From Actinomyces sp. HPA0247 (lineage in GTDB: Bacteria; Actinomycetota; Actinomycetes; Actinomycetales; Actinomycetaceae), in the NCBI GenBank assembly GCA_000411415.1, contig KE150450.1, forward strand, positions 1,190,932-1,254,931: a stretch of DNA of 64,000 nucleotides, read 5' to 3'. The notes beneath the pieces were generated by a model. It made no database searches, had not been told where the DNA came from, and saw nothing but the letters and a program-made list of their open reading frames with translations. Position 1 is the stretch's first letter; every line of letters starts with the position of its first letter. A program made the translations under genes and the position numbers. This document shows positions 1 through 64,000 of the stretch, piece by piece.

Positions 1-303
1 GACCTGCAGGTCTACAACTCGGCGAAGTGCGGCGAGGGCCAGCAGTCGTCGACGACCCTGCTGCTGCGCCCGGGCGCCACGTGGACCGGCGCCCTGCGCT
101 GGGATGGCTACGTGTACACGAACGGCTGCACGACCCCGGCGGGTGGAGCGAGCGCCGCGTCCGCCGGTACCTACAAGGTCGCGGTCACGATGGGTACGCG
201 CGAGGTCGGCTCGACCGTCGTCGACGTGACTCCCGCGCCCACGCCCGCCCCGCAGTCCGGAGCTCAGTCCGGCGCGCAGTCGGGAACCCAGTCGGGCCGC
301 TAG
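1..303 (+). CDS. C-terminal part of a putative exported protein (5' truncated by window)
   Basis: The reading frame is open from base 1 to a TAG at 301-303, about 100 codons. It has two cysteines about 35 residues apart, around a Thr/Gly-rich stretch that looks like a beta-sandwich. It ends in a Pro/Thr linker and a short QSG(A/T) repeat tail, typical of exported or wall-exposed actinobacterial proteins. The N-terminus is outside the window, so signal peptide and family cannot be judged. It converges on disA with a 3-bp gap. Confidence 0.5.
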   Translation, partial: DLQVYNSAKCGEGQQSSTTLLLRPGATWTGALRWDGYVYTNGCTTPAGGASAASAGTYKVAVTMGTREVGSTVVDVTPAPTPAPQSGAQSGAQSGTQSGR

Positions 304-306
304 GGT

Positions 307-1377
307 CTACCAGCCGACGAGGCCGGAACTGACCGCCTGCGCCTGGTGCGCCAGGTTCTCGGTGATGAGCTTGGCGCGGTAGGGGCCGATGCCCTCGATG
401 GCTTCCAGCTCCTCGGTGGTGGCGGCGCGCAGTGCCGGCAGCGTCGTGATGTGCGCGGAGACCTCCTTGATGGCTCCCCACGACAGGTGCGGGACCAGGG
501 AGAGGGCGCGCACGCCGCGCGGCGTGATCTCGCGGTCCAGGTCCGCGACTTCGTACACGTCCAGCCCGAGGATGTTCGCGATCGCGGTGAGGTCCACGAT
601 GCGCTCCGACCCGAGGGAGGACAGTTCGGCCTCGACGCGTGCGACGTCGTCGGGGTTGCGGATGTAGTCGCGCATGACGAGGGCCCGCTCGGACGCGGAG
701 CCGCGCACGAGGTCCTCGACCTGCAGGGCCAGCAGGCGCCCCTCGGAGCCGAGCTCCTCCAGGTATTCCGTGATTTCGGAGGTGATGCGCCGGATCATCT
801 CCATGCGCTGCATGACGGTGGCGACGTCGCGCACGGTCGCGCTGTCGCGCATCTCGAGGATGGTGAGGGTCTGCAGGACCTCGTCGAGGCGCTGACTGTA
901 GCGGTCGAGCGTATCTACCGCCAGGTTGGCGCGCGAGAGAAGGGCCTCGGGCTCCTCCACCAGGCGATGCTCGGTGCCCACGTAGATGGAAATCATGCGC
1001 ATCGACGCGGACAGGGACAGGACCGGCAGGTGGGTCTGACGGGCGGTGCGCTGCGCGGTGCGGTGGCGCATGCCGGACTCGTCGGTGGGAATCGTGGGGT
1101 CCGGGAAGAGCTGCACGTTGGCCTTGCGGATGCGCCACAGGTCGGGATCGATGATGACGGCACCGTCCATCTTGCACAGCTCACGCAGGCGCGCGGCCGT
1201 GAAAGCGACGTCGAGGTCGAAGCCGCCCGAGCAGATGGCTTGAACTTCGGGGGTGTATCCCAGGACGATGAGGGCGCCCGTGTGGGAGCGCTGGATTCGT
1301 TCCAGTCCTTCTCGCAATGGCGTACCGGGCGCGACTGCGCGCAGTGCCTCACGAAGGATCGCTGCATCGGACGTCAA
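307..1377 (-). CDS. disA: DNA integrity scanning diadenylate cyclase DisA
   Basis: DisA condenses two ATP into c-di-AMP and binds branched DNA. At 356 residues it has the family length. The diadenylate cyclase signatures are present: DGA at residues 71-73 (MDGAVIIDPD) and RHRTA at 104-108. A helix-hairpin-helix near the C-terminus (EAIEGIGPYRAKL) matches the DNA-binding part. The start is TTG, chosen because a GGGAGG Shine-Dalgarno lies 8 bases upstream and the N-terminus then fits the family. It lies 36 bp downstream of radA on the same strand, a common actinobacterial pairing. c-di-AMP regulates potassium uptake and wall homeostasis in Gram-positives, so the TrkA/TrkH genes at 47.6 and 51.1 kb are plausible targets (inference). 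Confidence 0.97.
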   Translation of the reverse strand: MTSDAAILREALRAVAPGTPLREGLERIQRSHTGALIVLGYTPEVQAICSGGFDLDVAFTAARLRELCKMDGAVIIDPDLWRIRKANVQLFPDPTIPTDESGMRHRTAQRTARQTHLPVLSLSASMRMISIYVGTEHRLVEEPEALLSRANLAVDTLDRYSQRLDEVLQTLTILEMRDSATVRDVATVMQRMEMIRRITSEITEYLEELGSEGRLLALQVEDLVRGSASERALVMRDYIRNPDDVARVEAELSSLGSERIVDLTAIANILGLDVYEVADLDREITPRGVRALSLVPHLSWGAIKEVSAHITTLPALRAATTEELEAIEGIGPYRAKLITENLAHQAQAVSSGLVGW

Positions 1378-1413
1378 TGTGATTCCCTCCCAGAAGAGTA
1401 GGTTTGGTACCTA

Positions 1414-2799
1414 TTATTGCGAGTCTGCCGGGAAAGCGACACGAATAGCCGTCGCCAGATCCGACACAGTAAAGACGGTGATGCCGTCGACGCCTGCGAG
1501 ATCCTCGCTGCCCTGAGCGGGAACGATCGCCGAGGAGAAGCCCAGGCGTGCGGCCTCGGCGAGGCGACGTTGAGTGCCCGTGCACGCTCGGACCTCGCCC
1601 GTCAGGGAGATCTCTCCGACCGCCACGAGGTCGGCGCGAGGGGGAACGCCCTTGAGCGAGGACACGATCGAGATGGCCATCGCGAGGTCGATCGCCGGCT
1701 CAACCGTGCGGGCACCGCCGACCGTGGAGACGTAGACGTCCGCCCCCGACGTGTCCGCGCCGATGCGGGCCTGCAGGACCGCCAGGATCATGGCGACGCG
1801 CGCGTGGTCGACGCCCGAGGTCGTGCGCCGCGGCGAGCCACCCGACGAGGGTGCGACGAGCGACTGGATCTCCGTGGGCAGTGGGCGGCGCCCTTCCAGG
1901 GAGACAGCCGCGCACGTGCCGGGCACGCCGCGCGTCGTGCGCGACAGGAAGAGCCCGGAGGGGTCAGCGAGGCCGTAGATCCCCGAGTCTGTCAGCTCGA
2001 AGCAGCCCACCTCGTCGGTGGGACCGTAACGGTTTTTCACCGCGCGCAGCAGACGCAGGCGCGAATGGCGGTCGCCCTCAAACTGGCAGACGACGTCCAC
2101 GAGGTGCTCGAGCACGCGCGGGCCCGCGATGCCGCCGTCCTTCGTCACGTGGCCGACAAGCAGGGTGGGCAGGTCGGACTCCTTGGCGACACGGATGAGG
2201 GATGCCGCGACCGCGCGCACCTGCGCGACCCCGCCCGCCCCGCCCTCGACCTGGGAGGAGGAAATGGTCTGCACGGAGTCGACGATCAGCAGGGAGGGGG
2301 AGACCTCCTGGACGTGCCCGAGGACGATGCCGAGTTCCGTCTCATCCGCGATGAGGAGGTTCGGCTCGAGCGCGCCGATGCGCTCCGCGCGCCCGCGCAC
2401 CTGGGCCGCCGACTCCTCGCCCGTCACGTAGAGGACGGGGCCGCGCCCGCCCGCCGCGGCCGTACGCGCGGCCTTCGCGGCCACGTCCAAGAGCAGCGTT
2501 GACTTACCGACGCCGGGCTCACCGGCCAGGAGGATCACCGCGCCGGGAACGATGCCGCCTCCCAGGACGCGGTCCAGCTCGCCCACGCCCGTCGAGCGCG
2601 ACGAGGCCCGCTCCCCGTCGACCTCGCCGATAGGCAGCGCGGGACGCCGCGGGGTGGTGGCGGTGGTACGCGCGCCTCCCGTGACCTCGCCGGCCTGGTC
2701 GACCGTGCCCCACGCCCCGCACTCGCGGCACTGGCCCACCCACTTGGGGGAGGTCCAGCCGCAGTCGGAGCAGCGGTACGTGATCTTCTCTTTCGCCAT
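1414..2799 (-). CDS. radA: DNA repair protein RadA (RecA-like branch migration ATPase)
   Basis: RadA is a hexameric ATPase that drives branch migration in recombinational repair. The 461-residue product begins with a four-cysteine zinc finger (C10, C13, C24, C27). A RecA-type core follows with Walker A GEPGVGKS (K99), Walker B LLIVDSVQ, and the RadA signature as KNRYG rather than the usual KNRFG. A Lon-like C-terminal domain follows. An upstream in-frame extension to 3003 exists, but the ATG at 2797-2799 (MAKEKITYRC) matches the known family start. It is followed by disA, probably in one operon. Confidence 0.97.
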   Translation of the reverse strand: MAKEKITYRCSDCGWTSPKWVGQCRECGAWGTVDQAGEVTGGARTTATTPRRPALPIGEVDGERASSRSTGVGELDRVLGGGIVPGAVILLAGEPGVGKSTLLLDVAAKAARTAAAGGRGPVLYVTGEESAAQVRGRAERIGALEPNLLIADETELGIVLGHVQEVSPSLLIVDSVQTISSSQVEGGAGGVAQVRAVAASLIRVAKESDLPTLLVGHVTKDGGIAGPRVLEHLVDVVCQFEGDRHSRLRLLRAVKNRYGPTDEVGCFELTDSGIYGLADPSGLFLSRTTRGVPGTCAAVSLEGRRPLPTEIQSLVAPSSGGSPRRTTSGVDHARVAMILAVLQARIGADTSGADVYVSTVGGARTVEPAIDLAMAISIVSSLKGVPPRADLVAVGEISLTGEVRACTGTQRRLAEAARLGFSSAIVPAQGSEDLAGVDGITVFTVSDLATAIRVAFPADSQ

Positions 2800-3189
2800 G
2801 CACTCACCGTAACCCGACCCACCCTCATCTGCGGTTCGCGCGCGCGAAGAAGGCCGCAGGTGTGTGGGCCGAGGGGGCGCAACGAGGTGCGTCGAGCGCG
2901 TCGGGCCCGTGCACGCAGGGCCCGTGGAGGGAAAGGGCCTGGCTCCGGCCTCGTCGAACGAGAATGAGCGTCCAAATACGTCACTGTGGTCAGGTTCTCG
3001 CACGCCTGGGAAGCGCGGGAACGCCGCGCGAACGAGCCGCCACGCGTGTGCGCTTATTCAGTACCTGTTGTTGTCTCGGGCGTTTATCCATAGGGTTGGT
3101 CGATGTGTATCCTTGGAATGGCTCACCATGGCCACACGGATACAGATACCGCCCCACAACAGTGCGCACATGAAGACTGAGGAAGCGAC
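2800..3189. promoter_or_regulatory. 390-bp divergent intergenic region; possible sigma-A-type promoter for the Ig-protein operon
   Basis: No convincing gene lies between radA and the surface-protein operon; the short plus-strand ORFs here have no recognisable features. A plausible promoter for the plus-strand operon is TTGTTG (3068-3073), a 17-bp gap and TAGGGT (3091-3096), about 95 bp before the ATG. A GAGGAAG ribosome-binding site sits just upstream of the ATG at 3190. The promoter call rests on pattern and spacing only. Confidence 0.35.
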
Positions 3190-6100
3190 ATGAACAAGGC
3201 GCGTCAATCGCGAAACAGCTGGTCGAAGCGGATGCCCGCAATCGCCGTCCTGCTGGTGTCCGCGATGCTCTGCGTCCTCGCCGTGGTCTACCGCGGCGTC
3301 GAGGTCACCCAGGTCAGCGTCGATGACGGTGGCATTTGGGTGACGAACCAGGATCGCAAGCTCCTGGGCCACCTCAACTACGACGCGCTCATGCTCGACG
3401 GCACCGTTTCCGTCAAGTCCGCGTCCTTCGACATCGGTCAGGCCGGCGGCGACGTGACGCTGGGGGAGACGGTGACGCGGACGGTGTCGCCCGTGAAACC
3501 CACCTCCTTCTCGATCGGCCAGGCCGTCACCCTGCCCGAGGGCGCCACCCAGGTACAGGGCGGCTCCGTCCTCGCGGTCCTCGACCCGGCCGCCGGTCTC
3601 CTGTGGGTCGGTAACGCGGGCGAGCCCGCCACGATGTCGTTTGCCAATGAGGACGCGGTCGCCAAGGATCTGAGCGACGGCATCGTCACGGTGTCGCCGT
3701 CGGGCACGGTGTTCGCCTACTCTCCCGGTTCTTCGTCTCTGGTCACGGTCGTGAAGGAAGGCCAGACGTGGCGCGCGAAGAGCACGACACTCAAGGGATT
3801 CCAGCCCTCCGGCGCCCTGTCGATCACGGCGGTCGGCGATAAGCCGGTCATCTACGACCAGGCCGGCAACACCCTCGTCATGCCCGACGGGAAGGTCCGA
3901 GACCTCGCCGAGGAGCATGTGACCGGTGCGGTCCTACAGGCCCCCGGCGACGACGCGGCCTCGGTGCTCCTCGCGACGGATTCCGAGCTCGTGGCCGTCT
4001 CCCTGAACGGCAAGTCGGTGGACCGCCAGCCCGCCTCGGACGCGGGCACGAAGGGCAACCCGGCTGCCCCCGTTTTCCATAACGGCTGCTCCTACGGCGC
4101 GTGGGCGGGCTCGGGCGCGTTTGTGCGCACGTGCACGGATAAGTCGCGCAATCAGGCACAGACGGTTCCCACGCTCGCCGAGGCCTCCTCCGCGGTCTTC
4201 CGCACGAACCGCACGCGCATCGTCCTCAACGACGTGTCGACGGGCACGCTGTGGCTGCCGGATAAGAACATGGTCCTCGTCAACAACTGGGATCAGATCC
4301 CCACCGAGGAGCAGGAGGAAGAGGACACCCCGACCCCGGACCAGCGCGAGCAGGTCTCGGAGCCGGAGCACAACGACAAGAACACGCCGCCCGAGGCCGT
4401 GGATGACGACTTCGGCATCCGCCCGGGTCGTTCGACGCTGCTGCCGGTCCTCGACAACGACTCGGATGATGACGGCGACGTGCTGACGGCGCGCGCCGTG
4501 ACGAACCCGGAGTTCGGCACGGTCGTGCGCACGAGGGGCGGGCGCGCCCTACAGATCACGGACGTTCCGGAGAACCTGACGAGCGGGTCGACGTCCTTCA
4601 CGTACGAGGCCTCGGATGGCCTCGCGGGCGCCACCGCGACCGTGCACGTGACGATCCACCCGTGGACGCAGAACGAGGGGCCGCGCCAGATGAAGCGCCC
4701 GGTCATCAAGGTCGGCGCGAACGCGCAGGTGGAGTACAACCTGCTGTCGGACTGGATTGATCCGGATGGTGACCAGTTCTTCCTGAAGTCCGTGGAGGCT
4801 CCCGATGGCATCGCCGTGCAGTTCACGGAGGATGGAACGGTGCAGATCCACGACCTCGGCTCGGGCGCGGGGGTCAAGGTGCTGAGCGTGACCCTCTCGG
4901 ACGGGCACGCGGAGACGACGGGCGAGCTGCAGGTGAGCGTCCAGGAGGCGGGTAACGTCCCGCCGGTGGCGCGCGCTGACTTCTACGTGGCACGCGTGGG
5001 CGAGGCCCTCGCCCTCGACCCGATTGCGAACGACACGGATCCGAACGGCGACGCGCTGACCCTGGTCGCGTCGGGTACGGCCCCGGCGGGTACGTCCGTG
5101 TCTGCGGACCTGTCGCGAGGCATCTTGACGTTCACGGGGTCGGTGCCGGGCTCGTTCCAGTTCACGTACACGGTGTCGGATGGGCCCTCCACGACGGTGG
5201 GTGTCATCCGCGTTGACGTGGTCGCGGACGACACGAACGCGGTCCCGATTGCCGAGGACGACCTGGCGGTGCTGCCCAGCGGCGGCGCGACGCTGATCGC
5301 CCCGTTGGCTAACGACACGGATCCGTCGGGCGGCGTGCTGGTCGTCCAGTCGATCGACGTGCCCGCGAGCTCGGGCCTCGAGGTGACTCTCATTGAGCGC
5401 CACCTGCTGCGCATTACTGCGCCCGCGGGCCTGTCCGACGTGACGTCCTTTACGTACACGGTGTCCAACGGCGCGGGGTCGGCGACCGCTCAGGTGAGCG
5501 TCATCCCGACGGACGCGCAGAGCGAGGAGACGCCGCCCGAGGCCACGCCGGACACCGCGAAGGTGCGTGCTGACGACATCGGTTCGGTGAACGTGCTGGC
5601 GAACGATCGTTCGCCGATTGGCCTGTCGCTGAGCCTGGATCCCGACGTCACCGTCCTGTCGGGTGCGGAGCTGGGCTCGGTGTTCGTGACCGGCAACCAG
5701 GTGCGTCTCTCGGCCGGCTCGGAGGCCGGCGTCGTGCGCGTGGCGTACACGGTCGTGGATTCGGTGGGTAATCGTGCGACGTCGACCGTGACGTTCGAGG
5801 TCGTGGCGGCCTCCGCCGCGAACAGTGCCCCCGTTCCGAAGGCGCTGAGCGCGTGGGCCGTGCAGGGCCAGATGACGCGTATTCCCGTGCCGCTGACGGG
5901 CATCGATCCGGACGGCGACTCGGTGGCTCTCGTCGGTATCGATCAGCCGCCCGCCAAGGGCAGCGTCGTGCTGGGCACGGAGTGGCTGGAGTACACGCCG
6001 TCCGATGATGCGACCGGGACGGATACGTTCTCGTACATCGTCGAGGATCGCCTCGGCGTGCAGGGCCGTGCGCGCGTGCGCGTCGGCATCGCGCCTCCCG

Positions 6101-9100
6101 GCGCGCAGAACCACAACCCGACGGCCGTCCCGGATTCGGTGACGGTGCGGCCGGGCCGCGAGGTCAGCGTCAACGTCCTGAGCAACGACCTGGATGCGGA
6201 CGGCGATGCTCTCTCCGTCGATACGGATCCGGCGACCGTGTCGGTCTCGGATGCCTCGGCGACCGTGTCGGTGGCCGAGGATGCGGTCACCGTCAAGGCC
6301 CCCCAGACGAACGGCGTGTTCGTCGTCGCCTACCAGATTCAAGATGGGCGAGGAGGTCGTGCCCAGGGGCAGTTGACCGTGACGGTCGATGCCGATGCGC
6401 CGCTGCGCGCACCGATTGCCCGCGACGACGTCGTGTCCGTGGCCGATCTGCCCGCCGACTCGAAGCCTGTGAGCGTCCCCGTTCTCGCGAACGACGAGGA
6501 CCCGGATGGCACGACGGCTGCACTGACGGTCTCGGCGGAGGGCTCGGGCGTGAGCGTGTCCGGCCAGAACCTGTCGATCAGCCCCGAGGCCCGCCGACGC
6601 CTCGTCGTCTACACGGTGACGGACCCCGACGGGCTCAAGGCGAGCGCCGTCGTGACGGTCCCGGGCACGGATCTGCTGGCCCCGCGCCTCGATATGACGC
6701 GCATCCCGGTGGCGATGCGCGCGGGGTCCTCGCTGACCCTCGACATCAACGACTACGTGCTCGTGCGCGATCACTCGCGTTCCCCGATCATCACCGACGC
6801 GGCGACCGTGAAGTCCAGCGGCGGCATCGACTCGGTGGCGCTGCAGGATTCCTCGCACATCGTGTTGACGGCCCCTGACACGGCCTCGGGCCGCGCGTCG
6901 GTGTCGTTCACGGTGCGCGACGGCGCGGCGGACGATGCCTCGGCCCTGTCCTCGACGCTGACGATCCCGATCACGATTCAGCCCGCGAGGAACATGCCCC
7001 CGCGCCTGACCCCGACCCCGATTCTCGTGGGCCAGGGCGAGAACGTGACCGTGGACCTCACGCAGATGGTCGACGACCCGGACGACCAGGCGAAGAGCTC
7101 CTTTGACTACCGCGTGGTGAAGGTCCCCGGAGGCATCGACGTGTCCCTGGACGGCTACACGCTGACCGTTGCGGGCAAGAAGGACCAGCCCAAGGGGCCG
7201 GTCGGCGCGATCACGGTGAGCGTGGACGACGGCTCGGGCGCGGTCACCGCGGATATTCCGGTGACGATCGTGAAGTCCTCGAAGCCGCTCGTGACGACGA
7301 CGGACGCGCGCATCAAGGTCAACGCCGGCCAGACGGCGACCGTGAACCTGTCGGAGTACACGACGAATCCGTTCCCGGATCCGCTCGTGGTCCTGGAAGC
7401 GTCCGTGCACGTGGGTCAGGGCAGCGCGGCCGGCGACGGCAACGTGCTGACGGTGACCCCCAAGGCAGGCTTCCACGGCGACATGATCGTCGTCTACCGC
7501 GTCATGGACGCGACGAACGACCCGGATCGCATCGTGCAGGGCCGCGTCATCGTTAAGGTCCTGGATCGCCCCGATCCCCCGCAGAACGTGACCGCGACCG
7601 CGACCGGCCCGGGCAGTGCGTTCGTGTCCTTCCAGGAGCCCGCTGCCAACGGTGGGACCATTTCGAGCTACACGATCATCGACTCGGTGAGCGGCAAGCC
7701 CCAAGAGACGCGCAACCCCGGCATGGAAGTGACGGACCTGCAAAACGGCGTCGAACACAGCTTCACGGTGATCGCCCACAACGAGGCCGGAGATTCGGAT
7801 CCGTCGTCGGCGTCCGCGCCGGTGCTGGTGGACGCTGTGCCCGAGCAGATGGCCGCGCCCACGGTCCAGGGCACGGACGGCGGCCTGATCGTCTCGTGGA
7901 CGCCTGCGGTCACCAGAGGATCGGCGATCCACACCTACACGGTGTTCGTCGCGCCGCAGGCGGGCGGTCAGCCGATCGCGCAGTCGGTGTCCGGTTCGGA
8001 GACCTCGACGACTGTTCGTGGCCTGCGTAACGGCGCGAGCTACTTGGTGTCCATCCAGGCGCAGAACAATGCGAAGACCCCCTCGCCGGTGTCTAATTCG
8101 ACGCAGGGTAGCCCGCACGGCCCGCCGGACACGCCGGGTGACGTCTCCGCCTACCCGTCGGGTATCGGCTCCGACGCGTCGCGTGCGAACGTGATGGTGT
8201 CCTGGTCGCTCGGTAGCCCGAATGGAAGCGGCTGGGGTCGCACGGAGGTCACGGTGGGTGGCGTGTCAGCCACCGCGAACCCGGGTGCGACCAGCGTTGA
8301 GGTTCGCAACGTGCCGACGGGTCCCAACTTGCCCGTGACGGTGGTGGCATTCAACGCCGAGGACGACCAGTCGGCCGCTGCGACCACGACGCTGAACGTC
8401 GCGACGGTCCCCGCGCCGATCGCGGCCCCGACGCTGTCCGGTATCGGCGAGGCGGGCAAGGTGCGCGTCGACGCTCTGGCGCCCGTTCCGGGCCGAGGCT
8501 TTGACGCGTCGAACCTGACGCTGCGCTACGCCGAATCACCGGGTGCGTGTGCCAGCGGGCCGCAGGTCTCTAACGGTGACATTCTGCTGGTCAGTGGCTG
8601 GCAGCCGACCACGTTCTACTTCTGCCAGACGGGCACGGGCTTGAACAATCGTCCCGTAGCCTCCGACGCGGTGGCCGCGGTCGGCCAGGCGACGGGTGCC
8701 CCGTCGCAGGTGAACGTGGTGTTCACGAGCGTGACCTCCTCGAGCGTGACTGTGCACTGGGACCCGGTGGGCGCTAACCCCGCCGTCAGCGAGATTCGCG
8801 TGTCCGTGGGCGGTCAGACGCAGACCGTGGGCGCTGGAACCACCGAAGCGACCTTCACGGGTCTGGCTCAGGGCGCTCGCTACGACGCGTCGGTCGTGGC
8901 TGTCAACGCCATGGGTTCGACGCCGATGAATGCGCGCCCGATCACGACGACGAAGCTCGACGTGAGTGCGCAGTGGGTGGAGACCTGTAGCGGTAACGAG
9001 CGCGGGTACTTTGTGGGGCCCTGCCACACGTTCACGCTCAGCGCCCCGGGCTGGGATGGCGGCGCGTCGATCCCGCACATCTGTACGGTGCGTTCGGATC

Positions 9101-9234
9101 GTGATAACAGCACGGCCACGGTGCGCGTGGACGGGGCTGGCCCGATTCCATCGCGCGTGGTGACGCTCGCGGATTCCGCGGACGTGTTCAACCGAGGCCA
9201 GTACATCCTCGGCGAGTGTAAGCCGGAGAGGTAG
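3190..9234 (+). CDS. Giant membrane-anchored surface protein with tandem Ig/cadherin-like repeats and C-terminal FN3 domains
   Basis: The product is 2014 residues. A short basic N-terminus is followed by one hydrophobic segment (about residues 15-33), so the bulk is predicted outside the membrane. Residues of about 40-370 look like an all-beta, propeller-like region. A Glu/Asp/Thr-rich linker leads to about ten repeats carrying motifs such as ANDTDPNGD and IDPDGD, which are calcium-binding Ig/cadherin-like (Big_9/VCBS-type) signatures. From about residue 1455 there are several fibronectin type III domains (for example PPQNVTATATGPG followed by SYTI). In actinobacteria such proteins head operons with DUF58, transglutaminase and kinase genes, as here. 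The role is unknown; wall or adhesion structure is an inference. The ATG has a GAGGAAG site. Confidence 0.85.
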   Translation: MNKARQSRNSWSKRMPAIAVLLVSAMLCVLAVVYRGVEVTQVSVDDGGIWVTNQDRKLLGHLNYDALMLDGTVSVKSASFDIGQAGGDVTLGETVTRTVSPVKPTSFSIGQAVTLPEGATQVQGGSVLAVLDPAAGLLWVGNAGEPATMSFANEDAVAKDLSDGIVTVSPSGTVFAYSPGSSSLVTVVKEGQTWRAKSTTLKGFQPSGALSITAVGDKPVIYDQAGNTLVMPDGKVRDLAEEHVTGAVLQAPGDDAASVLLATDSELVAVSLNGKSVDRQPASDAGTKGNPAAPVFHNGCSYGAWAGSGAFVRTCTDKSRNQAQTVPTLAEASSAVFRTNRTRIVLNDVSTGTLWLPDKNMVLVNNWDQIPTEEQEEEDTPTPDQREQVSEPEHNDKNTPPEAVDDDFGIRPGRSTLLPVLDNDSDDDGDVLTARAVTNPEFGTVVRTRGGRALQITDVPENLTSGSTSFTYEASDGLAGATATVHVTIHPWTQNEGPRQMKRPVIKVGANAQVEYNLLSDWIDPDGDQFFLKSVEAPDGIAVQFTEDGTVQIHDLGSGAGVKVLSVTLSDGHAETTGELQVSVQEAGNVPPVARADFYVARVGEALALDPIANDTDPNGDALTLVASGTAPAGTSVSADLSRGILTFTGSVPGSFQFTYTVSDGPSTTVGVIRVDVVADDTNAVPIAEDDLAVLPSGGATLIAPLANDTDPSGGVLVVQSIDVPASSGLEVTLIERHLLRITAPAGLSDVTSFTYTVSNGAGSATAQVSVIPTDAQSEETPPEATPDTAKVRADDIGSVNVLANDRSPIGLSLSLDPDVTVLSGAELGSVFVTGNQVRLSAGSEAGVVRVAYTVVDSVGNRATSTVTFEVVAASAANSAPVPKALSAWAVQGQMTRIPVPLTGIDPDGDSVALVGIDQPPAKGSVVLGTEWLEYTPSDDATGTDTFSYIVEDRLGVQGRARVRVGIAPPGAQNHNPTAVPDSVTVRPGREVSVNVLSNDLDADGDALSVDTDPATVSVSDASATVSVAEDAVTVKAPQTNGVFVVAYQIQDGRGGRAQGQLTVTVDADAPLRAPIARDDVVSVADLPADSKPVSVPVLANDEDPDGTTAALTVSAEGSGVSVSGQNLSISPEARRRLVVYTVTDPDGLKASAVVTVPGTDLLAPRLDMTRIPVAMRAGSSLTLDINDYVLVRDHSRSPIITDAATVKSSGGIDSVALQDSSHIVLTAPDTASGRASVSFTVRDGAADDASALSSTLTIPITIQPARNMPPRLTPTPILVGQGENVTVDLTQMVDDPDDQAKSSFDYRVVKVPGGIDVSLDGYTLTVAGKKDQPKGPVGAITVSVDDGSGAVTADIPVTIVKSSKPLVTTTDARIKVNAGQTATVNLSEYTTNPFPDPLVVLEASVHVGQGSAAGDGNVLTVTPKAGFHGDMIVVYRVMDATNDPDRIVQGRVIVKVLDRPDPPQNVTATATGPGSAFVSFQEPAANGGTISSYTIIDSVSGKPQETRNPGMEVTDLQNGVEHSFTVIAHNEAGDSDPSSASAPVLVDAVPEQMAAPTVQGTDGGLIVSWTPAVTRGSAIHTYTVFVAPQAGGQPIAQSVSGSETSTTVRGLRNGASYLVSIQAQNNAKTPSPVSNSTQGSPHGPPDTPGDVSAYPSGIGSDASRANVMVSWSLGSPNGSGWGRTEVTVGGVSATANPGATSVEVRNVPTGPNLPVTVVAFNAEDDQSAAATTTLNVATVPAPIAAPTLSGIGEAGKVRVDALAPVPGRGFDASNLTLRYAESPGACASGPQVSNGDILLVSGWQPTTFYFCQTGTGLNNRPVASDAVAAVGQATGAPSQVNVVFTSVTSSSVTVHWDPVGANPAVSEIRVSVGGQTQTVGAGTTEATFTGLAQGARYDASVVAVNAMGSTPMNARPITTTKLDVSAQWVETCSGNERGYFVGPCHTFTLSAPGWDGGASIPHICTVRSDRDNSTATVRVDGAGPIPSRVVTLADSADVFNRGQYILGECKPER

Positions 9235-9238
9235 GCAC

Positions 9239-10474
9239 GTGAAGAAACTCCGTCGAATCCTCAAGGCTGCGTGGCGCAACGCCCGTACTCGCCTGGAGGC
9301 GGTTCCCGCCGTCGTGTGGCTGGCGCGCTGGCTCGGCGCGCTCACGCCGGTCGGTTGGTCGGTGAGCGTCGCGCTCATCGCGGGTGCGATCGCCGCGGGT
9401 GCCTTCGGTTGGATCGAGGGCTTCGTGGTGGCCGTCATGGGCCTGGTGGCCCTGGTGGTGGCGATCGCCTCGGTGGCCTCGCCGTCGCCGCTGTCGGTGT
9501 CGCTGCGCATGAAGAATGACCGCATCGTCGCCGGCCAGGTGGCGGTGGGCCGTGTGCGCGTCGTCAACGAGTCGGCTCGCCGGTCGGGTTCGACCCTCGT
9601 GGAGGTGACGATCGGACGAGGCAGTGGCGAGTTCCTGGTTCCTCCGATTAGCGGGAACGGGACGTGGAACGAGGCATTCTCGGTGATGACGAAGCGCCGC
9701 GGCGTCATCAATGTGGGCCCTGCGCGCACGGTGCGTATGGATGGCCTGGGCCTGCTGCGCCGCGTGCGTTCGTGGGATGAGCCGATCCTCGTGCACGTGC
9801 ATCCGCCGACGGTGCGTTTTTCTTTCGACGCGACGGGTATGCAGATGGATGTCGAGGGTGTGGCCAGTGAGAAGCTGACGAGCTCCGACGTGTCCTTCCA
9901 CGCCTTGCGTGATTACGAGCCGGGCGACGACCGGCGTGCGGTCCACTGGCCGTCGACGGCCCGTTTTGGGCGCCTGATCGTGCGCCAGTTCGAGGAGACG
10001 CACCGCTCGCACCACATGGTGCTGCTGGATACCCGGATTGACGCGTGGGGACGCCGTGCCTTTGAGACGGGTGTGTCCGTCGCGGCGTCGCTGGCGATCG
10101 CCGGTTCTGGCGAGGCGCGCACGGTGTCGATGCACACGGCGGACGCGTGGATTCCCACGGGCACGCCGACGGCGATGCTGGATGCCCTGTCGGAGATGGA
10201 GACGTCGACGCGCTCGGATTTCGCGGGCGTCGTGCGGCGCTGCGTCATGGAGCGCGGCGGGATCTCTGTCCTGTCGATCGTGGTGAGTGAGTCCGTGGAT
10301 GACGAGGAGGCTGCTCGCCTGGCGAATATTGCGCCGGTCGACGTGGTCGTGTCCGTTATTCGCGTAGTTCCGGGGCGTGCGAGGCGTCGCCGGAAGATCA
10401 GCCGAGGCGTCATCATCGATTGCCCGTCGCTGGAAGATTTGCCGATGCTGGTGTCGAGGGGGGTGTCGGCGTGA
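9239..10474 (+). CDS. DUF58 domain protein
   Basis: This 411-residue protein has two hydrophobic segments near residues 30-80. It carries the DUF58 signature in which RDYEPGDDRRAVHWPSTAR is followed by LIVRQFEET. DUF58 proteins usually act beside a MoxR-type AAA+ ATPase in complex assembly; no moxR gene is present here. The GTG start lies 5 bp after the stop of the giant surface protein gene, so the two are probably cotranscribed and coupled. The 3' end overlaps the next gene's GTG by four bases (GTGA). Confidence 0.9.
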   Translation: MKKLRRILKAAWRNARTRLEAVPAVVWLARWLGALTPVGWSVSVALIAGAIAAGAFGWIEGFVVAVMGLVALVVAIASVASPSPLSVSLRMKNDRIVAGQVAVGRVRVVNESARRSGSTLVEVTIGRGSGEFLVPPISGNGTWNEAFSVMTKRRGVINVGPARTVRMDGLGLLRRVRSWDEPILVHVHPPTVRFSFDATGMQMDVEGVASEKLTSSDVSFHALRDYEPGDDRRAVHWPSTARFGRLIVRQFEETHRSHHMVLLDTRIDAWGRRAFETGVSVAASLAIAGSGEARTVSMHTADAWIPTGTPTAMLDALSEMETSTRSDFAGVVRRCVMERGGISVLSIVVSESVDDEEAARLANIAPVDVVVSVIRVVPGRARRRRKISRGVIIDCPSLEDLPMLVSRGVSA

Positions 10475-13023
10475 GCGCTCCCGTTCGTCCCGGTGCCCAT
10501 CAGGCCCCGCCGCGTCGTTCGCGTCGTTCGGATACGTCCGAGACGACGATGGGCGCTTCGATGCGTCGCGCGGCGATGCCCGCGTGGTCGCTACTGGTCC
10601 TCGGTGTCCTTTTCGTGGGCCCGGTCGTCATGTTCGAGTCCGTCTTCGGTGGGGGACAGGGCGCGATCGCTGCGGGCGTCGGCGTCCTCGTCGGCTTGCT
10701 CGTGTCGTGGGCGGCGTCGAAGTGGCGCTGGGACCTGCTGTCGATTGTGGCTTCCGTCGTCGCGGCTCACTTCCTGTTCGGCGGCGGCGCTGCCCTGCGC
10801 GAGACGACCCGGTGGGGCGTGGTGCCCACGTCCCGTACCCTCCAGACCCTCGTCATCGGCGCGGTCGAGGCCTGGAAGGATCTGTTGACGCTGACCCCGC
10901 CCGCGGCCTCGTACGTGGGGCCGGCGATGGTGCCGTGGATGGCGTGCCTCGTGTGCTCGGTCGCGGCGGGCGTCGTGACGGTGCGTTACGGGCGCCCGAT
11001 GTGGGGCTCGGTGGCCCTCATCCTGTGCGGCGTCATCGCGATCGTGTGGGGGCCGACGGGCCATACCCCGAACCTCGCGCTCGTCATTGTCTGGTGGGTG
11101 GCCCTCATCGCCTGGTGGTCGTGGGCCTCGGCGATTGGCCGGGCCCGCTCGGGAACGGATATCGTGATCGGCATGTCGTCGTCCACGACTTCGGCGTCGA
11201 CGACGATGGGCGGGTCCTCGCGCCAGGTCGTGCACGTGTGGTGGCGCGTGGGCATGGGTGCGCTGATGGTGGGCGTAATGGTCGCTGCGGCGATCCCCGC
11301 TGCATCCCTGCTGGGTCCCACGGCCTCGGACCGTATCGTGGGCCGCGACGTCGTGGAACCGCCCGTGGATGCGCGCGAGTACCCCTCGCCGCTGTCGAGC
11401 TACCGCCACTACAACAAGGACCTTGAGGACTCCTCCCTGATCCATGTGTCCAATCTGCCCAAGGAGGCGCGCGTGCGCCTGGGCGCGATGGATGTGTACG
11501 ACGGGACGACCTTCGGCATGAGCGTGGCCAACACGGATGGGACGGCGGGCTACCGCCGCGTCGGCTCGACGATTCCGGGCCGCAGCGCGGACGACGCTGA
11601 GCTTGAGACGAACGTGTCGACCTCCCAGCTGCTGGGTCCGTGGGTGCCCACGATCGGCCAGGTGCACGTCCTGCGTTTCGATGAGGGTGATCCGAATGCG
11701 GCGGCGCAGCAGAAGGGCCTGAACTACGACCTGTGGGCGGAGACGGCGCTGACGACTGGCCCGGCGGGGGAGATGGGCTACACGATGAGCCTGTCGATGC
11801 CGCGCGAGCATGCGGATTCCGAGTACGCGAGCGTCGAGGCAACCCGCTACGCCGGGGGCGACACGAATGTCCCCAAGGACGTCGATACTCTGGCTGCGGA
11901 GCACACGACAACCGCGCGTTCGGACCTGGAGAAGGCCCGTGCGATTGAGAACTTCTTGCACACGGACGGCTACTACTCGAACGACGACACGATTAACTCG
12001 CGTCCGGGTTCCTCCCAGGATCGTATTCAGCGCATGATCGGCGCGGACATGCTGGTGGGCGACGACGAGCAGTACGCGACCCTGATGGCCCTCATGCTGC
12101 ACTCGCAGGGGATTAACGCGCGCGTCGTCATGGGTGCATACCGCGAGGGGACGTCGGGCAACGTGGACCTCACGGGCGCAGACATGCACGCGTGGGTCGA
12201 GGTCGAGTTCCCCGGTGTCGGTTGGGCGACGTTTGACCCGACGCCGCCGCGCGACCAGCAGCCCACGACGCAGGTGAATAAGCCGAAGTCGGTGCCCAAG
12301 CCGCAGGTTTTGCAGCCGCCGGAGCCCCCGGAGCAGCCGGTTGAGTTGCCTCCGGCCACCCGCGACCAGGCGACCGACCCGCACGACCCGAACGGCCTAC
12401 ACATCCCGTGGATGGCGATCGGCACGGTGTCCCTGTCGCTGCTTATCCTGCTGGGTCCGATTGTGTTGGTGCTCCTGGCGAAGTCTCGCCGACGTAAGAG
12501 TCGCCGCAAGGCGGCCGCCGCGGAGGCTGTGCGCGGCTCGTGGGATGAGCTCGTGGATACGGCGATCGACTCCGGCCTCGTGGTGGAGCCGCACCTGACG
12601 CGCCAGGAGGTCGCGTGGGCGTTGGCCTCGCAGTGGGCACCCGAGACTCCTGAGGGTGGCGAGGCCCCCTCGCGCAAGTCCCGCAAGTCCGGTAAACGGT
12701 CGGCGGCCGACGTGCGTGTGCCCGGCTGGTCTCTGTTCTCCGGCGCGGTGCCTCGCGTTGTCACGGTCGCGCGCCGCGCGGACGTCGCGGACTTCGCGCT
12801 CACCGGTGCGCGTTCGCAGGACGCCGAGCAGGCGTGGGAGGACGTGGATGAGCTGCGCCGCGAGTGGGCGTCGTCGGTGTCGGTGTTCGCGCGCGTGCGC
12901 CACGCCCTGTCGCTGAAGTCGTTGCGCTGGCGTCGACGCGCGAGCCGCCAGGCGGCCGCCGCATCCGGGGCGAAGCGTCGCTCGTTGATGGGGCGTATGG
13001 GTCGTAGGAAAGGGAAACGTTGA
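10471..13023 (+). CDS. Membrane transglutaminase-like protein lacking the catalytic cysteine
   Basis: The start was set at the GTG overlapping the DUF58 stop, giving 850 residues. Several transmembrane helices fill the first ~290 residues. An extracytoplasmic transglutaminase-like fold follows, then one more helix (about residues 650-675) and a basic cytoplasmic tail. In the transglutaminase core the usual G-x-CEQfA nucleophile motif reads VGDDEQYATLM, so Asp532 replaces Cys. The His (DMHAWVEVEF, H573) and Asp (ATFDPTPP, D589) are kept. The fold is clear but thiol catalysis is not expected; a binding role is an inference. The gene overlaps the kinase gene as TGATG. Confidence 0.85.
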   Translation: MSAPVRPGAHQAPPRRSRRSDTSETTMGASMRRAAMPAWSLLVLGVLFVGPVVMFESVFGGGQGAIAAGVGVLVGLLVSWAASKWRWDLLSIVASVVAAHFLFGGGAALRETTRWGVVPTSRTLQTLVIGAVEAWKDLLTLTPPAASYVGPAMVPWMACLVCSVAAGVVTVRYGRPMWGSVALILCGVIAIVWGPTGHTPNLALVIVWWVALIAWWSWASAIGRARSGTDIVIGMSSSTTSASTTMGGSSRQVVHVWWRVGMGALMVGVMVAAAIPAASLLGPTASDRIVGRDVVEPPVDAREYPSPLSSYRHYNKDLEDSSLIHVSNLPKEARVRLGAMDVYDGTTFGMSVANTDGTAGYRRVGSTIPGRSADDAELETNVSTSQLLGPWVPTIGQVHVLRFDEGDPNAAAQQKGLNYDLWAETALTTGPAGEMGYTMSLSMPREHADSEYASVEATRYAGGDTNVPKDVDTLAAEHTTTARSDLEKARAIENFLHTDGYYSNDDTINSRPGSSQDRIQRMIGADMLVGDDEQYATLMALMLHSQGINARVVMGAYREGTSGNVDLTGADMHAWVEVEFPGVGWATFDPTPPRDQQPTTQVNKPKSVPKPQVLQPPEPPEQPVELPPATRDQATDPHDPNGLHIPWMAIGTVSLSLLILLGPIVLVLLAKSRRRKSRRKAAAAEAVRGSWDELVDTAIDSGLVVEPHLTRQEVAWALASQWAPETPEGGEAPSRKSRKSGKRSAADVRVPGWSLFSGAVPRVVTVARRADVADFALTGARSQDAEQAWEDVDELRREWASSVSVFARVRHALSLKSLRWRRRASRQAAAASGAKRRSLMGRMGRRKGKR

Positions 13024-14531
13024 TGGATAGCGACGCTCGCGTCGGGATGGTCCCGGTGCTGCCGGGATACCAGTGGATCCGGCCTCTGGGGTCGGGTGGT
13101 TTCGCGGACGTGTTCCTGTGCCGCCAGGAGCTGCCCAGCCGAGAGGTGGCCGTGAAGGTTGCCCGTCGGGATCGCGGGGCGGACGGCGAGGCCGGGATCG
13201 CCCGCGAGGCGGACGTGATGGCTCTCGTGTCGGGTCACCCGGCTGTTGCCCAGCTCTACGGGGCGGGCCGCACGCCGGATGGTCGCCCGTACCTGGTGAT
13301 GGAGTATTGCCCCGTTGCGAACATCCTCGATCAGGTCCGCGCGAACCCGATGGCGACGGACCGGGCGCTGTCCATGATCATCCGCATGTGCGGTGGCGCG
13401 GAGATGCTGCACCGCGCGGGCTACGTCCATCGCGACATTAAGCCCAGCAACATCATGATCAACGCCTACGGCTCGCCGGTGCTCACGGACTTTGGTGTTT
13501 CGGAGCCGGTGGGGACGGATCCGCGCGCGGGCCGCGACGGCTTCTCGGTCATGTGGGCGCCGCCGGAGCAGATCGCGGGCACGGCTCGTGCTCACCCGAC
13601 GCAGGACGTGTGGGCGTTGGGCGCGACCCTGTGGACGCTGCTGATGGGCCGTTCGCCCTTCGAGGTCGTCGACGGGGATAACTCTGCCAAGACGGTCGCC
13701 CAGCGCGTGGCTCGCGGCCGCGTGTCGCGCATCGACCGTCCGGGTGTACCCGACGCGGTGACGGCGATTGTCCGCCGCGCGATGAGCCTGGATCCTGAGC
13801 AGCGTTTCGGGTCGGCGGCGGCGCTCGGTTACGCGCTGCAGACGATCGAGCGCGAGATGCACCGACCTGTCACGGAGATGAAGCTGAGCGTGGTCGCCTC
13901 CTCGAGCGCGCCCTCCTCGGCCCTGTCGTCCCCTTCCCCGGCCGCCCTGGACGCGGAGCGTACGCGCACCCGCCGCGGGAGTTTCGCGGATGGCGCCCAC
14001 GCCTCGTTGAACGAGGCATGGGCTGGGAATTCGACGACGAACCGTACCGGGTTGGTCGAGGGTGAGTCAAAGCGCCCCGCGTGGGTGCTCCCGGTGCTCG
14101 CGATCGTGATGGTGCTGGCGACGGCCGGACTGGTCGTCGCGATGCTCACCGGCGGCGGACACAGCATTCACGTGGGCGGCTCCTCCGATCCGACTGCGGG
14201 GCCGACGGCGAGCGAGTCGCCGGACGGCGGCAGCGTGAACGATGCCGGTGGCGCCCCGCCCGCCCCCGTCGCCGAGGTCAGAGCGACCCCGAAGGGCACG
14301 GAGATCCTGTGGAACTGGGACATTCCCCAGCAGGGGCAGAACAAGGCCGACCAGTTCGTCTTCAAGTACGTGCTGGAACGCCCGGGCGAGGCCGTAGTCG
14401 CTGAGACCATGCGCCGTAACTCCCTGACGACGACGGCCGTAAGCGGCGAGAACTGCCTGACGGTGAGCGTCGTCGCCGAGGCGAGCGGCCGTGAGTCTGC
14501 ACCCGTCACCCAGTGCGTGACGATGCCGTAG
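13023..14531 (+). CDS. Transmembrane serine/threonine protein kinase
   Basis: This is a 502-residue PknB-type receptor kinase. Residues about 16-280 form a Hanks-type domain with glycine loop LGSGGFADV, Lys45 (AVKVA), catalytic HRDIKPSN (D138) and DFG (D156), so it should be active. The activation segment is short. A low-complexity juxtamembrane part precedes one membrane helix (residues 354-375). The extracellular tail has a Gly/Ser/Pro linker and an FN3-like beta domain with two cysteines. An ATG overlapping the upstream stop was preferred to a TTG one codon earlier. It closes the Ig-DUF58-transglutaminase operon. The FHA protein at 36.2 kb is a possible partner (inference). Confidence 0.92.
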   Translation: MDSDARVGMVPVLPGYQWIRPLGSGGFADVFLCRQELPSREVAVKVARRDRGADGEAGIAREADVMALVSGHPAVAQLYGAGRTPDGRPYLVMEYCPVANILDQVRANPMATDRALSMIIRMCGGAEMLHRAGYVHRDIKPSNIMINAYGSPVLTDFGVSEPVGTDPRAGRDGFSVMWAPPEQIAGTARAHPTQDVWALGATLWTLLMGRSPFEVVDGDNSAKTVAQRVARGRVSRIDRPGVPDAVTAIVRRAMSLDPEQRFGSAAALGYALQTIEREMHRPVTEMKLSVVASSSAPSSALSSPSPAALDAERTRTRRGSFADGAHASLNEAWAGNSTTNRTGLVEGESKRPAWVLPVLAIVMVLATAGLVVAMLTGGGHSIHVGGSSDPTAGPTASESPDGGSVNDAGGAPPAPVAEVRATPKGTEILWNWDIPQQGQNKADQFVFKYVLERPGEAVVAETMRRNSLTTTAVSGENCLTVSVVAEASGRESAPVTQCVTMP

Positions 14532-14562
14532 CACGCGGACAGACAGTCGAAAGGAGACCGAG

Positions 14563-15768
14563 TTGGGACACACGAGGGCACGCTTGTGGCGTCGTTGCGC
14601 AGGCGCAGGAGTAGCGGCGGCGCTCGCGGTGGGAGCGTTGGTGCTTCCCGCGGCCCCGGCCTCGGCGGATACAACGATTACCGCCGGGGACCAGCCCTTC
14701 TACTCCCACTACAACCTGGCGTCGATCCGATCGGCGGGGTACACGGGCGATGGCGTCACGATCGCGCTGATCGACGGACCCGTGAACTCGGGGATTCCGG
14801 AGCTCCAGGGGGCGAACATTGAGTCCTACGCCCCGTGTTCGGTGGGATCGCAGGATAAGTATTGGGACCATGGGACGGTGATCGCACAGATCCTGGTGTC
14901 TCCGCAGTTCGGCATGGCTCCCGGTGCGCGATTGAAAGCGTATACGTTGTCCTTCATGGGCGATACGACCGGGTCGGATTGCGCGCTGGGGAGCTGGGAC
15001 CGCGGGTATTCTGACCTGTCGCTCCTCATCGAGACGGCGCTCAACGATGGTGTCGACGTGATCACGACCTCGTCGAGTTACCCGGGGTACACCGAGGACA
15101 TGCGGTGGGCTCTCGCCCGCGCGATCACGCAGCAGGTCCCGGTCGTGGCCTGCGCGGGGAACGACTCGGTTCAGAATTCGACGGAGTGGCTGCCTGCGTG
15201 GAGCGGCGTCGTGGGCGTGGCCGCGATCGAGACGAACGGGCACGCCTCCGATTACACGAATTGGGGGGATCCGATTTCGACTGCTGCCCTGGGGCGTCCG
15301 ATTGCTCGCTCCGGTGTGTCATTGCAGCGCGGCGAGTGGTGGGGGACCTCGTTTGCGACCCCGGTCGTCGCGGGCGCTCTGGCGTTGTCGATGGAGCGGT
15401 GGCCGCGTGCGACGGGCAATCAGATCATGCAGGGCTTGGCGCGCACGGGCGTGGGCGGTAATGGCGGGCAGTGGAACCCGTACACGGGTTTCGGGGCGCT
15501 GGATACGTACGCGCTACTGACGACGAATCCGAAGGACTTCCCGGATGAGAACCCCTTCATGGACAAGGGGGAGGACTCGGTTCCGAGCCGCCGGGACGTC
15601 GCCGACTACGCCGATGGCGTCGTGGACCCGAGGAAGCTCCACAACGATCACTCGTACTCCTACCGGGGAGTGGACGAGCGCTTGGCGTTCAGCGACCAGC
15701 ATGATTCTCCCGTGAACCTGGGGACGAGCCCGCGCTATCACAAGAGGACGAACGGCAAGAAAAAGTAG
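14563..15768 (+). CDS. Secreted S8 subtilisin-like protease, mini-mycosin 1
   Basis: A 401-residue serine protease with a Sec signal peptide (cleavage probably after ASA near residue 35). The triad is intact: D71 (IALIDGPVN), H103 (DHGTVIAQI), oxyanion N200 (CAGND) and S263 (GTSFATP). It is closest in layout to mycosin (MycP) but has no C-terminal membrane helix. It ends in the motif LGTSPRYHK shared with the other seven short subtilases of this locus. The start is TTG with AAAGGAG six bases upstream. It lies 31 bp after the kinase gene and may be cotranscribed with it. Substrate unknown. Confidence 0.88.
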   Translation: MGHTRARLWRRCAGAGVAAALAVGALVLPAAPASADTTITAGDQPFYSHYNLASIRSAGYTGDGVTIALIDGPVNSGIPELQGANIESYAPCSVGSQDKYWDHGTVIAQILVSPQFGMAPGARLKAYTLSFMGDTTGSDCALGSWDRGYSDLSLLIETALNDGVDVITTSSSYPGYTEDMRWALARAITQQVPVVACAGNDSVQNSTEWLPAWSGVVGVAAIETNGHASDYTNWGDPISTAALGRPIARSGVSLQRGEWWGTSFATPVVAGALALSMERWPRATGNQIMQGLARTGVGGNGGQWNPYTGFGALDTYALLTTNPKDFPDENPFMDKGEDSVPSRRDVADYADGVVDPRKLHNDHSYSYRGVDERLAFSDQHDSPVNLGTSPRYHKRTNGKKK

Positions 15769-15840
15769 CCTGCAGACGGCGAGCCCCTGCAGCCCACGGT
15801 GAACTGCGCCCCGAAACTTGGACGCGTTTAATGGTAGCCG

Positions 15841-16701
15841 TTATGCGGCTTCCTGTAGGGCCTGATCCCGGTATTCTGCCGGGGTCAGGCCCTTGAGCTT
15901 TACTTGGCGTCTTGTTGTGTTCCAGTGCGTGATGTAAGCCTCGAGGTCGGCTTTGAAGCTCTCGAAGGTCTGCCAGTCCTGGCCGCGAAAGAACTCGTCC
16001 TTGAGGTGCCCGAAGACCTGCTCGGTGGCGCCATTGTCGATGCAGTTGCCTTTGCGTGACATGCTCTGGATGAAACCGTTATCGGCGAGCGCACTGATGT
16101 AGGCCTTGTGCTGGTATTGCCATCCCATGTCCGAGTGCAAGATCGGCTCGGCCCCTGCGGGCTTGGCGTCCATGAGCATCTGGAGCATCTCTTTTTGTTG
16201 GGCGAGGTTGGGACACATCGATATGGAGTGGGCCACGATCTCTTTGCTGGCAAAGTCGTAGACCGGAGCGAGGTAGGCCTTACCGAAGGAAAGCTTGAAC
16301 TCGGTGACGTCGGTACCGAGTTTCTGCCAGGGCCCATCGGCCTTAAAGTCGCGGCCGATGATGTTGTCGAAACTTTGCCCCACGTCCCCCTTGTAGGAGT
16401 TGTACCTGTGGTACTTCGTTTCGCGGCGTATGCCGCAGCGCAGCCCCATCTCACGCATCATCTTCAAGACCGTCTTATCGGCGATGCGCTCCCCTTCCTC
16501 AGCGCGCAGGCACATGGCTACCTGCCTGTGACCGCACCCGTTGGGGGTTCGTGAAAAAATCTGGGCAACCTTGGGCCGCAGATACACCCTGGTTGGCTGC
16601 TGGGGGTGAGCCAGCGCGTAGTAGTAGCTCGACCTGGCAAGACCGGCGGCCTCGAGGAGATCACACACCGCATGTCCGCGCCCTGAAAGCTCAGCGACCA
16701 C
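15841..16701 (-). CDS. IS3-family transposase OrfB (DDE catalytic part)
   Basis: OrfB carries the retroviral-integrase-like DDE catalytic core, with D in LGTDVTEF, D in LHSDMGWQY and E in ATEQVFGHLK. The GTG at 16701 gives 286 residues, but the frame is open upstream to the A7 slippery run at 16752-16758. The functional product is therefore probably an OrfAB fusion made by -1 frameshifting, adding about 19 residues before this start. The N-terminal part (ARSSYYYALAH, then CGHRQVAMCLR) matches the HTH_21-type region of IS3 OrfB. Confidence 0.92.
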   Translation of the reverse strand: MVAELSGRGHAVCDLLEAAGLARSSYYYALAHPQQPTRVYLRPKVAQIFSRTPNGCGHRQVAMCLRAEEGERIADKTVLKMMREMGLRCGIRRETKYHRYNSYKGDVGQSFDNIIGRDFKADGPWQKLGTDVTEFKLSFGKAYLAPVYDFASKEIVAHSISMCPNLAQQKEMLQMLMDAKPAGAEPILHSDMGWQYQHKAYISALADNGFIQSMSRKGNCIDNGATEQVFGHLKDEFFRGQDWQTFESFKADLEAYITHWNTTRRQVKLKGLTPAEYRDQALQEAA

Positions 16702-17204
16702 TAGGGCTTTGTCCCGGTTTGGGAGCGCCTCTGCGCCTTCAGGGCAATCGATTTTTTTAGGTACGCCACCTGCGCCTCGAGCTTGCGCACGCGCTCTTCG
16801 AGTTCCTCCTCACGCGTTGGTGGCACCGCCCCCTTTGGCCTGCCCTTGGGCTTGGGCTTGAGCGCCTGCGCGCCGCCCTCGCGGTACAGCCTGCACCACT
16901 TCTTCAACGATGTCGCGCTCGCAATACCGAAACGCACCATCGCCTCAGGCTTACTCATCCCACCGTCAACCACGGCCCTCGCCGCAGCGACCTTGGTCTC
17001 ATAGTCGTATTTGGCCCGCTTTACTCCCATGGCAAGAAGCCCGCCCCTCCCGATCACGCGGTACATCTTCTGCCACTCTCTCACAGTCTCAGCAGACACA
17101 CCAAGCCTCCCGGCGGTCAAACGATAGCCAAATCCCCTCTCAAACATCTCCACCGCCTGCTCCCGAAGCAAACGATCATGCCTCAACCCCAGATTCACAG
17201 ACAC
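16701..17204 (-). CDS. IS3-family transposase OrfA (DNA-binding part)
   Basis: OrfA is 167 residues with two helix-turn-helix units (around residues 15-55 and 65-100), a basic GRPKGAVP linker and a heptad-leucine coiled coil (ELEERVRKLEAQVAYLKK). This is the standard IS3 DNA-binding and multimerising subunit. The GTG start has a GGGAGG site six bases upstream. Its codons CTA AAA AAA at 16752-16760 form a slippery A_AAA_AAA heptamer. The -1 frame after it is open and continuous with OrfB. Confidence 0.9.
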   Translation of the reverse strand: MSVNLGLRHDRLLREQAVEMFERGFGYRLTAGRLGVSAETVREWQKMYRVIGRGGLLAMGVKRAKYDYETKVAAARAVVDGGMSKPEAMVRFGIASATSLKKWCRLYREGGAQALKPKPKGRPKGAVPPTREEELEERVRKLEAQVAYLKKSIALKAQRRSQTGTKP

Positions 17205-17355
17205 GAAAAGCCTCCCATTCCCTGGACTTCAATTTCGATGTCCAAGAAACGGGAGGCAGTTCACGGTCGCGTGGGTGCAGGGGCTCTCGTGTGTCCGATT
17301 CCGGGCGCTCGCGCATCAGGCTGAACGAGGCCGGGGCTCGGGCGTGGGGGTGTGG

Positions 17356-18567
17356 CTACTTCCGGTGGTATGCGGGGCTGGTGCCCAGGTGTACCGGTGA
17401 TTTGATGAGGGGGTTTGAGATGGGGCCCTCATCCGTGCCACGGTACGTGTAGGCATCGCCCATGCGGTTGGTGCTGGGGTCGACGAGGCCGTCGCCGTAC
17501 TGTTGTACTTCCTCAACGGTGGGTGAGGACCCTCCCTGCTTTTGTGCGATGGGGTTCTCGTTGGGGTACTGCGAGGGATCGGTGTTCATCAGATCGCCGA
17601 GGCTGATCGCCCCGTAACCGGTCTTATCGTTCCACTGCTTATCGGGGTTCAGAGCCGTCTTGACCATAAGCTGGAGCAGCTGGTTGGCGGTGGCGTCAGG
17701 CCACTTCTGGCGTGCCAATGCCATCAATCCGGATGCGATTGCCGTCGAGACAGAGGTGCCCTTGGTCGTGTCGACCTTGCCGGTGTCAAATGCGCGAACG
17801 TTGACCGGGCCGCCCACTGCTGTGACTGTGACGCCTCGGCCCCACGAGGAGTAGTCGGAGGCGTAGCCGCCTTCGTTGTTTATTGCGGCGACGCCCACGA
17901 CACCCGACCACCAGCTCAGGTGCGAGTCGTTTTCATCTTGCCCCGTGTTGCCAGTGGAGGCCATGATGATGACGCCTTCGCTCATGGCGCGGGCGATCGC
18001 CCACTTCAGTTCGTCGCTGTGGTCATTGGAGCTCTGGGAGATCGAGATGATTTGCGCGCCGTCATCAATGGCCTGGTTAATGAGGATCGCGAAAGAATCC
18101 TGAATTTTACCGCCATCAGCGCATGTGCCCAGGTCGTCATCGTTGGAGGACGTCTGGTAGGTGTACAAGGTGGCGTCCGGAGCGACTCCATACTTTTGCG
18201 AGACGATGAGGGCAGCCATGTGGTTCGCATGGTACTTGCCTGCCTCGGACGACTTGATTGTGCAGCGGCTCTTGTCGGTGATGTTGGCGCCAGCCAGTTC
18301 AGGGTCGCTGAGCTCGACGGGGCCATCAATGAGGGCGATGGTCACGCCCTTACCCGTGTAGCCTTTCGTGTGCGCGGAGTCAAGATAGTAGTAGGAGACG
18401 TATTCCTGCGAGGTGATCTCGTCGGCATGCGCGGGGGTTGGCGCGAGGGCAAGGGCGCCGACGGCCAGGGCGAGGGCGCTAGCGGCTGTGGTCAGGGCGC
18501 GCGCGGCGCGCCCCGCTCTCCCCACGCAAGCGAGAGGAGAACGGGGTGCGGCTGGCGTGCGTGTCAT
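17356..18567 (-). CDS. Secreted S8 subtilisin-like protease, mini-mycosin 2 (cassette B, third)
   Basis: A 403-residue protein with a long twin-basic signal peptide ending near AHA (residue 48). Triad residues are D81 (IALIDGPVE), H113 and S272 (GTSVSTA). The His motif is unusual: the family HGT is HAN here (KYHANHMAAL), which could alter activity. Two cysteines in the mature domain (SRCTI and GTCADG) probably form a disulfide, as in its paralogues. It ends LGTSPAYHRK. It is the last gene of cassette B, four bases after the preceding protease gene. No C-terminal membrane helix. Confidence 0.86.
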   Translation of the reverse strand: MTRTPAAPRSPLACVGRAGRAARALTTAASALALAVGALALAPTPAHADEITSQEYVSYYYLDSAHTKGYTGKGVTIALIDGPVELSDPELAGANITDKSRCTIKSSEAGKYHANHMAALIVSQKYGVAPDATLYTYQTSSNDDDLGTCADGGKIQDSFAILINQAIDDGAQIISISQSSNDHSDELKWAIARAMSEGVIIMASTGNTGQDENDSHLSWWSGVVGVAAINNEGGYASDYSSWGRGVTVTAVGGPVNVRAFDTGKVDTTKGTSVSTAIASGLMALARQKWPDATANQLLQLMVKTALNPDKQWNDKTGYGAISLGDLMNTDPSQYPNENPIAQKQGGSSPTVEEVQQYGDGLVDPSTNRMGDAYTYRGTDEGPISNPLIKSPVHLGTSPAYHRK

Positions 18568-18571
18568 GGGG

Positions 18572-19804
18572 TTACTTTCGGTGGTATGCGGGGCTTGTGC
18601 CCAGGTGCGGTGTCTGGGTCAGGAATTCCGCGTGGATGTAGATGTCGTCCGTTCCTCGGTACACGTATGTATCGTCAAACGTGCCCAGCGGAGCGTCAGC
18701 ACGCCCGTCCCCGTAGTCGCGGATCATCTCAGCGGTGGGGTATGCGTCGTCGAGCTTTTGGCTCACGGGATTCTCATCAGGATACTGAGAGGGATCCGTA
18801 TTGATGAGCGCACCGGGGTTGACGGCTCCATAGCACGTGCGGTTGTTCCACGCATGCTGGGAGTTTGAACCGGTGTGTATAAGCAGCTGCAGGAGCTGAT
18901 TCGATGTTGCGTCAGGCCACTTTTGACGTGCCAACGCAAGAGATGCTGCGACGATGGGAGTTGCAATAGAGGTGCCGCTTGCATCGCTGATCTGTCCCTT
19001 ATCATAGTCACGGACTTTGATAGGACCTCCGAATGCAGCAGCGGTGACGCTGTCGCCGTAGGAGGAATAGTCTGATGCGAATGACCCATCCAGATTAATG
19101 GCGGAGACACCCACCGTACCGTTGCGGCTGGCATAGCTCCCGCCATCGTTATCAGTCGACGTATTGCCCATGCCGGTCACAACGATAATGCCTTGGTTGA
19201 TGGCACGGCTTAATGCGGCGTTCAGAGGAGCTTCGAACTGAGCATCGATCTGTCCCGCTGCGATGGAGATCGTGATGATCTGTGCTCCGTCGTTGATCGC
19301 AAAGTTGATCAGCGCCCCCAACTCATCAAGTGCAGTGCCAGTCTCAGGGTTGCAGTCCGCAGAGGGCTCCTGATCTCTGAAACTGGTTTGGTAGGAGTAC
19401 AACGTCGCGTCGGGCAGGAACCCATAATTCTTGGAAACCAGCAGGGAGGCGATTGCTGTCCCGTGTGTCTTCGATTCATTGTCGCTATTCACCGTGCAGC
19501 GGCTCTTGTCGGTGATGTTGGCACCAGCCAGTTCGGGTGCACTGGTGTCTACTGGCCCATCGATCATCGCGATGGTCACACCCTTACCCGTATAGCCCTT
19601 GGCACGCGCCTGATCAAGCTTGTAATACGAGAAATAATCCTGCGTCGTAATTGTGTCATCGGCATGTGCGGGGGCCGGTGCCACCACCAGTGCACCCACG
19701 CATAGTGCGAGGGCGCTTGCGGCTGTGGTGAGGGCGCGCGCGGCGCGCCCCGCCACGCCCGCAAACATGCGGGGGTGGCGGGGCGTGGCTGGCGTGCGTG
19801 TCAT
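18572..19804 (-). CDS. Secreted S8 subtilisin-like protease, mini-mycosin 3 (cassette B, second)
   Basis: The start was set at the ATG of MTRTPATPRHPR, as in its paralogues, giving 410 residues and rejecting an upstream extension to 20014. The signal peptide ends near AHA. The triad is D82 (IAMIDGPVD), H114 (KTHGTAIAS) and S279 (GTSIATP), with N214 in GMGN as the oxyanion residue. Of the array members this has the most canonical Ser motif. The C-terminus is LGTSPAYHRK. Junctions to both neighbouring protease genes are four bases, implying coupled translation. Confidence 0.88.
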   Translation of the reverse strand: MTRTPATPRHPRMFAGVAGRAARALTTAASALALCVGALVVAPAPAHADDTITTQDYFSYYKLDQARAKGYTGKGVTIAMIDGPVDTSAPELAGANITDKSRCTVNSDNESKTHGTAIASLLVSKNYGFLPDATLYSYQTSFRDQEPSADCNPETGTALDELGALINFAINDGAQIITISIAAGQIDAQFEAPLNAALSRAINQGIIVVTGMGNTSTDNDGGSYASRNGTVGVSAINLDGSFASDYSSYGDSVTAAAFGGPIKVRDYDKGQISDASGTSIATPIVAASLALARQKWPDATSNQLLQLLIHTGSNSQHAWNNRTCYGAVNPGALINTDPSQYPDENPVSQKLDDAYPTAEMIRDYGDGRADAPLGTFDDTYVYRGTDDIYIHAEFLTQTPHLGTSPAYHRK

Positions 19805-19808
19805 GGGG

Positions 19809-20987
19809 TCACTTCTGGTGGTAACGGGGGCTGGTCCCGATGTGCGGTACGTTGGATAGAACGGAGGAATATGCGATTGACTCGTCGAAGCCCCGGTAGA
19901 CGTACGAATCAGCCATGTTGACACCGAGAGGGCTGATAACTTCGTTTGCAAGGTCCAATCGCTCCTCGGGTGTGGGATGACTGTCTGTACCTTTGTCGGC
20001 CAGTGGATTCTCATCGGGATACTGTGAGGGATCTGTTCTCATCAAGGAAGCACCATCAATTGCCCCGTACCCGGTGTACTGATTCCAGTCGTGGTTGGGG
20101 TTGAGACTGTTCTTCACGAGAAGCTGGAGCAGCTGGTTGGCGCTCGCACTGGGCCATTTCTGCCGCGCCATAGCCATGAATCCAGCAGCGATTGCGGTAG
20201 CGTTGGACGTTCCCTGCGTGGTGGTGATGGCGCCGGTATCCACGTTACGTACGTTAATGGGGCCTCCGAAAGCCGCGGTCGTCACACCGGGGCCGTAGGA
20301 GGAGTAGGAAGCGAAGGACCGATCTGCATTAACTGCGGACACTCCCACGACGCCTGACCAGCGGCCCAAGCTCTCGGTGTCCTCTGCTCCGCTGTTTCCC
20401 GCGCCTGCGAGGATGATGACACCTTCATTCATGGCGCGGGCGACTGCCCACATGAGGCTTGGTGAACGATCTTCGCTGGTTGCGGAGATTGAAATGATTT
20501 GTGCGCCATCATCAATGGCTTGGTTGATGAGGATATCGAGGTTTGCTCGATAGCCTGTAGCTGTTTCGCAACCGGACGTATCGTCTGGACGCTGGCCAGC
20601 CTGATAAGTGTAGAGCGTTGCGTCAGGTGCGACACCGTATTTCTGGGAGACCAGAAGGGCAGCCATTTGATTGCCATGGTCCTTCTTGTCGCCCTTGGCG
20701 ATGATCGTGCAGCGGCTCTTGTCGGTGATGTTGGCACCAGCCAGTTCAGGGTCGCTGAGGTTAACGGGTTCATCGATGAGGGCAACGGTGACGCCTTTTC
20801 CGGTGTGCCCCTTCGCGCGCGCTTGATCAAGGTGGTAGTAGGAGACGTACTCCTGCGAGGTGATCTCGTCGGCGTGTGCGGGGGCCGGTGCCAGGGCAAG
20901 CGCACCCGCGCTCAACGCAAGAGCACAGGCAGCGGTGGTCAGGACTCGCGCAGGCTTGTGAGTGGTTACCACTGGCGTAGGTCCCAT
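19809..20987 (-). CDS. Secreted S8 subtilisin-like protease, mini-mycosin 4 (cassette B, first)
   Basis: A 392-residue product if the ATG inside the upstream gene is used; a GTG five codons later (20972) is an alternative. The first codons overlap the last 22 bases of the glycine-rich gene, so the N-terminus differs from the paralogues (MGPTPVVTTHKP). Triad: D72 (VALIDEPVN), H104 (KDHGNQMAA, HGN in place of HGT) and S261 (GTSNATA). A signal peptide and C-terminal GTSPRYHQK are present. It is the first protease after the glycine-rich substrate-like protein of cassette B. Confidence 0.85.
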   Translation of the reverse strand: MGPTPVVTTHKPARVLTTAACALALSAGALALAPAPAHADEITSQEYVSYYHLDQARAKGHTGKGVTVALIDEPVNLSDPELAGANITDKSRCTIIAKGDKKDHGNQMAALLVSQKYGVAPDATLYTYQAGQRPDDTSGCETATGYRANLDILINQAIDDGAQIISISATSEDRSPSLMWAVARAMNEGVIILAGAGNSGAEDTESLGRWSGVVGVSAVNADRSFASYSSYGPGVTTAAFGGPINVRNVDTGAITTTQGTSNATAIAAGFMAMARQKWPSASANQLLQLLVKNSLNPNHDWNQYTGYGAIDGASLMRTDPSQYPDENPLADKGTDSHPTPEERLDLANEVISPLGVNMADSYVYRGFDESIAYSSVLSNVPHIGTSPRYHQK

Positions 20988-22597
20988 CCGTCGTCTTCCC
21001 GCTTGACGGGAGCAATCGTGCGGTCCGTCCCATAGGTCTGAGACAAGGGATTGACATAACCGGCGGGCAGATCATCCTCATCATCGTCCACCGTGAAAGC
21101 CACATACTTACGCTTGCGGCCCTTCTTATCATCCTTGCCCATGCCAGCACCCGCGCCAGCGCCGCCCATGAAGCCGCCACCAGCACCAGCTCCACCACGA
21201 CCGGCAGCACCAGCCGCGCCAGCCGCGCCACTACCGCCTGCGCCGGTCGTGCCGGTCACGCCAGAGGCGCCCGCACCGGCCGCACCATTAGCGCCCGCCA
21301 TGGAGGCGGGGGGAGTGTAGGAACCAAAACCCGAACCCGAGTAGGACCCCACGCGCAGGTTCGAGGCTCCCATGGCGCCCGCAGAGCCCGTCGTGCCGGT
21401 AATACCACGCAGACCGGCCGCACCCAGGCCACCAGCAGAACCAGACGCTCCGCCAAAGCCCGAACCCATGCGAGCCGCACCGCCCAGGCCGCCAAAGCCC
21501 GAGCCCATGCGAGCCGCGCCGCGCATACCCAGCGCGCCCGCGCCCAACACGCCAGCCCCACCCAGACGACCAGCAGCCGCCGCTTCAGAGGCTGCGCCGC
21601 CGTTGAGGCGCCACAGCGGATGCTGCGCGTCCGCCGGAGGTGCAGGGGTATGTCCGCCTACGACGCCGTTGCGATACGTTGTACCGTTAACCCGCGTGTG
21701 CAGCAGGTCGGTGTCCATGAGGTCCTGCGGATCCGTGATCGGGTTCGTGCGCGATCCCAACTCACCGTAGGGCAACTCCTGCCGGGGGACGGCACCCGAG
21801 GCGATCACGCGGTTACGAGCCGCAGCCGCGTCGGCCTCGCTCCACCACGGCTTATCAAAGCCACCCGGATAACCCTCACCATTACGACCACCCTGACGGC
21901 CAAAACCGTTCTCCGGCGAATAACCCCCACCGCCACCATAGCCGTGGCCGCCACCACCCCCGGTATTACCGGTGCTGCCGCCGCCATGATTGCCTTGATC
22001 GGGATCCGCTGTTACTGTGGCGATGTCGACGTGCTTCCCCTTGCGTACGTCTGACATAGCGCCCGATAAGTCAGTGGTCCGATTGTTAATCGTGTCGAGG
22101 ATTCGTCGGCAGGAATCTTCACGCTGGGCATTCGCCTGAGCTTCGACACCCGCTACGTATGCTTCTCCTGTCGTAATACGCAAGGGGCCGAGTGCAACAC
22201 CCCCACCGGGCTTGGAGGATGGAACGAAGACATACTTGTCGTTGCGCATTGCTGCGGTCTCAGCGTCAAGAAGGCTATCGCTTATGCTTTGACCTTCTGA
22301 ATAGGCGTTGGCCATTGCATCGCGAGCTGCCGTGTACACGGTATGGCCGGATTCGTATTGCTGACGGTAGCTGTTGATTCGATCGATCGATGTGTCGACC
22401 CACTTGTCCATCGCTTCCGCAGCTTTACCCGTAAAGCCGTGGCTCTTCCGATACTCTTGAAGTCGCTTAACGGCGTCGTCAAAACCCTGGATAGTATTTT
22501 GATGCTCAGTCTCCCAGCGCTCGAGGTCACCGTTTGCCTTTGCGTGGTACAAAAAGGTCTTGAGCTTGTGATAGTACGGCGAAGACACCATGATCAA
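20966..22597 (-). CDS. WXG/PPE-like glycine-rich putative T7SS substrate (cassette B)
   Basis: A 543-residue protein without signal peptide. The first ~190 residues are helical and resemble a WXG/PPE-type four-helix domain, with GFTGKAAEAM at the WXG position. A His/Gly-rich linker, a middle region (PWWSEADAAAARNRV) and a long Gly/Ala/Ser-rich stretch follow. The tail is charged (KKGRKRKYVAFTVDDDEDD) and reminiscent of the RKYV tails of streptomycete PPE-like proteins (from memory). From the His/Gly linker on it is nearly identical to the cassette A copy, while the N-terminal helices differ. Export by the ESX machine is inferred from fold and context. Confidence 0.7.
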   Translation of the reverse strand: MIMVSSPYYHKLKTFLYHAKANGDLERWETEHQNTIQGFDDAVKRLQEYRKSHGFTGKAAEAMDKWVDTSIDRINSYRQQYESGHTVYTAARDAMANAYSEGQSISDSLLDAETAAMRNDKYVFVPSSKPGGGVALGPLRITTGEAYVAGVEAQANAQREDSCRRILDTINNRTTDLSGAMSDVRKGKHVDIATVTADPDQGNHGGGSTGNTGGGGGHGYGGGGGYSPENGFGRQGGRNGEGYPGGFDKPWWSEADAAAARNRVIASGAVPRQELPYGELGSRTNPITDPQDLMDTDLLHTRVNGTTYRNGVVGGHTPAPPADAQHPLWRLNGGAASEAAAAGRLGGAGVLGAGALGMRGAARMGSGFGGLGGAARMGSGFGGASGSAGGLGAAGLRGITGTTGSAGAMGASNLRVGSYSGSGFGSYTPPASMAGANGAAGAGASGVTGTTGAGGSGAAGAAGAAGRGGAGAGGGFMGGAGAGAGMGKDDKKGRKRKYVAFTVDDDEDDLPAGYVNPLSQTYGTDRTIAPVKREDDGWDLRQW

Positions 22598-22611
22598 AGC
22601 CTCTTTTTCTC

Positions 22612-23100
22612 TTAGTCGTCGTATTCAGTCGCAGCGCCGGTGTCGGAAGGAGCACCTGTAGCTCCCTGAGTAGCGGTCGAATTGGAAGCTGGTTTCACGT
22701 CTTTCTCAGTGACAGCATAGCCGCCGTCTTCGAGTGCCTTCTTGAGATTGTGGGAAGCTTCCGAGTCGGAGACCGTGTGAAGGGCATGCTTGACCTGACG
22801 GAATGAGTATTCTGCATCCCACTCGGCATCCTTGACTGCTTCCATCACTTGTTTGGTTTCCGTGATGAAAGTTGAGATGAGAGCGTTTTCTTCCTTGAGA
22901 ATCTTTGAGATATCGCTGAATAGGCCAGCTGTAGTCTGACGCATCGCTGCGGGACCCCGTTCACTTCCCCACGCGGTGAAGTCCTGAGCGGCGCTGAGCT
23001 TGTCCGCGTTTTCAGAAGAAGTCTTGACGGCGGCTTGTCCGTCCTCCGCATGCGGTATTGCCTCTTCCTGGGCCTTTTGGTGATATGCCAAATCTGCCAC
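22612..23100 (-). CDS. Small helical protein, likely partner of the glycine-rich protein (cassette B)
   Basis: A 162-residue, mostly alpha-helical acidic protein with no signal peptide or membrane segment. It includes FTAWGSERGPAAM (a WG turn between helices) and a low-complexity Thr/Ala/Gly tail ending in acidic residues. The gene lies 14 bp upstream of the glycine-rich substrate gene. Its cassette A counterpart occupies the same slot and keeps a similar (S/D)FWG/AWG...GP(A/V)AMR signature but is otherwise diverged. A co-secreted partner or chaperone is the simplest reading. No known family recognised. Confidence 0.6.
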   Translation of the reverse strand: MADLAYHQKAQEEAIPHAEDGQAAVKTSSENADKLSAAQDFTAWGSERGPAAMRQTTAGLFSDISKILKEENALISTFITETKQVMEAVKDAEWDAEYSFRQVKHALHTVSDSEASHNLKKALEDGGYAVTEKDVKPASNSTATQGATGAPSDTGAATEYDD

Positions 23101-23154
23101 GGTGTTCTCCTTGCGTTGATGGGTTGTTGCGAGGCGCTGGCTTGCGCCGGTTGC

Positions 23155-23700
23155 TTACTTGCCGACCTTGAAGCGGCGGACTAGAGGCTGGTCGGGTTGG
23201 TCGGGACCGTCGATCTTCATGGTCCATACGTAGACGAGGTCGGAGCCGCTGCCTTCAACGTCGATGGTCCACGAGGAGTAGTACTGGCAGTCCTGCTCGA
23301 CACACAGGTCGTAGGTATCTTGGCCGAGACGCCAGTAGTCCGTTGCAGACATGAGTCTGTAGACGGTGGAGTTCTTATCAACCGAAATGGTGCCGTTTTC
23401 GTCCAGTTTGAACTTCTGCTCGAAGATCCCATCGCTCTCGCCGATCAGCTGCGTGCCGACCACGTTGTTCAGGGCGGTGGCCTTCTCGAGGATTTCCTTC
23501 TTTTCGGAGCCGGAGGCGGAGTTGAGCTGGCTGATGAGGTCCTGCTTGATGCCTTCGGGGATGTTCTTCATCTTGCTGATGTCCGAGGAACTGGATCCTC
23601 CACCCCCGCCGGGCAGGCTGATACAGCCGGTCAGGCCGATGGCTGCCAGCACCAGGGACGAGGCCGCCGCGAGGGTGCGACGAGACGCGAGAGGGGACAT
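23155..23700 (-). CDS. Lipoprotein heading cassette B
   Basis: A 181-residue predicted lipoprotein: a type II signal peptide with lipobox LTGC (Cys at residue 26), then a Gly/Ser spacer. The mature part starts with a helical region (residues 40-85) followed by a beta-rich domain with two cysteines (LCVEQDCQYY) and ends RRFKVGK. The first ~86 residues are identical to the cassette A paralogue, while the C-terminal half is diverged. No family recognised. It is the first gene after the cassette promoter and is anchored on the outer face of the membrane. Confidence 0.75.
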   Translation of the reverse strand: MSPLASRRTLAAASSLVLAAIGLTGCISLPGGGGGSSSSDISKMKNIPEGIKQDLISQLNSASGSEKKEILEKATALNNVVGTQLIGESDGIFEQKFKLDENGTISVDKNSTVYRLMSATDYWRLGQDTYDLCVEQDCQYYSSWTIDVEGSGSDLVYVWTMKIDGPDQPDQPLVRRFKVGK

Positions 23701-23727
23701 ATTTTTCTCCTACTGTCAGACCGTCCC

Positions 23728-23758
23728 ATCATATGCGTTTCGCAGACCTCCGTGTCAA
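23728..23758 (-). promoter_or_regulatory. Promoter of cassette B
   Basis: Read on the minus strand: TTGACA (23753-23758), a 19-bp spacer, then TATGAT (23728-23733), 28 bp before the lipoprotein ATG. A conserved leader CTGACAGTAGGAGAAAAAT carries the AGGAG ribosome-binding site. The same hexamers, spacing and leader occur upstream of cassette A although the spacer sequence is different, which supports a real promoter. Confidence 0.7.
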
Positions 23759-23915
23759 CAAATGATCAGGTTAGTAGGGGCGTCTGCTTTGCCTTCCGTT
23801 GGAGTCGTACCGTTGACGCGCATGGACAGCGTTTGAGCTGTGATAGTGGAATTGCCTGTGCCTTGTGTGATGGGTTTTTGCCGGAGGGTCGGTTCTACTT
23901 CGCGGGGAGGCGAAA
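23759..23915. other. Intergenic DNA between cassette B promoter and the mini-mycosin remnant
   Basis: Within the 336-bp gap between the two cassettes, this stretch has no gene and lower GC than its surroundings. It shows no clear terminator hairpin. It may be the junction where the two cassette copies were joined. Confidence 0.4.
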
Positions 23916-24032
23916 TTACTGCATGGAGTTAAAAGTGAAGGGGTATGTCGCGTCCATGCTTCCACATGCGGCGCGCCCCGTTCTCCCCGCGAAAGCGAGA
24001 GGAGAACGGGGCGTGGCTGGCGTGTGTGTCAT
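23916..24032 (-). pseudogene. Truncated remnant of a seventh array mini-mycosin gene
   Basis: An ATG at 24032 lies four bases after the stop of the preceding protease gene, the same junction used throughout the array. It starts MTHTPATPRSPLAFAGR, clearly the signal-peptide start of a paralogue and closest to the gene at 17356-18567. Homology ends after GRAA (about 22 codons) and the frame closes at codon 39. The rest of the gene is missing, so a deletion or recombination event removed it. Confidence 0.8.
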
Positions 24033-24036
24033 GGGG

Positions 24037-25257
24037 TTACTTTCGGTGGTATGCGGGGCTGGTTCCGAGGTGGATGGTTAGTCCTTCGGTGGGGACGATG
24101 GCGATTTCGTCGTTGGTGCCCCGGTATACGTAGGAGGTGGGGAGGACATTCCTGGCGAGGTTGGGCGTGATAGTCCCATCTGTGAAGTCCTGGATTTCTT
24201 TGGCCGTGGGGGAGGAGCCACCCGGCTTGTCGATGATGGGGTTCTCGTCGGGGTATTGCGAGGGGTCCGTGTTGACCAGTGCGCCACCATCGATGGGACC
24301 ATAGCCTGTTTGTTGGTTCCAGTCGTGGTTTGGGTTCAGACCCGTGTGGACCAGGAGTTGGAGGATCTGGTTGGGGGTGGCGTCGGGCCACTTCTGGCGA
24401 GCGAGCGCCAGCATGCCGGCAACGAGAGCGGTGGAGTTTGAGGTGCCATCAGATTCTGCGGGGGCACCAGTATCCGCGTCTACGGTTCTGAAAGGTCCTC
24501 CGATGGCGGCAGTCACCACGCCATTACCCCATGATGAATAGGGTGCGAATGTGCCATCAGAGGTGATAGCGGAGACGCCCACGACTCCAGACCAGCGACT
24601 CAAGTGGGTGCTATTGTCGTCGCTGCTATTGTTGCCAGCGGAAGCAACGATGATGACTCCGCGTGAGACGGCATTGGCAATGGCCCACTTTACTTCGTCA
24701 GACTGATCCGACGCCCCCTGGGAAACGGAGATGATCTGGGCGCCATCCTCGATAGCCTGGTTGATGAGTTTACCGAACGTGTCTTGCTTCTCACCGCCGA
24801 GGGCACAGCTGCCCGCTGAGCGCGAGCTTGCGTTGGATAGCTGATAGGTGAGTAGCGTCGCGTCGGGGGCAACACCGGTGTAGGGAGACACGAGGATTGT
24901 TGCCATGTCGGTGCCGTGTCGTACTCCCGCTGGCGACGCCTCGATAGTGCAGCGGCTCTTGTCGGTGATGTTGGCGCCCGTGAGCTCGGCAACGTTGGTG
25001 TCGACGGGGCCATCAATCAGTGCGATGGTCACGCCCTTGCCCGTGTATCCCTTTTGGCGTGCAGCGTCAAGGTGATAGTAGGAGAAGTATCCCTGGGTAG
25101 TAATCGGGTCAGCTGCGTGCGCTGGGGCCGGTGCCAGGGCAAGCGCGCCGACGGCCAGGGCGAGGGCGCTTGCGGCTGTGGTCAGGGCGCGCGCGGCGCG
25201 CCCCGCCACGCCCGCGAACATGCGGGGGTGGCGGGGCGTGGCTGGCGTGCGTGTCAT
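24037..25257 (-). CDS. Secreted S8 subtilisin-like protease, mini-mycosin 5 (cassette A, third)
   Basis: A 406-residue secreted protease with signal peptide ending near AHA and triad D82 (IALIDGPVD), H114 (VRHGTDMAT) and S273 (GTSNSTA); N209 lies in SAGNN. Two mature-domain cysteines (SRCTI, GSCALGG) are kept. It ends LGTSPAYHRK. The protein is identical to the upstream neighbour at 25262-26482. Gene junctions are the array-type TAA-CCCC-ATG, with GAAAG from the preceding gene's last codons probably acting as ribosome-binding site. Confidence 0.88.
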   Translation of the reverse strand: MTRTPATPRHPRMFAGVAGRAARALTTAASALALAVGALALAPAPAHAADPITTQGYFSYYHLDAARQKGYTGKGVTIALIDGPVDTNVAELTGANITDKSRCTIEASPAGVRHGTDMATILVSPYTGVAPDATLLTYQLSNASSRSAGSCALGGEKQDTFGKLINQAIEDGAQIISVSQGASDQSDEVKWAIANAVSRGVIIVASAGNNSSDDNSTHLSRWSGVVGVSAITSDGTFAPYSSWGNGVVTAAIGGPFRTVDADTGAPAESDGTSNSTALVAGMLALARQKWPDATPNQILQLLVHTGLNPNHDWNQQTGYGPIDGGALVNTDPSQYPDENPIIDKPGGSSPTAKEIQDFTDGTITPNLARNVLPTSYVYRGTNDEIAIVPTEGLTIHLGTSPAYHRK

Positions 25258-25261
25258 GGGG

Positions 25262-26482
25262 TTACTTTCGGTGGTATGCGGGGCTGGTTCCGAGGTGGAT
25301 GGTTAGTCCTTCGGTGGGGACGATGGCGATTTCGTCGTTGGTGCCCCGGTATACGTAGGAGGTGGGGAGGACATTCCTGGCGAGGTTGGGCGTGATAGTC
25401 CCATCTGTGAAGTCCTGGATTTCTTTGGCCGTGGGGGAGGAGCCACCCGGCTTGTCGATGATGGGGTTCTCGTCGGGGTATTGCGAGGGGTCCGTGTTGA
25501 CCAGTGCGCCACCATCGATGGGACCATAGCCTGTTTGTTGGTTCCAGTCGTGGTTTGGGTTCAGACCCGTGTGGACCAGGAGTTGGAGGATCTGGTTGGG
25601 GGTGGCGTCGGGCCACTTCTGGCGAGCGAGCGCCAGCATGCCGGCAACGAGAGCGGTGGAGTTTGAGGTGCCATCAGATTCTGCGGGGGCACCAGTATCC
25701 GCGTCTACGGTTCTGAAAGGTCCTCCGATGGCGGCAGTCACCACGCCATTACCCCATGATGAATAGGGTGCGAATGTGCCATCAGAGGTGATAGCGGAGA
25801 CGCCCACGACTCCAGACCAGCGACTCAAGTGGGTGCTATTGTCGTCGCTGCTATTGTTGCCAGCGGAAGCAACGATGATGACTCCGCGTGAGACGGCATT
25901 GGCAATGGCCCACTTTACTTCGTCAGACTGATCCGACGCCCCCTGGGAAACGGAGATGATCTGGGCGCCATCCTCGATAGCCTGGTTGATGAGTTTACCG
26001 AACGTGTCTTGCTTCTCACCGCCGAGGGCACAGCTGCCCGCTGAGCGCGAGCTTGCGTTGGATAGCTGATAGGTGAGTAGCGTCGCGTCGGGGGCAACAC
26101 CGGTGTAGGGAGACACGAGGATTGTTGCCATGTCGGTGCCGTGTCGTACTCCCGCTGGCGACGCCTCGATAGTGCAGCGGCTCTTGTCGGTGATGTTGGC
26201 GCCCGTGAGCTCGGCAACGTTGGTGTCGACGGGGCCATCAATCAGTGCGATGGTCACGCCCTTGCCCGTGTATCCCTTTTGGCGTGCAGCGTCAAGGTGA
26301 TAGTAGGAGAAGTATCCCTGGGTAGTAATCGGGTCAGCTGCGTGCGCTGGGGCCGGTGCCAGGGCAAGCGCGCCGACGGCCAGGGCGAGGGCGCTTGCGG
26401 CTGTGGTCAGGGCGCGCGCGGCGCGCCCCGCCACGCCCGCGAACATGCGGGGGTGGCGGGGCGTGGCTGGCGTGCGTGTCAT
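25262..26482 (-). CDS. Secreted S8 subtilisin-like protease, mini-mycosin 6 (cassette A, second)
   Basis: Its product is residue-for-residue the same as that of the gene at 24037-25257 (406 residues; D82, H114, S273; signal peptide; GTSPAYHRK tail). It is the upstream copy of the 1225-bp tandem duplication. Having two identical genes in one transcript suggests either a dosage effect or an ongoing cycle of duplication and divergence. Confidence 0.88.
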   Translation of the reverse strand: MTRTPATPRHPRMFAGVAGRAARALTTAASALALAVGALALAPAPAHAADPITTQGYFSYYHLDAARQKGYTGKGVTIALIDGPVDTNVAELTGANITDKSRCTIEASPAGVRHGTDMATILVSPYTGVAPDATLLTYQLSNASSRSAGSCALGGEKQDTFGKLINQAIEDGAQIISVSQGASDQSDEVKWAIANAVSRGVIIVASAGNNSSDDNSTHLSRWSGVVGVSAITSDGTFAPYSSWGNGVVTAAIGGPFRTVDADTGAPAESDGTSNSTALVAGMLALARQKWPDATPNQILQLLVHTGLNPNHDWNQQTGYGPIDGGALVNTDPSQYPDENPIIDKPGGSSPTAKEIQDFTDGTITPNLARNVLPTSYVYRGTNDEIAIVPTEGLTIHLGTSPAYHRK

Positions 26483-26486
26483 GGGG

Positions 26487-27725
26487 TTACTTTCGGTGGT
26501 ATGCGGGGCTGGTTCCGAGGTGGATGGTTAGTCCTTCGGTGGGGACGATGGCGATTTCGTCGTTGGTGCCCCGGTACACGTAGGAGCTGGGGAGGACATT
26601 CATGGCGAGGTTGGGCTTGATGGTCCCGTCCGTGAAGTCCTGGATTTCTTTGGCCGTGGGGGAGGAGCCGCCCGGCTTGTCGATGATGGGATTCTCATCC
26701 GGGTATTGCGAGGGATCCTCATTTACGAGAGATCCTAGGGCGGCCGCGCCATATCCTGTTTGTTGGTTCCAGTCATGGTTCGGGTTCAGACCCGTGTGGA
26801 CCAGGAGTTGGAGGATCTGGTTGGGGGTGGCGTCGGGCCACTTCTGGCGAGCGAGCGCCAGCATACCGGCAACGAGCGGTGCAGAAATGGACGTGCCATG
26901 GGCTGTAGCCGAAGCTCCCGTGTCGGGATTAATTGTATTGAAGGGGCCGCCGAAAGCCGCGGTGACGACGCCATTTCCCCAGGATGAGTAGGACGCGAAG
27001 GTGCCATCGCTGTTGATAGCGGAGACACCGATGACACCGGACCAGCGGGCGAGCTGGGTGCTGTTTTCGTCGCGCGCGCTGTTACCAGCGGAGTTGATGA
27101 TGATAACCCCGTGTGAAATGGCATTGGCGACGGCCCACTTGAGCTCATCAGATGTGTCTGGAACGGCCATTGACACGGTGATGATCTGGGCCCCGTCCTC
27201 GACGGCCTGATTGATGAGTTTCCCCATTGAATCCAGAGCCTCGCCGCCGGTGTCGCATGTACCGGTCGACTGGGTGTCGCTACTTCTTGTTTGGTAACTG
27301 TACAGGGTCGCGTCGGGTGCAACGCCCGTGTAGGGAGAGACCAAGATGATCGCCATGTCCGTACCATGACGTAAAGCCTTTGGTCCGTCTTCGATAGTGC
27401 AGCGGCTCTTGTCGGTAATTTTCGCTCCGCTGAGGGCGGGGTCGCTAGTGTTAACGGTGCCGTCAATGAGCGCAATCGTGACGCCTTTTCCTGTGTAACC
27501 CTTTTGGCGTGCTGCGTCGAGGTGGTAGTAGGAGAAGTATTCCTGTGAAGGCACGGCGTCATCCGCGTGAGCTGACGCCGGTGCCAGGGCAAGCGCGCCG
27601 ACGGCCAGGGCGAGGGCGCTTGTGGCGGTGGTGAGGGCGCGCGCGGCGCGCCCCGCCATGCCCGCGAACATGCGGGGGTGGCGGGGCGCAGGCTTGTGAG
27701 TGGTTACCACTGGCGTAGGTCCCAT
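26487..27725 (-). CDS. Secreted S8 subtilisin-like protease, mini-mycosin 7 (cassette A, first)
   Basis: A 412-residue product. As in cassette B, the first codons (MGPTPVVTTHKP) overlap the end of the upstream glycine-rich gene by 22 bases. They are followed by the normal paralogue start APRHPRMFAGMAGRAARA. Triad: D88 (IALIDGTVN), H120 (LRHGTDMAI) and S279 (GTSISAP). Two mature cysteines and the LGTSPAYHRK tail are present. Its last ~30 residues are nearly those of the duplicated neighbours, a sign of gene conversion. Confidence 0.87.
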   Translation of the reverse strand: MGPTPVVTTHKPAPRHPRMFAGMAGRAARALTTATSALALAVGALALAPASAHADDAVPSQEYFSYYHLDAARQKGYTGKGVTIALIDGTVNTSDPALSGAKITDKSRCTIEDGPKALRHGTDMAIILVSPYTGVAPDATLYSYQTRSSDTQSTGTCDTGGEALDSMGKLINQAVEDGAQIITVSMAVPDTSDELKWAVANAISHGVIIINSAGNSARDENSTQLARWSGVIGVSAINSDGTFASYSSWGNGVVTAAFGGPFNTINPDTGASATAHGTSISAPLVAGMLALARQKWPDATPNQILQLLVHTGLNPNHDWNQQTGYGAAALGSLVNEDPSQYPDENPIIDKPGGSSPTAKEIQDFTDGTIKPNLAMNVLPSSYVYRGTNDEIAIVPTEGLTIHLGTSPAYHRK

Positions 27726-29368
27726 CCGTCGTCCTCGCGCTTGACGGGAGTGATCGTGCGGTCCGTCCCGTAGGTTTGCGACATGGGGTTGACGTAACCG
27801 GCGGGCAGATCATCCTCATCATCATCCACCGTGAAAGCCACATACTTACGCTTGCGGCCCTTCTTATCATCCTTGCCCATACCAGCGCCCGCGCCAGCGC
27901 CGCCCATGAAGCCGCCACCAGCACCAGCACCGCCACGACCGGCAGCACCCGCAGCGCCAGCCGCGCCACTACCGCCTGCACCGGTCGTGCCGGTTACGCC
28001 AGAGGTGCCCGCGCCGGCCGCACCATTAGCGCCCGCCATGGAGGCGGGGGGAGTGTAGGAACCAAAACCCGAACCCGAGTAGGACCCCACGCGCAGGTTC
28101 GAGGCTCCCATGGCGCCCGCAGAGCCCGTCGTGCCGGTAATACCACGCAGACCGGCCGCACCCAGGCCACCAGCAGAACCAGACGCGCCGCCAAAGCCCG
28201 AACCCATGCGAGCCGCACCGCCCAGGCCGCCAAAGCCCGAGCCCATGCGAGCCGCGCCGCGCATACCCAGCGCGCCAGCGCCCAGCACACCAGCCCCACC
28301 CAGGCGACCGGCGGTTGTTGCGTCGGCGGAGGCTGCGCCGCCGTTGAGGCGCCACAGCGGGTGACCGGAGTCCGCAGCGGGTGCGGGGGTGTGTCCACCT
28401 ACGACGCCGTTGCGATACGTCGTACCGTTGACGCGCGTGTGCAGCAGGTCGGTGTCCATGAGGTCCTGCGGATCCGTGATCGGGTTCGTGCGCGAACCCA
28501 GCTCGCCGTACGGGAGCTCCTTGGTGGGGACGGCGCCCGAGGCGATCACGCGGTTACGAGCCGCAGCCGCGTCAGCCTCGCTCCACCACGGCTGATCAAA
28601 GCCACCCGGATAACCCTCACCATTACGACCACCCTCGCGACCAAAACCATTCTCCGGCGAATAACCACCGCCACCATAGCCATGGCCACCACCACCGGTA
28701 TTACCCGTGCCGCCGCCGTTGGAACCTCCGTTGTTATCTTGGTCGTACACGAACTGCAAGTTAGGGGGTGTTATCTGAGACGGGAGGTTGGCCCCGATGT
28801 GCATTCCCATACTCATTACGGCAGTTCCTACATTCATCTCGGCCAGGATGCGTGCGGCAGAAGCTTCACGCTGAGCGTTGTTCTCCGCCTCAACTGCCTC
28901 GACGTAGGCGGCTCCGGTCGTGTACTTCTTATTGATGATGGGCACTTTGAGGCCGGAGACGGAGGAATTTTCCGGAATCTCGACGACCCAATCGTCACGC
29001 ATCGCAGCGGTCTTCGCATCCAACAGGTCCGGAGAGACAGTTTCGGCTTCGGCGAGGGCTTGGGCCATAACCTCACGGCCGGCCGTGTAACTCTCGTAGC
29101 CGCGCCTATAGTTGTCGCGGTACCACTCAATACGCTTAATCGACGCGTCCACCCAATTGTTCATCGCGTCGCCCGTTGCACCCGTGAAGCCATGGTTCTC
29201 ACGGTAGGCGGTCAGCTGTTCAATGGACTTATCGAAGCCCTTGAGCACCTTGCTGTGGTCCGTGTCCCACGCGTCCAGATTCTGGTTGGCGCGAGCAGCC
29301 GTCATGAATGCCTTCAGGCGCTCGTACATCGGAGATGAAACCATGATAAATATCCTTTCAAATCCCAA
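27704..29368 (-). CDS. WXG/PPE-like glycine-rich putative T7SS substrate (cassette A)
   Basis: A 554-residue paralogue of the protein at 20966-22597. The helical N-terminal ~200 residues (with GFTGATGDAMNNW at the WXG position) are well diverged. The part from the His/Gly linker through the Gly/Ala-rich region and charged tail is almost the same. No signal peptide. The upstream codons MGFERIF may be extra; MVSSPMYERL, matching the paralogue, is the likelier start about seven codons in. It is probably exported by the adjacent ESX system together with the small protein encoded just upstream (inference). Confidence 0.7.
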   Translation of the reverse strand: MGFERIFIMVSSPMYERLKAFMTAARANQNLDAWDTDHSKVLKGFDKSIEQLTAYRENHGFTGATGDAMNNWVDASIKRIEWYRDNYRRGYESYTAGREVMAQALAEAETVSPDLLDAKTAAMRDDWVVEIPENSSVSGLKVPIINKKYTTGAAYVEAVEAENNAQREASAARILAEMNVGTAVMSMGMHIGANLPSQITPPNLQFVYDQDNNGGSNGGGTGNTGGGGHGYGGGGYSPENGFGREGGRNGEGYPGGFDQPWWSEADAAAARNRVIASGAVPTKELPYGELGSRTNPITDPQDLMDTDLLHTRVNGTTYRNGVVGGHTPAPAADSGHPLWRLNGGAASADATTAGRLGGAGVLGAGALGMRGAARMGSGFGGLGGAARMGSGFGGASGSAGGLGAAGLRGITGTTGSAGAMGASNLRVGSYSGSGFGSYTPPASMAGANGAAGAGTSGVTGTTGAGGSGAAGAAGAAGRGGAGAGGGFMGGAGAGAGMGKDDKKGRKRKYVAFTVDDDEDDLPAGYVNPMSQTYGTDRTITPVKREDDGWDLRQW

Positions 29369-29376
29369 AAGTTAAT

Positions 29377-29928
29377 TTAAACGTCAGGCTGATCATTCTG
29401 AACCGGTGCCGACGTAGTCTGCTGCGGCGTCGCCTGCGTTGCTGTAGCACCTGCAGCTACAGCGGTACCCGCGCCTGCGGCAGCGCTCTTACCGATGAGG
29501 CCAGAGGCAAGATCCGCCGCCGTCATGTTCACGCCGAGACGGGCGAACATGGTCGTCATGACTCCCACCGTGTGGTTATTCTTCAGGAACTCGTTTACTT
29601 TGTCCGCCGCCAGCTGCTTGAACTGGGTCTCGTTGGTGTATTCCGTGCCCGTGAATTCCTTCATGGCCTGGTGCATGTAGGCCTCGAATTCCTGGAGGAG
29701 CCTCGTCTCTGCGGCGAGGAGTTCCGAGATCGTGTTGAACATGTCGGTCGCTCGGGTGCGCATAGCGACGGGACCGGTCTCCTGTCCCCAGAAGGAAGAC
29801 TCCTGGGCGCTGCCCAGTGAGGTCGCGCCGTTACGGGACTCAGTGACGGCATCCCAGGTTTCATTAACCTTCGGGGCAGCTGCTTGCTGCTGGTCGTCAT
29901 CGTATTGAACTCCGGAGTATCCGGACAT
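29377..29928 (-). CDS. Small helical protein, likely partner of the glycine-rich protein (cassette A)
   Basis: A 183-residue helical protein occupying the same slot as 22612-23100. It shares the SSFWGQETGPVAMR-type turn but little else. The C-terminal third is Ala/Thr/Gln-rich low complexity. It has no signal peptide. It ends 8 bp before the glycine-rich gene, so coexpression is certain in practice. Divergence from its cassette B counterpart parallels that of the partner's N-terminal domain. Family not recognised. Confidence 0.6.
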   Translation of the reverse strand: MSGYSGVQYDDDQQQAAAPKVNETWDAVTESRNGATSLGSAQESSFWGQETGPVAMRTRATDMFNTISELLAAETRLLQEFEAYMHQAMKEFTGTEYTNETQFKQLAADKVNEFLKNNHTVGVMTTMFARLGVNMTAADLASGLIGKSAAAGAGTAVAAGATATQATPQQTTSAPVQNDQPDV

Positions 29929-29984
29929 TGTTAGCTCCTAATGGGTCGATGCGGAATGGGAGTGTGCGGCGATGCGCCGGTTGC

Positions 29985-30533
29985 TTACTTGCCGACTCTG
30001 AAGCGGCGGACGAGGGGTTGGTCGGTGACTTCGGGGTTGTCGATCTTGAGGGTCCACACGTAGACGAGGTTTGAGCCGTTGCCTTCGGTGTCGATGGTCC
30101 ACGAGGAGTAGTACTGGCAGTCCTGGTCGACGCACAGGTCGTAGCTGTCCTGACCGAGACGCCAGTAGTCAGCACCGGACATCACGAGGTACACGTCCTC
30201 GTTCTTGTCGACGGTGACCATGCCCTTGGGATCCAGCTTGTATTTTTGACCGCTCGCGATGCTCGGATCGACTGCGATCAGCTGCGTGCCGACCACGTTG
30301 TTCAGGGCGGTGGCCTTCTCGAGGATTTCCTTCTTTTCGGAGCCGGAGGCGGAGTTGAGCTGGCTGATGAGGTCCTGCTTGATGCCTTCGGGGATGTTCT
30401 TCATCTTGCTGATGTCCGAGGAACTGGATCCTCCACCTCCGCCAGGCAGGCTGATACAGCCGGTCAGGCCGATGGCTGCCAGCACCAGGGACGAGGCCGC
30501 CGCGAGGGTGCGACGAGACGCGAGAGGGGACAT
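29985..30533 (-). CDS. Lipoprotein heading cassette A
   Basis: A 182-residue predicted lipoprotein, lipobox LTGC at residues 23-26. Residues 1-86 are identical to the cassette B lipoprotein; the C-terminal domain differs moderately but keeps SGADYWRLGQD, the cysteine pair (LCVDQDCQYY) and RRFRVGK. It begins 66 bp after eccC and has its own promoter, so it need not depend on eccC transcription. Function unknown; it would sit on the outer face of the membrane next to the secretion machine. Confidence 0.75.
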   Translation of the reverse strand: MSPLASRRTLAAASSLVLAAIGLTGCISLPGGGGGSSSSDISKMKNIPEGIKQDLISQLNSASGSEKKEILEKATALNNVVGTQLIAVDPSIASGQKYKLDPKGMVTVDKNEDVYLVMSGADYWRLGQDSYDLCVDQDCQYYSSWTIDTEGNGSNLVYVWTLKIDNPEVTDQPLVRRFRVGK

Positions 30534-30560
30534 ATTTTTCTCCTACTGTCAGACTGTCCG

Positions 30561-30591
30561 ATCATATGCGACCATGGGGCCACCTCGTCAA
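30561..30591 (-). promoter_or_regulatory. Promoter of cassette A
   Basis: Minus strand: TTGACG (30586-30591), a 19-bp spacer and TATGAT (30561-30566), with the same leader (CTGACAGTAGGAGAAAAAT) as cassette B. It lies in the short gap after the eccC stop, so cassette A can be read both from eccC and from this promoter. Confidence 0.68.
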
Positions 30592-30599
30592 GAAACGTC

Positions 30600-33500
30600 T
30601 CACCCACGATGCGGCGGGGTCGATGCCATCTGGGCGGAGACCACACCGAGGTCGCGGTGGATGACCTGTGCACGGCCGGGAATCGCGCGCCGCGGCTTCA
30701 CGCCGTTGATGATTGCGCCCTCGCTCGGGTTACCGGACAGGAGGATGCCGGTGACCGCCAGGTCGCCCATCATCTGGAGGACCTTCTCGAAGCTCGCGCG
30801 GGCCGCGCCGCCCATACGGCGCGTGAGAATCACGTGGAGGCCGATGTCGCCTGCCTGCGGCAGCAGGTCGACGAGCTCCGCCAGCGGGTTGCCTGACGTG
30901 GTGATTGCCAGGTCGTAGTCATCGACCAGGATCCACAGTTCGGGGCCCTTCCACCAGCTGCGCTCACGGATCTGCTCCGCCGTCACATCCGGTCCGGGCA
31001 GGCGCTTACGCAGGAACTCGGCGGTGTCGCGCAAGTCCTTCATCGCCGCCTGATGGTTCGTCAGGTAGCGCAGCACATAGTCTTGCGGCATATCGCTCAT
31101 GAGGGAACGGCGCATATCCAGGGCAATGATCTTGGCCTGATCGGGCGTGTAGAGGCGCGTAATTTCCTTCATGATCGAACGCAGGAAGGTACTCTTGCCC
31201 GTCTTCGAATCGCCGAAGAGGTACAGGTGGGACTCCGCGCGCGTGTTGAACATGAGGGGGCCGAGGCGCGATTCTTCCACGCCCAGGATCATGTCGCCGC
31301 CACCGGTGGGCAGCGTCTGCTGCTCGGGCAGCTGAGCGAGGATCTCGTCGACCGTGATCATCTCCGGCAGCAGGCGCAGCTTCGGGCCCTCGCCAGCCAC
31401 CAGGTGCTCGCGAATCTTCTTGATGGTGTAGGCCACGCCTTCCGACACGGTCGTCGGGTCCTGCTCGGCGTCCGCTCGCGGCAGGCCGATCATCATTTCG
31501 TGACCCGCCATGTCGATGCCTCGACCCGGGCGGCCCTTCGGAATGCGGGCGGCGCCCTCGCGGTTGACGATCGACTCCTTCGGGTTTGCCGTGTGCAGCT
31601 CCAGGCGCGAACCGAACAGGTCCTGCGCTTCGGAACGGAAGTCCATCCAACGGGAAGCGGACACGATGAGGTGAACACCGAGGGACAGGCCTCGGCTCAT
31701 CATCGTCGTGACCTCGCGGTCGAGGCTGTCGAACTCGGAGCGCAGCGCGCCCCAACCGTCGACCACCAGGAACACGTCGCCGTAGCCGTCGTCGTAGCGC
31801 CCCTCCAGGCGTCCGCGACGGTAGGTGTCCATCGAGTCGATGGCGTTCTTGCCGAAGTAACGTTCGCGGTCATCCATGATCGCCGCGATTTCGGCGAGCA
31901 TACGCGTGCGCACTTCGGTGGTGTCACGCGTCGCGACGCCGGCGACGTGCGGTGCACCCGCGAAACCGGCGAAGGTACCGCCACCGAAGTCCATCACGTA
32001 GAACTGGACTTCCTGCGGTGTGTAGGTCAGCGACAGCGCCTGCACGACGGTGCGCAGCGCCGTCGACTTACCGGTTTGGGGGCCGCCGACGATCGCGAAG
32101 TTACCGCCCGCACCCGACAGGTCCAGGACGAGGGTCTCGCGGCGCTGTTCGAGCGGCAGGTCGACCGTGCCCAGGGGCACGCGCAGCGTGCCCGACTCGC
32201 GCCAGGCGCGCGACACGAAGCCCAGCTCCGGGTCCGGACGCAGGTCCGGCATGAGGGTCGCAAAGGTGTCGGGGGTCTCCAGGGGCGGCAGCCACACCTG
32301 GTGGGCCGGGTAGCCCTTGCCCTTCATCTTCGCCACGGCGATGTCCATTTCGGACATGTCCGCCCACACCTCGTCGCCCGCCAGGACGATTTCCTGGTTC
32401 TGGTCGACCTCTTCCTTCTCGCCCAGCGTGTCCTCGCGCGTGATGACGGGCGCGACCGTGAAGGGCAGGATCTCGATGGGAGCGCTCGGGGCGCCGGCGG
32501 TCGAGGCCTCGGAAATCGACGCGAGAGTACGCGCCGGCGGGGGAGCGGCCACGTAGGACGCACGGAAACGAACGAGGCCGTCGCCGCCCGCCTTCAGGAA
32601 GCCCGAGCCGGGCAGCGGGGGCAGCTTGGCGGCGTCGGGGATGCCCAGGACCTCGCGGGAGTCGTTCTCCGTGAAGGTCTTCAGGGCGATGCGGTACGAC
32701 AGGTGAGACTCCAGGCCGCGCGCCTTACCGAGGTCCATCTTCTGCGAGGCGAGCAGCAGGTGCACCGACAGGGATCGGCCCAGACGACCGATCATGATGA
32801 AGACCTCGCCGAACTCAGGCTTCGCCATGAGCATTTCCGTGAACTCGTCCAGGACGATGAACAGGGCGGGCAGCGGCGGGAAATCGTGCTTGCCGGCGAT
32901 GCGGTCCGCCTCGTAGTCGGAGACGTTGGCGTAGTTACCGGCCTGGCGCAGGACCTCCTGGCGGCGCACCATTTCGCCCTGGAGGGCGTCCTGCATACGG
33001 TCGACCAGGGAGAGCTCCGACTCCAGGTTCGAGATCATGGCCGACACGTGCGGCAGGTCCGACATGCCGGCGAAGGTCGCGCCACCCTTGAAGTCGACGA
33101 GGACCAGGTTCAGCTGCTCCGGGGAGTGGGTGAGCGCCAGGGCGAGGACGAGGGTACGCAACACCTCGGACTTACCCGAACCGGTCGCACCGATCAGGAG
33201 GCCGTGCGGCCCCATACCCTGCTGGGCGGATTCCTTGATGTCCAGGACGACCGGTGCTCCCTCGGGCGTGACAGCGAAGGGAGCTGCGAGGCGTTCGCGG
33301 CCCTCGCGGCGGCGCCACTGCTTCTCCGGGTCGAAGTCGCGGATATCGCCGATGCCGACGAGCTCCATCAGGTCCTTCTGGCGGGACTCGTCCGAGCGGC
33401 CCACCGGAGTGTCGGCCTCTTCCAGGTTCTGCTGGGTGGCGAAGGGCGTCATACGGCGCGCGATGGCCTCCGCCTGAACGGCGGTGAGGCGGTCCGCGAA

Positions 33501-34649
33501 GGCCTGCTCGGGCATCGTATCCATGGTGACCACGTCGACCACGTCCGCGCCCTTACGATCCGGGTTCGGGTGGATGAGTAGACGCAGCGTCGTGTGCGAC
33601 TTCATGGGCGTCCACTCGCGGGCGCGGCTCATGATCGTCACGCCCTTGACGCCCGCGAGGGAGCCGAAGGGGGACGAGGGCGGGAACTCAGCTCCGTCGC
33701 ACACCAGCAGCAGGTGCGGGTACGCGGGGATTTCGTCGCCGAACTGGAAGGCGCCTCGCATCGCGATGTCCGTGCCGATCATTTCCGCGAGCTCCGCGGG
33801 GTCGGTGGAGATCATGCGGCCCGGGCCCACCGCGTCGCGCACGGTGGAGGAGCGGGCCTGGGGCATCCACTTGACCCATTCCCATTCGCCCAGGCGATCC
33901 GCCGAACACAGGACGGCGATCTTGAGCTTCGAGGGGTCAATGAAGCACGCCAGGTGCATCATGATCGCGCGCATCTCGTCGTAGACGGCCTCGCCCTCAC
34001 CCGCGACCTCGATGTGGCTGTAGTCGCCCAGGTAGAGGAACTTACCCACGTTATCCGTGTGGTCGTGAACGTCGATGAAACGCTCCATCGCCGACAGGCA
34101 GACGACGTCCATCTCCGTCATCGGGTCGATCGGGGGGCGCTCAAAAATGAGGCCGAGGGGCTGGGTGCCCGACCCGTAGCGGAAGGCGAAGAGGTCGTAG
34201 GTGCCGCCCTCGCGCGACCATAGGCGCGAGCCGTTGGCCGCCAGCGTGACCAGGGCGTCGGGATCCGGATACACCCAGTTGTAGTAGGCGCGCTGCTTCT
34301 TCGCGACCTTGCGCACCGACTCGCGGGTCTCCGCCAGGTAGGAGAGGTACTCGCGGCGCTGCGTCACCACGCGCGTGCGGTACTGGGAGAACTGGCGATA
34401 CATGTTGAAGCCGACCATGCCCAGCATGGCCACCAGCATGCCGCCGCCCATCAGCATGGAGCGCGAGTTGCCGTTGTTCTGCAGGGCCATGAAGACCATG
34501 ACGCCCGTCGAACCCAGCATGGGGACAACCATCATCAGGACGTTGCCCATCGATGCGGGCTCGGCCTTTTCCGGCGGGATCTGGATAGCGAGGCTGCCGG
34601 AGGGCTGCTCCGGAACCGCGACACTCCGCCGTTTTCTGCGTGTAACCAT
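30600..34649 (-). CDS. eccC: Type VII secretion ATPase EccC (fused EccCa-EccCb)
   Basis: This 1349-residue protein is the ESX motor and substrate receptor. Two membrane helices (about residues 34-56 and 65-82) follow a basic N-terminus. Three FtsK/SpoIIIE ATPase domains follow, with Walker A motifs GATGSGKS (about residue 490), GGPQTGKS (about 860) and GDSKTGKS (about 1150). Walker B-like strands are FIVLDEF, FLVVDGW and WILVDDY. Ca and Cb are fused in one chain, as in many non-mycobacterial ESX systems. It is divergent from the eccD-like gene at 34788, and the minus-strand cassettes follow it. Confidence 0.97.
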   Translation of the reverse strand: MVTRRKRRSVAVPEQPSGSLAIQIPPEKAEPASMGNVLMMVVPMLGSTGVMVFMALQNNGNSRSMLMGGGMLVAMLGMVGFNMYRQFSQYRTRVVTQRREYLSYLAETRESVRKVAKKQRAYYNWVYPDPDALVTLAANGSRLWSREGGTYDLFAFRYGSGTQPLGLIFERPPIDPMTEMDVVCLSAMERFIDVHDHTDNVGKFLYLGDYSHIEVAGEGEAVYDEMRAIMMHLACFIDPSKLKIAVLCSADRLGEWEWVKWMPQARSSTVRDAVGPGRMISTDPAELAEMIGTDIAMRGAFQFGDEIPAYPHLLLVCDGAEFPPSSPFGSLAGVKGVTIMSRAREWTPMKSHTTLRLLIHPNPDRKGADVVDVVTMDTMPEQAFADRLTAVQAEAIARRMTPFATQQNLEEADTPVGRSDESRQKDLMELVGIGDIRDFDPEKQWRRREGRERLAAPFAVTPEGAPVVLDIKESAQQGMGPHGLLIGATGSGKSEVLRTLVLALALTHSPEQLNLVLVDFKGGATFAGMSDLPHVSAMISNLESELSLVDRMQDALQGEMVRRQEVLRQAGNYANVSDYEADRIAGKHDFPPLPALFIVLDEFTEMLMAKPEFGEVFIMIGRLGRSLSVHLLLASQKMDLGKARGLESHLSYRIALKTFTENDSREVLGIPDAAKLPPLPGSGFLKAGGDGLVRFRASYVAAPPPARTLASISEASTAGAPSAPIEILPFTVAPVITREDTLGEKEEVDQNQEIVLAGDEVWADMSEMDIAVAKMKGKGYPAHQVWLPPLETPDTFATLMPDLRPDPELGFVSRAWRESGTLRVPLGTVDLPLEQRRETLVLDLSGAGGNFAIVGGPQTGKSTALRTVVQALSLTYTPQEVQFYVMDFGGGTFAGFAGAPHVAGVATRDTTEVRTRMLAEIAAIMDDRERYFGKNAIDSMDTYRRGRLEGRYDDGYGDVFLVVDGWGALRSEFDSLDREVTTMMSRGLSLGVHLIVSASRWMDFRSEAQDLFGSRLELHTANPKESIVNREGAARIPKGRPGRGIDMAGHEMMIGLPRADAEQDPTTVSEGVAYTIKKIREHLVAGEGPKLRLLPEMITVDEILAQLPEQQTLPTGGGDMILGVEESRLGPLMFNTRAESHLYLFGDSKTGKSTFLRSIMKEITRLYTPDQAKIIALDMRRSLMSDMPQDYVLRYLTNHQAAMKDLRDTAEFLRKRLPGPDVTAEQIRERSWWKGPELWILVDDYDLAITTSGNPLAELVDLLPQAGDIGLHVILTRRMGGAARASFEKVLQMMGDLAVTGILLSGNPSEGAIINGVKPRRAIPGRAQVIHRDLGVVSAQMASTPPHRG

Positions 34650-34696
34650 GAGGTCTCCTCGCGCTGTGCGCGTATGTGTTCGATGCGACTGAACCC

Positions 34697-34754
34697 AGTG
34701 TAGCTGAGTGGACTTCCAAGTTTTAACCGGCGGTTAGCGTCGGTGCATTACACT
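34697..34754. promoter_or_regulatory. Divergent promoter pair with a central palindrome between eccC and eccD1
   Basis: Both directions carry the -10-like sequence TACACTGGG (TACACT at 34697-34702 on the minus strand and 34749-34754 on the plus strand). A 13-bp palindrome TAACCG-G-CGGTTA (34724-34736) lies nearly midway, overlapping both -35 zones. That is a good place for a regulator that controls both halves of the locus. No good -35 hexamer is seen in either direction. Confidence 0.45.
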
Positions 34755-34787
34755 GGGCACTGTTGTTTACCTGAGAACGGAGGTTAC

Positions 34788-36209
34788 ATGAGCGCCACCA
34801 TGGTGTCAGTGACTGTGATCGACTCCGATGGCACCTCCGATTTCGCGGCCCCTGAAGGGACGACGGTCGCGGGCCTGTGCGCCATGCTGGAGATCGATCT
34901 GTCCCTCCCTTCCGTCCGTATCTCCTATGCGGATGGGCGCCCCCTCGAAGGTGGCGCAGTCCTCGGACGCGACCTCCCCGCGGGATCCACCATCGCCCTA
35001 TCGAGCCGCGTCCTGTCCGCGCAACAGCTGAACGAGGCCTCGGCCCGCCAGGAGAATCAGTGGCTGTCGCCCGCCCTGGCCCTGGTCGGCTTCTGCTTCC
35101 TGATCCTTGGCGCCGTCTCTTCTCTCTGTCTCCTGCCCCTCCTGGGCGATGCCGCCCTCGTCGGTTACCAGCACGTTGAGGAGGGCCCGCAGTGGGCCAG
35201 GGCCATGTCGGCCATCCCCTTGTGGGTGCGCGCGCTCTGCTCGCTCGTCTGCTGCATTGCTTCGGCTGTTCCTCTCTTTGCGTCGCGCAAGGTGCGCTCG
35301 CGCCCCATGCTGCTTCTCCTCCTGCCTGCCCTCGCCGGATACAGCGCTATCGGTTTTGTGGCCGTCGCCGGTATTCACGCCCTGACGATTGCTCCCGTCG
35401 TCGGTGTCTGGGTCGCCCTCATCGTCTCGCTGGCCGTCGTGTCGTTGACGGTGACCCCCTCTGCCCTCAGCGCGTTGATCGCCTGGGTGAGTGCCACCGT
35501 CCTCGTGACGATTGGCGCCATCCCCTTCTTCTCCCTCATCAACATTGCACCGCTGTCCGTCATGGTCGGCGTCTACCTGTTGCTCATGGCGCCTCGCCTG
35601 GCGCTGCGCGTGCCCGACAGTCAGCTCGTCGATGCTTCCGCCGTACAGACGATCGCCTCACGCATCCGCCAGCCCCCTGTCCAAAAACCCAGCCCGGTCA
35701 CCGGTGGACGCATGGCCACCGTCCTCGGGCACACGGAGGCGCGCAACACCCTGCTGGTTGTCGCCTCATCCATCTTCATCCTCGTCGGTGGCATCTGGTT
35801 GCCTCGTCGCGTGGCGCCCGTAGATGACATGGGGCAGGGAATCGCAAGCCTCGTCCTCATCATTGCCGCAATCATCGTGCTGCTCACCGCGCCGCGTGCC
35901 ACGCGCACCCACCTCGGGCACATCCTGCCGCGCCTGACGGCCTGCGCGCTCCTGTATGTCCTCCTCTTCGGTGGCTGGATCACGCTGCCTGTGTCGCTCG
36001 GCTGGATGTATCCGCTCATCCCTCTGAGCATCATCCTCATCCTCGGCATCGTCACGGTCATCATGACCGGCTTCGTCGAACCCAAGGGCCATGCAGCCCT
36101 CATCGGTACGATCCTCGACTTCATCCAAACCTTCTGCACCTTCGCACTTCTACCCGCGGCGTTCATGTCTTCGGGTCTCTTCCTGTTCGCTTGGAGGGCG
36201 GTCCTGTAA
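34788..36209 (+). CDS. EccD-like type VII secretion membrane protein (copy 1)
   Basis: A 473-residue protein. Residues about 5-75 match a ubiquitin-like (YukD-type) fold (VTVIDSDGTSDFAAPEG, then ALSSRVL). They are followed by about eleven hydrophobic segments, the layout of EccD, the channel-forming ESX subunit. The ATG at 34788 has ACGGAGG four bases upstream; the earlier in-frame start at 34743 was rejected. The locus has a second eccD-like gene at 38914. Its stop overlaps the RDD-FHA gene (TAATG). Confidence 0.8.
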   Translation: MSATMVSVTVIDSDGTSDFAAPEGTTVAGLCAMLEIDLSLPSVRISYADGRPLEGGAVLGRDLPAGSTIALSSRVLSAQQLNEASARQENQWLSPALALVGFCFLILGAVSSLCLLPLLGDAALVGYQHVEEGPQWARAMSAIPLWVRALCSLVCCIASAVPLFASRKVRSRPMLLLLLPALAGYSAIGFVAVAGIHALTIAPVVGVWVALIVSLAVVSLTVTPSALSALIAWVSATVLVTIGAIPFFSLINIAPLSVMVGVYLLLMAPRLALRVPDSQLVDASAVQTIASRIRQPPVQKPSPVTGGRMATVLGHTEARNTLLVVASSIFILVGGIWLPRRVAPVDDMGQGIASLVLIIAAIIVLLTAPRATRTHLGHILPRLTACALLYVLLFGGWITLPVSLGWMYPLIPLSIILILGIVTVIMTGFVEPKGHAALIGTILDFIQTFCTFALLPAAFMSSGLFLFAWRAVL

Positions 36210-37783
36210 TGCCTGACACCACAAAGACCCCGTTCGCGTCCGCAACCCCCTCGCGGCTCGTCGGCGCCTATGTCATCGACATGCTCGTCCTGGGCGCGCT
36301 CCTCGCCGCGACGTGGCTCGTCTACTTCACGCCCCTGACGATCACACTCATCACCGTCGAGGCCGTGATCGCCGCAGGGATCATGCTCGGCGCCACCGGA
36401 CGCACCCCCGGCATGGCTGCCATGCGCGTGTGCCTCATCCGTGATGAGGACGACGCCCAGACGCCGTCCCTGGGCGCTGCGATGGGCTACATCGCCCTGA
36501 CCGCGCTGCTCCAGATCACGATTGTCGGACCCCTCGCCTGTCTGGCGATGGCCCGCGATGGCCGCACCTGGCTGACTGGCCCCACCCGCACCCGCCTCGT
36601 CGACCTGCGTCAGCATGCGGCGCTCGCGGCCGGACCGGGAGCCGCTGGCATGGCCGGGTACTCCGAGCGTCCGCGCCCGGGCCAGGCTCCCAGTGGTTTC
36701 GAGAGTGTTCACCCGGCGAGCTCGCCGAACCAGTGGGGCGCCCCGAGCGCACCGCTCACGCCCGTTCCGCAGGCGGCTCTCGACTACTCGGCGCCCGGCC
36801 AACGCGCCAACGACCCTTACGGGCCCGATTACAGTGCGCCTTCTGTTCCGGCTGCACCTTCTGTTCCGGCTGCACCCCCGCAGGGCGTGCCCGATGCGCA
36901 TCGGCCGGCTCCCCAGCGGCCTGCATACGCGCCCGCCGCGCAGGCTCCCGCGCCCTCCTCGCAGATTCCGTCGATGCCCACGTTCTCGTCGCCGGCTTCC
37001 GACGTGCCCGCGGCCCCCGCATCTGTTCCGCAGGCCCCTGCGCCCGCCTCGCAGGTTCCCGCTGCTCCGTCGATGCCCACGTTCTCGTCTCCGGCTTCGG
37101 ATCTGCCCGCGTCACCTGTCTCTGTTCCGCAGGCCCCCGCGCCCGCTCAGCAGGACACCTGGGGTGCGCCCGCCCAGCAGGACACCTGGGGTACGCCCGC
37201 TCAGCAGGCGCCCACGCGGCCTCAGTATTCGCAGAGCGCCCCGGCCTCGTACTCTGAGCCGTCCTTCGAGACCATGCCCTATCGCGGCCCAAACGGTGCG
37301 GTCGCCGGCATGTCCGCACCGCCGCCCACTCGCCGCGCCGTTCAGGCGGGCCAGGCTGCCGAGCAGGCATACGCGGCCCAGCAAGCGCAAGCGCCGCAGG
37401 GTGGCCGTTCGCAGTGGGGTGCCCCCGCCGCTCCCGCGCGTCCTCAGCTGCTGTGGCTCATCTTCGACTCCGGGCAGCGAGAGCTGATCGATGAGCCTCT
37501 GGTCCTCGGGCGCAGGCCTGCGCCCGTCGAAGGCTCGCGGTCCGTCATCGTGCCGGACACGACCCTGTCGCTGTCGCGCACGCACATGCGCATTGGGCCG
37601 ACCGCGACGGGTGTGTGGATCGAGGACGCCTTCTCTGCCAACGGCACGGAGATTCGCACGCCTGATGGGCGCATTTCTGCGCTCGCGGGCGGGCAGGCCG
37701 TTGAGGTTCCCCCGGGCACTGAAATCATCGTGGTGGACCGTCGCGCCACGATCGTCCTAGCGGACGCCGATTCGGTGCAGTAA
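36209..37783 (+). CDS. RDD membrane domain - FHA phosphothreonine-binding protein
   Basis: A 524-residue fusion. Residues about 10-130 form an RDD-type membrane domain of three or four helices (SRLVGAYVIDMLVLG, then ATGRTPGMAAM). About 270 residues of Pro/Ala/Gln/Ser-rich linker with imperfect repeats follow. The C-terminus is an FHA domain (LVLGRRPAP, then LSLSRTHMRI and FSANGTEI), which binds phosphothreonine peptides. The ATG overlaps the eccD1 stop. It could read out signalling by a transmembrane kinase such as the one at 13 kb (inference). RDD-FHA proteins are frequent in actinobacterial T7SS loci. Confidence 0.85.
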   Translation: MPDTTKTPFASATPSRLVGAYVIDMLVLGALLAATWLVYFTPLTITLITVEAVIAAGIMLGATGRTPGMAAMRVCLIRDEDDAQTPSLGAAMGYIALTALLQITIVGPLACLAMARDGRTWLTGPTRTRLVDLRQHAALAAGPGAAGMAGYSERPRPGQAPSGFESVHPASSPNQWGAPSAPLTPVPQAALDYSAPGQRANDPYGPDYSAPSVPAAPSVPAAPPQGVPDAHRPAPQRPAYAPAAQAPAPSSQIPSMPTFSSPASDVPAAPASVPQAPAPASQVPAAPSMPTFSSPASDLPASPVSVPQAPAPAQQDTWGAPAQQDTWGTPAQQAPTRPQYSQSAPASYSEPSFETMPYRGPNGAVAGMSAPPPTRRAVQAGQAAEQAYAAQQAQAPQGGRSQWGAPAAPARPQLLWLIFDSGQRELIDEPLVLGRRPAPVEGSRSVIVPDTTLSLSRTHMRIGPTATGVWIEDAFSANGTEIRTPDGRISALAGGQAVEVPPGTEIIVVDRRATIVLADADSVQ

Positions 37784-37800
37784 CGCGCGATCGTCTGGAG

Positions 37801-37832
37801 GATCCCGCTGTGGCCAAGGCTGCAGCGGGATC
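37801..37832 (+). terminator. Rho-independent-like terminator after the RDD-FHA gene
   Basis: GATCCCGCTG (37801-37810) pairs perfectly with CAGCGGGATC (37823-37832) around a 12-base loop and is followed by TCTTGTCT. It starts 17 bp after the stop codon. Confidence 0.7.
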
Positions 37833-38107
37833 TCTTGTCTACGGTGAAGTGGCCGATCCTCATACACAGCATCGAAAACGCAAGACATGCAACGAATACG
37901 CATCATTGTGTCAATATGTTTGAAACGCGCCACAAAGTCCGTTGGAGGGGGTTCTTGGAGGAGTTTTTGTCCCCGCGAAAGCTGATTTTTTGTTATTCGG
38001 TTAATTTCGAGAGTCGCTGCCCGTGAAAGAGTCGCGAGCGATAAAACGAGGGAGGGGCCACCCCATCGATGGGGTGGCCCCTCCCTGAGCGCGTATGCGC
38101 GGTGCTA
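37833..38107. other. AT-richer gap between convergent units, ending in a 38-bp palindrome
   Basis: No gene is visible. The stretch 37860-38040 is markedly lower in GC than the neighbourhood and has several T-runs, for example around 37985-38005. A perfect 38-bp palindrome at 38049-38086 (centre ATCGAT, arms rich in GGGGCCACCCC) lies just after the WXG100 gene end and probably terminates transcription coming from the minus strand. Confidence 0.5.
38049..38086 (-). terminator. 38-bp perfect palindrome, terminator of the WXG100 pair
   Basis: Positions 38049-38067 are the exact reverse complement of 38068-38086. The element lies 22 bp after the minus-strand WXG100 stop. On the minus strand it is followed by CGTTTTATCG. 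Abundant small ESX substrates are often followed by strong terminators. Confidence 0.75.
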
Positions 38108-38389
38108 TCAGAAGCGGGCGGCGCTAGCCTGGTCCGTCTGCTGGTAGTTGGAACGCGCGGAGTCCACGGCCGCGGAGGTGCGGGTGAGGACGTCCTTCAG
38201 GCCGTCGAGGCCCTGGTTCCACTGGACCTGCGCAGCGTTGTAGGCTTCCTGAGCCTGGCCTTCCCACGAGGAACGCAGCTGGTTCAGCGTGTTCTCGAGG
38301 TCGTCGAGGCAGCTCTGCAGGTTGGAGGCGCCGGTCTTGATGTCGGCGGCGGCGCTATCGAGAGCGGCGTAATTTACCTGGAAATCCAT
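38108..38389 (-). CDS. WXG100-family ESX substrate (EsxB-like)
   Basis: A 93-residue helical hairpin protein with the central W-x-G motif (SSWEGQAQEAY) and a C-terminal YQQTD that fits the T7SS export signal YxxxD/E. These proteins are secreted as dimers with a sister WXG100 protein; the YxxxD-bearing partner engages EccC. It lies 23 bp downstream of the other WXG100 gene. Sequence: MDFQVNYAALDSAAADIKTG at the N-terminus. Confidence 0.93.
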   Translation of the reverse strand: MDFQVNYAALDSAAADIKTGASNLQSCLDDLENTLNQLRSSWEGQAQEAYNAAQVQWNQGLDGLKDVLTRTSAAVDSARSNYQQTDQASAARF

Positions 38390-38412
38390 CTTCAGTCTCC
38401 TGTTCTAATCTC

Positions 38413-38718
38413 TCACAGTGCGCCGAGGATCTGCGAGAACGAGCTCTCGGTCTCGGCCTCGTTGGACTGCATTGCCTTGTCGGCGCTGCTCAGGTTGTCC
38501 GCGAGCTCCTGAAGAGCCTGGTTAACCTTCGCCGCGTTGTCCTGCCACTGCTGCATCAGCTGGGTGAACTGAACCGAGGCGCTGCCCTGCCACGAGCTGC
38601 CGATGGTCGACAGGTCGCCCTCGAGGCGACGGAAGTGGCCCTGCAGGTCGTTGTAGGTGGACTCGATCGCGGAGACGCCCTGTGCAAGGGCGCCATCTAC
38701 GGCCCGCTGGTCTGCCAT
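38413..38718 (-). CDS. WXG100-family ESX substrate (EsxA-like)
   Basis: The start was set at the ATG of MADQRAVDG (101 residues) with GGAGG seven bases upstream; an in-frame extension to 38823 is rejected. The W-x-G turn reads SSWQGSASVQF. No YxxxD/E signal is seen in its C-terminus, so it probably leaves the cell bound to the neighbour at 38108. The pair is transcribed away from eccD2. Confidence 0.93.
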   Translation of the reverse strand: MADQRAVDGALAQGVSAIESTYNDLQGHFRRLEGDLSTIGSSWQGSASVQFTQLMQQWQDNAAKVNQALQELADNLSSADKAMQSNEAETESSFSQILGAL

Positions 38719-38913
38719 GTGAACCTCCATTTGTATGAGTGAACTCTCTCGCGGGGATGCGTGAGAGCATGGGGACACATGAATACTAACCATGTTTTCA
38801 TCTCTTTTTTCAATGTTACGCAAAAATCATGACAAAACCTGACCGACAACCTAGACTTACAGGGTTGTGTCGTGTAGCCACAGACCCCATCACGCGGCAA
38901 CCGGGAGGATCCA
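38719..38913. promoter_or_regulatory. Divergent regulatory gap between the WXG100 pair and eccD2
   Basis: For the minus-strand WXG100 pair a -10-like TAGTAT (38783-38788) is followed by a long leader of about 65 bases containing CTCTC/GAGAG complementarity that could fold. A -35-like TTGAAA lies 20 bp upstream, longer than ideal. On the plus side only a ribosome-binding site (GGGAGGAT before 38914) is clear. Confidence 0.35.
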
Positions 38914-40275
38914 ATGGCATCGAAAGCAGCTCGTGGAGTCGCGCTGATTCCACTCACGATTACCTATGGCGTGGATCGGACCGACGTGACGATCCCGCAG
39001 TCGATTCCGTTGGTGGAGCTCCTGCCCGGCCTCGTTGAATCCGTTGGAGCTTTCAGTGATCAGCCCACAAATGACGGTTTCGCAGTGCGAACCGCCTCGG
39101 GTCGTCTCCTCGATCAATCGAAGTCCCTGTCTGCCCAGGGGGTGCGCGCCGGTGCTGCGCTGACACTCGAACCCCTCGGCGAGGGCGCTGCCGACATGGT
39201 CTACGACGATCTCACGGAAGCGGTTGGTCAGGTCGTCGAAAGAGTGTCCACTCCTTGGACGCGTGATGATGCTCGCACCTTCGCCGCGCTGTCTGCCGCC
39301 GCGCTGATTTTCGTCGCTGCCGTCCTCCTGGCGACCACACCGCAGGACGCCATTTCCTCCATGCAGTCCGGCAACGTCGCCTTCTTCAACTACGTCTACG
39401 GTGCGATCGGAGTGGTTGCCGCGCTCCTCGTGACCGGTACCTCAGCGGTCGTGACCCGCAAGTATCCCGGGCCCGCCGGTATCGCCCTCGCCCACACCGT
39501 GCCCTTCCTGACCGCCGCGTCGGCGCTGCGCCTGTCGCAGAGTCAGTGGGACACCGGCGGCTGGATCGCCGTCGGTGTTGGCCTGCTCGTCGGCTCTCTC
39601 GCCGCGCTGACCCTCCCGAAGCGCTATCGAATCTCGATCGCCGCCCCGCTCGTCCTGGGAACGATGATGGCCGCCACCGGACTCATGGTGAAGGTCGGAT
39701 CCCTCTCCCAGGTCGGCGTGTCCGCCCTGCTCTTCGCTCTGGTCATTGTGCTGCTCCAGCTCGCGCCGTGGATCGCCCTCGCGCACATCCCGGTGAGGAT
39801 TCTGGACGCGAACACCAGCGAACAGATTCCAGCCCAGGGGATCACCGATCAGGTGACCACATCGTTCGTGTTCGTCGTGTCCCTGCGCGCCGGTGGTGCG
39901 CTTGCGGCGGTCTTCCTGACGGTGTCGATGCTCAGCACCGCCGGCTTGCGCTCTTTCTCCGTGCCTCTGGCGCTGGTGGTCCTCGGCTCGGTCTCTCTCA
40001 TCCTGCAGACCCGCTCGATCCGCGCCCGCGTTGAGGTCCTCCTCAGCTCGCTGACGGGCCTGACGACGATCCTGGTCGGTGCAACCCTCGTGACCCGCGC
40101 CGACCCGGCGAGCCTGCCGTGGGTGACGCTCTCCGCGATTGCCGCCGCCCTCGTCCTCGTCGTCACGAACGTTGTCGGGCCTCGTGCGCGCCCGCACCTG
40201 ACGCGCATTGCGGACACCATCGCGGTGCTCTCGCTCTTTGTCCTGATCCCTCTGGCCGTCTACCTGTGGGGCTGA
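38914..40275 (+). CDS. eccD: Type VII secretion integral membrane protein EccD (copy 2)
   Basis: A 453-residue protein with a ubiquitin-like N-terminus (PLTITYGVDRTDVTIPQS, then GAALTLEPL), a cytoplasmic linker and about eleven transmembrane helices from residue ~125. It is first in an eccD-eccB-mycP operon, which makes it the better candidate for the core EccD. The ATG has a GGGAGGAT site. eccB starts 3 bp after the stop. Confidence 0.9.
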   Translation: MASKAARGVALIPLTITYGVDRTDVTIPQSIPLVELLPGLVESVGAFSDQPTNDGFAVRTASGRLLDQSKSLSAQGVRAGAALTLEPLGEGAADMVYDDLTEAVGQVVERVSTPWTRDDARTFAALSAAALIFVAAVLLATTPQDAISSMQSGNVAFFNYVYGAIGVVAALLVTGTSAVVTRKYPGPAGIALAHTVPFLTAASALRLSQSQWDTGGWIAVGVGLLVGSLAALTLPKRYRISIAAPLVLGTMMAATGLMVKVGSLSQVGVSALLFALVIVLLQLAPWIALAHIPVRILDANTSEQIPAQGITDQVTTSFVFVVSLRAGGALAAVFLTVSMLSTAGLRSFSVPLALVVLGSVSLILQTRSIRARVEVLLSSLTGLTTILVGATLVTRADPASLPWVTLSAIAAALVLVVTNVVGPRARPHLTRIADTIAVLSLFVLIPLAVYLWG

Positions 40276-40278
40276 GTC

Positions 40279-41724
40279 ATGCCGTCGAGTAAAGACATCC
40301 TGGAAGCCCAGCGTTTCAATCGCAACCGCCTGATTACGGCGTTCACGTCCGGTACCCCCGGGGGCCGCGAGGTCGATCCTCCCTCGCCGGTGCGTCCCCT
40401 GCTGTTCGGCGTGCTCGTCGCGCTCGTTATGTGTGTCGGCGCTGTGGGTATGCGCTTCTTCAACACGAATCCGGACCTGTCGGGTATGAATTTCGTGCTG
40501 GTTGACGTCAAGTCAACGGGCGCGCGCTACTTCCTCGCCAATGGCGTCCTTCATCCGATCTCGAACGTGACGACCGCGCGCCTGCTGGCTCAGGAGTCCG
40601 GCCTGACGATCGTGTCGGCCAGCGCTGAGTCCCTGGACGATATCCCGCGCGGTGCTCAGATCGGGCTGTCGGGCGTGCCCGACGACGTCCCCGGAAAGGA
40701 TCAGCTCGCGAAAGTGTGGCTGTCCTGCGTCATCGAGGAGAATCACCACACGTGGGTCGGGCAGACTCTGCCGGAGGCTAACTTCCCGCTCACTCCCGCG
40801 ACCTCCGCGCTCGTGACCCCGGACCACGGCAAGACCACCTACTTCGTGGACACCAAGACGGAGAAGAAGTACCTCATCGACGAGACGGATTCGCGTCTGA
40901 GCGACTGGGTCCTCGCGTTCCAGAACCGCGTCGGTTACCCCGTCGAGGCCGACCCGCAGTGGGTGGATCTCTTCCCCTCCGGGACGCCGCTGAAGTCGTG
41001 GAGCTACAGTGACATCCCGAATGCGGGTGCCCCCGCGACGGACCTGCCCGGCCCCCTCAAGGACGCGAACCTGACGATCGGCACGGTCATCGAGCAGACC
41101 AACACGAAGGGCGAGGTCCAGAGCGCCTACCTGGTCGTGAACTCCTCGCAGCTGGCGGTCTTCAACTCCACCGCCGCGCGCCTGTATCGTGACGCGCCGG
41201 CCACGAGGCAGTTCGACACGGACATGTTCAAGGACGTGACTCCCGTCCACGCGGACTTCATCGGCGAGGACTGGCCAGCCTACGACGACTTCTCGGATCC
41301 CGTGTGGGACGACCAGAAGGCCGACGCGTCGAATCGTACGGCCCTGTGCGCGCAGATGACGACCTCCAACACCACCCCCAAGCTCGGTCTGTACACGATG
41401 CCGCGTCAGCGCGCGATCGAGGCCTCGTACGATCCTGAGTCCGTGAGCTCCTCCTCTCCGACCACGAACCGCTCGGTGACGGTGGCGGGCGGCTCCGGCG
41501 CGCTCGTTGCGATCACGTCTGCGGGCAGCCAGGCGGCGGCCTACGCCTTCGTGTCGGACCAGGGATACATCCATTCGCTCGGCCCCACTCCGATGGTGTC
41601 CATGAAGGCGCTGGGCTGGACCGAGGAGAACGTGTCGACGATCCCGGAAGCGTGGGCGAATATCATTCCGCCGGGTTCCGACCTGACTCCGCAGGCGGCC
41701 GCCTCGTCAGTGGGGCTCTCGTGA
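40279..41724 (+). CDS. eccB: Type VII secretion protein EccB
   Basis: EccB is the periplasm-facing ESX core subunit. The 481-residue product has a short cytoplasmic N-terminus with AQRFNRNRLITAF, one membrane helix (about residues 40-60) and a large extracytoplasmic domain. Family-type motifs are VDVKSTGARYFLANGVLHPI and NVTTARLL. Length and topology match EccB. It sits between eccD and mycP, with the mycP GTG overlapping its stop. Confidence 0.95.
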   Translation: MPSSKDILEAQRFNRNRLITAFTSGTPGGREVDPPSPVRPLLFGVLVALVMCVGAVGMRFFNTNPDLSGMNFVLVDVKSTGARYFLANGVLHPISNVTTARLLAQESGLTIVSASAESLDDIPRGAQIGLSGVPDDVPGKDQLAKVWLSCVIEENHHTWVGQTLPEANFPLTPATSALVTPDHGKTTYFVDTKTEKKYLIDETDSRLSDWVLAFQNRVGYPVEADPQWVDLFPSGTPLKSWSYSDIPNAGAPATDLPGPLKDANLTIGTVIEQTNTKGEVQSAYLVVNSSQLAVFNSTAARLYRDAPATRQFDTDMFKDVTPVHADFIGEDWPAYDDFSDPVWDDQKADASNRTALCAQMTTSNTTPKLGLYTMPRQRAIEASYDPESVSSSSPTTNRSVTVAGGSGALVAITSAGSQAAAYAFVSDQGYIHSLGPTPMVSMKALGWTEENVSTIPEAWANIIPPGSDLTPQAAASSVGLS

Positions 41725-43151
41725 CCCGGGGACGGGCGCGCGTGCGCTCGCTTCGCCGTGGCCTCGTGGGAGCTGCCGCGGTGGCGGGGCTCGCGCTCGC
41801 GCCGGTCCTCGCTCCCGCGTCCTCCTCGGACGAGGCCGGGGCATCCTCCGCGTTCGGCCCGGCGATCGCGCACGCCGACCCCGCCCCGACGCCGAGCGTG
41901 CGTCCCACGCCCACGGCGCCGCCTTCGGACGCTCCGACGGAGGCGCCGGAGGAACGCAAAGAGGAGACCTGCCCGCAGGATTCCCCCCGGTATATCAAGC
42001 AGGAGCCCATCATCCTCGATCAGGTGGGCGTTCGTCGTGCCTGGGATATTTCGCGCGGCGCGGGCGTCACGGTCGCAGTTGTGGACTCGGGCGTGGCCGC
42101 CGGTAACGAGCACTTCAACTCGGGTGATCCCTCCGTGGTCCTGCCGGGCATCGATCTGAGCGGTGAAGGCACGGATGGGCGCGTCGACGTGGGCGAGCAC
42201 GGCACGGCAATCGCCGGTGCGATCGCTGCTCGGCAGCTTCCTGCGGCGAAGGGCTCAGGCCTCATCGGTGTCGCCCCCGAGGCGAAGATCCTACCGGTGC
42301 GCATCGAGACCGGCCTCGAGCAGGGCAATACCGACAAGCCGGGGCAAGAACCCTTCATGTCGCGCGTTGCCCGCGCGATCCGCTGGGCCGCCGACAACGG
42401 CGCGCAGATCATCGTCGTCGCCCAGTCCTCTAAGGACCCGAACTCGGACCTGGAGGCCGCGGTTGCGGCCGTGCGAGGGCGCGCGCTCGTCGTCGCGTCC
42501 ACCGGCAACACCTACCAGGACCAGAAGGACAACGAGGTCGTCTACCCGGCGGCCTACGAGGGCGTCCTGGCGGTCACCGCCTCGGATGCCAACGGTTTTG
42601 CCTCGGATCAGCAGGTGCACGGTGCGCACGTGGATCTGGCGGTGCCCGCTGCGGTCATTCACACGACCTGGTTCGACCAGGCCGATTGCCTGGTCGGCGG
42701 GTACTCGGGCGATACGCCGCTGCCCTCCTCGTCGTACGCGACGGCCTACGCCGGCGGTTTCGCGGCCCTCGTGGCCTCGCAGTTCCCCAACGAGTCCCCG
42801 GACATGTGGAAGTACCGCCTCGAGGTGACTGCGCTGCGCGGCGCCTCCGATCAGCGTACGAATGAGCTCGGGTGGGGCATTGTTGCGCCCTACGAGGCGC
42901 TCACCTTCGACGACATTGGCACGAGGTACGGGCCGCCTCACCCGGATCAGGCTGGCCACCCCGTTCCGAGCCGCCCCGCACAAGTGTCCCCGCATCTGAC
43001 GAGCCGCGACAACATCATGACGATGCGCACATACATCGTCATTGGGATCGTCGTCCTGGGGGCTGCGGCCCTCGGCGGCCTCGTCATCCTGTCGTACCTG
43101 CGTGGTCGGCCGGTTGCCGTCGAACGAGATGACGACGAGGACACGCCATGA
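41721..43151 (+). CDS. mycP: Membrane-anchored mycosin protease MycP
   Basis: The 476-residue subtilase begins at the GTG overlapping the eccB stop. It has a signal peptide, a Pro/Thr-rich propeptide-like segment, then a catalytic domain with D122 (VAVVDSGV), H160 (EHGTAIAG) and S338. The Ser motif is SSSYATAYAGG in place of the usual GTSFAAP. A single C-terminal helix (about residues 441-463) anchors it, followed by a short basic-acidic tail. This is the true ESX mycosin, needed to stabilise the secretion complex in mycobacteria. The next protease gene overlaps as ATGA. Confidence 0.92.
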   Translation: MTRGRARVRSLRRGLVGAAAVAGLALAPVLAPASSSDEAGASSAFGPAIAHADPAPTPSVRPTPTAPPSDAPTEAPEERKEETCPQDSPRYIKQEPIILDQVGVRRAWDISRGAGVTVAVVDSGVAAGNEHFNSGDPSVVLPGIDLSGEGTDGRVDVGEHGTAIAGAIAARQLPAAKGSGLIGVAPEAKILPVRIETGLEQGNTDKPGQEPFMSRVARAIRWAADNGAQIIVVAQSSKDPNSDLEAAVAAVRGRALVVASTGNTYQDQKDNEVVYPAAYEGVLAVTASDANGFASDQQVHGAHVDLAVPAAVIHTTWFDQADCLVGGYSGDTPLPSSSYATAYAGGFAALVASQFPNESPDMWKYRLEVTALRGASDQRTNELGWGIVAPYEALTFDDIGTRYGPPHPDQAGHPVPSRPAQVSPHLTSRDNIMTMRTYIVIGIVVLGAAALGGLVILSYLRGRPVAVERDDDEDTP

Positions 43152-44344
43152 TGACTCGGGTTGTGCGCCGCTGGCGGCGTGCGAGTGCGCTGGGTGTGGG
43201 CATCTTCGCCCTCACCGTCGGTGCCGCAGTTGTGCCAGCCGCTCCGGCGAGCGCTGCCGACCGCGAGGTGACGGGCGCCGACGAGGAGTATTACTCCTAC
43301 TACAAGCTGGCCTCCCTGCATAGCCAGGGCTACACCGGCGAAGGCGCGATCATCGCCATGATCGACGGGCACGTCAACCCGAACATTCCCGAGCTGGCCG
43401 GTGCCACGATCGAAAACAAGAGCCCGTGCACGGTCAATTCCCTGCCCGATAACGCGGACCACGGCACGGCCGTCGCCCAGATCCTCGTGGCGCCCAAGTT
43501 CGGTGTCGCCCCCGGCGCGACCCTGTACACCTACGACCTGGGGTACAGCCAGGAGGAAGTGGGTTCGGACTGCGCGACCGCCGGTGTGTACGCGCAGGGT
43601 GAGGCTGACACGTCGCTGCTCATTGAGCAGGCAATCAACGATGGTGCTCACATTATTTCGATCTCGAGCAACTATCCGCACTATTCCGAGGACCTTCGGT
43701 GGGCGATGGCGCGCGCCATTTCGGAGGGCGTCATTGTCGTCGCCGCGATGGGTAACGAATCCACCGAAGATCCCGACGACACGCTGCCCATGTGGTCCGG
43801 GATCTGCGGTGTGGGCGCCATCGAGTCGAACGGTTCGCTGACCGACTACAGCAACTGGGGCAACGGCGTCGAAACCGTTGCGCTGGGTACCGCGACCGTT
43901 CGCAGCGGTACTCGGGGAGATGTTTTCACGGCGCAGGGAACGTCCTTCGCGACCCCTATCGTCGCGGGATTCCTCGCGATCGCCTGGCAGCGCTTCGACG
44001 AGAGTGTCACCTCGAACCAGCTCCTGCAGGCGATGACCACGACGGGCACGGGAAGCAACGGCGACTGGAACTATTACACGGGTTTTGGGCCCGCCGACCC
44101 GTGGGGGCTGCTCAACGCGAAGGCCTCGACGCTGCCCGACACGAATCCATGCGAATCGAAGGTCTATTCGTCGAACCCGAGTTGGCAGGACGTTGAGGAC
44201 TATATCGACGGCACTGTCAATCCGCTGCTGATGAGGAACGACAATGATTACGTCTACCGCGGCGTGAACGAGGATGCGGCGTTTAGTGCGGACAACGACT
44301 ACCCCATGAACCTGGGGACGAGCCCGCGCTATCACCGGCAGTGA
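43148..44344 (+). CDS. Secreted S8 subtilisin-like protease, mini-mycosin 8
   Basis: A 398-residue short subtilase coupled to mycP by an ATGA overlap. Signal peptide to about residue 36; triad D73 (IAMIDGHVN), H105 (DHGTAVAQ) and S266 (GTSFATP); no membrane anchor. It belongs with the protease at 14563 (both start with basic Arg-rich leaders and share NYP/SYPG and GTSPRYH features) rather than with the cassette copies. It ends LGTSPRYHRQ. Two extra cysteines compared with the array members could add a disulfide. Confidence 0.88.
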   Translation: MMTRVVRRWRRASALGVGIFALTVGAAVVPAAPASAADREVTGADEEYYSYYKLASLHSQGYTGEGAIIAMIDGHVNPNIPELAGATIENKSPCTVNSLPDNADHGTAVAQILVAPKFGVAPGATLYTYDLGYSQEEVGSDCATAGVYAQGEADTSLLIEQAINDGAHIISISSNYPHYSEDLRWAMARAISEGVIVVAAMGNESTEDPDDTLPMWSGICGVGAIESNGSLTDYSNWGNGVETVALGTATVRSGTRGDVFTAQGTSFATPIVAGFLAIAWQRFDESVTSNQLLQAMTTTGTGSNGDWNYYTGFGPADPWGLLNAKASTLPDTNPCESKVYSSNPSWQDVEDYIDGTVNPLLMRNDNDYVYRGVNEDAAFSADNDYPMNLGTSPRYHRQ

Positions 44345-44467
44345 CTGGTGCATCCGCTGTCGCGGAGTGATGTGTCAATTCTGAACAATCATCCAGTCGG
44401 TGGATTTACTGAGAATTGGTGGGTGTCTCGCAGGTTGAAGCGGCTCCCATATTTCCATCTCGTCGGT

Positions 44468-44473
44468 TAGGAT
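44468..44473 (+). promoter_or_regulatory. Leaderless-type -10 element before the YbaB-like gene
   Basis: TAGGAT ends six bases before the ATG at 44480, and there is no ribosome-binding site, so transcription probably starts at or near the start codon. The -35 is not convincing. This would give the three-gene substrate operon its own promoter, separate from the ecc operon. Confidence 0.55.
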
Positions 44474-44479
44474 AACCGT

Positions 44480-44863
44480 ATGGTAGATGTGATGGGGCAG
44501 ACGCCCGAAGAATTTGAACAGATGCTGAAAGATCAGATTGCTGCGGCCGAGAAGAAGGCCAACGCAATCAAGCAACTCGTCGATCGCCTGACCAGCGCTC
44601 GAATCACCGGCACGGACACCAACCGTGACGTCGAGGTCGAGGTGAACTCAGACGGTCGTCTCACCAAGATCTCCATCGACGACAACGCGATGGAAGGCAG
44701 CGCCGAGGAACTCGAGCGCTCGATCATGGAAGCCTACGCGCAGGCCGGACGTAACATGGCGTCCTTCGTGCGCGACCACGTGCAGGACTTCCAGGACGAC
44801 GGTGGTGCGATCGAGGCATACGCCGCCACCGTTGAGCCCGTCCTGAACTCCCTCGGGCGCTGA
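44480..44863 (+). CDS. YbaB/EbfC-family protein of the T7SS locus
   Basis: A 127-residue protein with a helical N-terminus, a central beta hairpin (RDVEVEVNSDGRLTKISID) and C-terminal helices, the YbaB/EbfC nucleoid-associated fold. Members in ESX loci (EspL-like) are thought to be cytoplasmic helpers for substrates rather than DNA-binding proteins. It leads a three-gene unit; the next gene starts 5 bp on. Confidence 0.75.
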   Translation: MVDVMGQTPEEFEQMLKDQIAAAEKKANAIKQLVDRLTSARITGTDTNRDVEVEVNSDGRLTKISIDDNAMEGSAEELERSIMEAYAQAGRNMASFVRDHVQDFQDDGGAIEAYAATVEPVLNSLGR

Positions 44864-44868
44864 TACCC

Positions 44869-46029
44869 ATGGCAGACTACGATCTCGCAATCGACCTGGA
44901 GCGGCTCAAGAGCCACGCCAGTGAAGTGGACGAGTGCGCCAATACCCTCGACTCCTGCTACGACACCGCCACCCAGACCCTCGGGCAGGTCATCACGAAC
45001 GCCTTCGGGCTGATGTTCATGCAGTACACCGCCGTGTGTACCTACCAGTTCTCGAATCTCGCGGCGATGATCAACGATGCCGCCGGTGCCGAACACCGCC
45101 TGAGCAACTGCCTCCTCGACCTCGAGCAGAGGATGCGCGACGCCGAGAAGGATAACGAGAAAATCGTGAAGGGGCCCGGGGAAGACCTCGATCCGGCGCC
45201 TCCCAGCGGCGAGACCCCCGACAACCCCAGCACCCCGCCGAGCGGAGGTACCCCTCCCAGCGGCAGCGTGCCTCCCGGCGGCGGGACCAGCATGCCTCCC
45301 GGCGGCAGCGGTGCGGCGCCCTCCCTCGGCTCCAGCGGGGGCGTCTCGAACGGCGGCGTCAGCGGTACCACCGCCATGCCGAAGCCGAACAACGCCGAAG
45401 ACGTCATCAAGGGCCTCAACAAGGACAAGAAGGACGGCGACGACTCCCTCGCGAGCATGCTCGCCGGCCTCGACAAGTGCGCAGTGGGTGAAGACGAACT
45501 GCGCGCCTTCCTCGAAAAGCAGCGCGACGAGGAAAATGCCGACCTGAAGACCTTCTACGAACGCCAGAAGGAAGACCAGGCGAAGGCCCTCGAACGCTAT
45601 GCGGAAGAGCACCCCGGCGAAGACATCACCGAGATTAAGTCGCTCATCGAGGACAACCAGAAGCGCCAGCAGGACGCGATGACGGACTTCCTCGCCAAGC
45701 AGCGCACCGAGGAAGAAACCCAGATCCGCGAATTCGTGAAGGACAACCCGCAGGCGACCGCCCAGCAGTTCGACACCTTCATGTCCAAGCAGCGCAACGA
45801 ACAGCAGACCAGCTTCCGCGCCTTCGTTGACGAACAGCAGAAGACACAGAATGCGCGCATCGACGAATTCACGAAGGCTCACCCCGATTCGAAGCCCGAA
45901 GACGTCCGTTCCCTCTTTGAGAAGCAGGACAAGCACGGCGACCAGGACATCGAGACCTTCCTGACCCGCCAGCGTCAAGACGAAGAACGCACGCTGCGTC
46001 GCTTCATTTTTGAAGGAGTGAAGAAGTGA
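44869..46029 (+). CDS. Putative ESX substrate with EspC-like N-terminus and charged coiled-coil repeats
   Basis: A 386-residue protein. The first ~100 residues are helical and resemble the EspC/DUF2580 type of ESX target domain. A Pro/Gly/Ser-rich linker (residues ~105-170) follows. The C-terminal ~200 residues carry a repeating F-(L/M)-x-(K/R)-Q-R-x-(D/E)-(E/Q) motif four times (FLEKQRDEE, FLAKQRTEE, FMSKQRNEQ, FLTRQRQDE) plus two degenerate copies. This predicts a long, highly charged helix or coiled coil. No signal peptide. Probably secreted or surface-structural; the exact family of the repeat part is unknown to me. The stop overlaps the next GTG. Confidence 0.7.
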   Translation: MADYDLAIDLERLKSHASEVDECANTLDSCYDTATQTLGQVITNAFGLMFMQYTAVCTYQFSNLAAMINDAAGAEHRLSNCLLDLEQRMRDAEKDNEKIVKGPGEDLDPAPPSGETPDNPSTPPSGGTPPSGSVPPGGGTSMPPGGSGAAPSLGSSGGVSNGGVSGTTAMPKPNNAEDVIKGLNKDKKDGDDSLASMLAGLDKCAVGEDELRAFLEKQRDEENADLKTFYERQKEDQAKALERYAEEHPGEDITEIKSLIEDNQKRQQDAMTDFLAKQRTEEETQIREFVKDNPQATAQQFDTFMSKQRNEQQTSFRAFVDEQQKTQNARIDEFTKAHPDSKPEDVRSLFEKQDKHGDQDIETFLTRQRQDEERTLRRFIFEGVKK

Positions 46030-47252
46030 GCCCGCAACAGCCGGTATACACCCGTAGCGAGTGGATGGATGGATCCGACGAGGCCCTGGGCCCCATCGGC
46101 GACATCCGTGACGCCGCCATCCAGCTTGAGGCCGGAGACTGGAAGGGCGGTGCAGAGTCGGCGCTCAGCGCTGTCAGCGGTATCGCCGATCTCGCGACGG
46201 GCGGGCTCGGCGGCCTGATCAGCTACGGCGTTAACATCCTCCTGAACTACGTTGACCCCCTGAAGTTCTGGATGGATCAGCTCACCGGTGATTCCGCGCA
46301 GGTCAACGGCATGGCCATGACGTGGGCGTCCATCGGTGACTCGCTGCGTTCGACCGGCTCCGAACTTGAGTCGGGCGTCGCCAGCGCCATGGCGGACATG
46401 AAGGGCGAATCCGTGTCCCGCTACCAGTCGCGCCAGGGACAGGTCGTGAACTCGATCAACACGCTGGCCGAGGCCTCGGTGTCAGTGGGCAACGCGGTCG
46501 CGAAAGCCGCTGAGCTCGTCCAGAAAACGCACGACTACGTGTGCAAGCTGATCTCCGACATCATCGGCCAGGCCCTCGAAGGCGTGGCATTGGCGGGACT
46601 CACGTTCGGTGCCTCGCTCGCCAAAGCTGCGGTTGAAGTTGGCGAAAAGGCAATTGTCGAAGCTGCGAAGGTCGAGAACATCATCTCCTTGCTGAAGATG
46701 GCGTTCGACGAGCTGAAGTCCCTCTTCGACATCCTCACGGCGGCCGCACCAGCCTTCTTCAGCGCCATCCGCGAAGTCGGCAAGGAATGCGGCACCCCCG
46801 GTGGCGGCTGCTGCGGCGAAGGCTCCTCCACGAGCAGCGACAAGCCCAGGAAGTCACCCCTCGACGAGCCCATTCAGCCGTGCCCGGCAGAGGAAAAGGA
46901 AGACAAGCACATCATCGATAAGCTTGTCGACCCGTTCCTCGATCCCCTGCGCGCGGTGGAAGACGCCGTCAAGCCCATCGTCAAGCCCATCGGCGACGCG
47001 GCGCGCAAGGTCCTCGAGGACCCCGAAGGATACGGGCTCACCCGACCCTTCACACCCAAGGTTCACGTCCCTCCGTCGACCGTGGAGCGCCAGATGGAGC
47101 GCGAACAGAACAACGGTTGGTCGAGCGCTTCCGGCGACTTCAGCGGTGACTCGGATGGGTCCAACAGTGGTTGGTCGAGTGCGTCCGGCGACTTTGGTGG
47201 CGACTCGGATGGGTCCAACAGTGGTTGGTCGAGTGCGTCCGGCAGTTTCTAG
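46026..47252 (+). CDS. Putative ESX substrate, WXG/LXG-like helical protein with Cys-rich patch and Ser/Gly repeats
   Basis: A 408-residue product. Residues ~60-240 form long helices with a WXG/PPE-like layout (MDQLTGDSAQVNGMAMTW, then AEASVSVGNAVAKAAELV). A short Cys-rich stretch follows (CGTPGGGCCGEG), then a charged linker and a C-terminal 17-residue repeat of the type NSGWSSASGDFGGDSDG, present nearly three times. No signal peptide. It is GTGA-coupled to the preceding substrate gene, so the two probably work as a pair. No enzymatic domain is visible. Confidence 0.68.
   Translation: MSPQQPVYTRSEWMDGSDEALGPIGDIRDAAIQLEAGDWKGGAESALSAVSGIADLATGGLGGLISYGVNILLNYVDPLKFWMDQLTGDSAQVNGMAMTWASIGDSLRSTGSELESGVASAMADMKGESVSRYQSRQGQVVNSINTLAEASVSVGNAVAKAAELVQKTHDYVCKLISDIIGQALEGVALAGLTFGASLAKAAVEVGEKAIVEAAKVENIISLLKMAFDELKSLFDILTAAAPAFFSAIREVGKECGTPGGGCCGEGSSTSSDKPRKSPLDEPIQPCPAEEKEDKHIIDKLVDPFLDPLRAVEDAVKPIVKPIGDAARKVLEDPEGYGLTRPFTPKVHVPPSTVERQMEREQNNGWSSASGDFSGDSDGSNSGWSSASGDFGGDSDGSNSGWSSASGSF
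47112..47250 (+). repeat. 51-bp in-frame tandem repeat at the gene's 3' end
   Basis: The unit beginning AACAGTGGTTGGTCGAGTGC recurs every 51 bp, about 2.7 times, and encodes a Trp/Ser/Gly/Asp-rich 17-residue repeat. Third-position differences are few, so the expansion looks recent and copy number may vary between strains. Confidence 0.8.
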
Positions 47253-47284
47253 GAGGTCTCAGAGCCACGATTGACCTCAACTGA

Positions 47285-47330
47285 TGAAGGGGGGTGCCCC
47301 GCACAGAATCTGTGCGGGGCACCCCCTTCA
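47285..47330. terminator. Strong hairpin terminator at the end of the T7SS locus
   Basis: Long inverted repeat: TGAAGGGGGGTGCCCCGCAC at 47285-47304 pairs with its complement ending at 47330, with one bulged G and a short AATC-type loop. It lies 33 bp after the last substrate gene and marks the end of the locus. Confidence 0.8.
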
Positions 47331-47589
47331 CTCATACGCCTCGGCAATCGTGCGAGATAACGCGTCCGTCGCGTGAACACACCGCCGCTGGCGCCTCGCA
47401 TGAGAGCACACCGTATGCCGCTATCCGCGGATTCGTGTCGTCACCGGCGGGTATTAGCCGATACTTTCCTCGTCGGTACCCGCGGCAGCCCACCCTACTC
47501 GGCGTGTGCGCATACCCGCCCCGGCCTCGTCCAATCCCGCGAACCGTCAACCACTCAGGCGGCCGCCCCCAGCCTCGGCGCAGCGCATA

Positions 47590-48267
47590 CTACGGACGGT
47601 TCGCGAAGTACTCCAGCAAGTGCGAGTCACCCGAGACAATAATCTCGTCGTCAGCGTTGATACGGGTGGACGCATCCGCGTACTCAAAACGCTGCTTCGG
47701 ATGACGCACAGCCAGAACATTCACGCCGTAGCGGCCTCGCAGATCCAGTTCCTCCAGCGAAAAACCGTGAACCTCCTGCGGGGGACGCAGCTTCATGATG
47801 GAGAAGCCGTCCTTCTCCATTTCGATGTAGTCAACCATGCGGCCGCCCACCAGGTGCGCCGTGCGCTTGCCCGCATCCAGATCCGGGTAGACGACATGGT
47901 GTGCACCCACGCGACGCAGAATACGGCCATGCTGAGAGGACGTCGCCTTCACCCAGATCGACGAAATACCCATGTCGACGAGATTCGCCGTAATGAGCAC
48001 AGCTGCTTCAAGCGAAGACCCCACGCCAACAACGGCGCTGCGGAACTCGCGCGCACCCAGCTGCTCAAGCGCATCCTTAGAAGTCGCGTCAGCCTCAACG
48101 AGAGGGAAACGACCGGCGAAAGCCTGCACGCGCGCGGGATTCTTTTCAACGGCCAAGATCTCGTAGCCCAGCTGATCCTGCGTCACCGCCACTGCCGAGC
48201 CGAAACGGCCCAGCCCAATGACCAGCGTTCCCGACTGGAGTTCCTTTGACTCGCGTTCATCTGCCAT
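47590..48267 (-). CDS. trkA: TrkA/KtrA-type potassium channel regulatory subunit
   Basis: A 225-residue RCK protein: N-terminal Rossmann domain with LVIGLGRFGSAVA (nucleotide-binding GxGxxG) and acidic EADATSKD, then a TrkA_C domain from about residue 140. It gates the membrane subunit encoded at 51.1 kb. TrkA_C domains of Gram-positive KtrA bind c-di-AMP, the product of DisA encoded at 0.3 kb; that link is inferred. The region 47331-47589 downstream contains no gene I can support. Confidence 0.93.
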   Translation of the reverse strand: MADERESKELQSGTLVIGLGRFGSAVAVTQDQLGYEILAVEKNPARVQAFAGRFPLVEADATSKDALEQLGAREFRSAVVGVGSSLEAAVLITANLVDMGISSIWVKATSSQHGRILRRVGAHHVVYPDLDAGKRTAHLVGGRMVDYIEMEKDGFSIMKLRPPQEVHGFSLEELDLRGRYGVNVLAVRHPKQRFEYADASTRINADDEIIVSGDSHLLEYFANRP

Positions 48268-48387
48268 ACCCCCATTCTTCCTTGCGGGCGCGCGTGCCGC
48301 GAACGCTGCGGCCGCGCGTCGCGGGTGTGCGTGATGAGTACGAGGCGTGGGCGTTGCGTGTGTGCGGGATGGCTGCTCTGCTTAGTT

Positions 48388-48420
48388 GCGTGAAACGCGC
48401 GTGAAACGCGCGTGAAACGC
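48388..48420. repeat. Three perfect 11-bp tandem repeats upstream of trkA
   Basis: GCGTGAAACGC occurs three times head to tail at 48388-48398, 48399-48409 and 48410-48420. Each unit has GCGT/ACGC dyad ends. It sits 121-153 bp upstream of the trkA ATG, so it could be a multi-site operator. No other feature is visible in 48268-48538. Confidence 0.7.
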
Positions 48421-48538
48421 TCGGGACATGAGGTCACGTTCTCGTACTGCGTCACCCTAGCGTTCTCGTGTGGCCTTGTCCTTGTTCTTCCTGTGCTGTG
48501 TTGCCCCTCTCCGTTATGTGCTCATGCCAGGGCGTCAT

Positions 48539-49552
48539 TTAGCGGGCGGACCGGGAACGGATTGCGACCACGACCTGGGCGACGACCTCGTCAATGAGTG
48601 TCAGATCCGACCACCGAACCCGAATCACTTTCCAGCCCGCGCGCTCGAGGGCTCTCTGGCGACGCTGCTCGGCCTCGATTGAGTCATGTACCTGGCTGAC
48701 GGTCTCCCCGTACTTGATGCGGCCATCGAACTCGATGGCAATCCTCAGCTCGGGTAAGGCAATATCAATGAAGTACGTGCGTCCGTCTATACAGACTTCT
48801 TCCTGCGTTGTTAACCCTGCGATGCCTGCGCGCAGCAGCGCGAGGAGAACCAAGGCCTCGCCGGGAGACTCACAACCAGCGTCAGCATGGTCCACGATCC
48901 AACGGGCGTGCCCGCGCCCTCTGGTGTTGCGGGGAGTGGCATCCAAGGCCTCGTGGAAATCCCTCCGCGCTTCCTCCTGCCGCGGCCGCGACGCATCCTG
49001 ACGGAAACGATCAAACTGGCACGCGTGGGCCAACCCTGCGCAGGCGATGGGAAACCCGTGCTTTTCGTTGAGTAGGCGAGCGCAGTCAACAACAACTCGC
49101 GCCGGTGTCGCGATACGGAAACCCGCATATTCGATGGAAGACACTGGACGGCCCGGGCGGCACGTACGAACACATACGGAGGGGATACGGATGCTGTCAT
49201 CAATGACGACTTCCGGGAAATGCACAAGGGTGGGGCACTTTCGCGACGGCGCATACAGCGTGAGTTGCCCGATGCGAGCCTCGCAGGGAAGGCCAAGCAA
49301 GTACGCGGCGACGCCGCCGCTGATGACGTAATCGGGATATCGCAGACTCAGTGCACACATGCGAGCAATGAAAACCGCTGTTTCGCGCTCACGTGAGTTC
49401 AGTCCGATCAACCGTGCTGAAGGAATGCAAATGCCGGTGAGAAGACGAATGAGTTCTCCTTTCTGCACGCGCCTATGGATGCAGTCCTTAGACGTGTGCG
49501 AGTCAGCAACGACTAGGGAAGAACGGATGGACTCCACGTGGTCACGCAACAT
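48539..49552 (-). CDS. DUF559-type nuclease-domain protein with AbiEi-like N-terminus
   Basis: A 337-residue protein. The start was moved to the ATG at 49552 because GAAGGAG lies five bases upstream; a TTG at 49633 is the longer alternative. The N-terminal part resembles the wHTH/AbiEi-antitoxin-type region that precedes DUF559 domains in actinobacteria. The last ~110 residues carry the Vsr-like PD-(D/E)xK fold: ESPGEALVLLALLRAG, then FIDIALPELRIAIEFDGRIKY, a Q..D.E..RQRALERAGW core and VIRVRW. Its role is unknown; such genes are common, often single, in actinobacteria. It borders a 1.2-kb repeat array. Confidence 0.8.
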   Translation of the reverse strand: MLRDHVESIRSSLVVADSHTSKDCIHRRVQKGELIRLLTGICIPSARLIGLNSRERETAVFIARMCALSLRYPDYVISGGVAAYLLGLPCEARIGQLTLYAPSRKCPTLVHFPEVVIDDSIRIPSVCVRTCRPGRPVSSIEYAGFRIATPARVVVDCARLLNEKHGFPIACAGLAHACQFDRFRQDASRPRQEEARRDFHEALDATPRNTRGRGHARWIVDHADAGCESPGEALVLLALLRAGIAGLTTQEEVCIDGRTYFIDIALPELRIAIEFDGRIKYGETVSQVHDSIEAEQRRQRALERAGWKVIRVRWSDLTLIDEVVAQVVVAIRSRSAR

Positions 49553-51103
49553 CGCAACTCCTTCGTTACGGGCTAGTTGGCCTCTTTGTCGACGTATGAG
49601 TTCCACTGTGTGCCGATGGTGGGTACGATTCAAGCCTTCCGCGTGAGCCTGTGGATAACTACGAGTGGGAAAGACAGCCTGTGGACGACAAGTGGTTTCC
49701 GTTCTATTACCAAGGTATGCGTGCTCTGCTGTGTGTGCCTGGCCAGGGGTGTGCCTGAATTACACGTTGAGTGTTGAATCTGCGCGAAAAAGTTCGCCCT
49801 GCGGGGTGAATTGGTTTGGGAAACGCGAAAAAGTTCGCCCTGCTCGGGAAAATTGGCTAGATTTTGGTGTTTTTGGGCGCGTTGGGAGAGTTTTTTCGCG
49901 GTTTGGCCAAGGTGAGGCTGTTGCTGGGCGAGTTTTTTCGCGCGGGAACGGTTGGAGGGGGTGCTGGGCGAACTCTTTCGCGCGTGCTGACTCGTGCCCC
50001 GGGCTGAGGCGTTGTCGGGGGCGCGTTGGGCGAGTTTTTTCGCGGTTTGGCCAAGGTGAGGCTGTTGCTGGGAGAGTTTTGTACCGGTTGGGGTGGTGGT
50101 GTCCCTGTGATGGGTGTTGGGTGGTGTTGTTGCGGGAGAAAATTCTCCCTGCTCGGTGGTGCGGTGTTGGAAACGCGAAAAAGTTCGCCCTGCGGGGTGA
50201 ATTGGTTCGGGAAACGCGAAAAAGTTCGCCCTGCTCGGGAAAAATGGCTAGATTTTGGTGTTTTTGGGCGCGCTGGGAGAGTTTTTTCGCGGTTTGGCCA
50301 AGATTGGGCTGTTGCTGGGCGAGTTTTTTTGCGCGGGAACGGTTGGAGGGGCGTGCCGGGAGAGTTTTGTCCCGCGTGCTGACTCGTGCCCCGGGCTGAG
50401 CACGTTGTCGGCGGCGTTGCTGGGTGGGTTTTGTGCCGGTTGGGGTGGTGGTGTCCCTGTGATGGGTATTGAGTGGTGTAGTTGCGGGAGAAAATTCTCC
50501 CTGCTCGGTGGTGCGGTGTTGGGAACGGGAAATAATTCTCCTTGCTGGCGAGAAATGGCCAGTTTTCGTTGATTGTGGGTGTTGTTGGGAGAGTTTTGTA
50601 CCGGTTGCGCCTTGTGGCGGGTGTTGTGGGGAGAGTTTTGTACCGGTTGGGGTGGTGGATGGGTGGTGGTGTCCCTGTGATGGGTATTGAGTGGTGTAGT
50701 TGCGGGAGAAAATTCTCCCTGCTCGGTGGTGCGGCGTTGGAAACGCGAAAAAGTTCGCCATGCTCGGGAAAAATGGCTAGATTTTGGTGTTTTTGGGCGC
50801 GCTGGGCGAGTTTTTTCGCGGTTTGGCCAAGGTGAGGCTGTTGCTGGGCGAACTTTTTCGTGCGGGAACGGTTGGAGGGGCGTGCCGGGCGAGTTTTTTC
50901 GCGCGGGAACGGTTGGAGGGGCGCGCTGGGCGAACTTTTTCGCGCGGGGATGCCGAAGTGGCGGGTTGCTCGAACGTTATTGCGTGCTGGCGTCATCCAG
51001 TGAAGCGGCGCCACTGGCCCTCACGTGAGAACACCACCCGCCCGCGCGCCGCGACGGCGCTGGCCACCCGCTCTTGCGCCGCGACGGCGCCAACCGCCAG
51101 CAA
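49553..51103. other. 1.55-kb gene-free stretch dominated by a short-hairpin repeat array
   Basis: No believable gene is present. Long open frames exist on both strands but are repeat-driven, lack ribosome-binding sites and code for low-complexity peptides. The plus strand is very rich in G and T. The array at 49784-50945 is listed separately. 49553-49783 holds the upstream region of the DUF559 gene, and 50946-51103 contains a short GC-rich direct repeat (CGCCGCGACGGCGC) just after the trkH stop. Confidence 0.6.
49784..50945. repeat. Array of about 24 short hairpin-like elements in 350-390-bp composite units
   Basis: One orientation reads GCGAAAAAGTTCGCC (49784, 49825, 50175, 50216, 50745) or GGGAGAAAATTCTCCC (50134, 50486, 50704). 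The opposite orientation reads GGGCGA(A/G)(C/T)TTTTTCGCG or GGGAGAGTTTTGTACC (about 15 copies, for example near 49924, 50028, 50318, 50802, 50845, 50887, 50927). Spacing is about 25-60 bp. The intervening segments are themselves repeated (for example GGTTTGGCCAAGGTGAGGCT), making larger composite units. Many elements can fold as small stem-loops around an A- or T-run. No transposase is nearby. Confidence 0.75.
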
Positions 51104-52666
51104 TTAGCCGATGATGGGCTGCTCTTCCGGCATGCGGATGACGCGGGAGCGCTGGCGCAGGGCCAGGGCCGCGGCCACGGTCATGGAGCCGGTGCGGCCC
51201 GCGAACATGAGGAAAATCAGCACGTATTTGGCGCCCACGGGCAGGATTGGGGTGATGCCGGTGGACAGGCCGACGGTCGCGAATGCTGACACGGTCTCGA
51301 AGAGGATGATGTCGAGCGTGTAGTCCGTCATCGACATCAGGAGCACGACGGAGATTGCGACGAGCGCCAGGCCCAGCAGGGACACGGCGACCGACAGGCG
51401 GATCGTGGAGGTCGGGATGCGCCGGCCGAAGGTTTCGATGTCGCGGTCGCCTCGGGCTTCGGCGATGACGGCGAGCACGAGGACAGCGAAGGTCGTGACC
51501 TTGACGCCGCCCGCGGTGGATGCGGAGCCGCCGCCGATCATCATGAGGATGTCCTGGACGAAGTGGGTTTGCGAGTGCATGGCGCCCACATCGAGCGCAG
51601 ATAAGCCGGAAGAACGGGAGTTCACGCCGGCGAGCATGGCGTTGAGGATCTTCGACGGCGTATCGATTGCGCCGAGCGTCGTCGGGTTGTGCCACTCGGT
51701 GAGAGCCATTGCGAGGGCGCCGACGAATGCCAGAATCAGGTAGGTCGACAGTGTCAGCTTGGTGTGGAGGCGCCAGCGGCGCGGAGTGCGCAGGTTTTTG
51801 GCGACGTCCATGATGACGGGGAAGCCGATGGCGCCCACGGTTGTGCCCAGGATGATGGGGATGAGCATCCACCAGTCGGTGACGTGGGGCGCGAGGCCGT
51901 CGGGGAGGATGACGAAGCCGGCGTTGTTGAACACGGAGATCGCCATGAAGACGGCATCCCAGATGGCACGCACGGGGTCGAATCCCATGGCGAGGAAGCG
52001 GGGGAGGAACATGGCGGCGAGGAGTGCCTGCATGCTCAGTGATGTGGCGATGACGGCTTTGAGGAGCGTCGAGATCTGGCCCATGGCGCCGGTTCCCGTT
52101 TCCTGGGTGGCGAGCATGCGCTGGGTGAGGCCGAGGTGGCGTGACACCGCGAATCCGAGGATTGATGCGAGGGTCATGACGCCCAGGCCGCCGACGACGA
52201 TGCCGGCGGCGATGACGGCTTGGCCGAAGGGGGACCAGTAGGTCGCGGTGTCGACGGTGGTCAGGCCGGTGACGCACACGGCGGATACGGCGGTGAAGAG
52301 TACGTCGACGAAGGGCGCGGACGTGTCCGACGAGGAGGAGATGGGGAGCATCAGGAGCGCGGTGATGACGCCGATGATGAGTGCGAAGGTGCCCAGTGCG
52401 AGGCGTGCGGGCGAGTAGCGTGCTTGGCGTGAGAGCCAGGCGCGCACTCGCTGCATGCGGGAGGTGGGGACCTGGGGGTGGGGGCCGCTGGGTCCTCCGG
52501 GGATTTGACGGACGATGGGGGAGGGCTGTGGGCTGAGGGTTTCCTCTGAGAGTGCGGGGGACGAGGCCGGGGCTCGCCCGTGCATGAGGGATCGGGTGGC
52601 GCCGGGTTGGGGACGTAAGCGAGGTGTCTTCGCTCGCTGTTGTCGACCCTTACGTGCCGGTGCCAT
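51104..52666 (-). CDS. trkH: TrkH/KtrB-type potassium transporter, membrane subunit
   Basis: A 520-residue membrane protein with a basic, Pro-rich cytoplasmic N-terminus (about 75 residues). The four pore loops of the TrkH/KtrB family are visible: SAVCVTGLTTVDT, VFNNAGFVIL, GGSASTAGGVK and FATVGLSTGITP. Family length and motifs agree well. It forms the K+ pathway regulated by TrkA (47.6 kb), although the two genes are separated by the DUF559 gene and the repeat array. AAGGAG precedes the ATG. Confidence 0.95.
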   Translation of the reverse strand: MAPARKGRQQRAKTPRLRPQPGATRSLMHGRAPASSPALSEETLSPQPSPIVRQIPGGPSGPHPQVPTSRMQRVRAWLSRQARYSPARLALGTFALIIGVITALLMLPISSSSDTSAPFVDVLFTAVSAVCVTGLTTVDTATYWSPFGQAVIAAGIVVGGLGVMTLASILGFAVSRHLGLTQRMLATQETGTGAMGQISTLLKAVIATSLSMQALLAAMFLPRFLAMGFDPVRAIWDAVFMAISVFNNAGFVILPDGLAPHVTDWWMLIPIILGTTVGAIGFPVIMDVAKNLRTPRRWRLHTKLTLSTYLILAFVGALAMALTEWHNPTTLGAIDTPSKILNAMLAGVNSRSSGLSALDVGAMHSQTHFVQDILMMIGGGSASTAGGVKVTTFAVLVLAVIAEARGDRDIETFGRRIPTSTIRLSVAVSLLGLALVAISVVLLMSMTDYTLDIILFETVSAFATVGLSTGITPILPVGAKYVLIFLMFAGRTGSMTVAAALALRQRSRVIRMPEEQPIIG

Positions 52667-52684
52667 CGCTGCTCCTTAACGACT

Positions 52685-52711
52685 CTGCAACAAAACTGGA
52701 CAAAGTTGCAG
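52685..52711. promoter_or_regulatory. Inverted repeat between trkH and the BldC-like gene
   Basis: CTGCAAC (52685-52691) and GTTGCAG (52705-52711) form 7-bp arms 13 bases apart, just upstream of the trkH start and overlapping a TTGCAG that could be a -35 for the plus-strand gene (TAGTAT 19 bp further on). It may be an operator. Evidence is sequence symmetry only. Confidence 0.35.
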
Positions 52712-52808
52712 TTTCCATGTGGTTGGGCAGTAGTATATTTCGTGAGGCTACGTAAGCGGTGAACGAATCGGGTTTAGCGCGCCTCGCGAGCATACTGGGA
52801 GTCAGTAA

Positions 52809-53027
52809 ATGGAACAGCAGTCGGCGCCGCGTTTTATGACTGTCACGGAAGTGGCGGACATCATGCGCGTCTCTAAAATGACTGTGTACCGCTTGATTCA
52901 CAGTGGCGAAATGCCCGCGATTCGCGTCGGAAAGAGCTTCCGAGTCCCGGAGGCCGCGGTCGCCCAGATGATCCAGGCTGGTATGGCGGATCACTCTGGT
53001 GACCAGGCTCGCGTCATTGGCGGGTAG
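52809..53027 (+). CDS. BldC-like helix-turn-helix DNA-binding protein
   Basis: A 72-residue excisionase/MerR-type winged HTH protein (MTVTEVADIMRVSKMTVYRL, then RVGKSFRVPEAAV). It resembles the BldC-type small regulators. The pairing with the bS22 gene just downstream is conserved in actinobacteria (for example Rv0500A-Rv0500B in Mycobacterium tuberculosis, from memory), so it is a chromosomal housekeeping gene rather than a prophage excisionase. Confidence 0.9.
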   Translation: MEQQSAPRFMTVTEVADIMRVSKMTVYRLIHSGEMPAIRVGKSFRVPEAAVAQMIQAGMADHSGDQARVIGG

Positions 53028-53041
53028 TATAGGCACGATGT

Positions 53042-53058
53042 GCCCGTCTCGGGCACCC
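53042..53058 (+). other. Short hairpin between the BldC-like gene and bS22 gene
   Basis: GTGCCCG-TCT-CGGGCAC forms a perfect 7-bp stem with a 3-base loop in the 84-bp leader of the bS22 gene. It has no following T-run, so it could be an attenuating or mRNA-stabilising structure. Confidence 0.4.
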
Positions 53059-53111
53059 ATCATCCATCAGCGGTAGTACCTCTGCCGCACACACTACGAG
53101 GGAGGAACCCC

Positions 53112-53210
53112 ATGGGCTCCGTCATCAAGAAGCGCCGCAAGCGCATGGCGAAGAAGAAGCACCGCAAGCTCCTGCGCAAGACGCGTCACCAGCGTCGCAA
53201 CAAGAAGTGA
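53112..53210 (+). CDS. Small ribosomal subunit protein bS22 (AURKAIP1/COX24-domain protein)
   Basis: A 32-residue, extremely basic peptide starting MGSVIKKRRKRMAKKKHRK and ending RRNKK. This closely matches the actinobacterial 30S protein bS22 found in mycobacterial ribosomes. The ATG is preceded by GGAGG. It is too short to be called by most default gene finders, but the sequence is unmistakable. Confidence 0.95.
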   Translation: MGSVIKKRRKRMAKKKHRKLLRKTRHQRRNKK

Positions 53211-53216
53211 GCGAGC

Positions 53217-53243
53217 GGAGGCCCGGCCTTTTGGTCGGGCCTC
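53217..53243 (+). terminator. Terminator after bS22 gene
   Basis: GGAGGCCCGGCC, loop TTTT, then GGTCGGGCCTC forms an 11-bp stem with one G-T pair, seven bases after the bS22 stop codon. Confidence 0.75.
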
Positions 53244-53260
53244 TCGTGTATCCGGGCCCC

Positions 53261-53266
53261 TATACT
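53261..53266 (+). promoter_or_regulatory. Leaderless promoter of the histidine phosphatase gene
   Basis: TATACT ends eight bases before the ATG at 53275 with no ribosome-binding site between, the pattern of a leaderless actinobacterial transcript. The -35 region overlaps the bS22 terminator and is weak. Confidence 0.55.
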
Positions 53267-53274
53267 TGGGTGTT

Positions 53275-53943
53275 ATGGAACGCACCATTATTCATGTTAT
53301 GCGCCACGGTGAGGTGGACAATCCGAACGGTGTTTTGTACGGGCGTCTGCCTGGTTTTGGGCTGACGGAGCTGGGCCATGCGATGGCTGCTCGCGCCGCG
53401 GAGTACCTGGTGGATTCGGGTGCGGATATTACGCGCGTGATTTCTTCGCCGCTGCTGCGCGCGCAGTTGACGGCGGCGCCGACGGCGGCGGCGTATGGTC
53501 TGACGATTGAGTCGGATCCGCGTCTCATTGAGTCCGATAACGTGTTTGAGGGTATGCCGGTGAATTCGAATCGGGCGATGCTGGCGAATCCGAAGTACTA
53601 CAAGTACTACTGCAATCCGCTGCGTCCCTCGTGGGGTGAGCCGTATCGGGATGTTGCGTCGCGTATGAGTGCGGCCCTGTCGTCGGCTTTGCGTGCGGCG
53701 CGGAGGCATGAGGCGTTGGTGGTGTCGCATCAGAATCCGATCGTGACGCTGACGCGTTTCGTGAATGGCCAGCCGTTGCCTCATTCTCCGAAGTCGCGCC
53801 ACTGCGCGCTCGCGTCGATCACGTCGTTCATTTTTTCGGGTGCGACGCTCGTGGGGACGTCATACGCGGAGCCTGCGGCGGACCTCGTCGCGATTGCCAA
53901 GGATATGACGCCGGGGGATTCGCAGGCGGATCTGCGCCGCTGA
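53275..53943 (+). CDS. Histidine phosphatase (phosphoglycerate mutase-like) family protein
   Basis: A 222-residue protein with the RHG signature at the N-terminus (VMRHGEVDNPNG, catalytic H11), a second conserved His in LVVSHQNPI, and SPLLRAQLTA after the first strands. It fits the branch of actinobacterial histidine phosphatases of unknown substrate rather than glycolytic Gpm. The ATG was preferred to a GTG three codons upstream because of the promoter position. Confidence 0.85.
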   Translation: MERTIIHVMRHGEVDNPNGVLYGRLPGFGLTELGHAMAARAAEYLVDSGADITRVISSPLLRAQLTAAPTAAAYGLTIESDPRLIESDNVFEGMPVNSNRAMLANPKYYKYYCNPLRPSWGEPYRDVASRMSAALSSALRAARRHEALVVSHQNPIVTLTRFVNGQPLPHSPKSRHCALASITSFIFSGATLVGTSYAEPAADLVAIAKDMTPGDSQADLRR

Positions 53944-53977
53944 CCGTAGCGTCCGGGCTGACCGTAGCGGCCGGGGT
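53942..53977. repeat. Two-copy 18-bp direct repeat after the phosphatase gene
   Basis: TGACCGTAGCGTCCGGGC is followed directly by TGACCGTAGCGGCCGGGG. The first copy starts one base inside the phosphatase TGA stop. It may be a trivial slippage product; no function is assigned. Confidence 0.5.
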
Positions 53978-54052
53978 GTCGGGTCGCGCTGCGGTAGGGC
54001 GTGTCTGAGGCGCGCGACAAGCAGCGCCTGAGGTGGACGGTAACGGTGCCCC

Positions 54053-54445
54053 TTAGTGGGCCTCGTCGCCCGAGGCCTCGGTGGGGTCGGGTGCGTCGCC
54101 GTCGGAGCGCTTGCGGCGCTCGCGCTCGCGGCGTTCTTCCTCGCGGCGCTTACGCTGGATGTCGCGCTCGAGGCGGAAGAGGAACTCGGGGTCGTCGTCG
54201 GGGGCAGAGGGGCGCTTGGGGGCCTCGGGCGTGCGCGTCTGCTTCTTTTCTGCGCGGGATACCCAACGCAGGACGAGCCACGCGATGGGGCCGATGGCGG
54301 CGACCGTCGCGGTGAACAGGATGATCATGAGCCATATCGGCTTGGCGATTTTGCCGGGCATCTCGTCTTCGGGCGTGCGGTGCCAGTCGGCGGCAGCGTA
54401 GATGGTGACTGCGAGCATTGCGACGACGAGGGCGATTCTGACCAT
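54053..54445 (-). CDS. PLDc_N-type small membrane protein with charged tail
   Basis: A 130-residue protein with two membrane helices (about residues 2-18 and 38-60). The region ADWHRTPEDEMPGKIAKPIWL between them resembles the phospholipase D nuclease N-terminal (PLDc_N) family. The second half is a highly charged Arg/Glu-rich helix (RKRREEERRERERRKR). The function of this family is not known. Confidence 0.7.
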   Translation of the reverse strand: MVRIALVVAMLAVTIYAAADWHRTPEDEMPGKIAKPIWLMIILFTATVAAIGPIAWLVLRWVSRAEKKQTRTPEAPKRPSAPDDDPEFLFRLERDIQRKRREEERRERERRKRSDGDAPDPTEASGDEAH

Positions 54446-54523
54446 GCCCCTAGCATAGGGGCGTGGGGCGCCTCACGCTGGCGCGTTCACTCCCGGAGCA
54501 ATCGGGGGTGTTCCGTGTGGCGT

Positions 54524-55429
54524 TTAGACGCGTGTTACGCGGGGGAGCGCTGCGTACGAGGGGGCGGCGCCGGGCGCGAGGACCGCGGTCGAGCCGGCCC
54601 GGATGCCGTCGGCCACGGCCTCGTCGAAGGGCTTGCCGAGGGCCATCGCGGCCGCCAGCGCGCCCACGCACGCGTCCCCGGCCCCCGTGGTGTCCACGGC
54701 CTCGCCGAGGGTGAGGGCGGGGCAGTGCCCGGCCTCGCTGCCCGACGCCCACGCAGCCCCATCCGCGCCCAGGGTGACCATGACGTGCTTGGGGCCGAGG
54801 CCTCGTAGCGCCCGCGCGACGCCGATCGCCTCCATGGGGCCAGCAGGGGCGGGCATACCGAGCGTGAGGCCGGCCTCCGTCTCGTTGACAACGAGGATGT
54901 CCGTGCGCGCCATGAGCGCGGGGTCCGTCGGGCGTGCGGGAGCGAGGTTGAGCAGGACGCGCGCGCCGAAGGAATGCGCCCACGCGAGGGCCTCGGCATT
55001 GGCGCGCTCGGGGATCTCCGCCTGGAGGACGACGATGTCGGAGGGTGCGGGGAACAACGAGGCCTTGGCTGGCTCAACGCTCACGGTCGCGTTCGCGCCT
55101 GCGTCCAGGATGATCGTGTTTTCTCCCGATGCGGCCACCGTGATGAGTGCGGTTCCCGAGGGGCCGTCGGCCTCGCGCAGGTGCGTGACGTCCACGCCGT
55201 GGGATGCCAGGTCGCAGCGCAGGCGCTGGCCCGAGGGGTCTGAGCCGAGCGCGCCGACGAAGACGACGGTGGCTCCCGAGTGTGCGGCGGCGGCCGCCTG
55301 GTTTGCGCCTTTGCCGCCGAGGCTGTAGCTGAGCGAGGTGCCAGAGAGTGTTTCGCCGGGGGAGGGGAAACGGTCGACCGTGACCGTGACATCCTGGTTG
55401 ATGGAACCGACGACAATGACGCGTGCCAT
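54524..55429 (-). CDS. rbsK: Ribokinase (PfkB family sugar kinase)
   Basis: A 301-residue kinase that phosphorylates ribose at O5. N-terminal VVGSINQDVTVTVDRFPSPG and GGKGANQA at residues 38-45 match the ribose-binding region. The C-terminal DTTGAGDAC contains the catalytic base D252 and anion hole. The ATG at 55429 was chosen over an upstream in-frame start because it gives the family N-terminus, with AAGGAG seven bases upstream. No ribose transport or uptake genes are adjacent, so other sugars are possible. Confidence 0.88.
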   Translation of the reverse strand: MARVIVVGSINQDVTVTVDRFPSPGETLSGTSLSYSLGGKGANQAAAAAHSGATVVFVGALGSDPSGQRLRCDLASHGVDVTHLREADGPSGTALITVAASGENTIILDAGANATVSVEPAKASLFPAPSDIVVLQAEIPERANAEALAWAHSFGARVLLNLAPARPTDPALMARTDILVVNETEAGLTLGMPAPAGPMEAIGVARALRGLGPKHVMVTLGADGAAWASGSEAGHCPALTLGEAVDTTGAGDACVGALAAAMALGKPFDEAVADGIRAGSTAVLAPGAAPSYAALPRVTRV

Positions 55430-55590
55430 GAGCGCTCCTTTGCGATGGGATGCTCTATTGTGCCACGTCACAGAGGCGTCGTCGCGTATTTTGGCGCCTC
55501 CTCGGTGGAGTTGGTGGCGCGGCTTAGCCCAAACGAAGTGTTAAGTGCAGCTTCATTCGCGCACTAGTTTCCTGCAATACTGCTAAACGG

Positions 55591-57048
55591 TTGATTTGTG
55601 GTGAACTAATCGCCGTGCGCACGCTCCGCTTCTTCATCTCCTCGCGAGCGGCAGGTCCCACCTGCCGCGTCGCCACCGTACCGTCACAGGTGATCCGAGG
55701 AACGGCCTCGGCCCCCACGGTCAACGTGCGCACGATCGCGACCGACGGTGAATATGCGCACGGCCCGGCGCGCGTGCTCCTGCCGCTTCTTGGCATCTAC
55801 GCGCTCGGGACCGTCTCCCTTCAGGGGTTTAACCTGGTCTACCTGCGCGTCGCCCAAGACATCGGCGCGGGGGACGCCTCCGGCCTGATCACCGCGATTC
55901 CCGGCATCGTCCTCGGCGTCGCCTGCTTCCTGTACGGAACCCTCGGCGACTTCATCCCGCTGCGCCGCATCGTCGATGTGGGTGTCGGCCTCATTGTCGC
56001 GGGGTCCCTGCTCGGCTTCGTCTTCTCCTCGTCGCTGGTCGGCGTCATCGTCGCCCGCGCGCTCCAAACCCTCGGATACCAGGCCGCCGCCTCCGCGTAC
56101 ATGATCCTGGCGACCGCCATCCGAGACCCGAAGAAACGAGGCCTCTACGTCGGCCTCATGTGCGCGGCCTTCCAGGGCGGCACCGCGATCGGCATGCTGG
56201 CCGGCGGTATCCTCGCCGACATCAACTGGGCTCTGCTCCTCCTCATTCCCCTGGGTGGCCTTGCCTGCCTGCCGATCATGGGGCGTCGCGTGCCCGCGCG
56301 TGCGCACGCCGGACGCGTCGATATCGTCGGCCTCGCGATCTTCTCCTCCCTGGCCCTGCTGCTCACCCTGGTCGCCGCGAACCCGCACTGGTGGCTCATC
56401 GCGGGCCTCATCCTCGGCGGCGTCCTCTTCTGGCGCTACATCGGGCGTGCGCGAGCCCCCTTCATCACGCGTTCCTTCTTCACGAACGTGCCGTGGGCGC
56501 GCTCGATCAGCCTCATCCTGATCGTCTACTGCATGAACTTCACGGTCGCGCCCCTCATGAACGGCATCGGCGCCGCCAACTACGGGCTCACGCCCGCGCA
56601 GGTCTCCGTGCGCCTCCTGCCCGCCTACTGCGTCGCCCTCGCCACCGCCATGACGTCGGGCGCAGTCATGTCCCGCATCGGACGCGGTCGTACCGTGCGC
56701 GCGTGCGTCAGCCTCATCCTCACGGGTACCGTCCTTATTGCGCTGTGCATGAGCATGGGCCCGTGGGTCATCACCGTCGCCATGTGCTTCATCTACGCCG
56801 GCTTCGGCGCCCTGTTTACACCCATCTACGACACCGTTTTTGCGACCGTCGCTCCCGGACAGAACGGGCGCGCCGTGGCCATGAACGACCTCGCCATGCA
56901 GGGCAGCGCCGCGATCGGCATCGGCGTGTTTACGCCGTGGCTCGCGTCGGGCGCTTTCCGGGCCGTCGCCCTCGTCTGCATCGTCGCCGCAGCGACCGGC
57001 ATCGCGGGCGACTGGCTGCACGAATACCTGTACCGTCGCGGGCGCTGA
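55591..57048 (+). CDS. Major facilitator superfamily transporter
   Basis: Up to 485 residues with about 12-14 transmembrane helices. The MFS motif A-like loop between helices 2 and 3 reads GTLGDFIPLRR, and helix-rich ARALQTLGYQAAASAYMI resembles drug:proton antiporters of the DHA2 type. The start is uncertain: TTG at 55591 is the longest, GTG at 55615 is possible, and GTG at 55726 (VRTIATDGEYAHG) would put about 13 residues before helix 1, which looks more natural. Substrate unknown. Confidence 0.8.
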   Translation: MICGELIAVRTLRFFISSRAAGPTCRVATVPSQVIRGTASAPTVNVRTIATDGEYAHGPARVLLPLLGIYALGTVSLQGFNLVYLRVAQDIGAGDASGLITAIPGIVLGVACFLYGTLGDFIPLRRIVDVGVGLIVAGSLLGFVFSSSLVGVIVARALQTLGYQAAASAYMILATAIRDPKKRGLYVGLMCAAFQGGTAIGMLAGGILADINWALLLLIPLGGLACLPIMGRRVPARAHAGRVDIVGLAIFSSLALLLTLVAANPHWWLIAGLILGGVLFWRYIGRARAPFITRSFFTNVPWARSISLILIVYCMNFTVAPLMNGIGAANYGLTPAQVSVRLLPAYCVALATAMTSGAVMSRIGRGRTVRACVSLILTGTVLIALCMSMGPWVITVAMCFIYAGFGALFTPIYDTVFATVAPGQNGRAVAMNDLAMQGSAAIGIGVFTPWLASGAFRAVALVCIVAAATGIAGDWLHEYLYRRGR

Positions 57049-57057
57049 GCTACTTTC

Positions 57058-57129
57058 TCACTCGCGGTGCATGCGCGCGAGGAGCGCGAGTGGTCGCGCT
57101 CCTCGGCGTGCGGTTGCTTGTTGTGTCAT
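57058..57129 (-). pseudogene. Remnant of a fourth lipoprotein gene of the effector operon
   Basis: An ATG at 57127-57129 overlaps the preceding lipoprotein stop (ATGA), exactly the junction used by the other copies. It reads MTQQATARRGARPLALLA, the same signal-peptide start as the gene at 57126-57731, then diverges and stops after 23 codons. The rest of the gene is missing, next to the end of the MFS gene. Confidence 0.8.
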
Positions 57130-57731
57130 CCCTGTCCTGCGGGTGGGAGGTTGGGGTCGAACCAGTCGGGGATGCGCCCGGGCTGGTCGATCAGTTGTGT
57201 GGGATCACCGTTGGATCCATCTGAGGGGTTGCCTACCGTGTAGTAGTAGGTGGAGGTTTGCTCGCCCAGTCGCGTCGTCGCCGAGACCACGGCGTGGTAC
57301 TCCTCGTGGGTCCACAGGTAGTCAACGATCTCAACTCCGCCGGAGGTCCAGCGATCTTCGGAGAGCTCGAATCCGAGGGGCAGTAAGTGCTTGTTGTAAG
57401 TATCGCGGATGAGGTCGGTGTCCAGCTCGGTGAAGAAGAACATGCGTGAATGGAAGGAATATAAGGTCTTTCCGTCCTCCATGTAGCGAGCGATGGAGTA
57501 GTTGTTCTTGTACGCCATGAAGTTCTCGGCGGTGACGAGCTCATTACGTGCCGTGATGATGGCGGGCTCGATGTCGCGCTGGAATGCCTCGACGGATTTC
57601 ACCGGGGGAGCGCTCGGGGTCATGGATCCTCCAAGAAACGGTGCGCATGCGGTGGTGCACAGCGCCAGGAGGGTGCACGCGAGGAGCGCGAGTGGTCGCG
57701 CTCCTCGGCGTGCGGTTGCTTGTTGCGTCAT
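57126..57731 (-). CDS. Lipoprotein 3 of the DUF1023 effector operon (candidate immunity protein)
   Basis: A 201-residue predicted lipoprotein, lipobox in LCTTAC (Cys 29). The mature part is an alpha/beta domain with conserved AENFMAYKNNYSIA, SFHSRMFFFTELDTD and EEYHAVVSATTRLGE, ending in a Pro-rich IPDWFDPNLPPAGQG. Its mature sequence is closest to lipoprotein 1, while its signal region matches the remnant at 57058. Start and stop overlap neighbours by ATGA. Family not recognised; immunity role inferred from position after a putative secreted hydrolase. Confidence 0.75.
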   Translation of the reverse strand: MTQQATARRGARPLALLACTLLALCTTACAPFLGGSMTPSAPPVKSVEAFQRDIEPAIITARNELVTAENFMAYKNNYSIARYMEDGKTLYSFHSRMFFFTELDTDLIRDTYNKHLLPLGFELSEDRWTSGGVEIVDYLWTHEEYHAVVSATTRLGEQTSTYYYTVGNPSDGSNGDPTQLIDQPGRIPDWFDPNLPPAGQG

Positions 57732-58342
57732 CCTTGTCCTGCCGGTGGGAGGTTGGGGTCGAACCAGTCGGGGATGCGTCCGGGTTGGTCGATGAGCTGC
57801 TGGGGATCGGAGGTTGAACCATCCGAGGGGTTTCCCTGTGTGTAGTAGTATGTGGAGGTTTGCTCGCCCAGTCGCGTTGTCGCTGATACGACGGCGTGGT
57901 ATTCCTCGTTAATCCACAGGTAGTCGACGATCTCGACTCCGTCGGAGGTCCAGCGCTTTTCGGATAGTTTGAATCCGAGGGGGATGAGACGTTCGCTGTA
58001 GGTTTCGCGGATGTGGTCCGTGTCCAGCTCGGTGAAGAAGAACATGCGCGAGTGGAGAGAATATACGGGCTTTCCGTCGTCCCGGGTCCTGTAGATGGTG
58101 TAGTTGTTCTTGTATGCCATGAAGTTCTCGGCGGTGAGGAGCTCGTTGCGCGCGGCGATGATGGTGGGCTCGATGTCGCGCTGGAAGGCCTCGATGGATT
58201 TGACCTGGGGACTAAACGGGTTCATGGATCCTCCGAAAAACGGTGCGCACGCGGTGGTGCACAGCGCCAGGAGGGTGCACGCGAGGAGCGCGAGTGGTCG
58301 CGCTCCTCGCACCGGTGGAGTAGGTTTCGTCATCCGTGTCAT
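57728..58342 (-). CDS. Lipoprotein 2 of the DUF1023 effector operon (candidate immunity protein)
   Basis: A 204-residue paralogue of the flanking lipoproteins (lipobox LCTTAC). It is the most diverged of the three in the middle part (NNYTIYRTRDDGKPVYSLHS, YSERLIPLGFKLSE). A second Met at codon 4 is an alternative start. ATGA overlaps on both sides mean that translation of the whole operon is probably coupled. Confidence 0.75.
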   Translation of the reverse strand: MTRMTKPTPPVRGARPLALLACTLLALCTTACAPFFGGSMNPFSPQVKSIEAFQRDIEPTIIAARNELLTAENFMAYKNNYTIYRTRDDGKPVYSLHSRMFFFTELDTDHIRETYSERLIPLGFKLSEKRWTSDGVEIVDYLWINEEYHAVVSATTRLGEQTSTYYYTQGNPSDGSTSDPQQLIDQPGRIPDWFDPNLPPAGQG

Positions 58343-58908
58343 GCGGGTGGGAGGTTGGGGTCGAACCAGTCGGGGATGCGCCCGGGCTGGTCGATCATCT
58401 GCGTGGGGTCGGAAGTGGACCCGTCCGTTGGATTGCCCATCGTGTAGTAACGTGTAGCGCTTTCTTCTCCGAGCCGCGTCGTCGACGACACGACGGCGTG
58501 GTACTCCTCGTTAATCCACAGGAAATTTACGAGTTCGACGCCGTTGGATGTCCAGCGTTTTTCGGATAGCTCGAATCCGAGGGGCAGGAGGTGCTTGTTG
58601 TAGGTGTCGCGGATCAGGTCGGTGTCCAGCTCGGTGAAGAAGAACATGCGTGAATGGAAGGAATATAAGGTCTTTCCGTCCTCCATGTAGGCAGCAATGG
58701 AGTAGTTGTTCTTGTATGCCAGGAAGTTCTCGGCGGTGACGAGCTCATTACGTGCCGTGATGATGGTGGGCTCGAGGTCACGTTGGAAAGCCTCGACGGA
58801 TTTCACCGGGGGGGCGCTCGGGGTCATGGATCCTCCAAAGAACGGTGCGCATGCGGCGCAAGCGATAACTGAAAAAAGTGTGAGAAGGGCGGTGAAGAAC
58901 TTTCTCAT
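58339..58908 (-). CDS. Lipoprotein 1 of the DUF1023 effector operon (candidate immunity protein)
   Basis: A 189-residue lipoprotein directly after the hydrolase gene (ATGA overlap). It has its own type of signal peptide (MRKFFTALLTLFSVIACAAC), unlike the RGARPLALLA leaders of copies 2 and 3, but the mature domain is clearly homologous. Being first after the putative toxin, it is the likeliest cognate immunity protein; copies 2 and 3 could extend protection to variants (inference). Confidence 0.76.
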   Translation of the reverse strand: MRKFFTALLTLFSVIACAACAPFFGGSMTPSAPPVKSVEAFQRDLEPTIITARNELVTAENFLAYKNNYSIAAYMEDGKTLYSFHSRMFFFTELDTDLIRDTYNKHLLPLGFELSEKRWTSNGVELVNFLWINEEYHAVVSSTTRLGEESATRYYTMGNPTDGSTSDPTQMIDQPGRIPDWFDPNLPPA

Positions 58909-60518
58909 GAGGGAGGGTTGCCTCCGATGACGCTGCCGATCTCCCGGTTAGCCTGGGTGTCCTTCTGGAAGTAGCCGCTGTGTTGATCCCACGGTCGATA
59001 GGAGCTCGGAGCGGGACCGACGTCCCCTGAGAGGTGCTTGTAGCCATCCATCGTGTCGGGGTTCTTCCCGAACCAGTCATCCGGGCCGACGCCCTGGACC
59101 ATATCGTGAAAGTAGGGAGCAGCGCTCACATAGAGGTGTCCCTCAGGGACGTGGAATTCGCCCACGTCCTGGACGCCTGATCCGGGCGATCCGAACTGGA
59201 CAAGATCGTCGATGACGCCATCTCCCACCTGGGTTGCGGCGATGCCGGCTGTGGTCGAGCCGTAGGAATGGGAAGCAACGGTGATATGCGCGTCACCCTT
59301 GCCGTGCTCGCGCGCCGCGTCAATGCCGTTCAGGAATCCTGCAAGGCGATCTGCGCCCTTATGTGCCTTACTCGTCGAGATTACGTCAGCGCCTTGCGGT
59401 GCGTCGTATCCGAAGAACTCGACCATCGCGACCTTTTGTCCGCGGCCTGCTGCTTCTTCTGCAGATTCGCGCATGACTGTGGCGTGAACGTCGTAATCGA
59501 GGATGGAACCATCCTTGCCGTTGCCTGCGACGCTTGTCGTCATGCCGGGAACGATGACGCCGATGTGATCGGCTTCGTCCGGATTATTCTGCGAGACGGC
59601 CGCGAGGATATTTGGTCCGCTCGGGTCAAGCTGCATCAGGTAGCGAGGAACACCGTCGGATTCCATTTTGAGAGTCTCGTCAATTTCATCTAGAGCCTTG
59701 ACGCGGCCCGTAAGGCGTTTCAATTCCAGAGCAACATGGGGGTCATTACTAAAGCGGTGCTCCGCAATGTACGCGTCCAGCTCTTCCTTTGCTTGCTTCT
59801 TGAGCCGTGGCAGCATGATCCGGTTCGCCTGATTGCGCGACGTATAGTCGACGCCCTCAAGGTTGCCGATGACGTCCGGATGCTGCTCGATCATCCACTG
59901 CTTGTCCTTGTCGGAAAGGGAGTTCCACCAGGACGCAACTTCCTGCGCTGAGGCGCCGGCAGGAGGCAGCGAGGGGCGCACCTTGTTCATAGCAGAGTAG
60001 TGAACGTTATTGTCGTAGGTTCCCGCGTCCAATGCAGACATTTTCTGCGAGAGGGAATCGACGAGCTCCCGTGCCCGCTTGAGGGCCGCGTTCACCCGCT
60101 CTTGCGCGGTGTCGACCATGTACTTGACGTCGAGGATATTCTTTCCGGCCTTTTTGAGCCTCTTCACCTGCGCGGCGTCTATTGACACGTTTCCACTCGA
60201 GTCAATAGTCATATTCCAGGACTGTGCCAGCTGCTTTGCGTCGTCAGCGTTCGCGCGGACTTCGTTGATGCCCTGAGCGCCCTCTGAGGCGATCTCGGCT
60301 GAGCTGATGAGGAAGTTAACCTCTTTCTCGATAGCCATAATGCGCTTGTGCAACGCGACCTTGGCGGCCTTGACCGTTTGGCTTGAACCAACGAGGCTAC
60401 CCAGTCGTTCTGCGAGGCCATCGCCAGCAGCCTGCAGCAGGCGCTGCTTATTCTCGCACTCCGTTGCATGCTTCTGCAGCGGCGCGGATTCCCATTGCTG
60501 GATGTCTGTCCAGTTCAC
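58905..60518 (-). CDS. DUF1023 alpha/beta hydrolase with WXG/LXG-like helical N-terminus, putative T7SS lipase effector
   Basis: A 537-residue protein without signal peptide. Residues ~1-170 are helical (MNWTDIQQWESAPLQKHATE...) in the style of WXG/LXG secretion domains. A segment typical of actinobacterial DUF1023 proteins follows (SWWNSLSDKDKQWMIEQHP, IGNLEGVDYTSRNQANR, residues 197-233). The alpha/beta hydrolase domain runs from about 315: IGVIVPGMTT, nucleophile S418 in ASHSYGS, then LVQFGSPG and candidate H513. The start is GTG overlapping the 25-codon ORF. Ester or lipid hydrolysis outside the cell is inferred. The linked lipoproteins recall the staphylococcal TslA/TilA lipase-immunity pair, though no homology is claimed. 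Confidence 0.78.
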   Translation of the reverse strand: MNWTDIQQWESAPLQKHATECENKQRLLQAAGDGLAERLGSLVGSSQTVKAAKVALHKRIMAIEKEVNFLISSAEIASEGAQGINEVRANADDAKQLAQSWNMTIDSSGNVSIDAAQVKRLKKAGKNILDVKYMVDTAQERVNAALKRARELVDSLSQKMSALDAGTYDNNVHYSAMNKVRPSLPPAGASAQEVASWWNSLSDKDKQWMIEQHPDVIGNLEGVDYTSRNQANRIMLPRLKKQAKEELDAYIAEHRFSNDPHVALELKRLTGRVKALDEIDETLKMESDGVPRYLMQLDPSGPNILAAVSQNNPDEADHIGVIVPGMTTSVAGNGKDGSILDYDVHATVMRESAEEAAGRGQKVAMVEFFGYDAPQGADVISTSKAHKGADRLAGFLNGIDAAREHGKGDAHITVASHSYGSTTAGIAATQVGDGVIDDLVQFGSPGSGVQDVGEFHVPEGHLYVSAAPYFHDMVQGVGPDDWFGKNPDTMDGYKHLSGDVGPAPSSYRPWDQHSGYFQKDTQANREIGSVIGGNPPS

Positions 60519-60592
60519 GGCTTCACCACCGAACCCAGGGCGACCGTGCCCATCGGGGCATGCTTGCCCGGCGTGTAGGAATCATTGCTCAT
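60515..60592 (-). CDS. 25-residue ORF coupled to the DUF1023 effector gene
   Basis: ATG at 60590-60592 with GGAGG five bases upstream. It encodes MSNDSYTPGKHAPMGTVALG plus five more residues and stops at a TGA overlapping the effector GTG (GTGA). The effector has no good ribosome-binding site of its own, so this small ORF probably drives its translation by coupling. Whether the peptide itself does anything is unknown. Confidence 0.6.
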   Translation of the reverse strand: MSNDSYTPGKHAPMGTVALGSVVKP

Positions 60593-60630
60593 CGTGGCCT
60601 CCGCGTAAACGGTGAGTAGTGCTGTGGGTC

Positions 60631-60646
60631 ATCCTACCTGACAGGT
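60631..60646 (-). promoter_or_regulatory. Possible promoter/operator of the effector operon
   Basis: On the minus strand, TAGGAT (60631-60636) is preceded by an 11-bp palindrome ACCTG-T-CAGGT (60636-60646). It lies 38 bp upstream of the small ORF. A repressor there would occlude the promoter. The -35 region is weak. The remaining sequence up to menA holds only a CGACGAGG/CCTCGTCG stem (about 60665-60711) that may end menA transcription. Confidence 0.4.
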
Positions 60647-60711
60647 GGTCGTTTTTCAGTGCCCGACGAGGTCCCGTGAGCGTGAGGAGCCCCGGCCTCG
60701 TCGATAGAAAC

Positions 60712-61605
60712 CTAGGCAATCACGAGGGCGATGGCCGCGAGAATACTCCACGACAGCGTGAAAAAACCGGTGTTGCGCAGCACCGTGATGAGCTCGCGAC
60801 CCGAGGCCCCCGTGAGGACCGGCAGGCTCACGCCGACCGCCCACGCGGCCGCGCCCACGCCCAGCGCGCACGTCGCCAGCGGATGCAAGCCAAGCGCAGC
60901 GCCGAGCACCGCGATCATCACAACCGGAAGCCACGCGCACGCTGCAAACACCCAGCGCGACGTCCGGTCGCCCAGGCGCACGGCCGCCGTCATCTTGCCC
61001 GACTCGCGATCCGTCGGAATATCACGAATGTTATTGGCCATCAGCAGCGCCACCGACAGCATGCCCACCGCCGACGCGCTCATCCACAGCCACCACGGAG
61101 CCGACTGCACCTGCGTCCACGTCGTGCCCACGCACGCCAGCAGGCCGAAAAACACGAAGACCATGAGCTCGGACAGCCCAATGCCCATGTACGCATATGG
61201 GTGCTTGCCGCCCGTGTAGAACCACGCGGCCACGACCGCCGCCGCGCCCGCGGCGATCAGCCACCAGGTGCCAGAAATCGCGACCAGTGCGAGGCCGGCG
61301 ACCCCAGCCAGCGCAAACGAACCCAACGCCGCCGCCAGGACCGTCTTCGGCTTTGCGAGGCCCCCGCCCGTCAGACGCGCAGGCCCCTTGCGATTGTCGT
61401 CCGTCCCGCGAATGCCATCCGAATAATCATTCGCGTAATTGACCCCCACCTGCAAAGCCAGCGCCACCAGGAGCGCCAGGGACGCGCGCAGCGCGCTGAA
61501 ACCCCCCAGGTAATGCGCGGCCGCCGACCCCACGATCACGGGTGCGGCGGCGGCAGGGAGGGTGCGCAGGCGAGCGCCTTCAATCCAATTCGAAACGGAA
61601 GCCAT
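60712..61605 (-). CDS. menA: 1,4-dihydroxy-2-naphthoate polyprenyltransferase MenA
   Basis: A 297-residue UbiA-superfamily membrane prenyltransferase that attaches the isoprenoid chain to DHNA to give demethylmenaquinone. Both Asp-rich motifs are clear: NDYSDGIRGTDDNR and NNIRDIPTDRESGK, with about eight helices. The ATG at 61605 is preferred to a GTG two codons upstream because TACACT ends seven bases before it, consistent with a leaderless transcript. It is neighbour to menE. Confidence 0.95.
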   Translation of the reverse strand: MASVSNWIEGARLRTLPAAAAPVIVGSAAAHYLGGFSALRASLALLVALALQVGVNYANDYSDGIRGTDDNRKGPARLTGGGLAKPKTVLAAALGSFALAGVAGLALVAISGTWWLIAAGAAAVVAAWFYTGGKHPYAYMGIGLSELMVFVFFGLLACVGTTWTQVQSAPWWLWMSASAVGMLSVALLMANNIRDIPTDRESGKMTAAVRLGDRTSRWVFAACAWLPVVMIAVLGAALGLHPLATCALGVGAAAWAVGVSLPVLTGASGRELITVLRNTGFFTLSWSILAAIALVIA

Positions 61606-61648
61606 GCCCACCAGTGTAGTTGGAGCGGACGCTCACCCGGGCAGCGGG

Positions 61649-62971
61649 TTAGCGCACCCACGCCCGTTCGGTGCCCGAGGCCTCGGCTGCGGCCTGCGCC
61701 GCCGCAGCACGATCGACCTTATCGAAACCCAGATAGGGCAGAGCGTCGACCGCCACAACCCGACGAGGAGCCTGCGCGCGCCCAATCCGAGCGGCCGCGT
61801 GCTCGCGCACCGCCGAACCGAGCTCCGCCATCTCCAACGAATCCGACGGCATCTGCTCGGGCACCACCAGCGCAGTCACCACGTGACCCCACTTCTCATC
61901 CGGCGACGCCATGATCCACGCATCCGACACGCCCTCGAACGAGCGGACCGCCCGGCGCACCGGACCCGGCGCAATCGACAGACCGCCCGAAACGATCACG
62001 TCGTCCGCGCGGCCACGTACCTCCACCGTCCCGGAAGCCCGGATAATGCCCATGTCCCCGGTGAGCAGCCAGCGGTGGCCGCCCTCGTCGAAGAAAGGAC
62101 TCTCCGCATCCAGGTAACGAGTCATCAGCGTCGGGCCGTTAATCGCCAGGCGCGTGCGCCCGTCCCAGTCGACCGCGCGCACCGACGTGCCCGGCAGCGG
62201 CTTGCCGTCGTACACGCAGCCGCCCGCCGTCTCCGTCATGCCGTACGTGAGGCGCACCTTCAGGCCAGCCTCGGTCGCGCGGGCAAGCAGCTGATGATTC
62301 GTTGCCGCGCCCCCCACGAGGATCGCCGACAGGGAACGCATCGGCCCCACGACCTCCTCGCCCGCCTCGAGGCACTGTGCGAGCTGGGTGGGCACGAGCG
62401 ACAGGTAGCCGGGCATCCCGTCCTGCGTGGCGCCCGCAATAGCGGGCAGGAGCGCGCGGGAATCAAAGCCCTCGGACGTATCCACGATCTGCGGATTCGT
62501 CTCCGCGACCGCCGCGCGCAGCAGAATCATCGCGCCCGCAATGTGGTGCGCCGGCAGCGCCAGGATCCAACGGCCCGGGCCGTCCAGAGCCAGCTCGGTG
62601 GCCTTCGCCGAAGCAATGAGAGCCTCAATCGACAGGCCGACGAGGCGTGGGGTGCCCGCGCTCGACCCCGACGTCGGAACGACCAGGTCAATACCGTCGA
62701 AGAAATGCGGATCCGCGTTCATCGCCTCGGCGAGGCCGGGGTAGCGGTCTGCGGGGAACGCATCCTCGGGAGTCACCGCGGAGCCGCGCAGCGTCGCCGG
62801 AGGCACATCCCCCGGTGTGCGCAGGATAACAACCGTGTGCGGCGCCGGATGATCCGGGTCCGCCTGGCGCTCCTCGTACAGCTCCACAAGCTTGTGAATC
62901 GACGCGTTCGCCAGAGCGACGGCACCGATAGACGTGCCTCCGGGCACAACAAGAAGTCGCGGCGCAGCCAT
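61649..62971 (-). CDS. menE: o-Succinylbenzoate-CoA ligase MenE-like AMP-binding enzyme
   Basis: A 440-residue adenylate-forming enzyme. P-loop-type motif PTSGSSAGTPRLVGLS, YGMTETAGGC, LLTGDMG, RGRADDVIVSGG and the C-terminal lysine in LGFDKVDRAA are in order. It is somewhat shorter than typical acyl-CoA synthetases, with a reduced N-terminal part, as in actinobacterial MenE. The ATG at 62971 with GGAGG six bases upstream gives MAAPRLLVVPGG; the extension to 63058 is rejected. It activates OSB in menaquinone synthesis next to menA. Confidence 0.88.
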   Translation of the reverse strand: MAAPRLLVVPGGTSIGAVALANASIHKLVELYEERQADPDHPAPHTVVILRTPGDVPPATLRGSAVTPEDAFPADRYPGLAEAMNADPHFFDGIDLVVPTSGSSAGTPRLVGLSIEALIASAKATELALDGPGRWILALPAHHIAGAMILLRAAVAETNPQIVDTSEGFDSRALLPAIAGATQDGMPGYLSLVPTQLAQCLEAGEEVVGPMRSLSAILVGGAATNHQLLARATEAGLKVRLTYGMTETAGGCVYDGKPLPGTSVRAVDWDGRTRLAINGPTLMTRYLDAESPFFDEGGHRWLLTGDMGIIRASGTVEVRGRADDVIVSGGLSIAPGPVRRAVRSFEGVSDAWIMASPDEKWGHVVTALVVPEQMPSDSLEMAELGSAVREHAAARIGRAQAPRRVVAVDALPYLGFDKVDRAAAAQAAAEASGTERAWVR

Positions 62972-63189
62972 GATGAGCCTCCCAAAATCGACGGCAAACG
63001 CGTATACAACCAGGATAAAGGCTTGCGTTCTCGCAGGTGGCGAAGGGAGTCGCGGCAATAATCACGTTTGTCGGTTGTTGTGTTGGATGAAAGGGCGGAA
63101 TTTCGCCCCTTTCCGTGTGGTCGATAACTCAGCTGAAAATTCAACGGAATTTACCCACAAGCGCACACGAGGCTATACGATAAGAAACG

Positions 63190-64000
63190 ATGCTCAAGAA
63201 ACTATCCCTGAAAACCAGATGGGCGATCGGCGTTGTGAGCGCCCTCGTCCTCCTCGTCGTATGCGCCGGCGTCGTCTACGCTGCCAACTACTCCGGACGC
63301 GCCCTGCCCGGCACGACCATCGCCGGAACCTCCGTCGCGGGCATGACCCGCGACCAAGTCGTCTCCGCAGTGAACCAGCGTGCCGACGCCACCAACGTGA
63401 CCCTCACGGTCGAAGGCAAGACCACGCAGGCCTCGCTCAACGAAGCGGGTATCACGGTCGACGCCGACGAGACCGCCGACGCCGCAATGAAGGGCTCCAC
63501 GTCCTTCCCCGCGTTCGTCAGTGCGTTGTTCTCCCAGCGCAACGTCGACCCCGTCGTCACCGTCAGCGAGGAATCCATCAAGAAGCTCGCGGCCACCGCG
63601 AACTCCACCCTGACCTCGGAAATGAAGGACGCCGCGGTCGTCGTCGCGCAAGACGGTGAATCCTTCACCGCCACCCCCGCGCAAAACGGCAACGGCGTGT
63701 CCACAGACGACGTGGCCGCCGCCGTCAAGCAGGCCGGCGCCACCCTCACCTCCGTCACCCAGGACGTCAGCGTGCGCCAGATGGAGCCCTCCATCACCAC
63801 CGAGAACGCCGAGGTCGCCGCCGAGAAGGCCAACGCCCTCCTCGACACGCCCATCGAAATCTCCGACGGCATCGACACCTTCACCGCCGAGCGCTCCGAC
63901 AAGGTCCAGTGGGTCGAATTCCTCACCAAGGATGACGGCAGCCTGGATGCGCCCTCCATCAGCACCGTCAAGGTCGCCGACTGGGTCAACGCCCTGGCCG
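63190..64000 (+). CDS. PG_binding_4/VanW-type cell-envelope protein (3' truncated by window)
   Basis: The first 270 codons are present. A short basic N-terminus and one membrane helix (about residues 12-32) are followed by two tandem copies of a peptidoglycan-binding-4-like domain. The first starts GTTIAGTSVAGMTRDQVVSAV and the second lies around STDDVAAAVKQAG. This layout precedes either a VanW or an L,D-transpeptidase domain in actinobacteria; the window ends before that can be decided. TACGAT at 63176-63181 could be its -10, with a near-leaderless start. Confidence 0.75.
   Translation, partial: MLKKLSLKTRWAIGVVSALVLLVVCAGVVYAANYSGRALPGTTIAGTSVAGMTRDQVVSAVNQRADATNVTLTVEGKTTQASLNEAGITVDADETADAAMKGSTSFPAFVSALFSQRNVDPVVTVSEESIKKLAATANSTLTSEMKDAAVVVAQDGESFTATPAQNGNGVSTDDVAAAVKQAGATLTSVTQDVSVRQMEPSITTENAEVAAEKANALLDTPIEISDGIDTFTAERSDKVQWVEFLTKDDGSLDAPSISTVKVADWVNALA

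What the first reader, a model, noticed from the sequence alone, without database searches (positions are those of the whole stretch)
17356..30533. Two tandem copies of a six-gene T7SS cassette carrying arrays of anchor-less mycosin-like proteases
Directly visible: lipoprotein, small helical protein, WXG/PPE-like glycine-rich protein and three short subtilases repeat in the same order and strand (30533-24037 and 23700-17356). With the genes at 14563 and 43148 this gives eight short secreted mycosin-like proteases beside one true membrane MycP. Known ESX loci usually carry one mycosin per system. A multi-protease module linked to two paralogous putative substrates suggests dedicated extracellular processing or a diversifying antagonism/defence system. 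Its function is unknown to me.
Basis: partly seen in the sequence, partly recalled or inferred. Interest (0 to 1): 0.9.

Follow-up and report, generated by a model that had tools for sequence, protein, structure and literature searches.

The report
T7SS substrate cassettes with own proteases
An oral Actinomyces-type bacterium carries several copies of a gene block that pairs a likely type VII secretion substrate with its own set of secreted mycosin-like proteases and a lipoprotein, instead of the single protease that such secretion systems usually have.

Summary
Two tandem six-gene blocks (lipoprotein, small helical protein, Gly-rich protein, three short S8 proteases) lie at 30533-24037 and 23700-17356. 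With 14563 and 43148 the window has eight short proteases beside one anchored MycP. The genome (Schaalia odontolytica group) has three more blocks and 13 short proteases, all with Asp/His/Asn/Ser.

In a 200-genome family sample the Gly-rich profile matched 31 genomes, all EccB-positive: 25 of 25 EccB-positive and 0 of 10 EccB-negative genomes of the genus. Its gene overlaps the next protease gene by exactly 22 nt in 30 of 43 neighbour pairs.

Best reading: a T7SS substrate pair with dedicated exported proteases that process it outside the cell. Proteases without a membrane helix occur in 20 genomes, and all 20 have the lipoprotein; of four genomes with anchored forms, one has it. I infer that the lipoprotein tethers or partners the anchorless proteases. 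Tandem copies are mosaics, in several arrays most divergent in the predicted substrate cleft; dN/dS stays below 1. Defence is unsupported. Secretion, proteolysis and tethering are untested.

The parts
29985..30533 (-). lipoprotein, block A (lipobox LTGC; weak GA-module-like helical part, then a second domain)
   Evidence: GA module matched in 4 of 12 family members at E up to 1, best 0.0028, below the curated cut-off for member 1
29377..29928 (-). small helical WXG-like protein, block A (W-x-x-E-x-G type motif)
   Evidence: no significant Pfam or NCBIfam match for the window copies
27704..29344 (-). Gly-rich protein, block A: helical N-terminal domain, Gly/Ala-rich middle, conserved C-terminus; putative T7SS substrate
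   Evidence: co-occurrence with EccB
26487..27725 (-). short S8 protease, block A copy 1; first 22 nt overlap the Gly-rich gene
25262..26482 (-). short S8 protease, block A copy 2 (no codon differs from copy 3)
24037..25257 (-). short S8 protease, block A copy 3
23155..23700 (-). lipoprotein, block B (83% identical to block A protein)
22612..23100 (-). small helical WXG-like protein, block B (27% identical to block A protein)
20966..22591 (-). Gly-rich protein, block B (76% identical to block A protein)
19809..20987 (-). short S8 protease, block B copy 1; first 22 nt overlap the Gly-rich gene
18572..19804 (-). short S8 protease, block B copy 2 (start at the internal ATG, read from the ORF by eye)
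17356..18567 (-). short S8 protease, block B copy 3
14563..15768 (+). short S8 protease outside the blocks; groups with L054 3528-4718, beside the block at the matching position of G150
43148..44344 (+). short S8 protease that overlaps the 3' end of the MycP gene by 4 nt
41652..43151 (+). core MycP with C-terminal membrane helix
   Evidence: TIGR03921 227 bits, cut-off 278.75; hydropathy 2.83
40279..41724 (+). EccB
   Evidence: PF05108, E 4.6e-46
38914..40275 (+). EccD with YukD domain
   Evidence: PF19053 and PF08817
30600..34649 (-). EccC-type FtsK/SpoIIIE ATPase, directly upstream of block A on the same strand
   Evidence: PF01580
38413..38823 (-). WXG100 protein of the core locus
   Evidence: PF06013, E 3.4e-15

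Best explanation
Each block is a T7SS substrate cassette with its own proteases. The small WXG-like protein and the helical N-terminus of the Gly-rich protein form a pair that the single ESX system of the genome exports (inferred). The short mycosin-like proteases, made from a gene that overlaps the Gly-rich gene, leave by Sec (signal peptide read by eye) and cleave the co-encoded Gly-rich protein outside the membrane, as MycP1 does with EspB (inferred by analogy). These proteases have lost the C-terminal membrane helix of a mycosin; the lipoprotein found with the anchorless forms holds them at the membrane or otherwise partners them (inferred). Tandem duplication followed by gene conversion of the flanks keeps the copies alike except, in several arrays, around the predicted substrate cleft, so that one cassette offers several specificities (the mosaic is shown, its purpose is inferred).
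For: (1) In the same 200 family genomes EccB is found in 50 and the Gly-rich profile in 31, all 31 EccB-positive; within the genus 25 of 25 against 0 of 10 (Fisher 5.4e-9). (2) Small - Gly-rich - S8 order recurs in divergent genus members; 30 of 43 Gly-rich/S8 neighbours overlap by exactly 22 nt and 8 more by 4, 7, 13 or 79 nt. (3) In 24 cassettes of five genomes the distances of the Gly-rich N-terminus and of its S8 correlate (r 0.569); shuffling S8s within genomes reached at most 0.331 in 5000 tries, so each pair is inherited as a unit. (4) Catalytic Asp, His, Asn, Ser kept in 65 of 71 distinct cassette S8s. (5) Cassette S8s without a C-terminal hydrophobic helix: 20 genus genomes, all 20 with the lipoprotein; with a helix: G002, G157, G175, G190, lipoprotein only in G190. 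Eight of 22 lipoprotein genes lie within 133 nt of an S8 gene with nothing between, three of them overlapping it on the same strand. (6) Over 11 tandem arrays pooled pS is 0.65 at residues 146-170 against 0.28-0.34 at 276-345. (7) MycP1 cleaves EspB (passages of PMC5156307).
Against: No secretion, cleavage or binding was measured. Neither the small nor the Gly-rich protein reaches a known T7SS family: best hints are EspC at E 0.0092 and an LXG structure at E 0.038. YxxxD/E after the first Trp occurs in only 18 of 54 small ORFs, with no chance level computed. The Gly-rich searches scored at most 7 candidates per genome, so absence is capped in 7 of the 10 EccB-negative genus genomes, and profile A5 was built from members found in this same sample. 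The anchor/lipoprotein association rests on few anchored genomes, is not independent of descent (Fitch count 4 changes on a weakly resolved part), and G190 has both helix and lipoprotein. Lipoprotein absence in G002 is capped (34 candidates, 17 scored). In lipoprotein-bearing genomes most single-protease cassettes have no lipoprotein gene of their own. The tail motif before the helix is the same in anchored and anchorless forms, so it is not specific to the lipoprotein. dN/dS gives no positive selection, and the cleft peak is absent in L053 and blurred in window block B, window A, L056 and L064. The proteases of G125 and G146 lack Asp and His by alignment although they sit beside the lipoprotein.
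Confidence: 0.5

Rival explanations
1. Antagonism: the short proteases are secreted toxins against neighbouring cells or host proteins, and the lipoprotein is the membrane-bound immunity protein or inhibitor that spares the producer.
For: Tandem arrays, mosaic divergence around the cleft, lipoprotein present wherever anchorless proteases were read. Lipoprotein immunity to a T7SS toxin is known in Staphylococcus aureus (recalled, not looked up).
Against: One conserved lipoprotein (75-83% identity within the genome) serves three diverged proteases per block, and several cassettes have none of their own. Cassettes sit at conserved chromosomal positions. dN/dS below 1. The protease gene is coupled to the Gly-rich gene, which an independent toxin would not need.
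Confidence: 0.2
2. Ordinary expansion of secreted digestive or housekeeping subtilases that happens to sit beside T7SS genes.
For: The genome also has 12 long subtilases. On an unrooted tree cassette S8s, core MycPs and 8 of those 12 long subtilases are three separate clades, so a sister relation to MycP is not shown.
Against: 22-nt overlap with the Gly-rich gene in 30 of 43 pairs. At E 1e-30 the S8 profile matched 23 of the 25 EccB-positive and 0 of the 10 EccB-negative genus genomes (at most 9 candidates scored per genome). TIGR03921 is matched by 19 of 19 members. Anchored members share the signal peptide - S8 - membrane helix layout of mycosins.
Confidence: 0.15
3. Structural role: as with MycP5, the proteases act without proteolysis, capping or stabilising the ESX complex or a Gly-rich assembly.
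For: MycP is needed for ESX function apart from its protease activity (passages of PMC5156307). G125 and G146 keep a protease-like protein without Asp and His beside the lipoprotein.
Against: Anchorless and multi-copy with variable cleft; 65 of 71 keep the catalytic residues; a core MycP is present in the window and was read in nine further genomes, besides two EccB-MycP fusions.
Confidence: 0.1
4. Anti-phage defence module.
For: The 43148 protease has a partial IetS match, E 4e-7, 26.7 bits; NCBIfam IteS E 3.6e-4, 18.9 bits against a cut-off of 900. Weak matches without expected partners: MAD7 for one Gly-rich protein, E 0.065, and HamA for one small protein, E 0.0043.
Against: Signal peptides and a lipobox put the proteins outside the cell (by eye); the IetS and IteS matches cover about 45-55 residues near the catalytic Ser; no partner genes of a known system among the nine proteins given to PADLOC.
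Confidence: 0.02

Closest known systems
Mycosins (MycP, TIGR03921)
   Same: Signal peptide, S8 domain with Asp-His-Asn-Ser, encoded at or tied to an ESX locus; TIGR03921 matched by 19 of 19 members; some relatives keep the C-terminal membrane helix.
   Different: Window copies lack the helix, score 128-157 bits against 278.75 in the three given, form a clade apart from core MycPs, come in arrays of one to three per block, and share the tail YxYRG...GTSPxY.
EspB with MycP1 (ESX-1)
   Same: A T7SS substrate processed by a mycosin; the cassette would repeat this pair (inferred; EspB cleavage from passages of PMC5156307).
   Different: Here the presumed substrate is co-encoded and translationally linked with its own proteases, in several copies per genome; no significant sequence match to EspB.
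T7SS substrate pairs (WXG100/EsxA-B, PE/PPE, EspC, LXG with small partners)
   Same: Small helical protein beside a larger helical protein, tied to EccB; PMC11217815 (abstract and passages) reports small WXG100-related genes beside candidate substrates.
   Different: No significant family match; conserved C-terminus and no C-terminal toxin domain; protease and lipoprotein added.
Polymorphic toxin loci with a mycosin-like protease nearby (Ntox38, PMC3482391)
   Same: A mycosin-like protease in the neighbourhood of a T7SS WXG protein (passage).
   Different: No toxin domain or variable C-terminus found in the Gly-rich proteins.

Membership tests
T7SS mycosin (TIGR03921) | S8 domain with Asp, His, Asn, Ser | tested here: met
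   Invariant in all 13 short proteases of the genome and MycP; 65 of 71 distinct cassette S8s in the genus sample
T7SS mycosin (TIGR03921) | Score over the curated cut-off 278.75 bits | tested here: not met
   127.8, 157.2 and 129.7 bits for the three window copies given; the core MycP of the window also stays below, 227 bits
T7SS mycosin (TIGR03921) | C-terminal membrane anchor | tested here: not met
   Highest 19-residue hydropathy near the C-terminus -0.09 to 0.74 in the 13 own copies; 2.2-3.5 in G002, G157, G175, G190 and 2.83 in MycP
T7SS mycosin (TIGR03921) | Groups with core MycPs | tested here: inconclusive
   71 cassette S8s and 13 core MycPs are separate, 100/100; with 8 long subtilases added the unrooted tree has three separate groups and cannot tell sisters
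T7SS substrate pair (WXG100, PE/PPE, EspB, LXG) | Match to a substrate family | tested here: not met
   Pfam and NCBIfam, single proteins and members of A5 and A8: nothing over a cut-off was seen; EspC best E 0.0092 in 3 of 15, LXG structure E 0.038
T7SS substrate pair (WXG100, PE/PPE, EspB, LXG) | Found only with T7SS core genes | tested here: met
   31 of 31 Gly-rich-positive genomes have EccB, 0 of 150 EccB-negative genomes matched (at most 7 candidates scored per genome; G075, G083, G179 are weak N-terminal matches)
T7SS substrate pair (WXG100, PE/PPE, EspB, LXG) | YxxxD/E export motif in the small partner | tested here: inconclusive
   18 of 54 small ORFs after the first Trp; no chance level computed
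T7SS substrate pair (WXG100, PE/PPE, EspB, LXG) | Secretion that depends on EccC | not testable with these tools
   needs a deletion strain
Polymorphic toxin / immunity locus | Conserved N-terminus with exchanged C-terminal toxin domains | tested here: not met
   In the five own Gly-rich proteins the N-terminus varies and the C-terminus is conserved; no toxin family over a cut-off among the families listed
Known anti-phage defence system | Members of a known system together | tested here: not met
   PADLOC on nine window proteins: generic subtilase model on four proteases, partial IetS on one, weak HamA on one small protein

The most novel reading that the evidence does not exclude
A T7SS module not found described: private, anchorless mycosins co-encoded with each substrate pair and docked to the membrane by a dedicated lipoprotein that replaced the lost transmembrane helix. 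Tandem copies are kept alike by gene conversion except around the substrate cleft, so each cassette is a small multi-specificity processing unit for secreted T7SS surface proteins.
Probability: 0.3. Interest if true: 0.8.

Novelty: new variant of a known kind. Interest (0 to 1): 0.6.

Why it matters
The five mycobacterial ESX systems carry one mycosin each (PMC5156307, passages), and what mycosin proteolysis is for is unsettled outside EspB. Here the presumed substrate and its proteases are fused into a repeated, translationally coupled unit, and nature supplies anchored and anchorless versions with and without a lipoprotein. That makes two questions directly testable in one genus: which T7SS substrates a mycosin cuts, and whether a mycosin must be anchored in the membrane. 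My full-text searches found no description of it (open-licence PubMed Central only).

Tried and rejected
Defence module: rejected as main reading. Positive selection: NG86 dN/dS on 21 protease pairs gave 0.11-0.61 in 20 and no differences in one; rejected as a simple claim, replaced by mosaic divergence. IS-like mobility of the blocks: of 24 loci compared, 23 fall into nine groups that share flanking ORFs between genomes, one (L058) into none (the ORF counts include spurious antisense frames); blocks look fixed rather than mobile. Derivation from the core MycP gene: not shown, trees unrooted and with long branches. Distribution beyond the family: the Gly-rich profile gave 0 of 393 other genomes of the class, but only 3 candidates per genome were scored and only 3 of the 5 own copies came out; the lipoprotein gave 6 weak N-terminal matches in 295 others. 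Solved-structure search for lipoprotein and small protein gave only matches with E above 0.007, chemokines and designed or coiled proteins. A collection scan gave six loci: two titled Schaalia odontolytica, the others titled Sanguibacter keddieii and Xylanimonas cellulosilytica; at least the Sanguibacter contig coincides in coordinates with G066, which the genome tool places in the window's genus, so I take those titles as mislabelled.


Full report
OBSERVATION. The twelve genes of the finding exist as described, and so do the two other short proteases (14563-15768, 43148-44344) and the anchored MycP (41652-43151, hydropathy 2.83 in the last part). Core T7SS genes EccC, EccD, EccB and WXG100 are confirmed by Pfam. 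The genome has 26 PF00082 matches: 13 short proteases, MycP and 12 long subtilases. Three further cassettes lie outside the window: L009 with the full six genes, L010 and L011 with small + Gly-rich + one protease. The Asp, His, Asn and Ser columns are invariant in the 13 short proteases and MycP. Blocks A and B align at 76% (2590 columns) and 86% (601 columns) DNA identity.

FAMILIES. The proteases match PF00082 and, below its cut-off, TIGR03921 mycosin: 127.8, 157.2 and 129.7 bits in three window copies, 227 in MycP, cut-off 278.75. TIGR03921 is matched by 19 of 19 members of a genus-wide alignment. The other three proteins have no match over a Pfam or NCBIfam cut-off in the searches made (the lipoprotein alignment was not run against NCBIfam). 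Hints only: GA module in 4 of 12 lipoproteins (best E 0.0028), EspC in 3 of 15 small proteins (best E 0.0092), an LXG structure for the Gly-rich profile (E 0.038). Signal peptides and the lipobox were read by eye.

DISTRIBUTION. In the same 200 genomes of the family: EccB in 50; Gly-rich profile in 31, all EccB-positive; genus 25 of 25 EccB-positive and 0 of 10 EccB-negative; outside the genus six, three of them weak N-terminal matches (G075, G083, G179). Short S8 at E 1e-30: 25 genomes, namely 23 of the genus, all EccB-positive, plus G002 (EccB-positive) and G151 (EccB-negative, copy with stops in a short contig). Lipoprotein: 21 genus genomes, all S8-positive, and four weak N-terminal matches outside. 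Limits: the searches scored at most 7 (Gly-rich), 9 (S8) or 17 (lipoprotein) candidates per genome. Gly-rich absence is capped in 7 of the 10 EccB-negative genus genomes, S8 absence in G042 (49 candidates, 9 scored); lipoprotein absence in G157 and G175 is not capped. In the class sample the Gly-rich profile gave no other genome of 394, at low sensitivity. The named collection gives Schaalia odontolytica FDAARGOS_732, whose coordinates match G085.

CASSETTE. Order small - Gly-rich - S8 recurs in divergent genus members. Of 43 Gly-rich/S8 neighbour pairs (some loci fetched twice) 30 overlap by exactly 22 nt, 8 more by 4, 7, 13 or 79 nt; two values (484, 550) come from over-long frames, and two pairs have -3 and -22 on the same scale, that is no overlap; that leaves one further pair at 22 by count of the table, and I give only 30. 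The full block with three proteases is also in G150 (L054), G009 (L115), G153 (L117) and G139 (L118, lipoprotein at a contig end). Others have one or two proteases. Of 24 loci from five genomes 23 fall into nine groups that share flanking ORFs, so blocks sit at conserved places. In 24 Gly-rich/S8 pairs from five genomes, distances correlate (r 0.569; within-genome shuffles mean 0.024, highest 0.331, 0 of 5000 as high). This shows joint inheritance, not contact. In G043 and G187, of other genera, Gly-rich and small genes occur without a cassette S8 in the stretch, and the S8 profile found none there at its threshold, so the substrate pair may be older than its protease.

ANCHOR AND LIPOPROTEIN. 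Every cassette S8 read in 20 genus genomes lacks a C-terminal hydrophobic stretch (highest value 1.13); G157, G175, G190 and G002 have one (2.2-3.5) (96 frames read, some fetched twice, some fragments, not every S8 of each genome). The lipoprotein is in all 20 and in one of the four (G190). Fisher p 0.002, but genomes are related; a Fitch count needs 4 changes in a part of the tree that is weakly resolved. Of 22 lipoprotein genes, 9 sit before the small gene, 8 lie within 133 nt of an S8 (5 of them on the same strand), 5 are farther away. In G125, G146 and G194 lipoprotein and S8 form a pair without small or Gly-rich gene in the stretch. The anchored forms of G157, G175 and G190 carry the same tail motif (YxYRG...GTSPR) before their helix; the regular expression matched 71 of 74 cassette S8 frames, and two of the three misses have a near-identical tail. 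Tethering is therefore an inference from co-occurrence.

PROTEASE EVOLUTION. Cassette S8s (71 rows) and core MycPs (13 rows) separate with 100/100 support; with eight of the 12 long subtilases the unrooted tree gives three groups, so descent from MycP is not shown. Catalytic residues: 65 of 71 distinct cassette S8s intact by alignment; exceptions L064 second copy, L069, L070, L089, L090 and a broken L094 fragment. dN/dS was 0.11-0.61 in 20 pairs. Over 11 tandem arrays pooled pN/pS is 0.31/0.65 at residues 146-170 and 0.23/0.60 at 171-195, against 0.05-0.11/0.28-0.34 at 276-345 and 0.06/0.33 at 50-75. It is clearest in L048, L086, L009 and L054; absent in L053; blurred in window block B and, by high pS nearly throughout, in window A, L056 and L064. 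By the alignment to subtilisin Carlsberg/KerA residues 146-220 cover the segment that carries the S1-S4 binding strands and the oxyanion Asn; those pocket assignments are recalled. High pS in the middle with low pS at the flanks points to gene conversion of the flanks.

MECHANISM. Shown: coupling of genes, tie to EccB, intact catalytic residues, anchor loss, lipoprotein association, mosaic copies. Inferred: T7SS export of the small/Gly-rich pair, Sec export of proteases, cleavage of the Gly-rich protein by analogy with MycP1 and EspB (passages of PMC5156307), tethering by the lipoprotein, multi-specificity. Rivals: secreted toxins with lipoprotein immunity; ordinary subtilase expansion; structural role; defence.

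LITERATURE. Passages only of PMC11217815 (plus outline and abstract), PMC3482391, PMC10924467, PMC5156307 and PMC10692110; other papers only as listings. Ntox38 loci with a mycosin-like protease nearby (PMC3482391) are the nearest published neighbourhood seen. Searches for Schaalia odontolytica or Actinomyces odontolyticus with type VII secretion, for Schaalia with subtilase, mycosin-like, multiple mycosins, and mycosin with lipoprotein and anchor found no description of this module, within an open-licence library.

Noticed in passing
L070 14467-17148 (+) and L073 269-2983 (-): One reading frame of 893 and 904 aa joins an EccB-like N-terminal part and a MycP domain with C-terminal helix: an EccB-MycP fusion in two genus genomes, G102 and G198.
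   Followed up: partly
window 15841-17204 (-): Two transposase-like ORFs (167 and 286 aa, IS3-like by eye) between the 14563 protease and block B.
   Followed up: no
window 24037-26482: Two tandem protease genes without any difference over 406 codons: a very recent duplication, gene conversion or an assembly artefact.
   Followed up: partly
L089 6190-7503 and L090 6239-7588: Lipoprotein plus S8 gene pairs in the genomes G125 and G146 whose S8 lacks the Asp and His by alignment: a possible pseudoprotease kept beside the lipoprotein.
   Followed up: partly
window 3190-9234 (+): A 2014-aa protein that looks like repeated Ig/fibronectin-type domains (by eye), near DUF58-, transglutaminase- and kinase-like genes; a large Ig-domain protein is a component of T7SSd/e in PMC11217815 (passages).
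   Followed up: no
L064 7586-10315: The Gly-rich gene of this G085 cassette is split between two reading frames: decay or a sequencing error.
   Followed up: no
L011 10593-12239 and 9994-10596: Downstream of the cassette, a protein with helical N-terminus and hydrolase-like C-terminus beside a lipoprotein with a neighbouring similar copy (by eye): possibly another T7SS substrate and partner.
   Followed up: no
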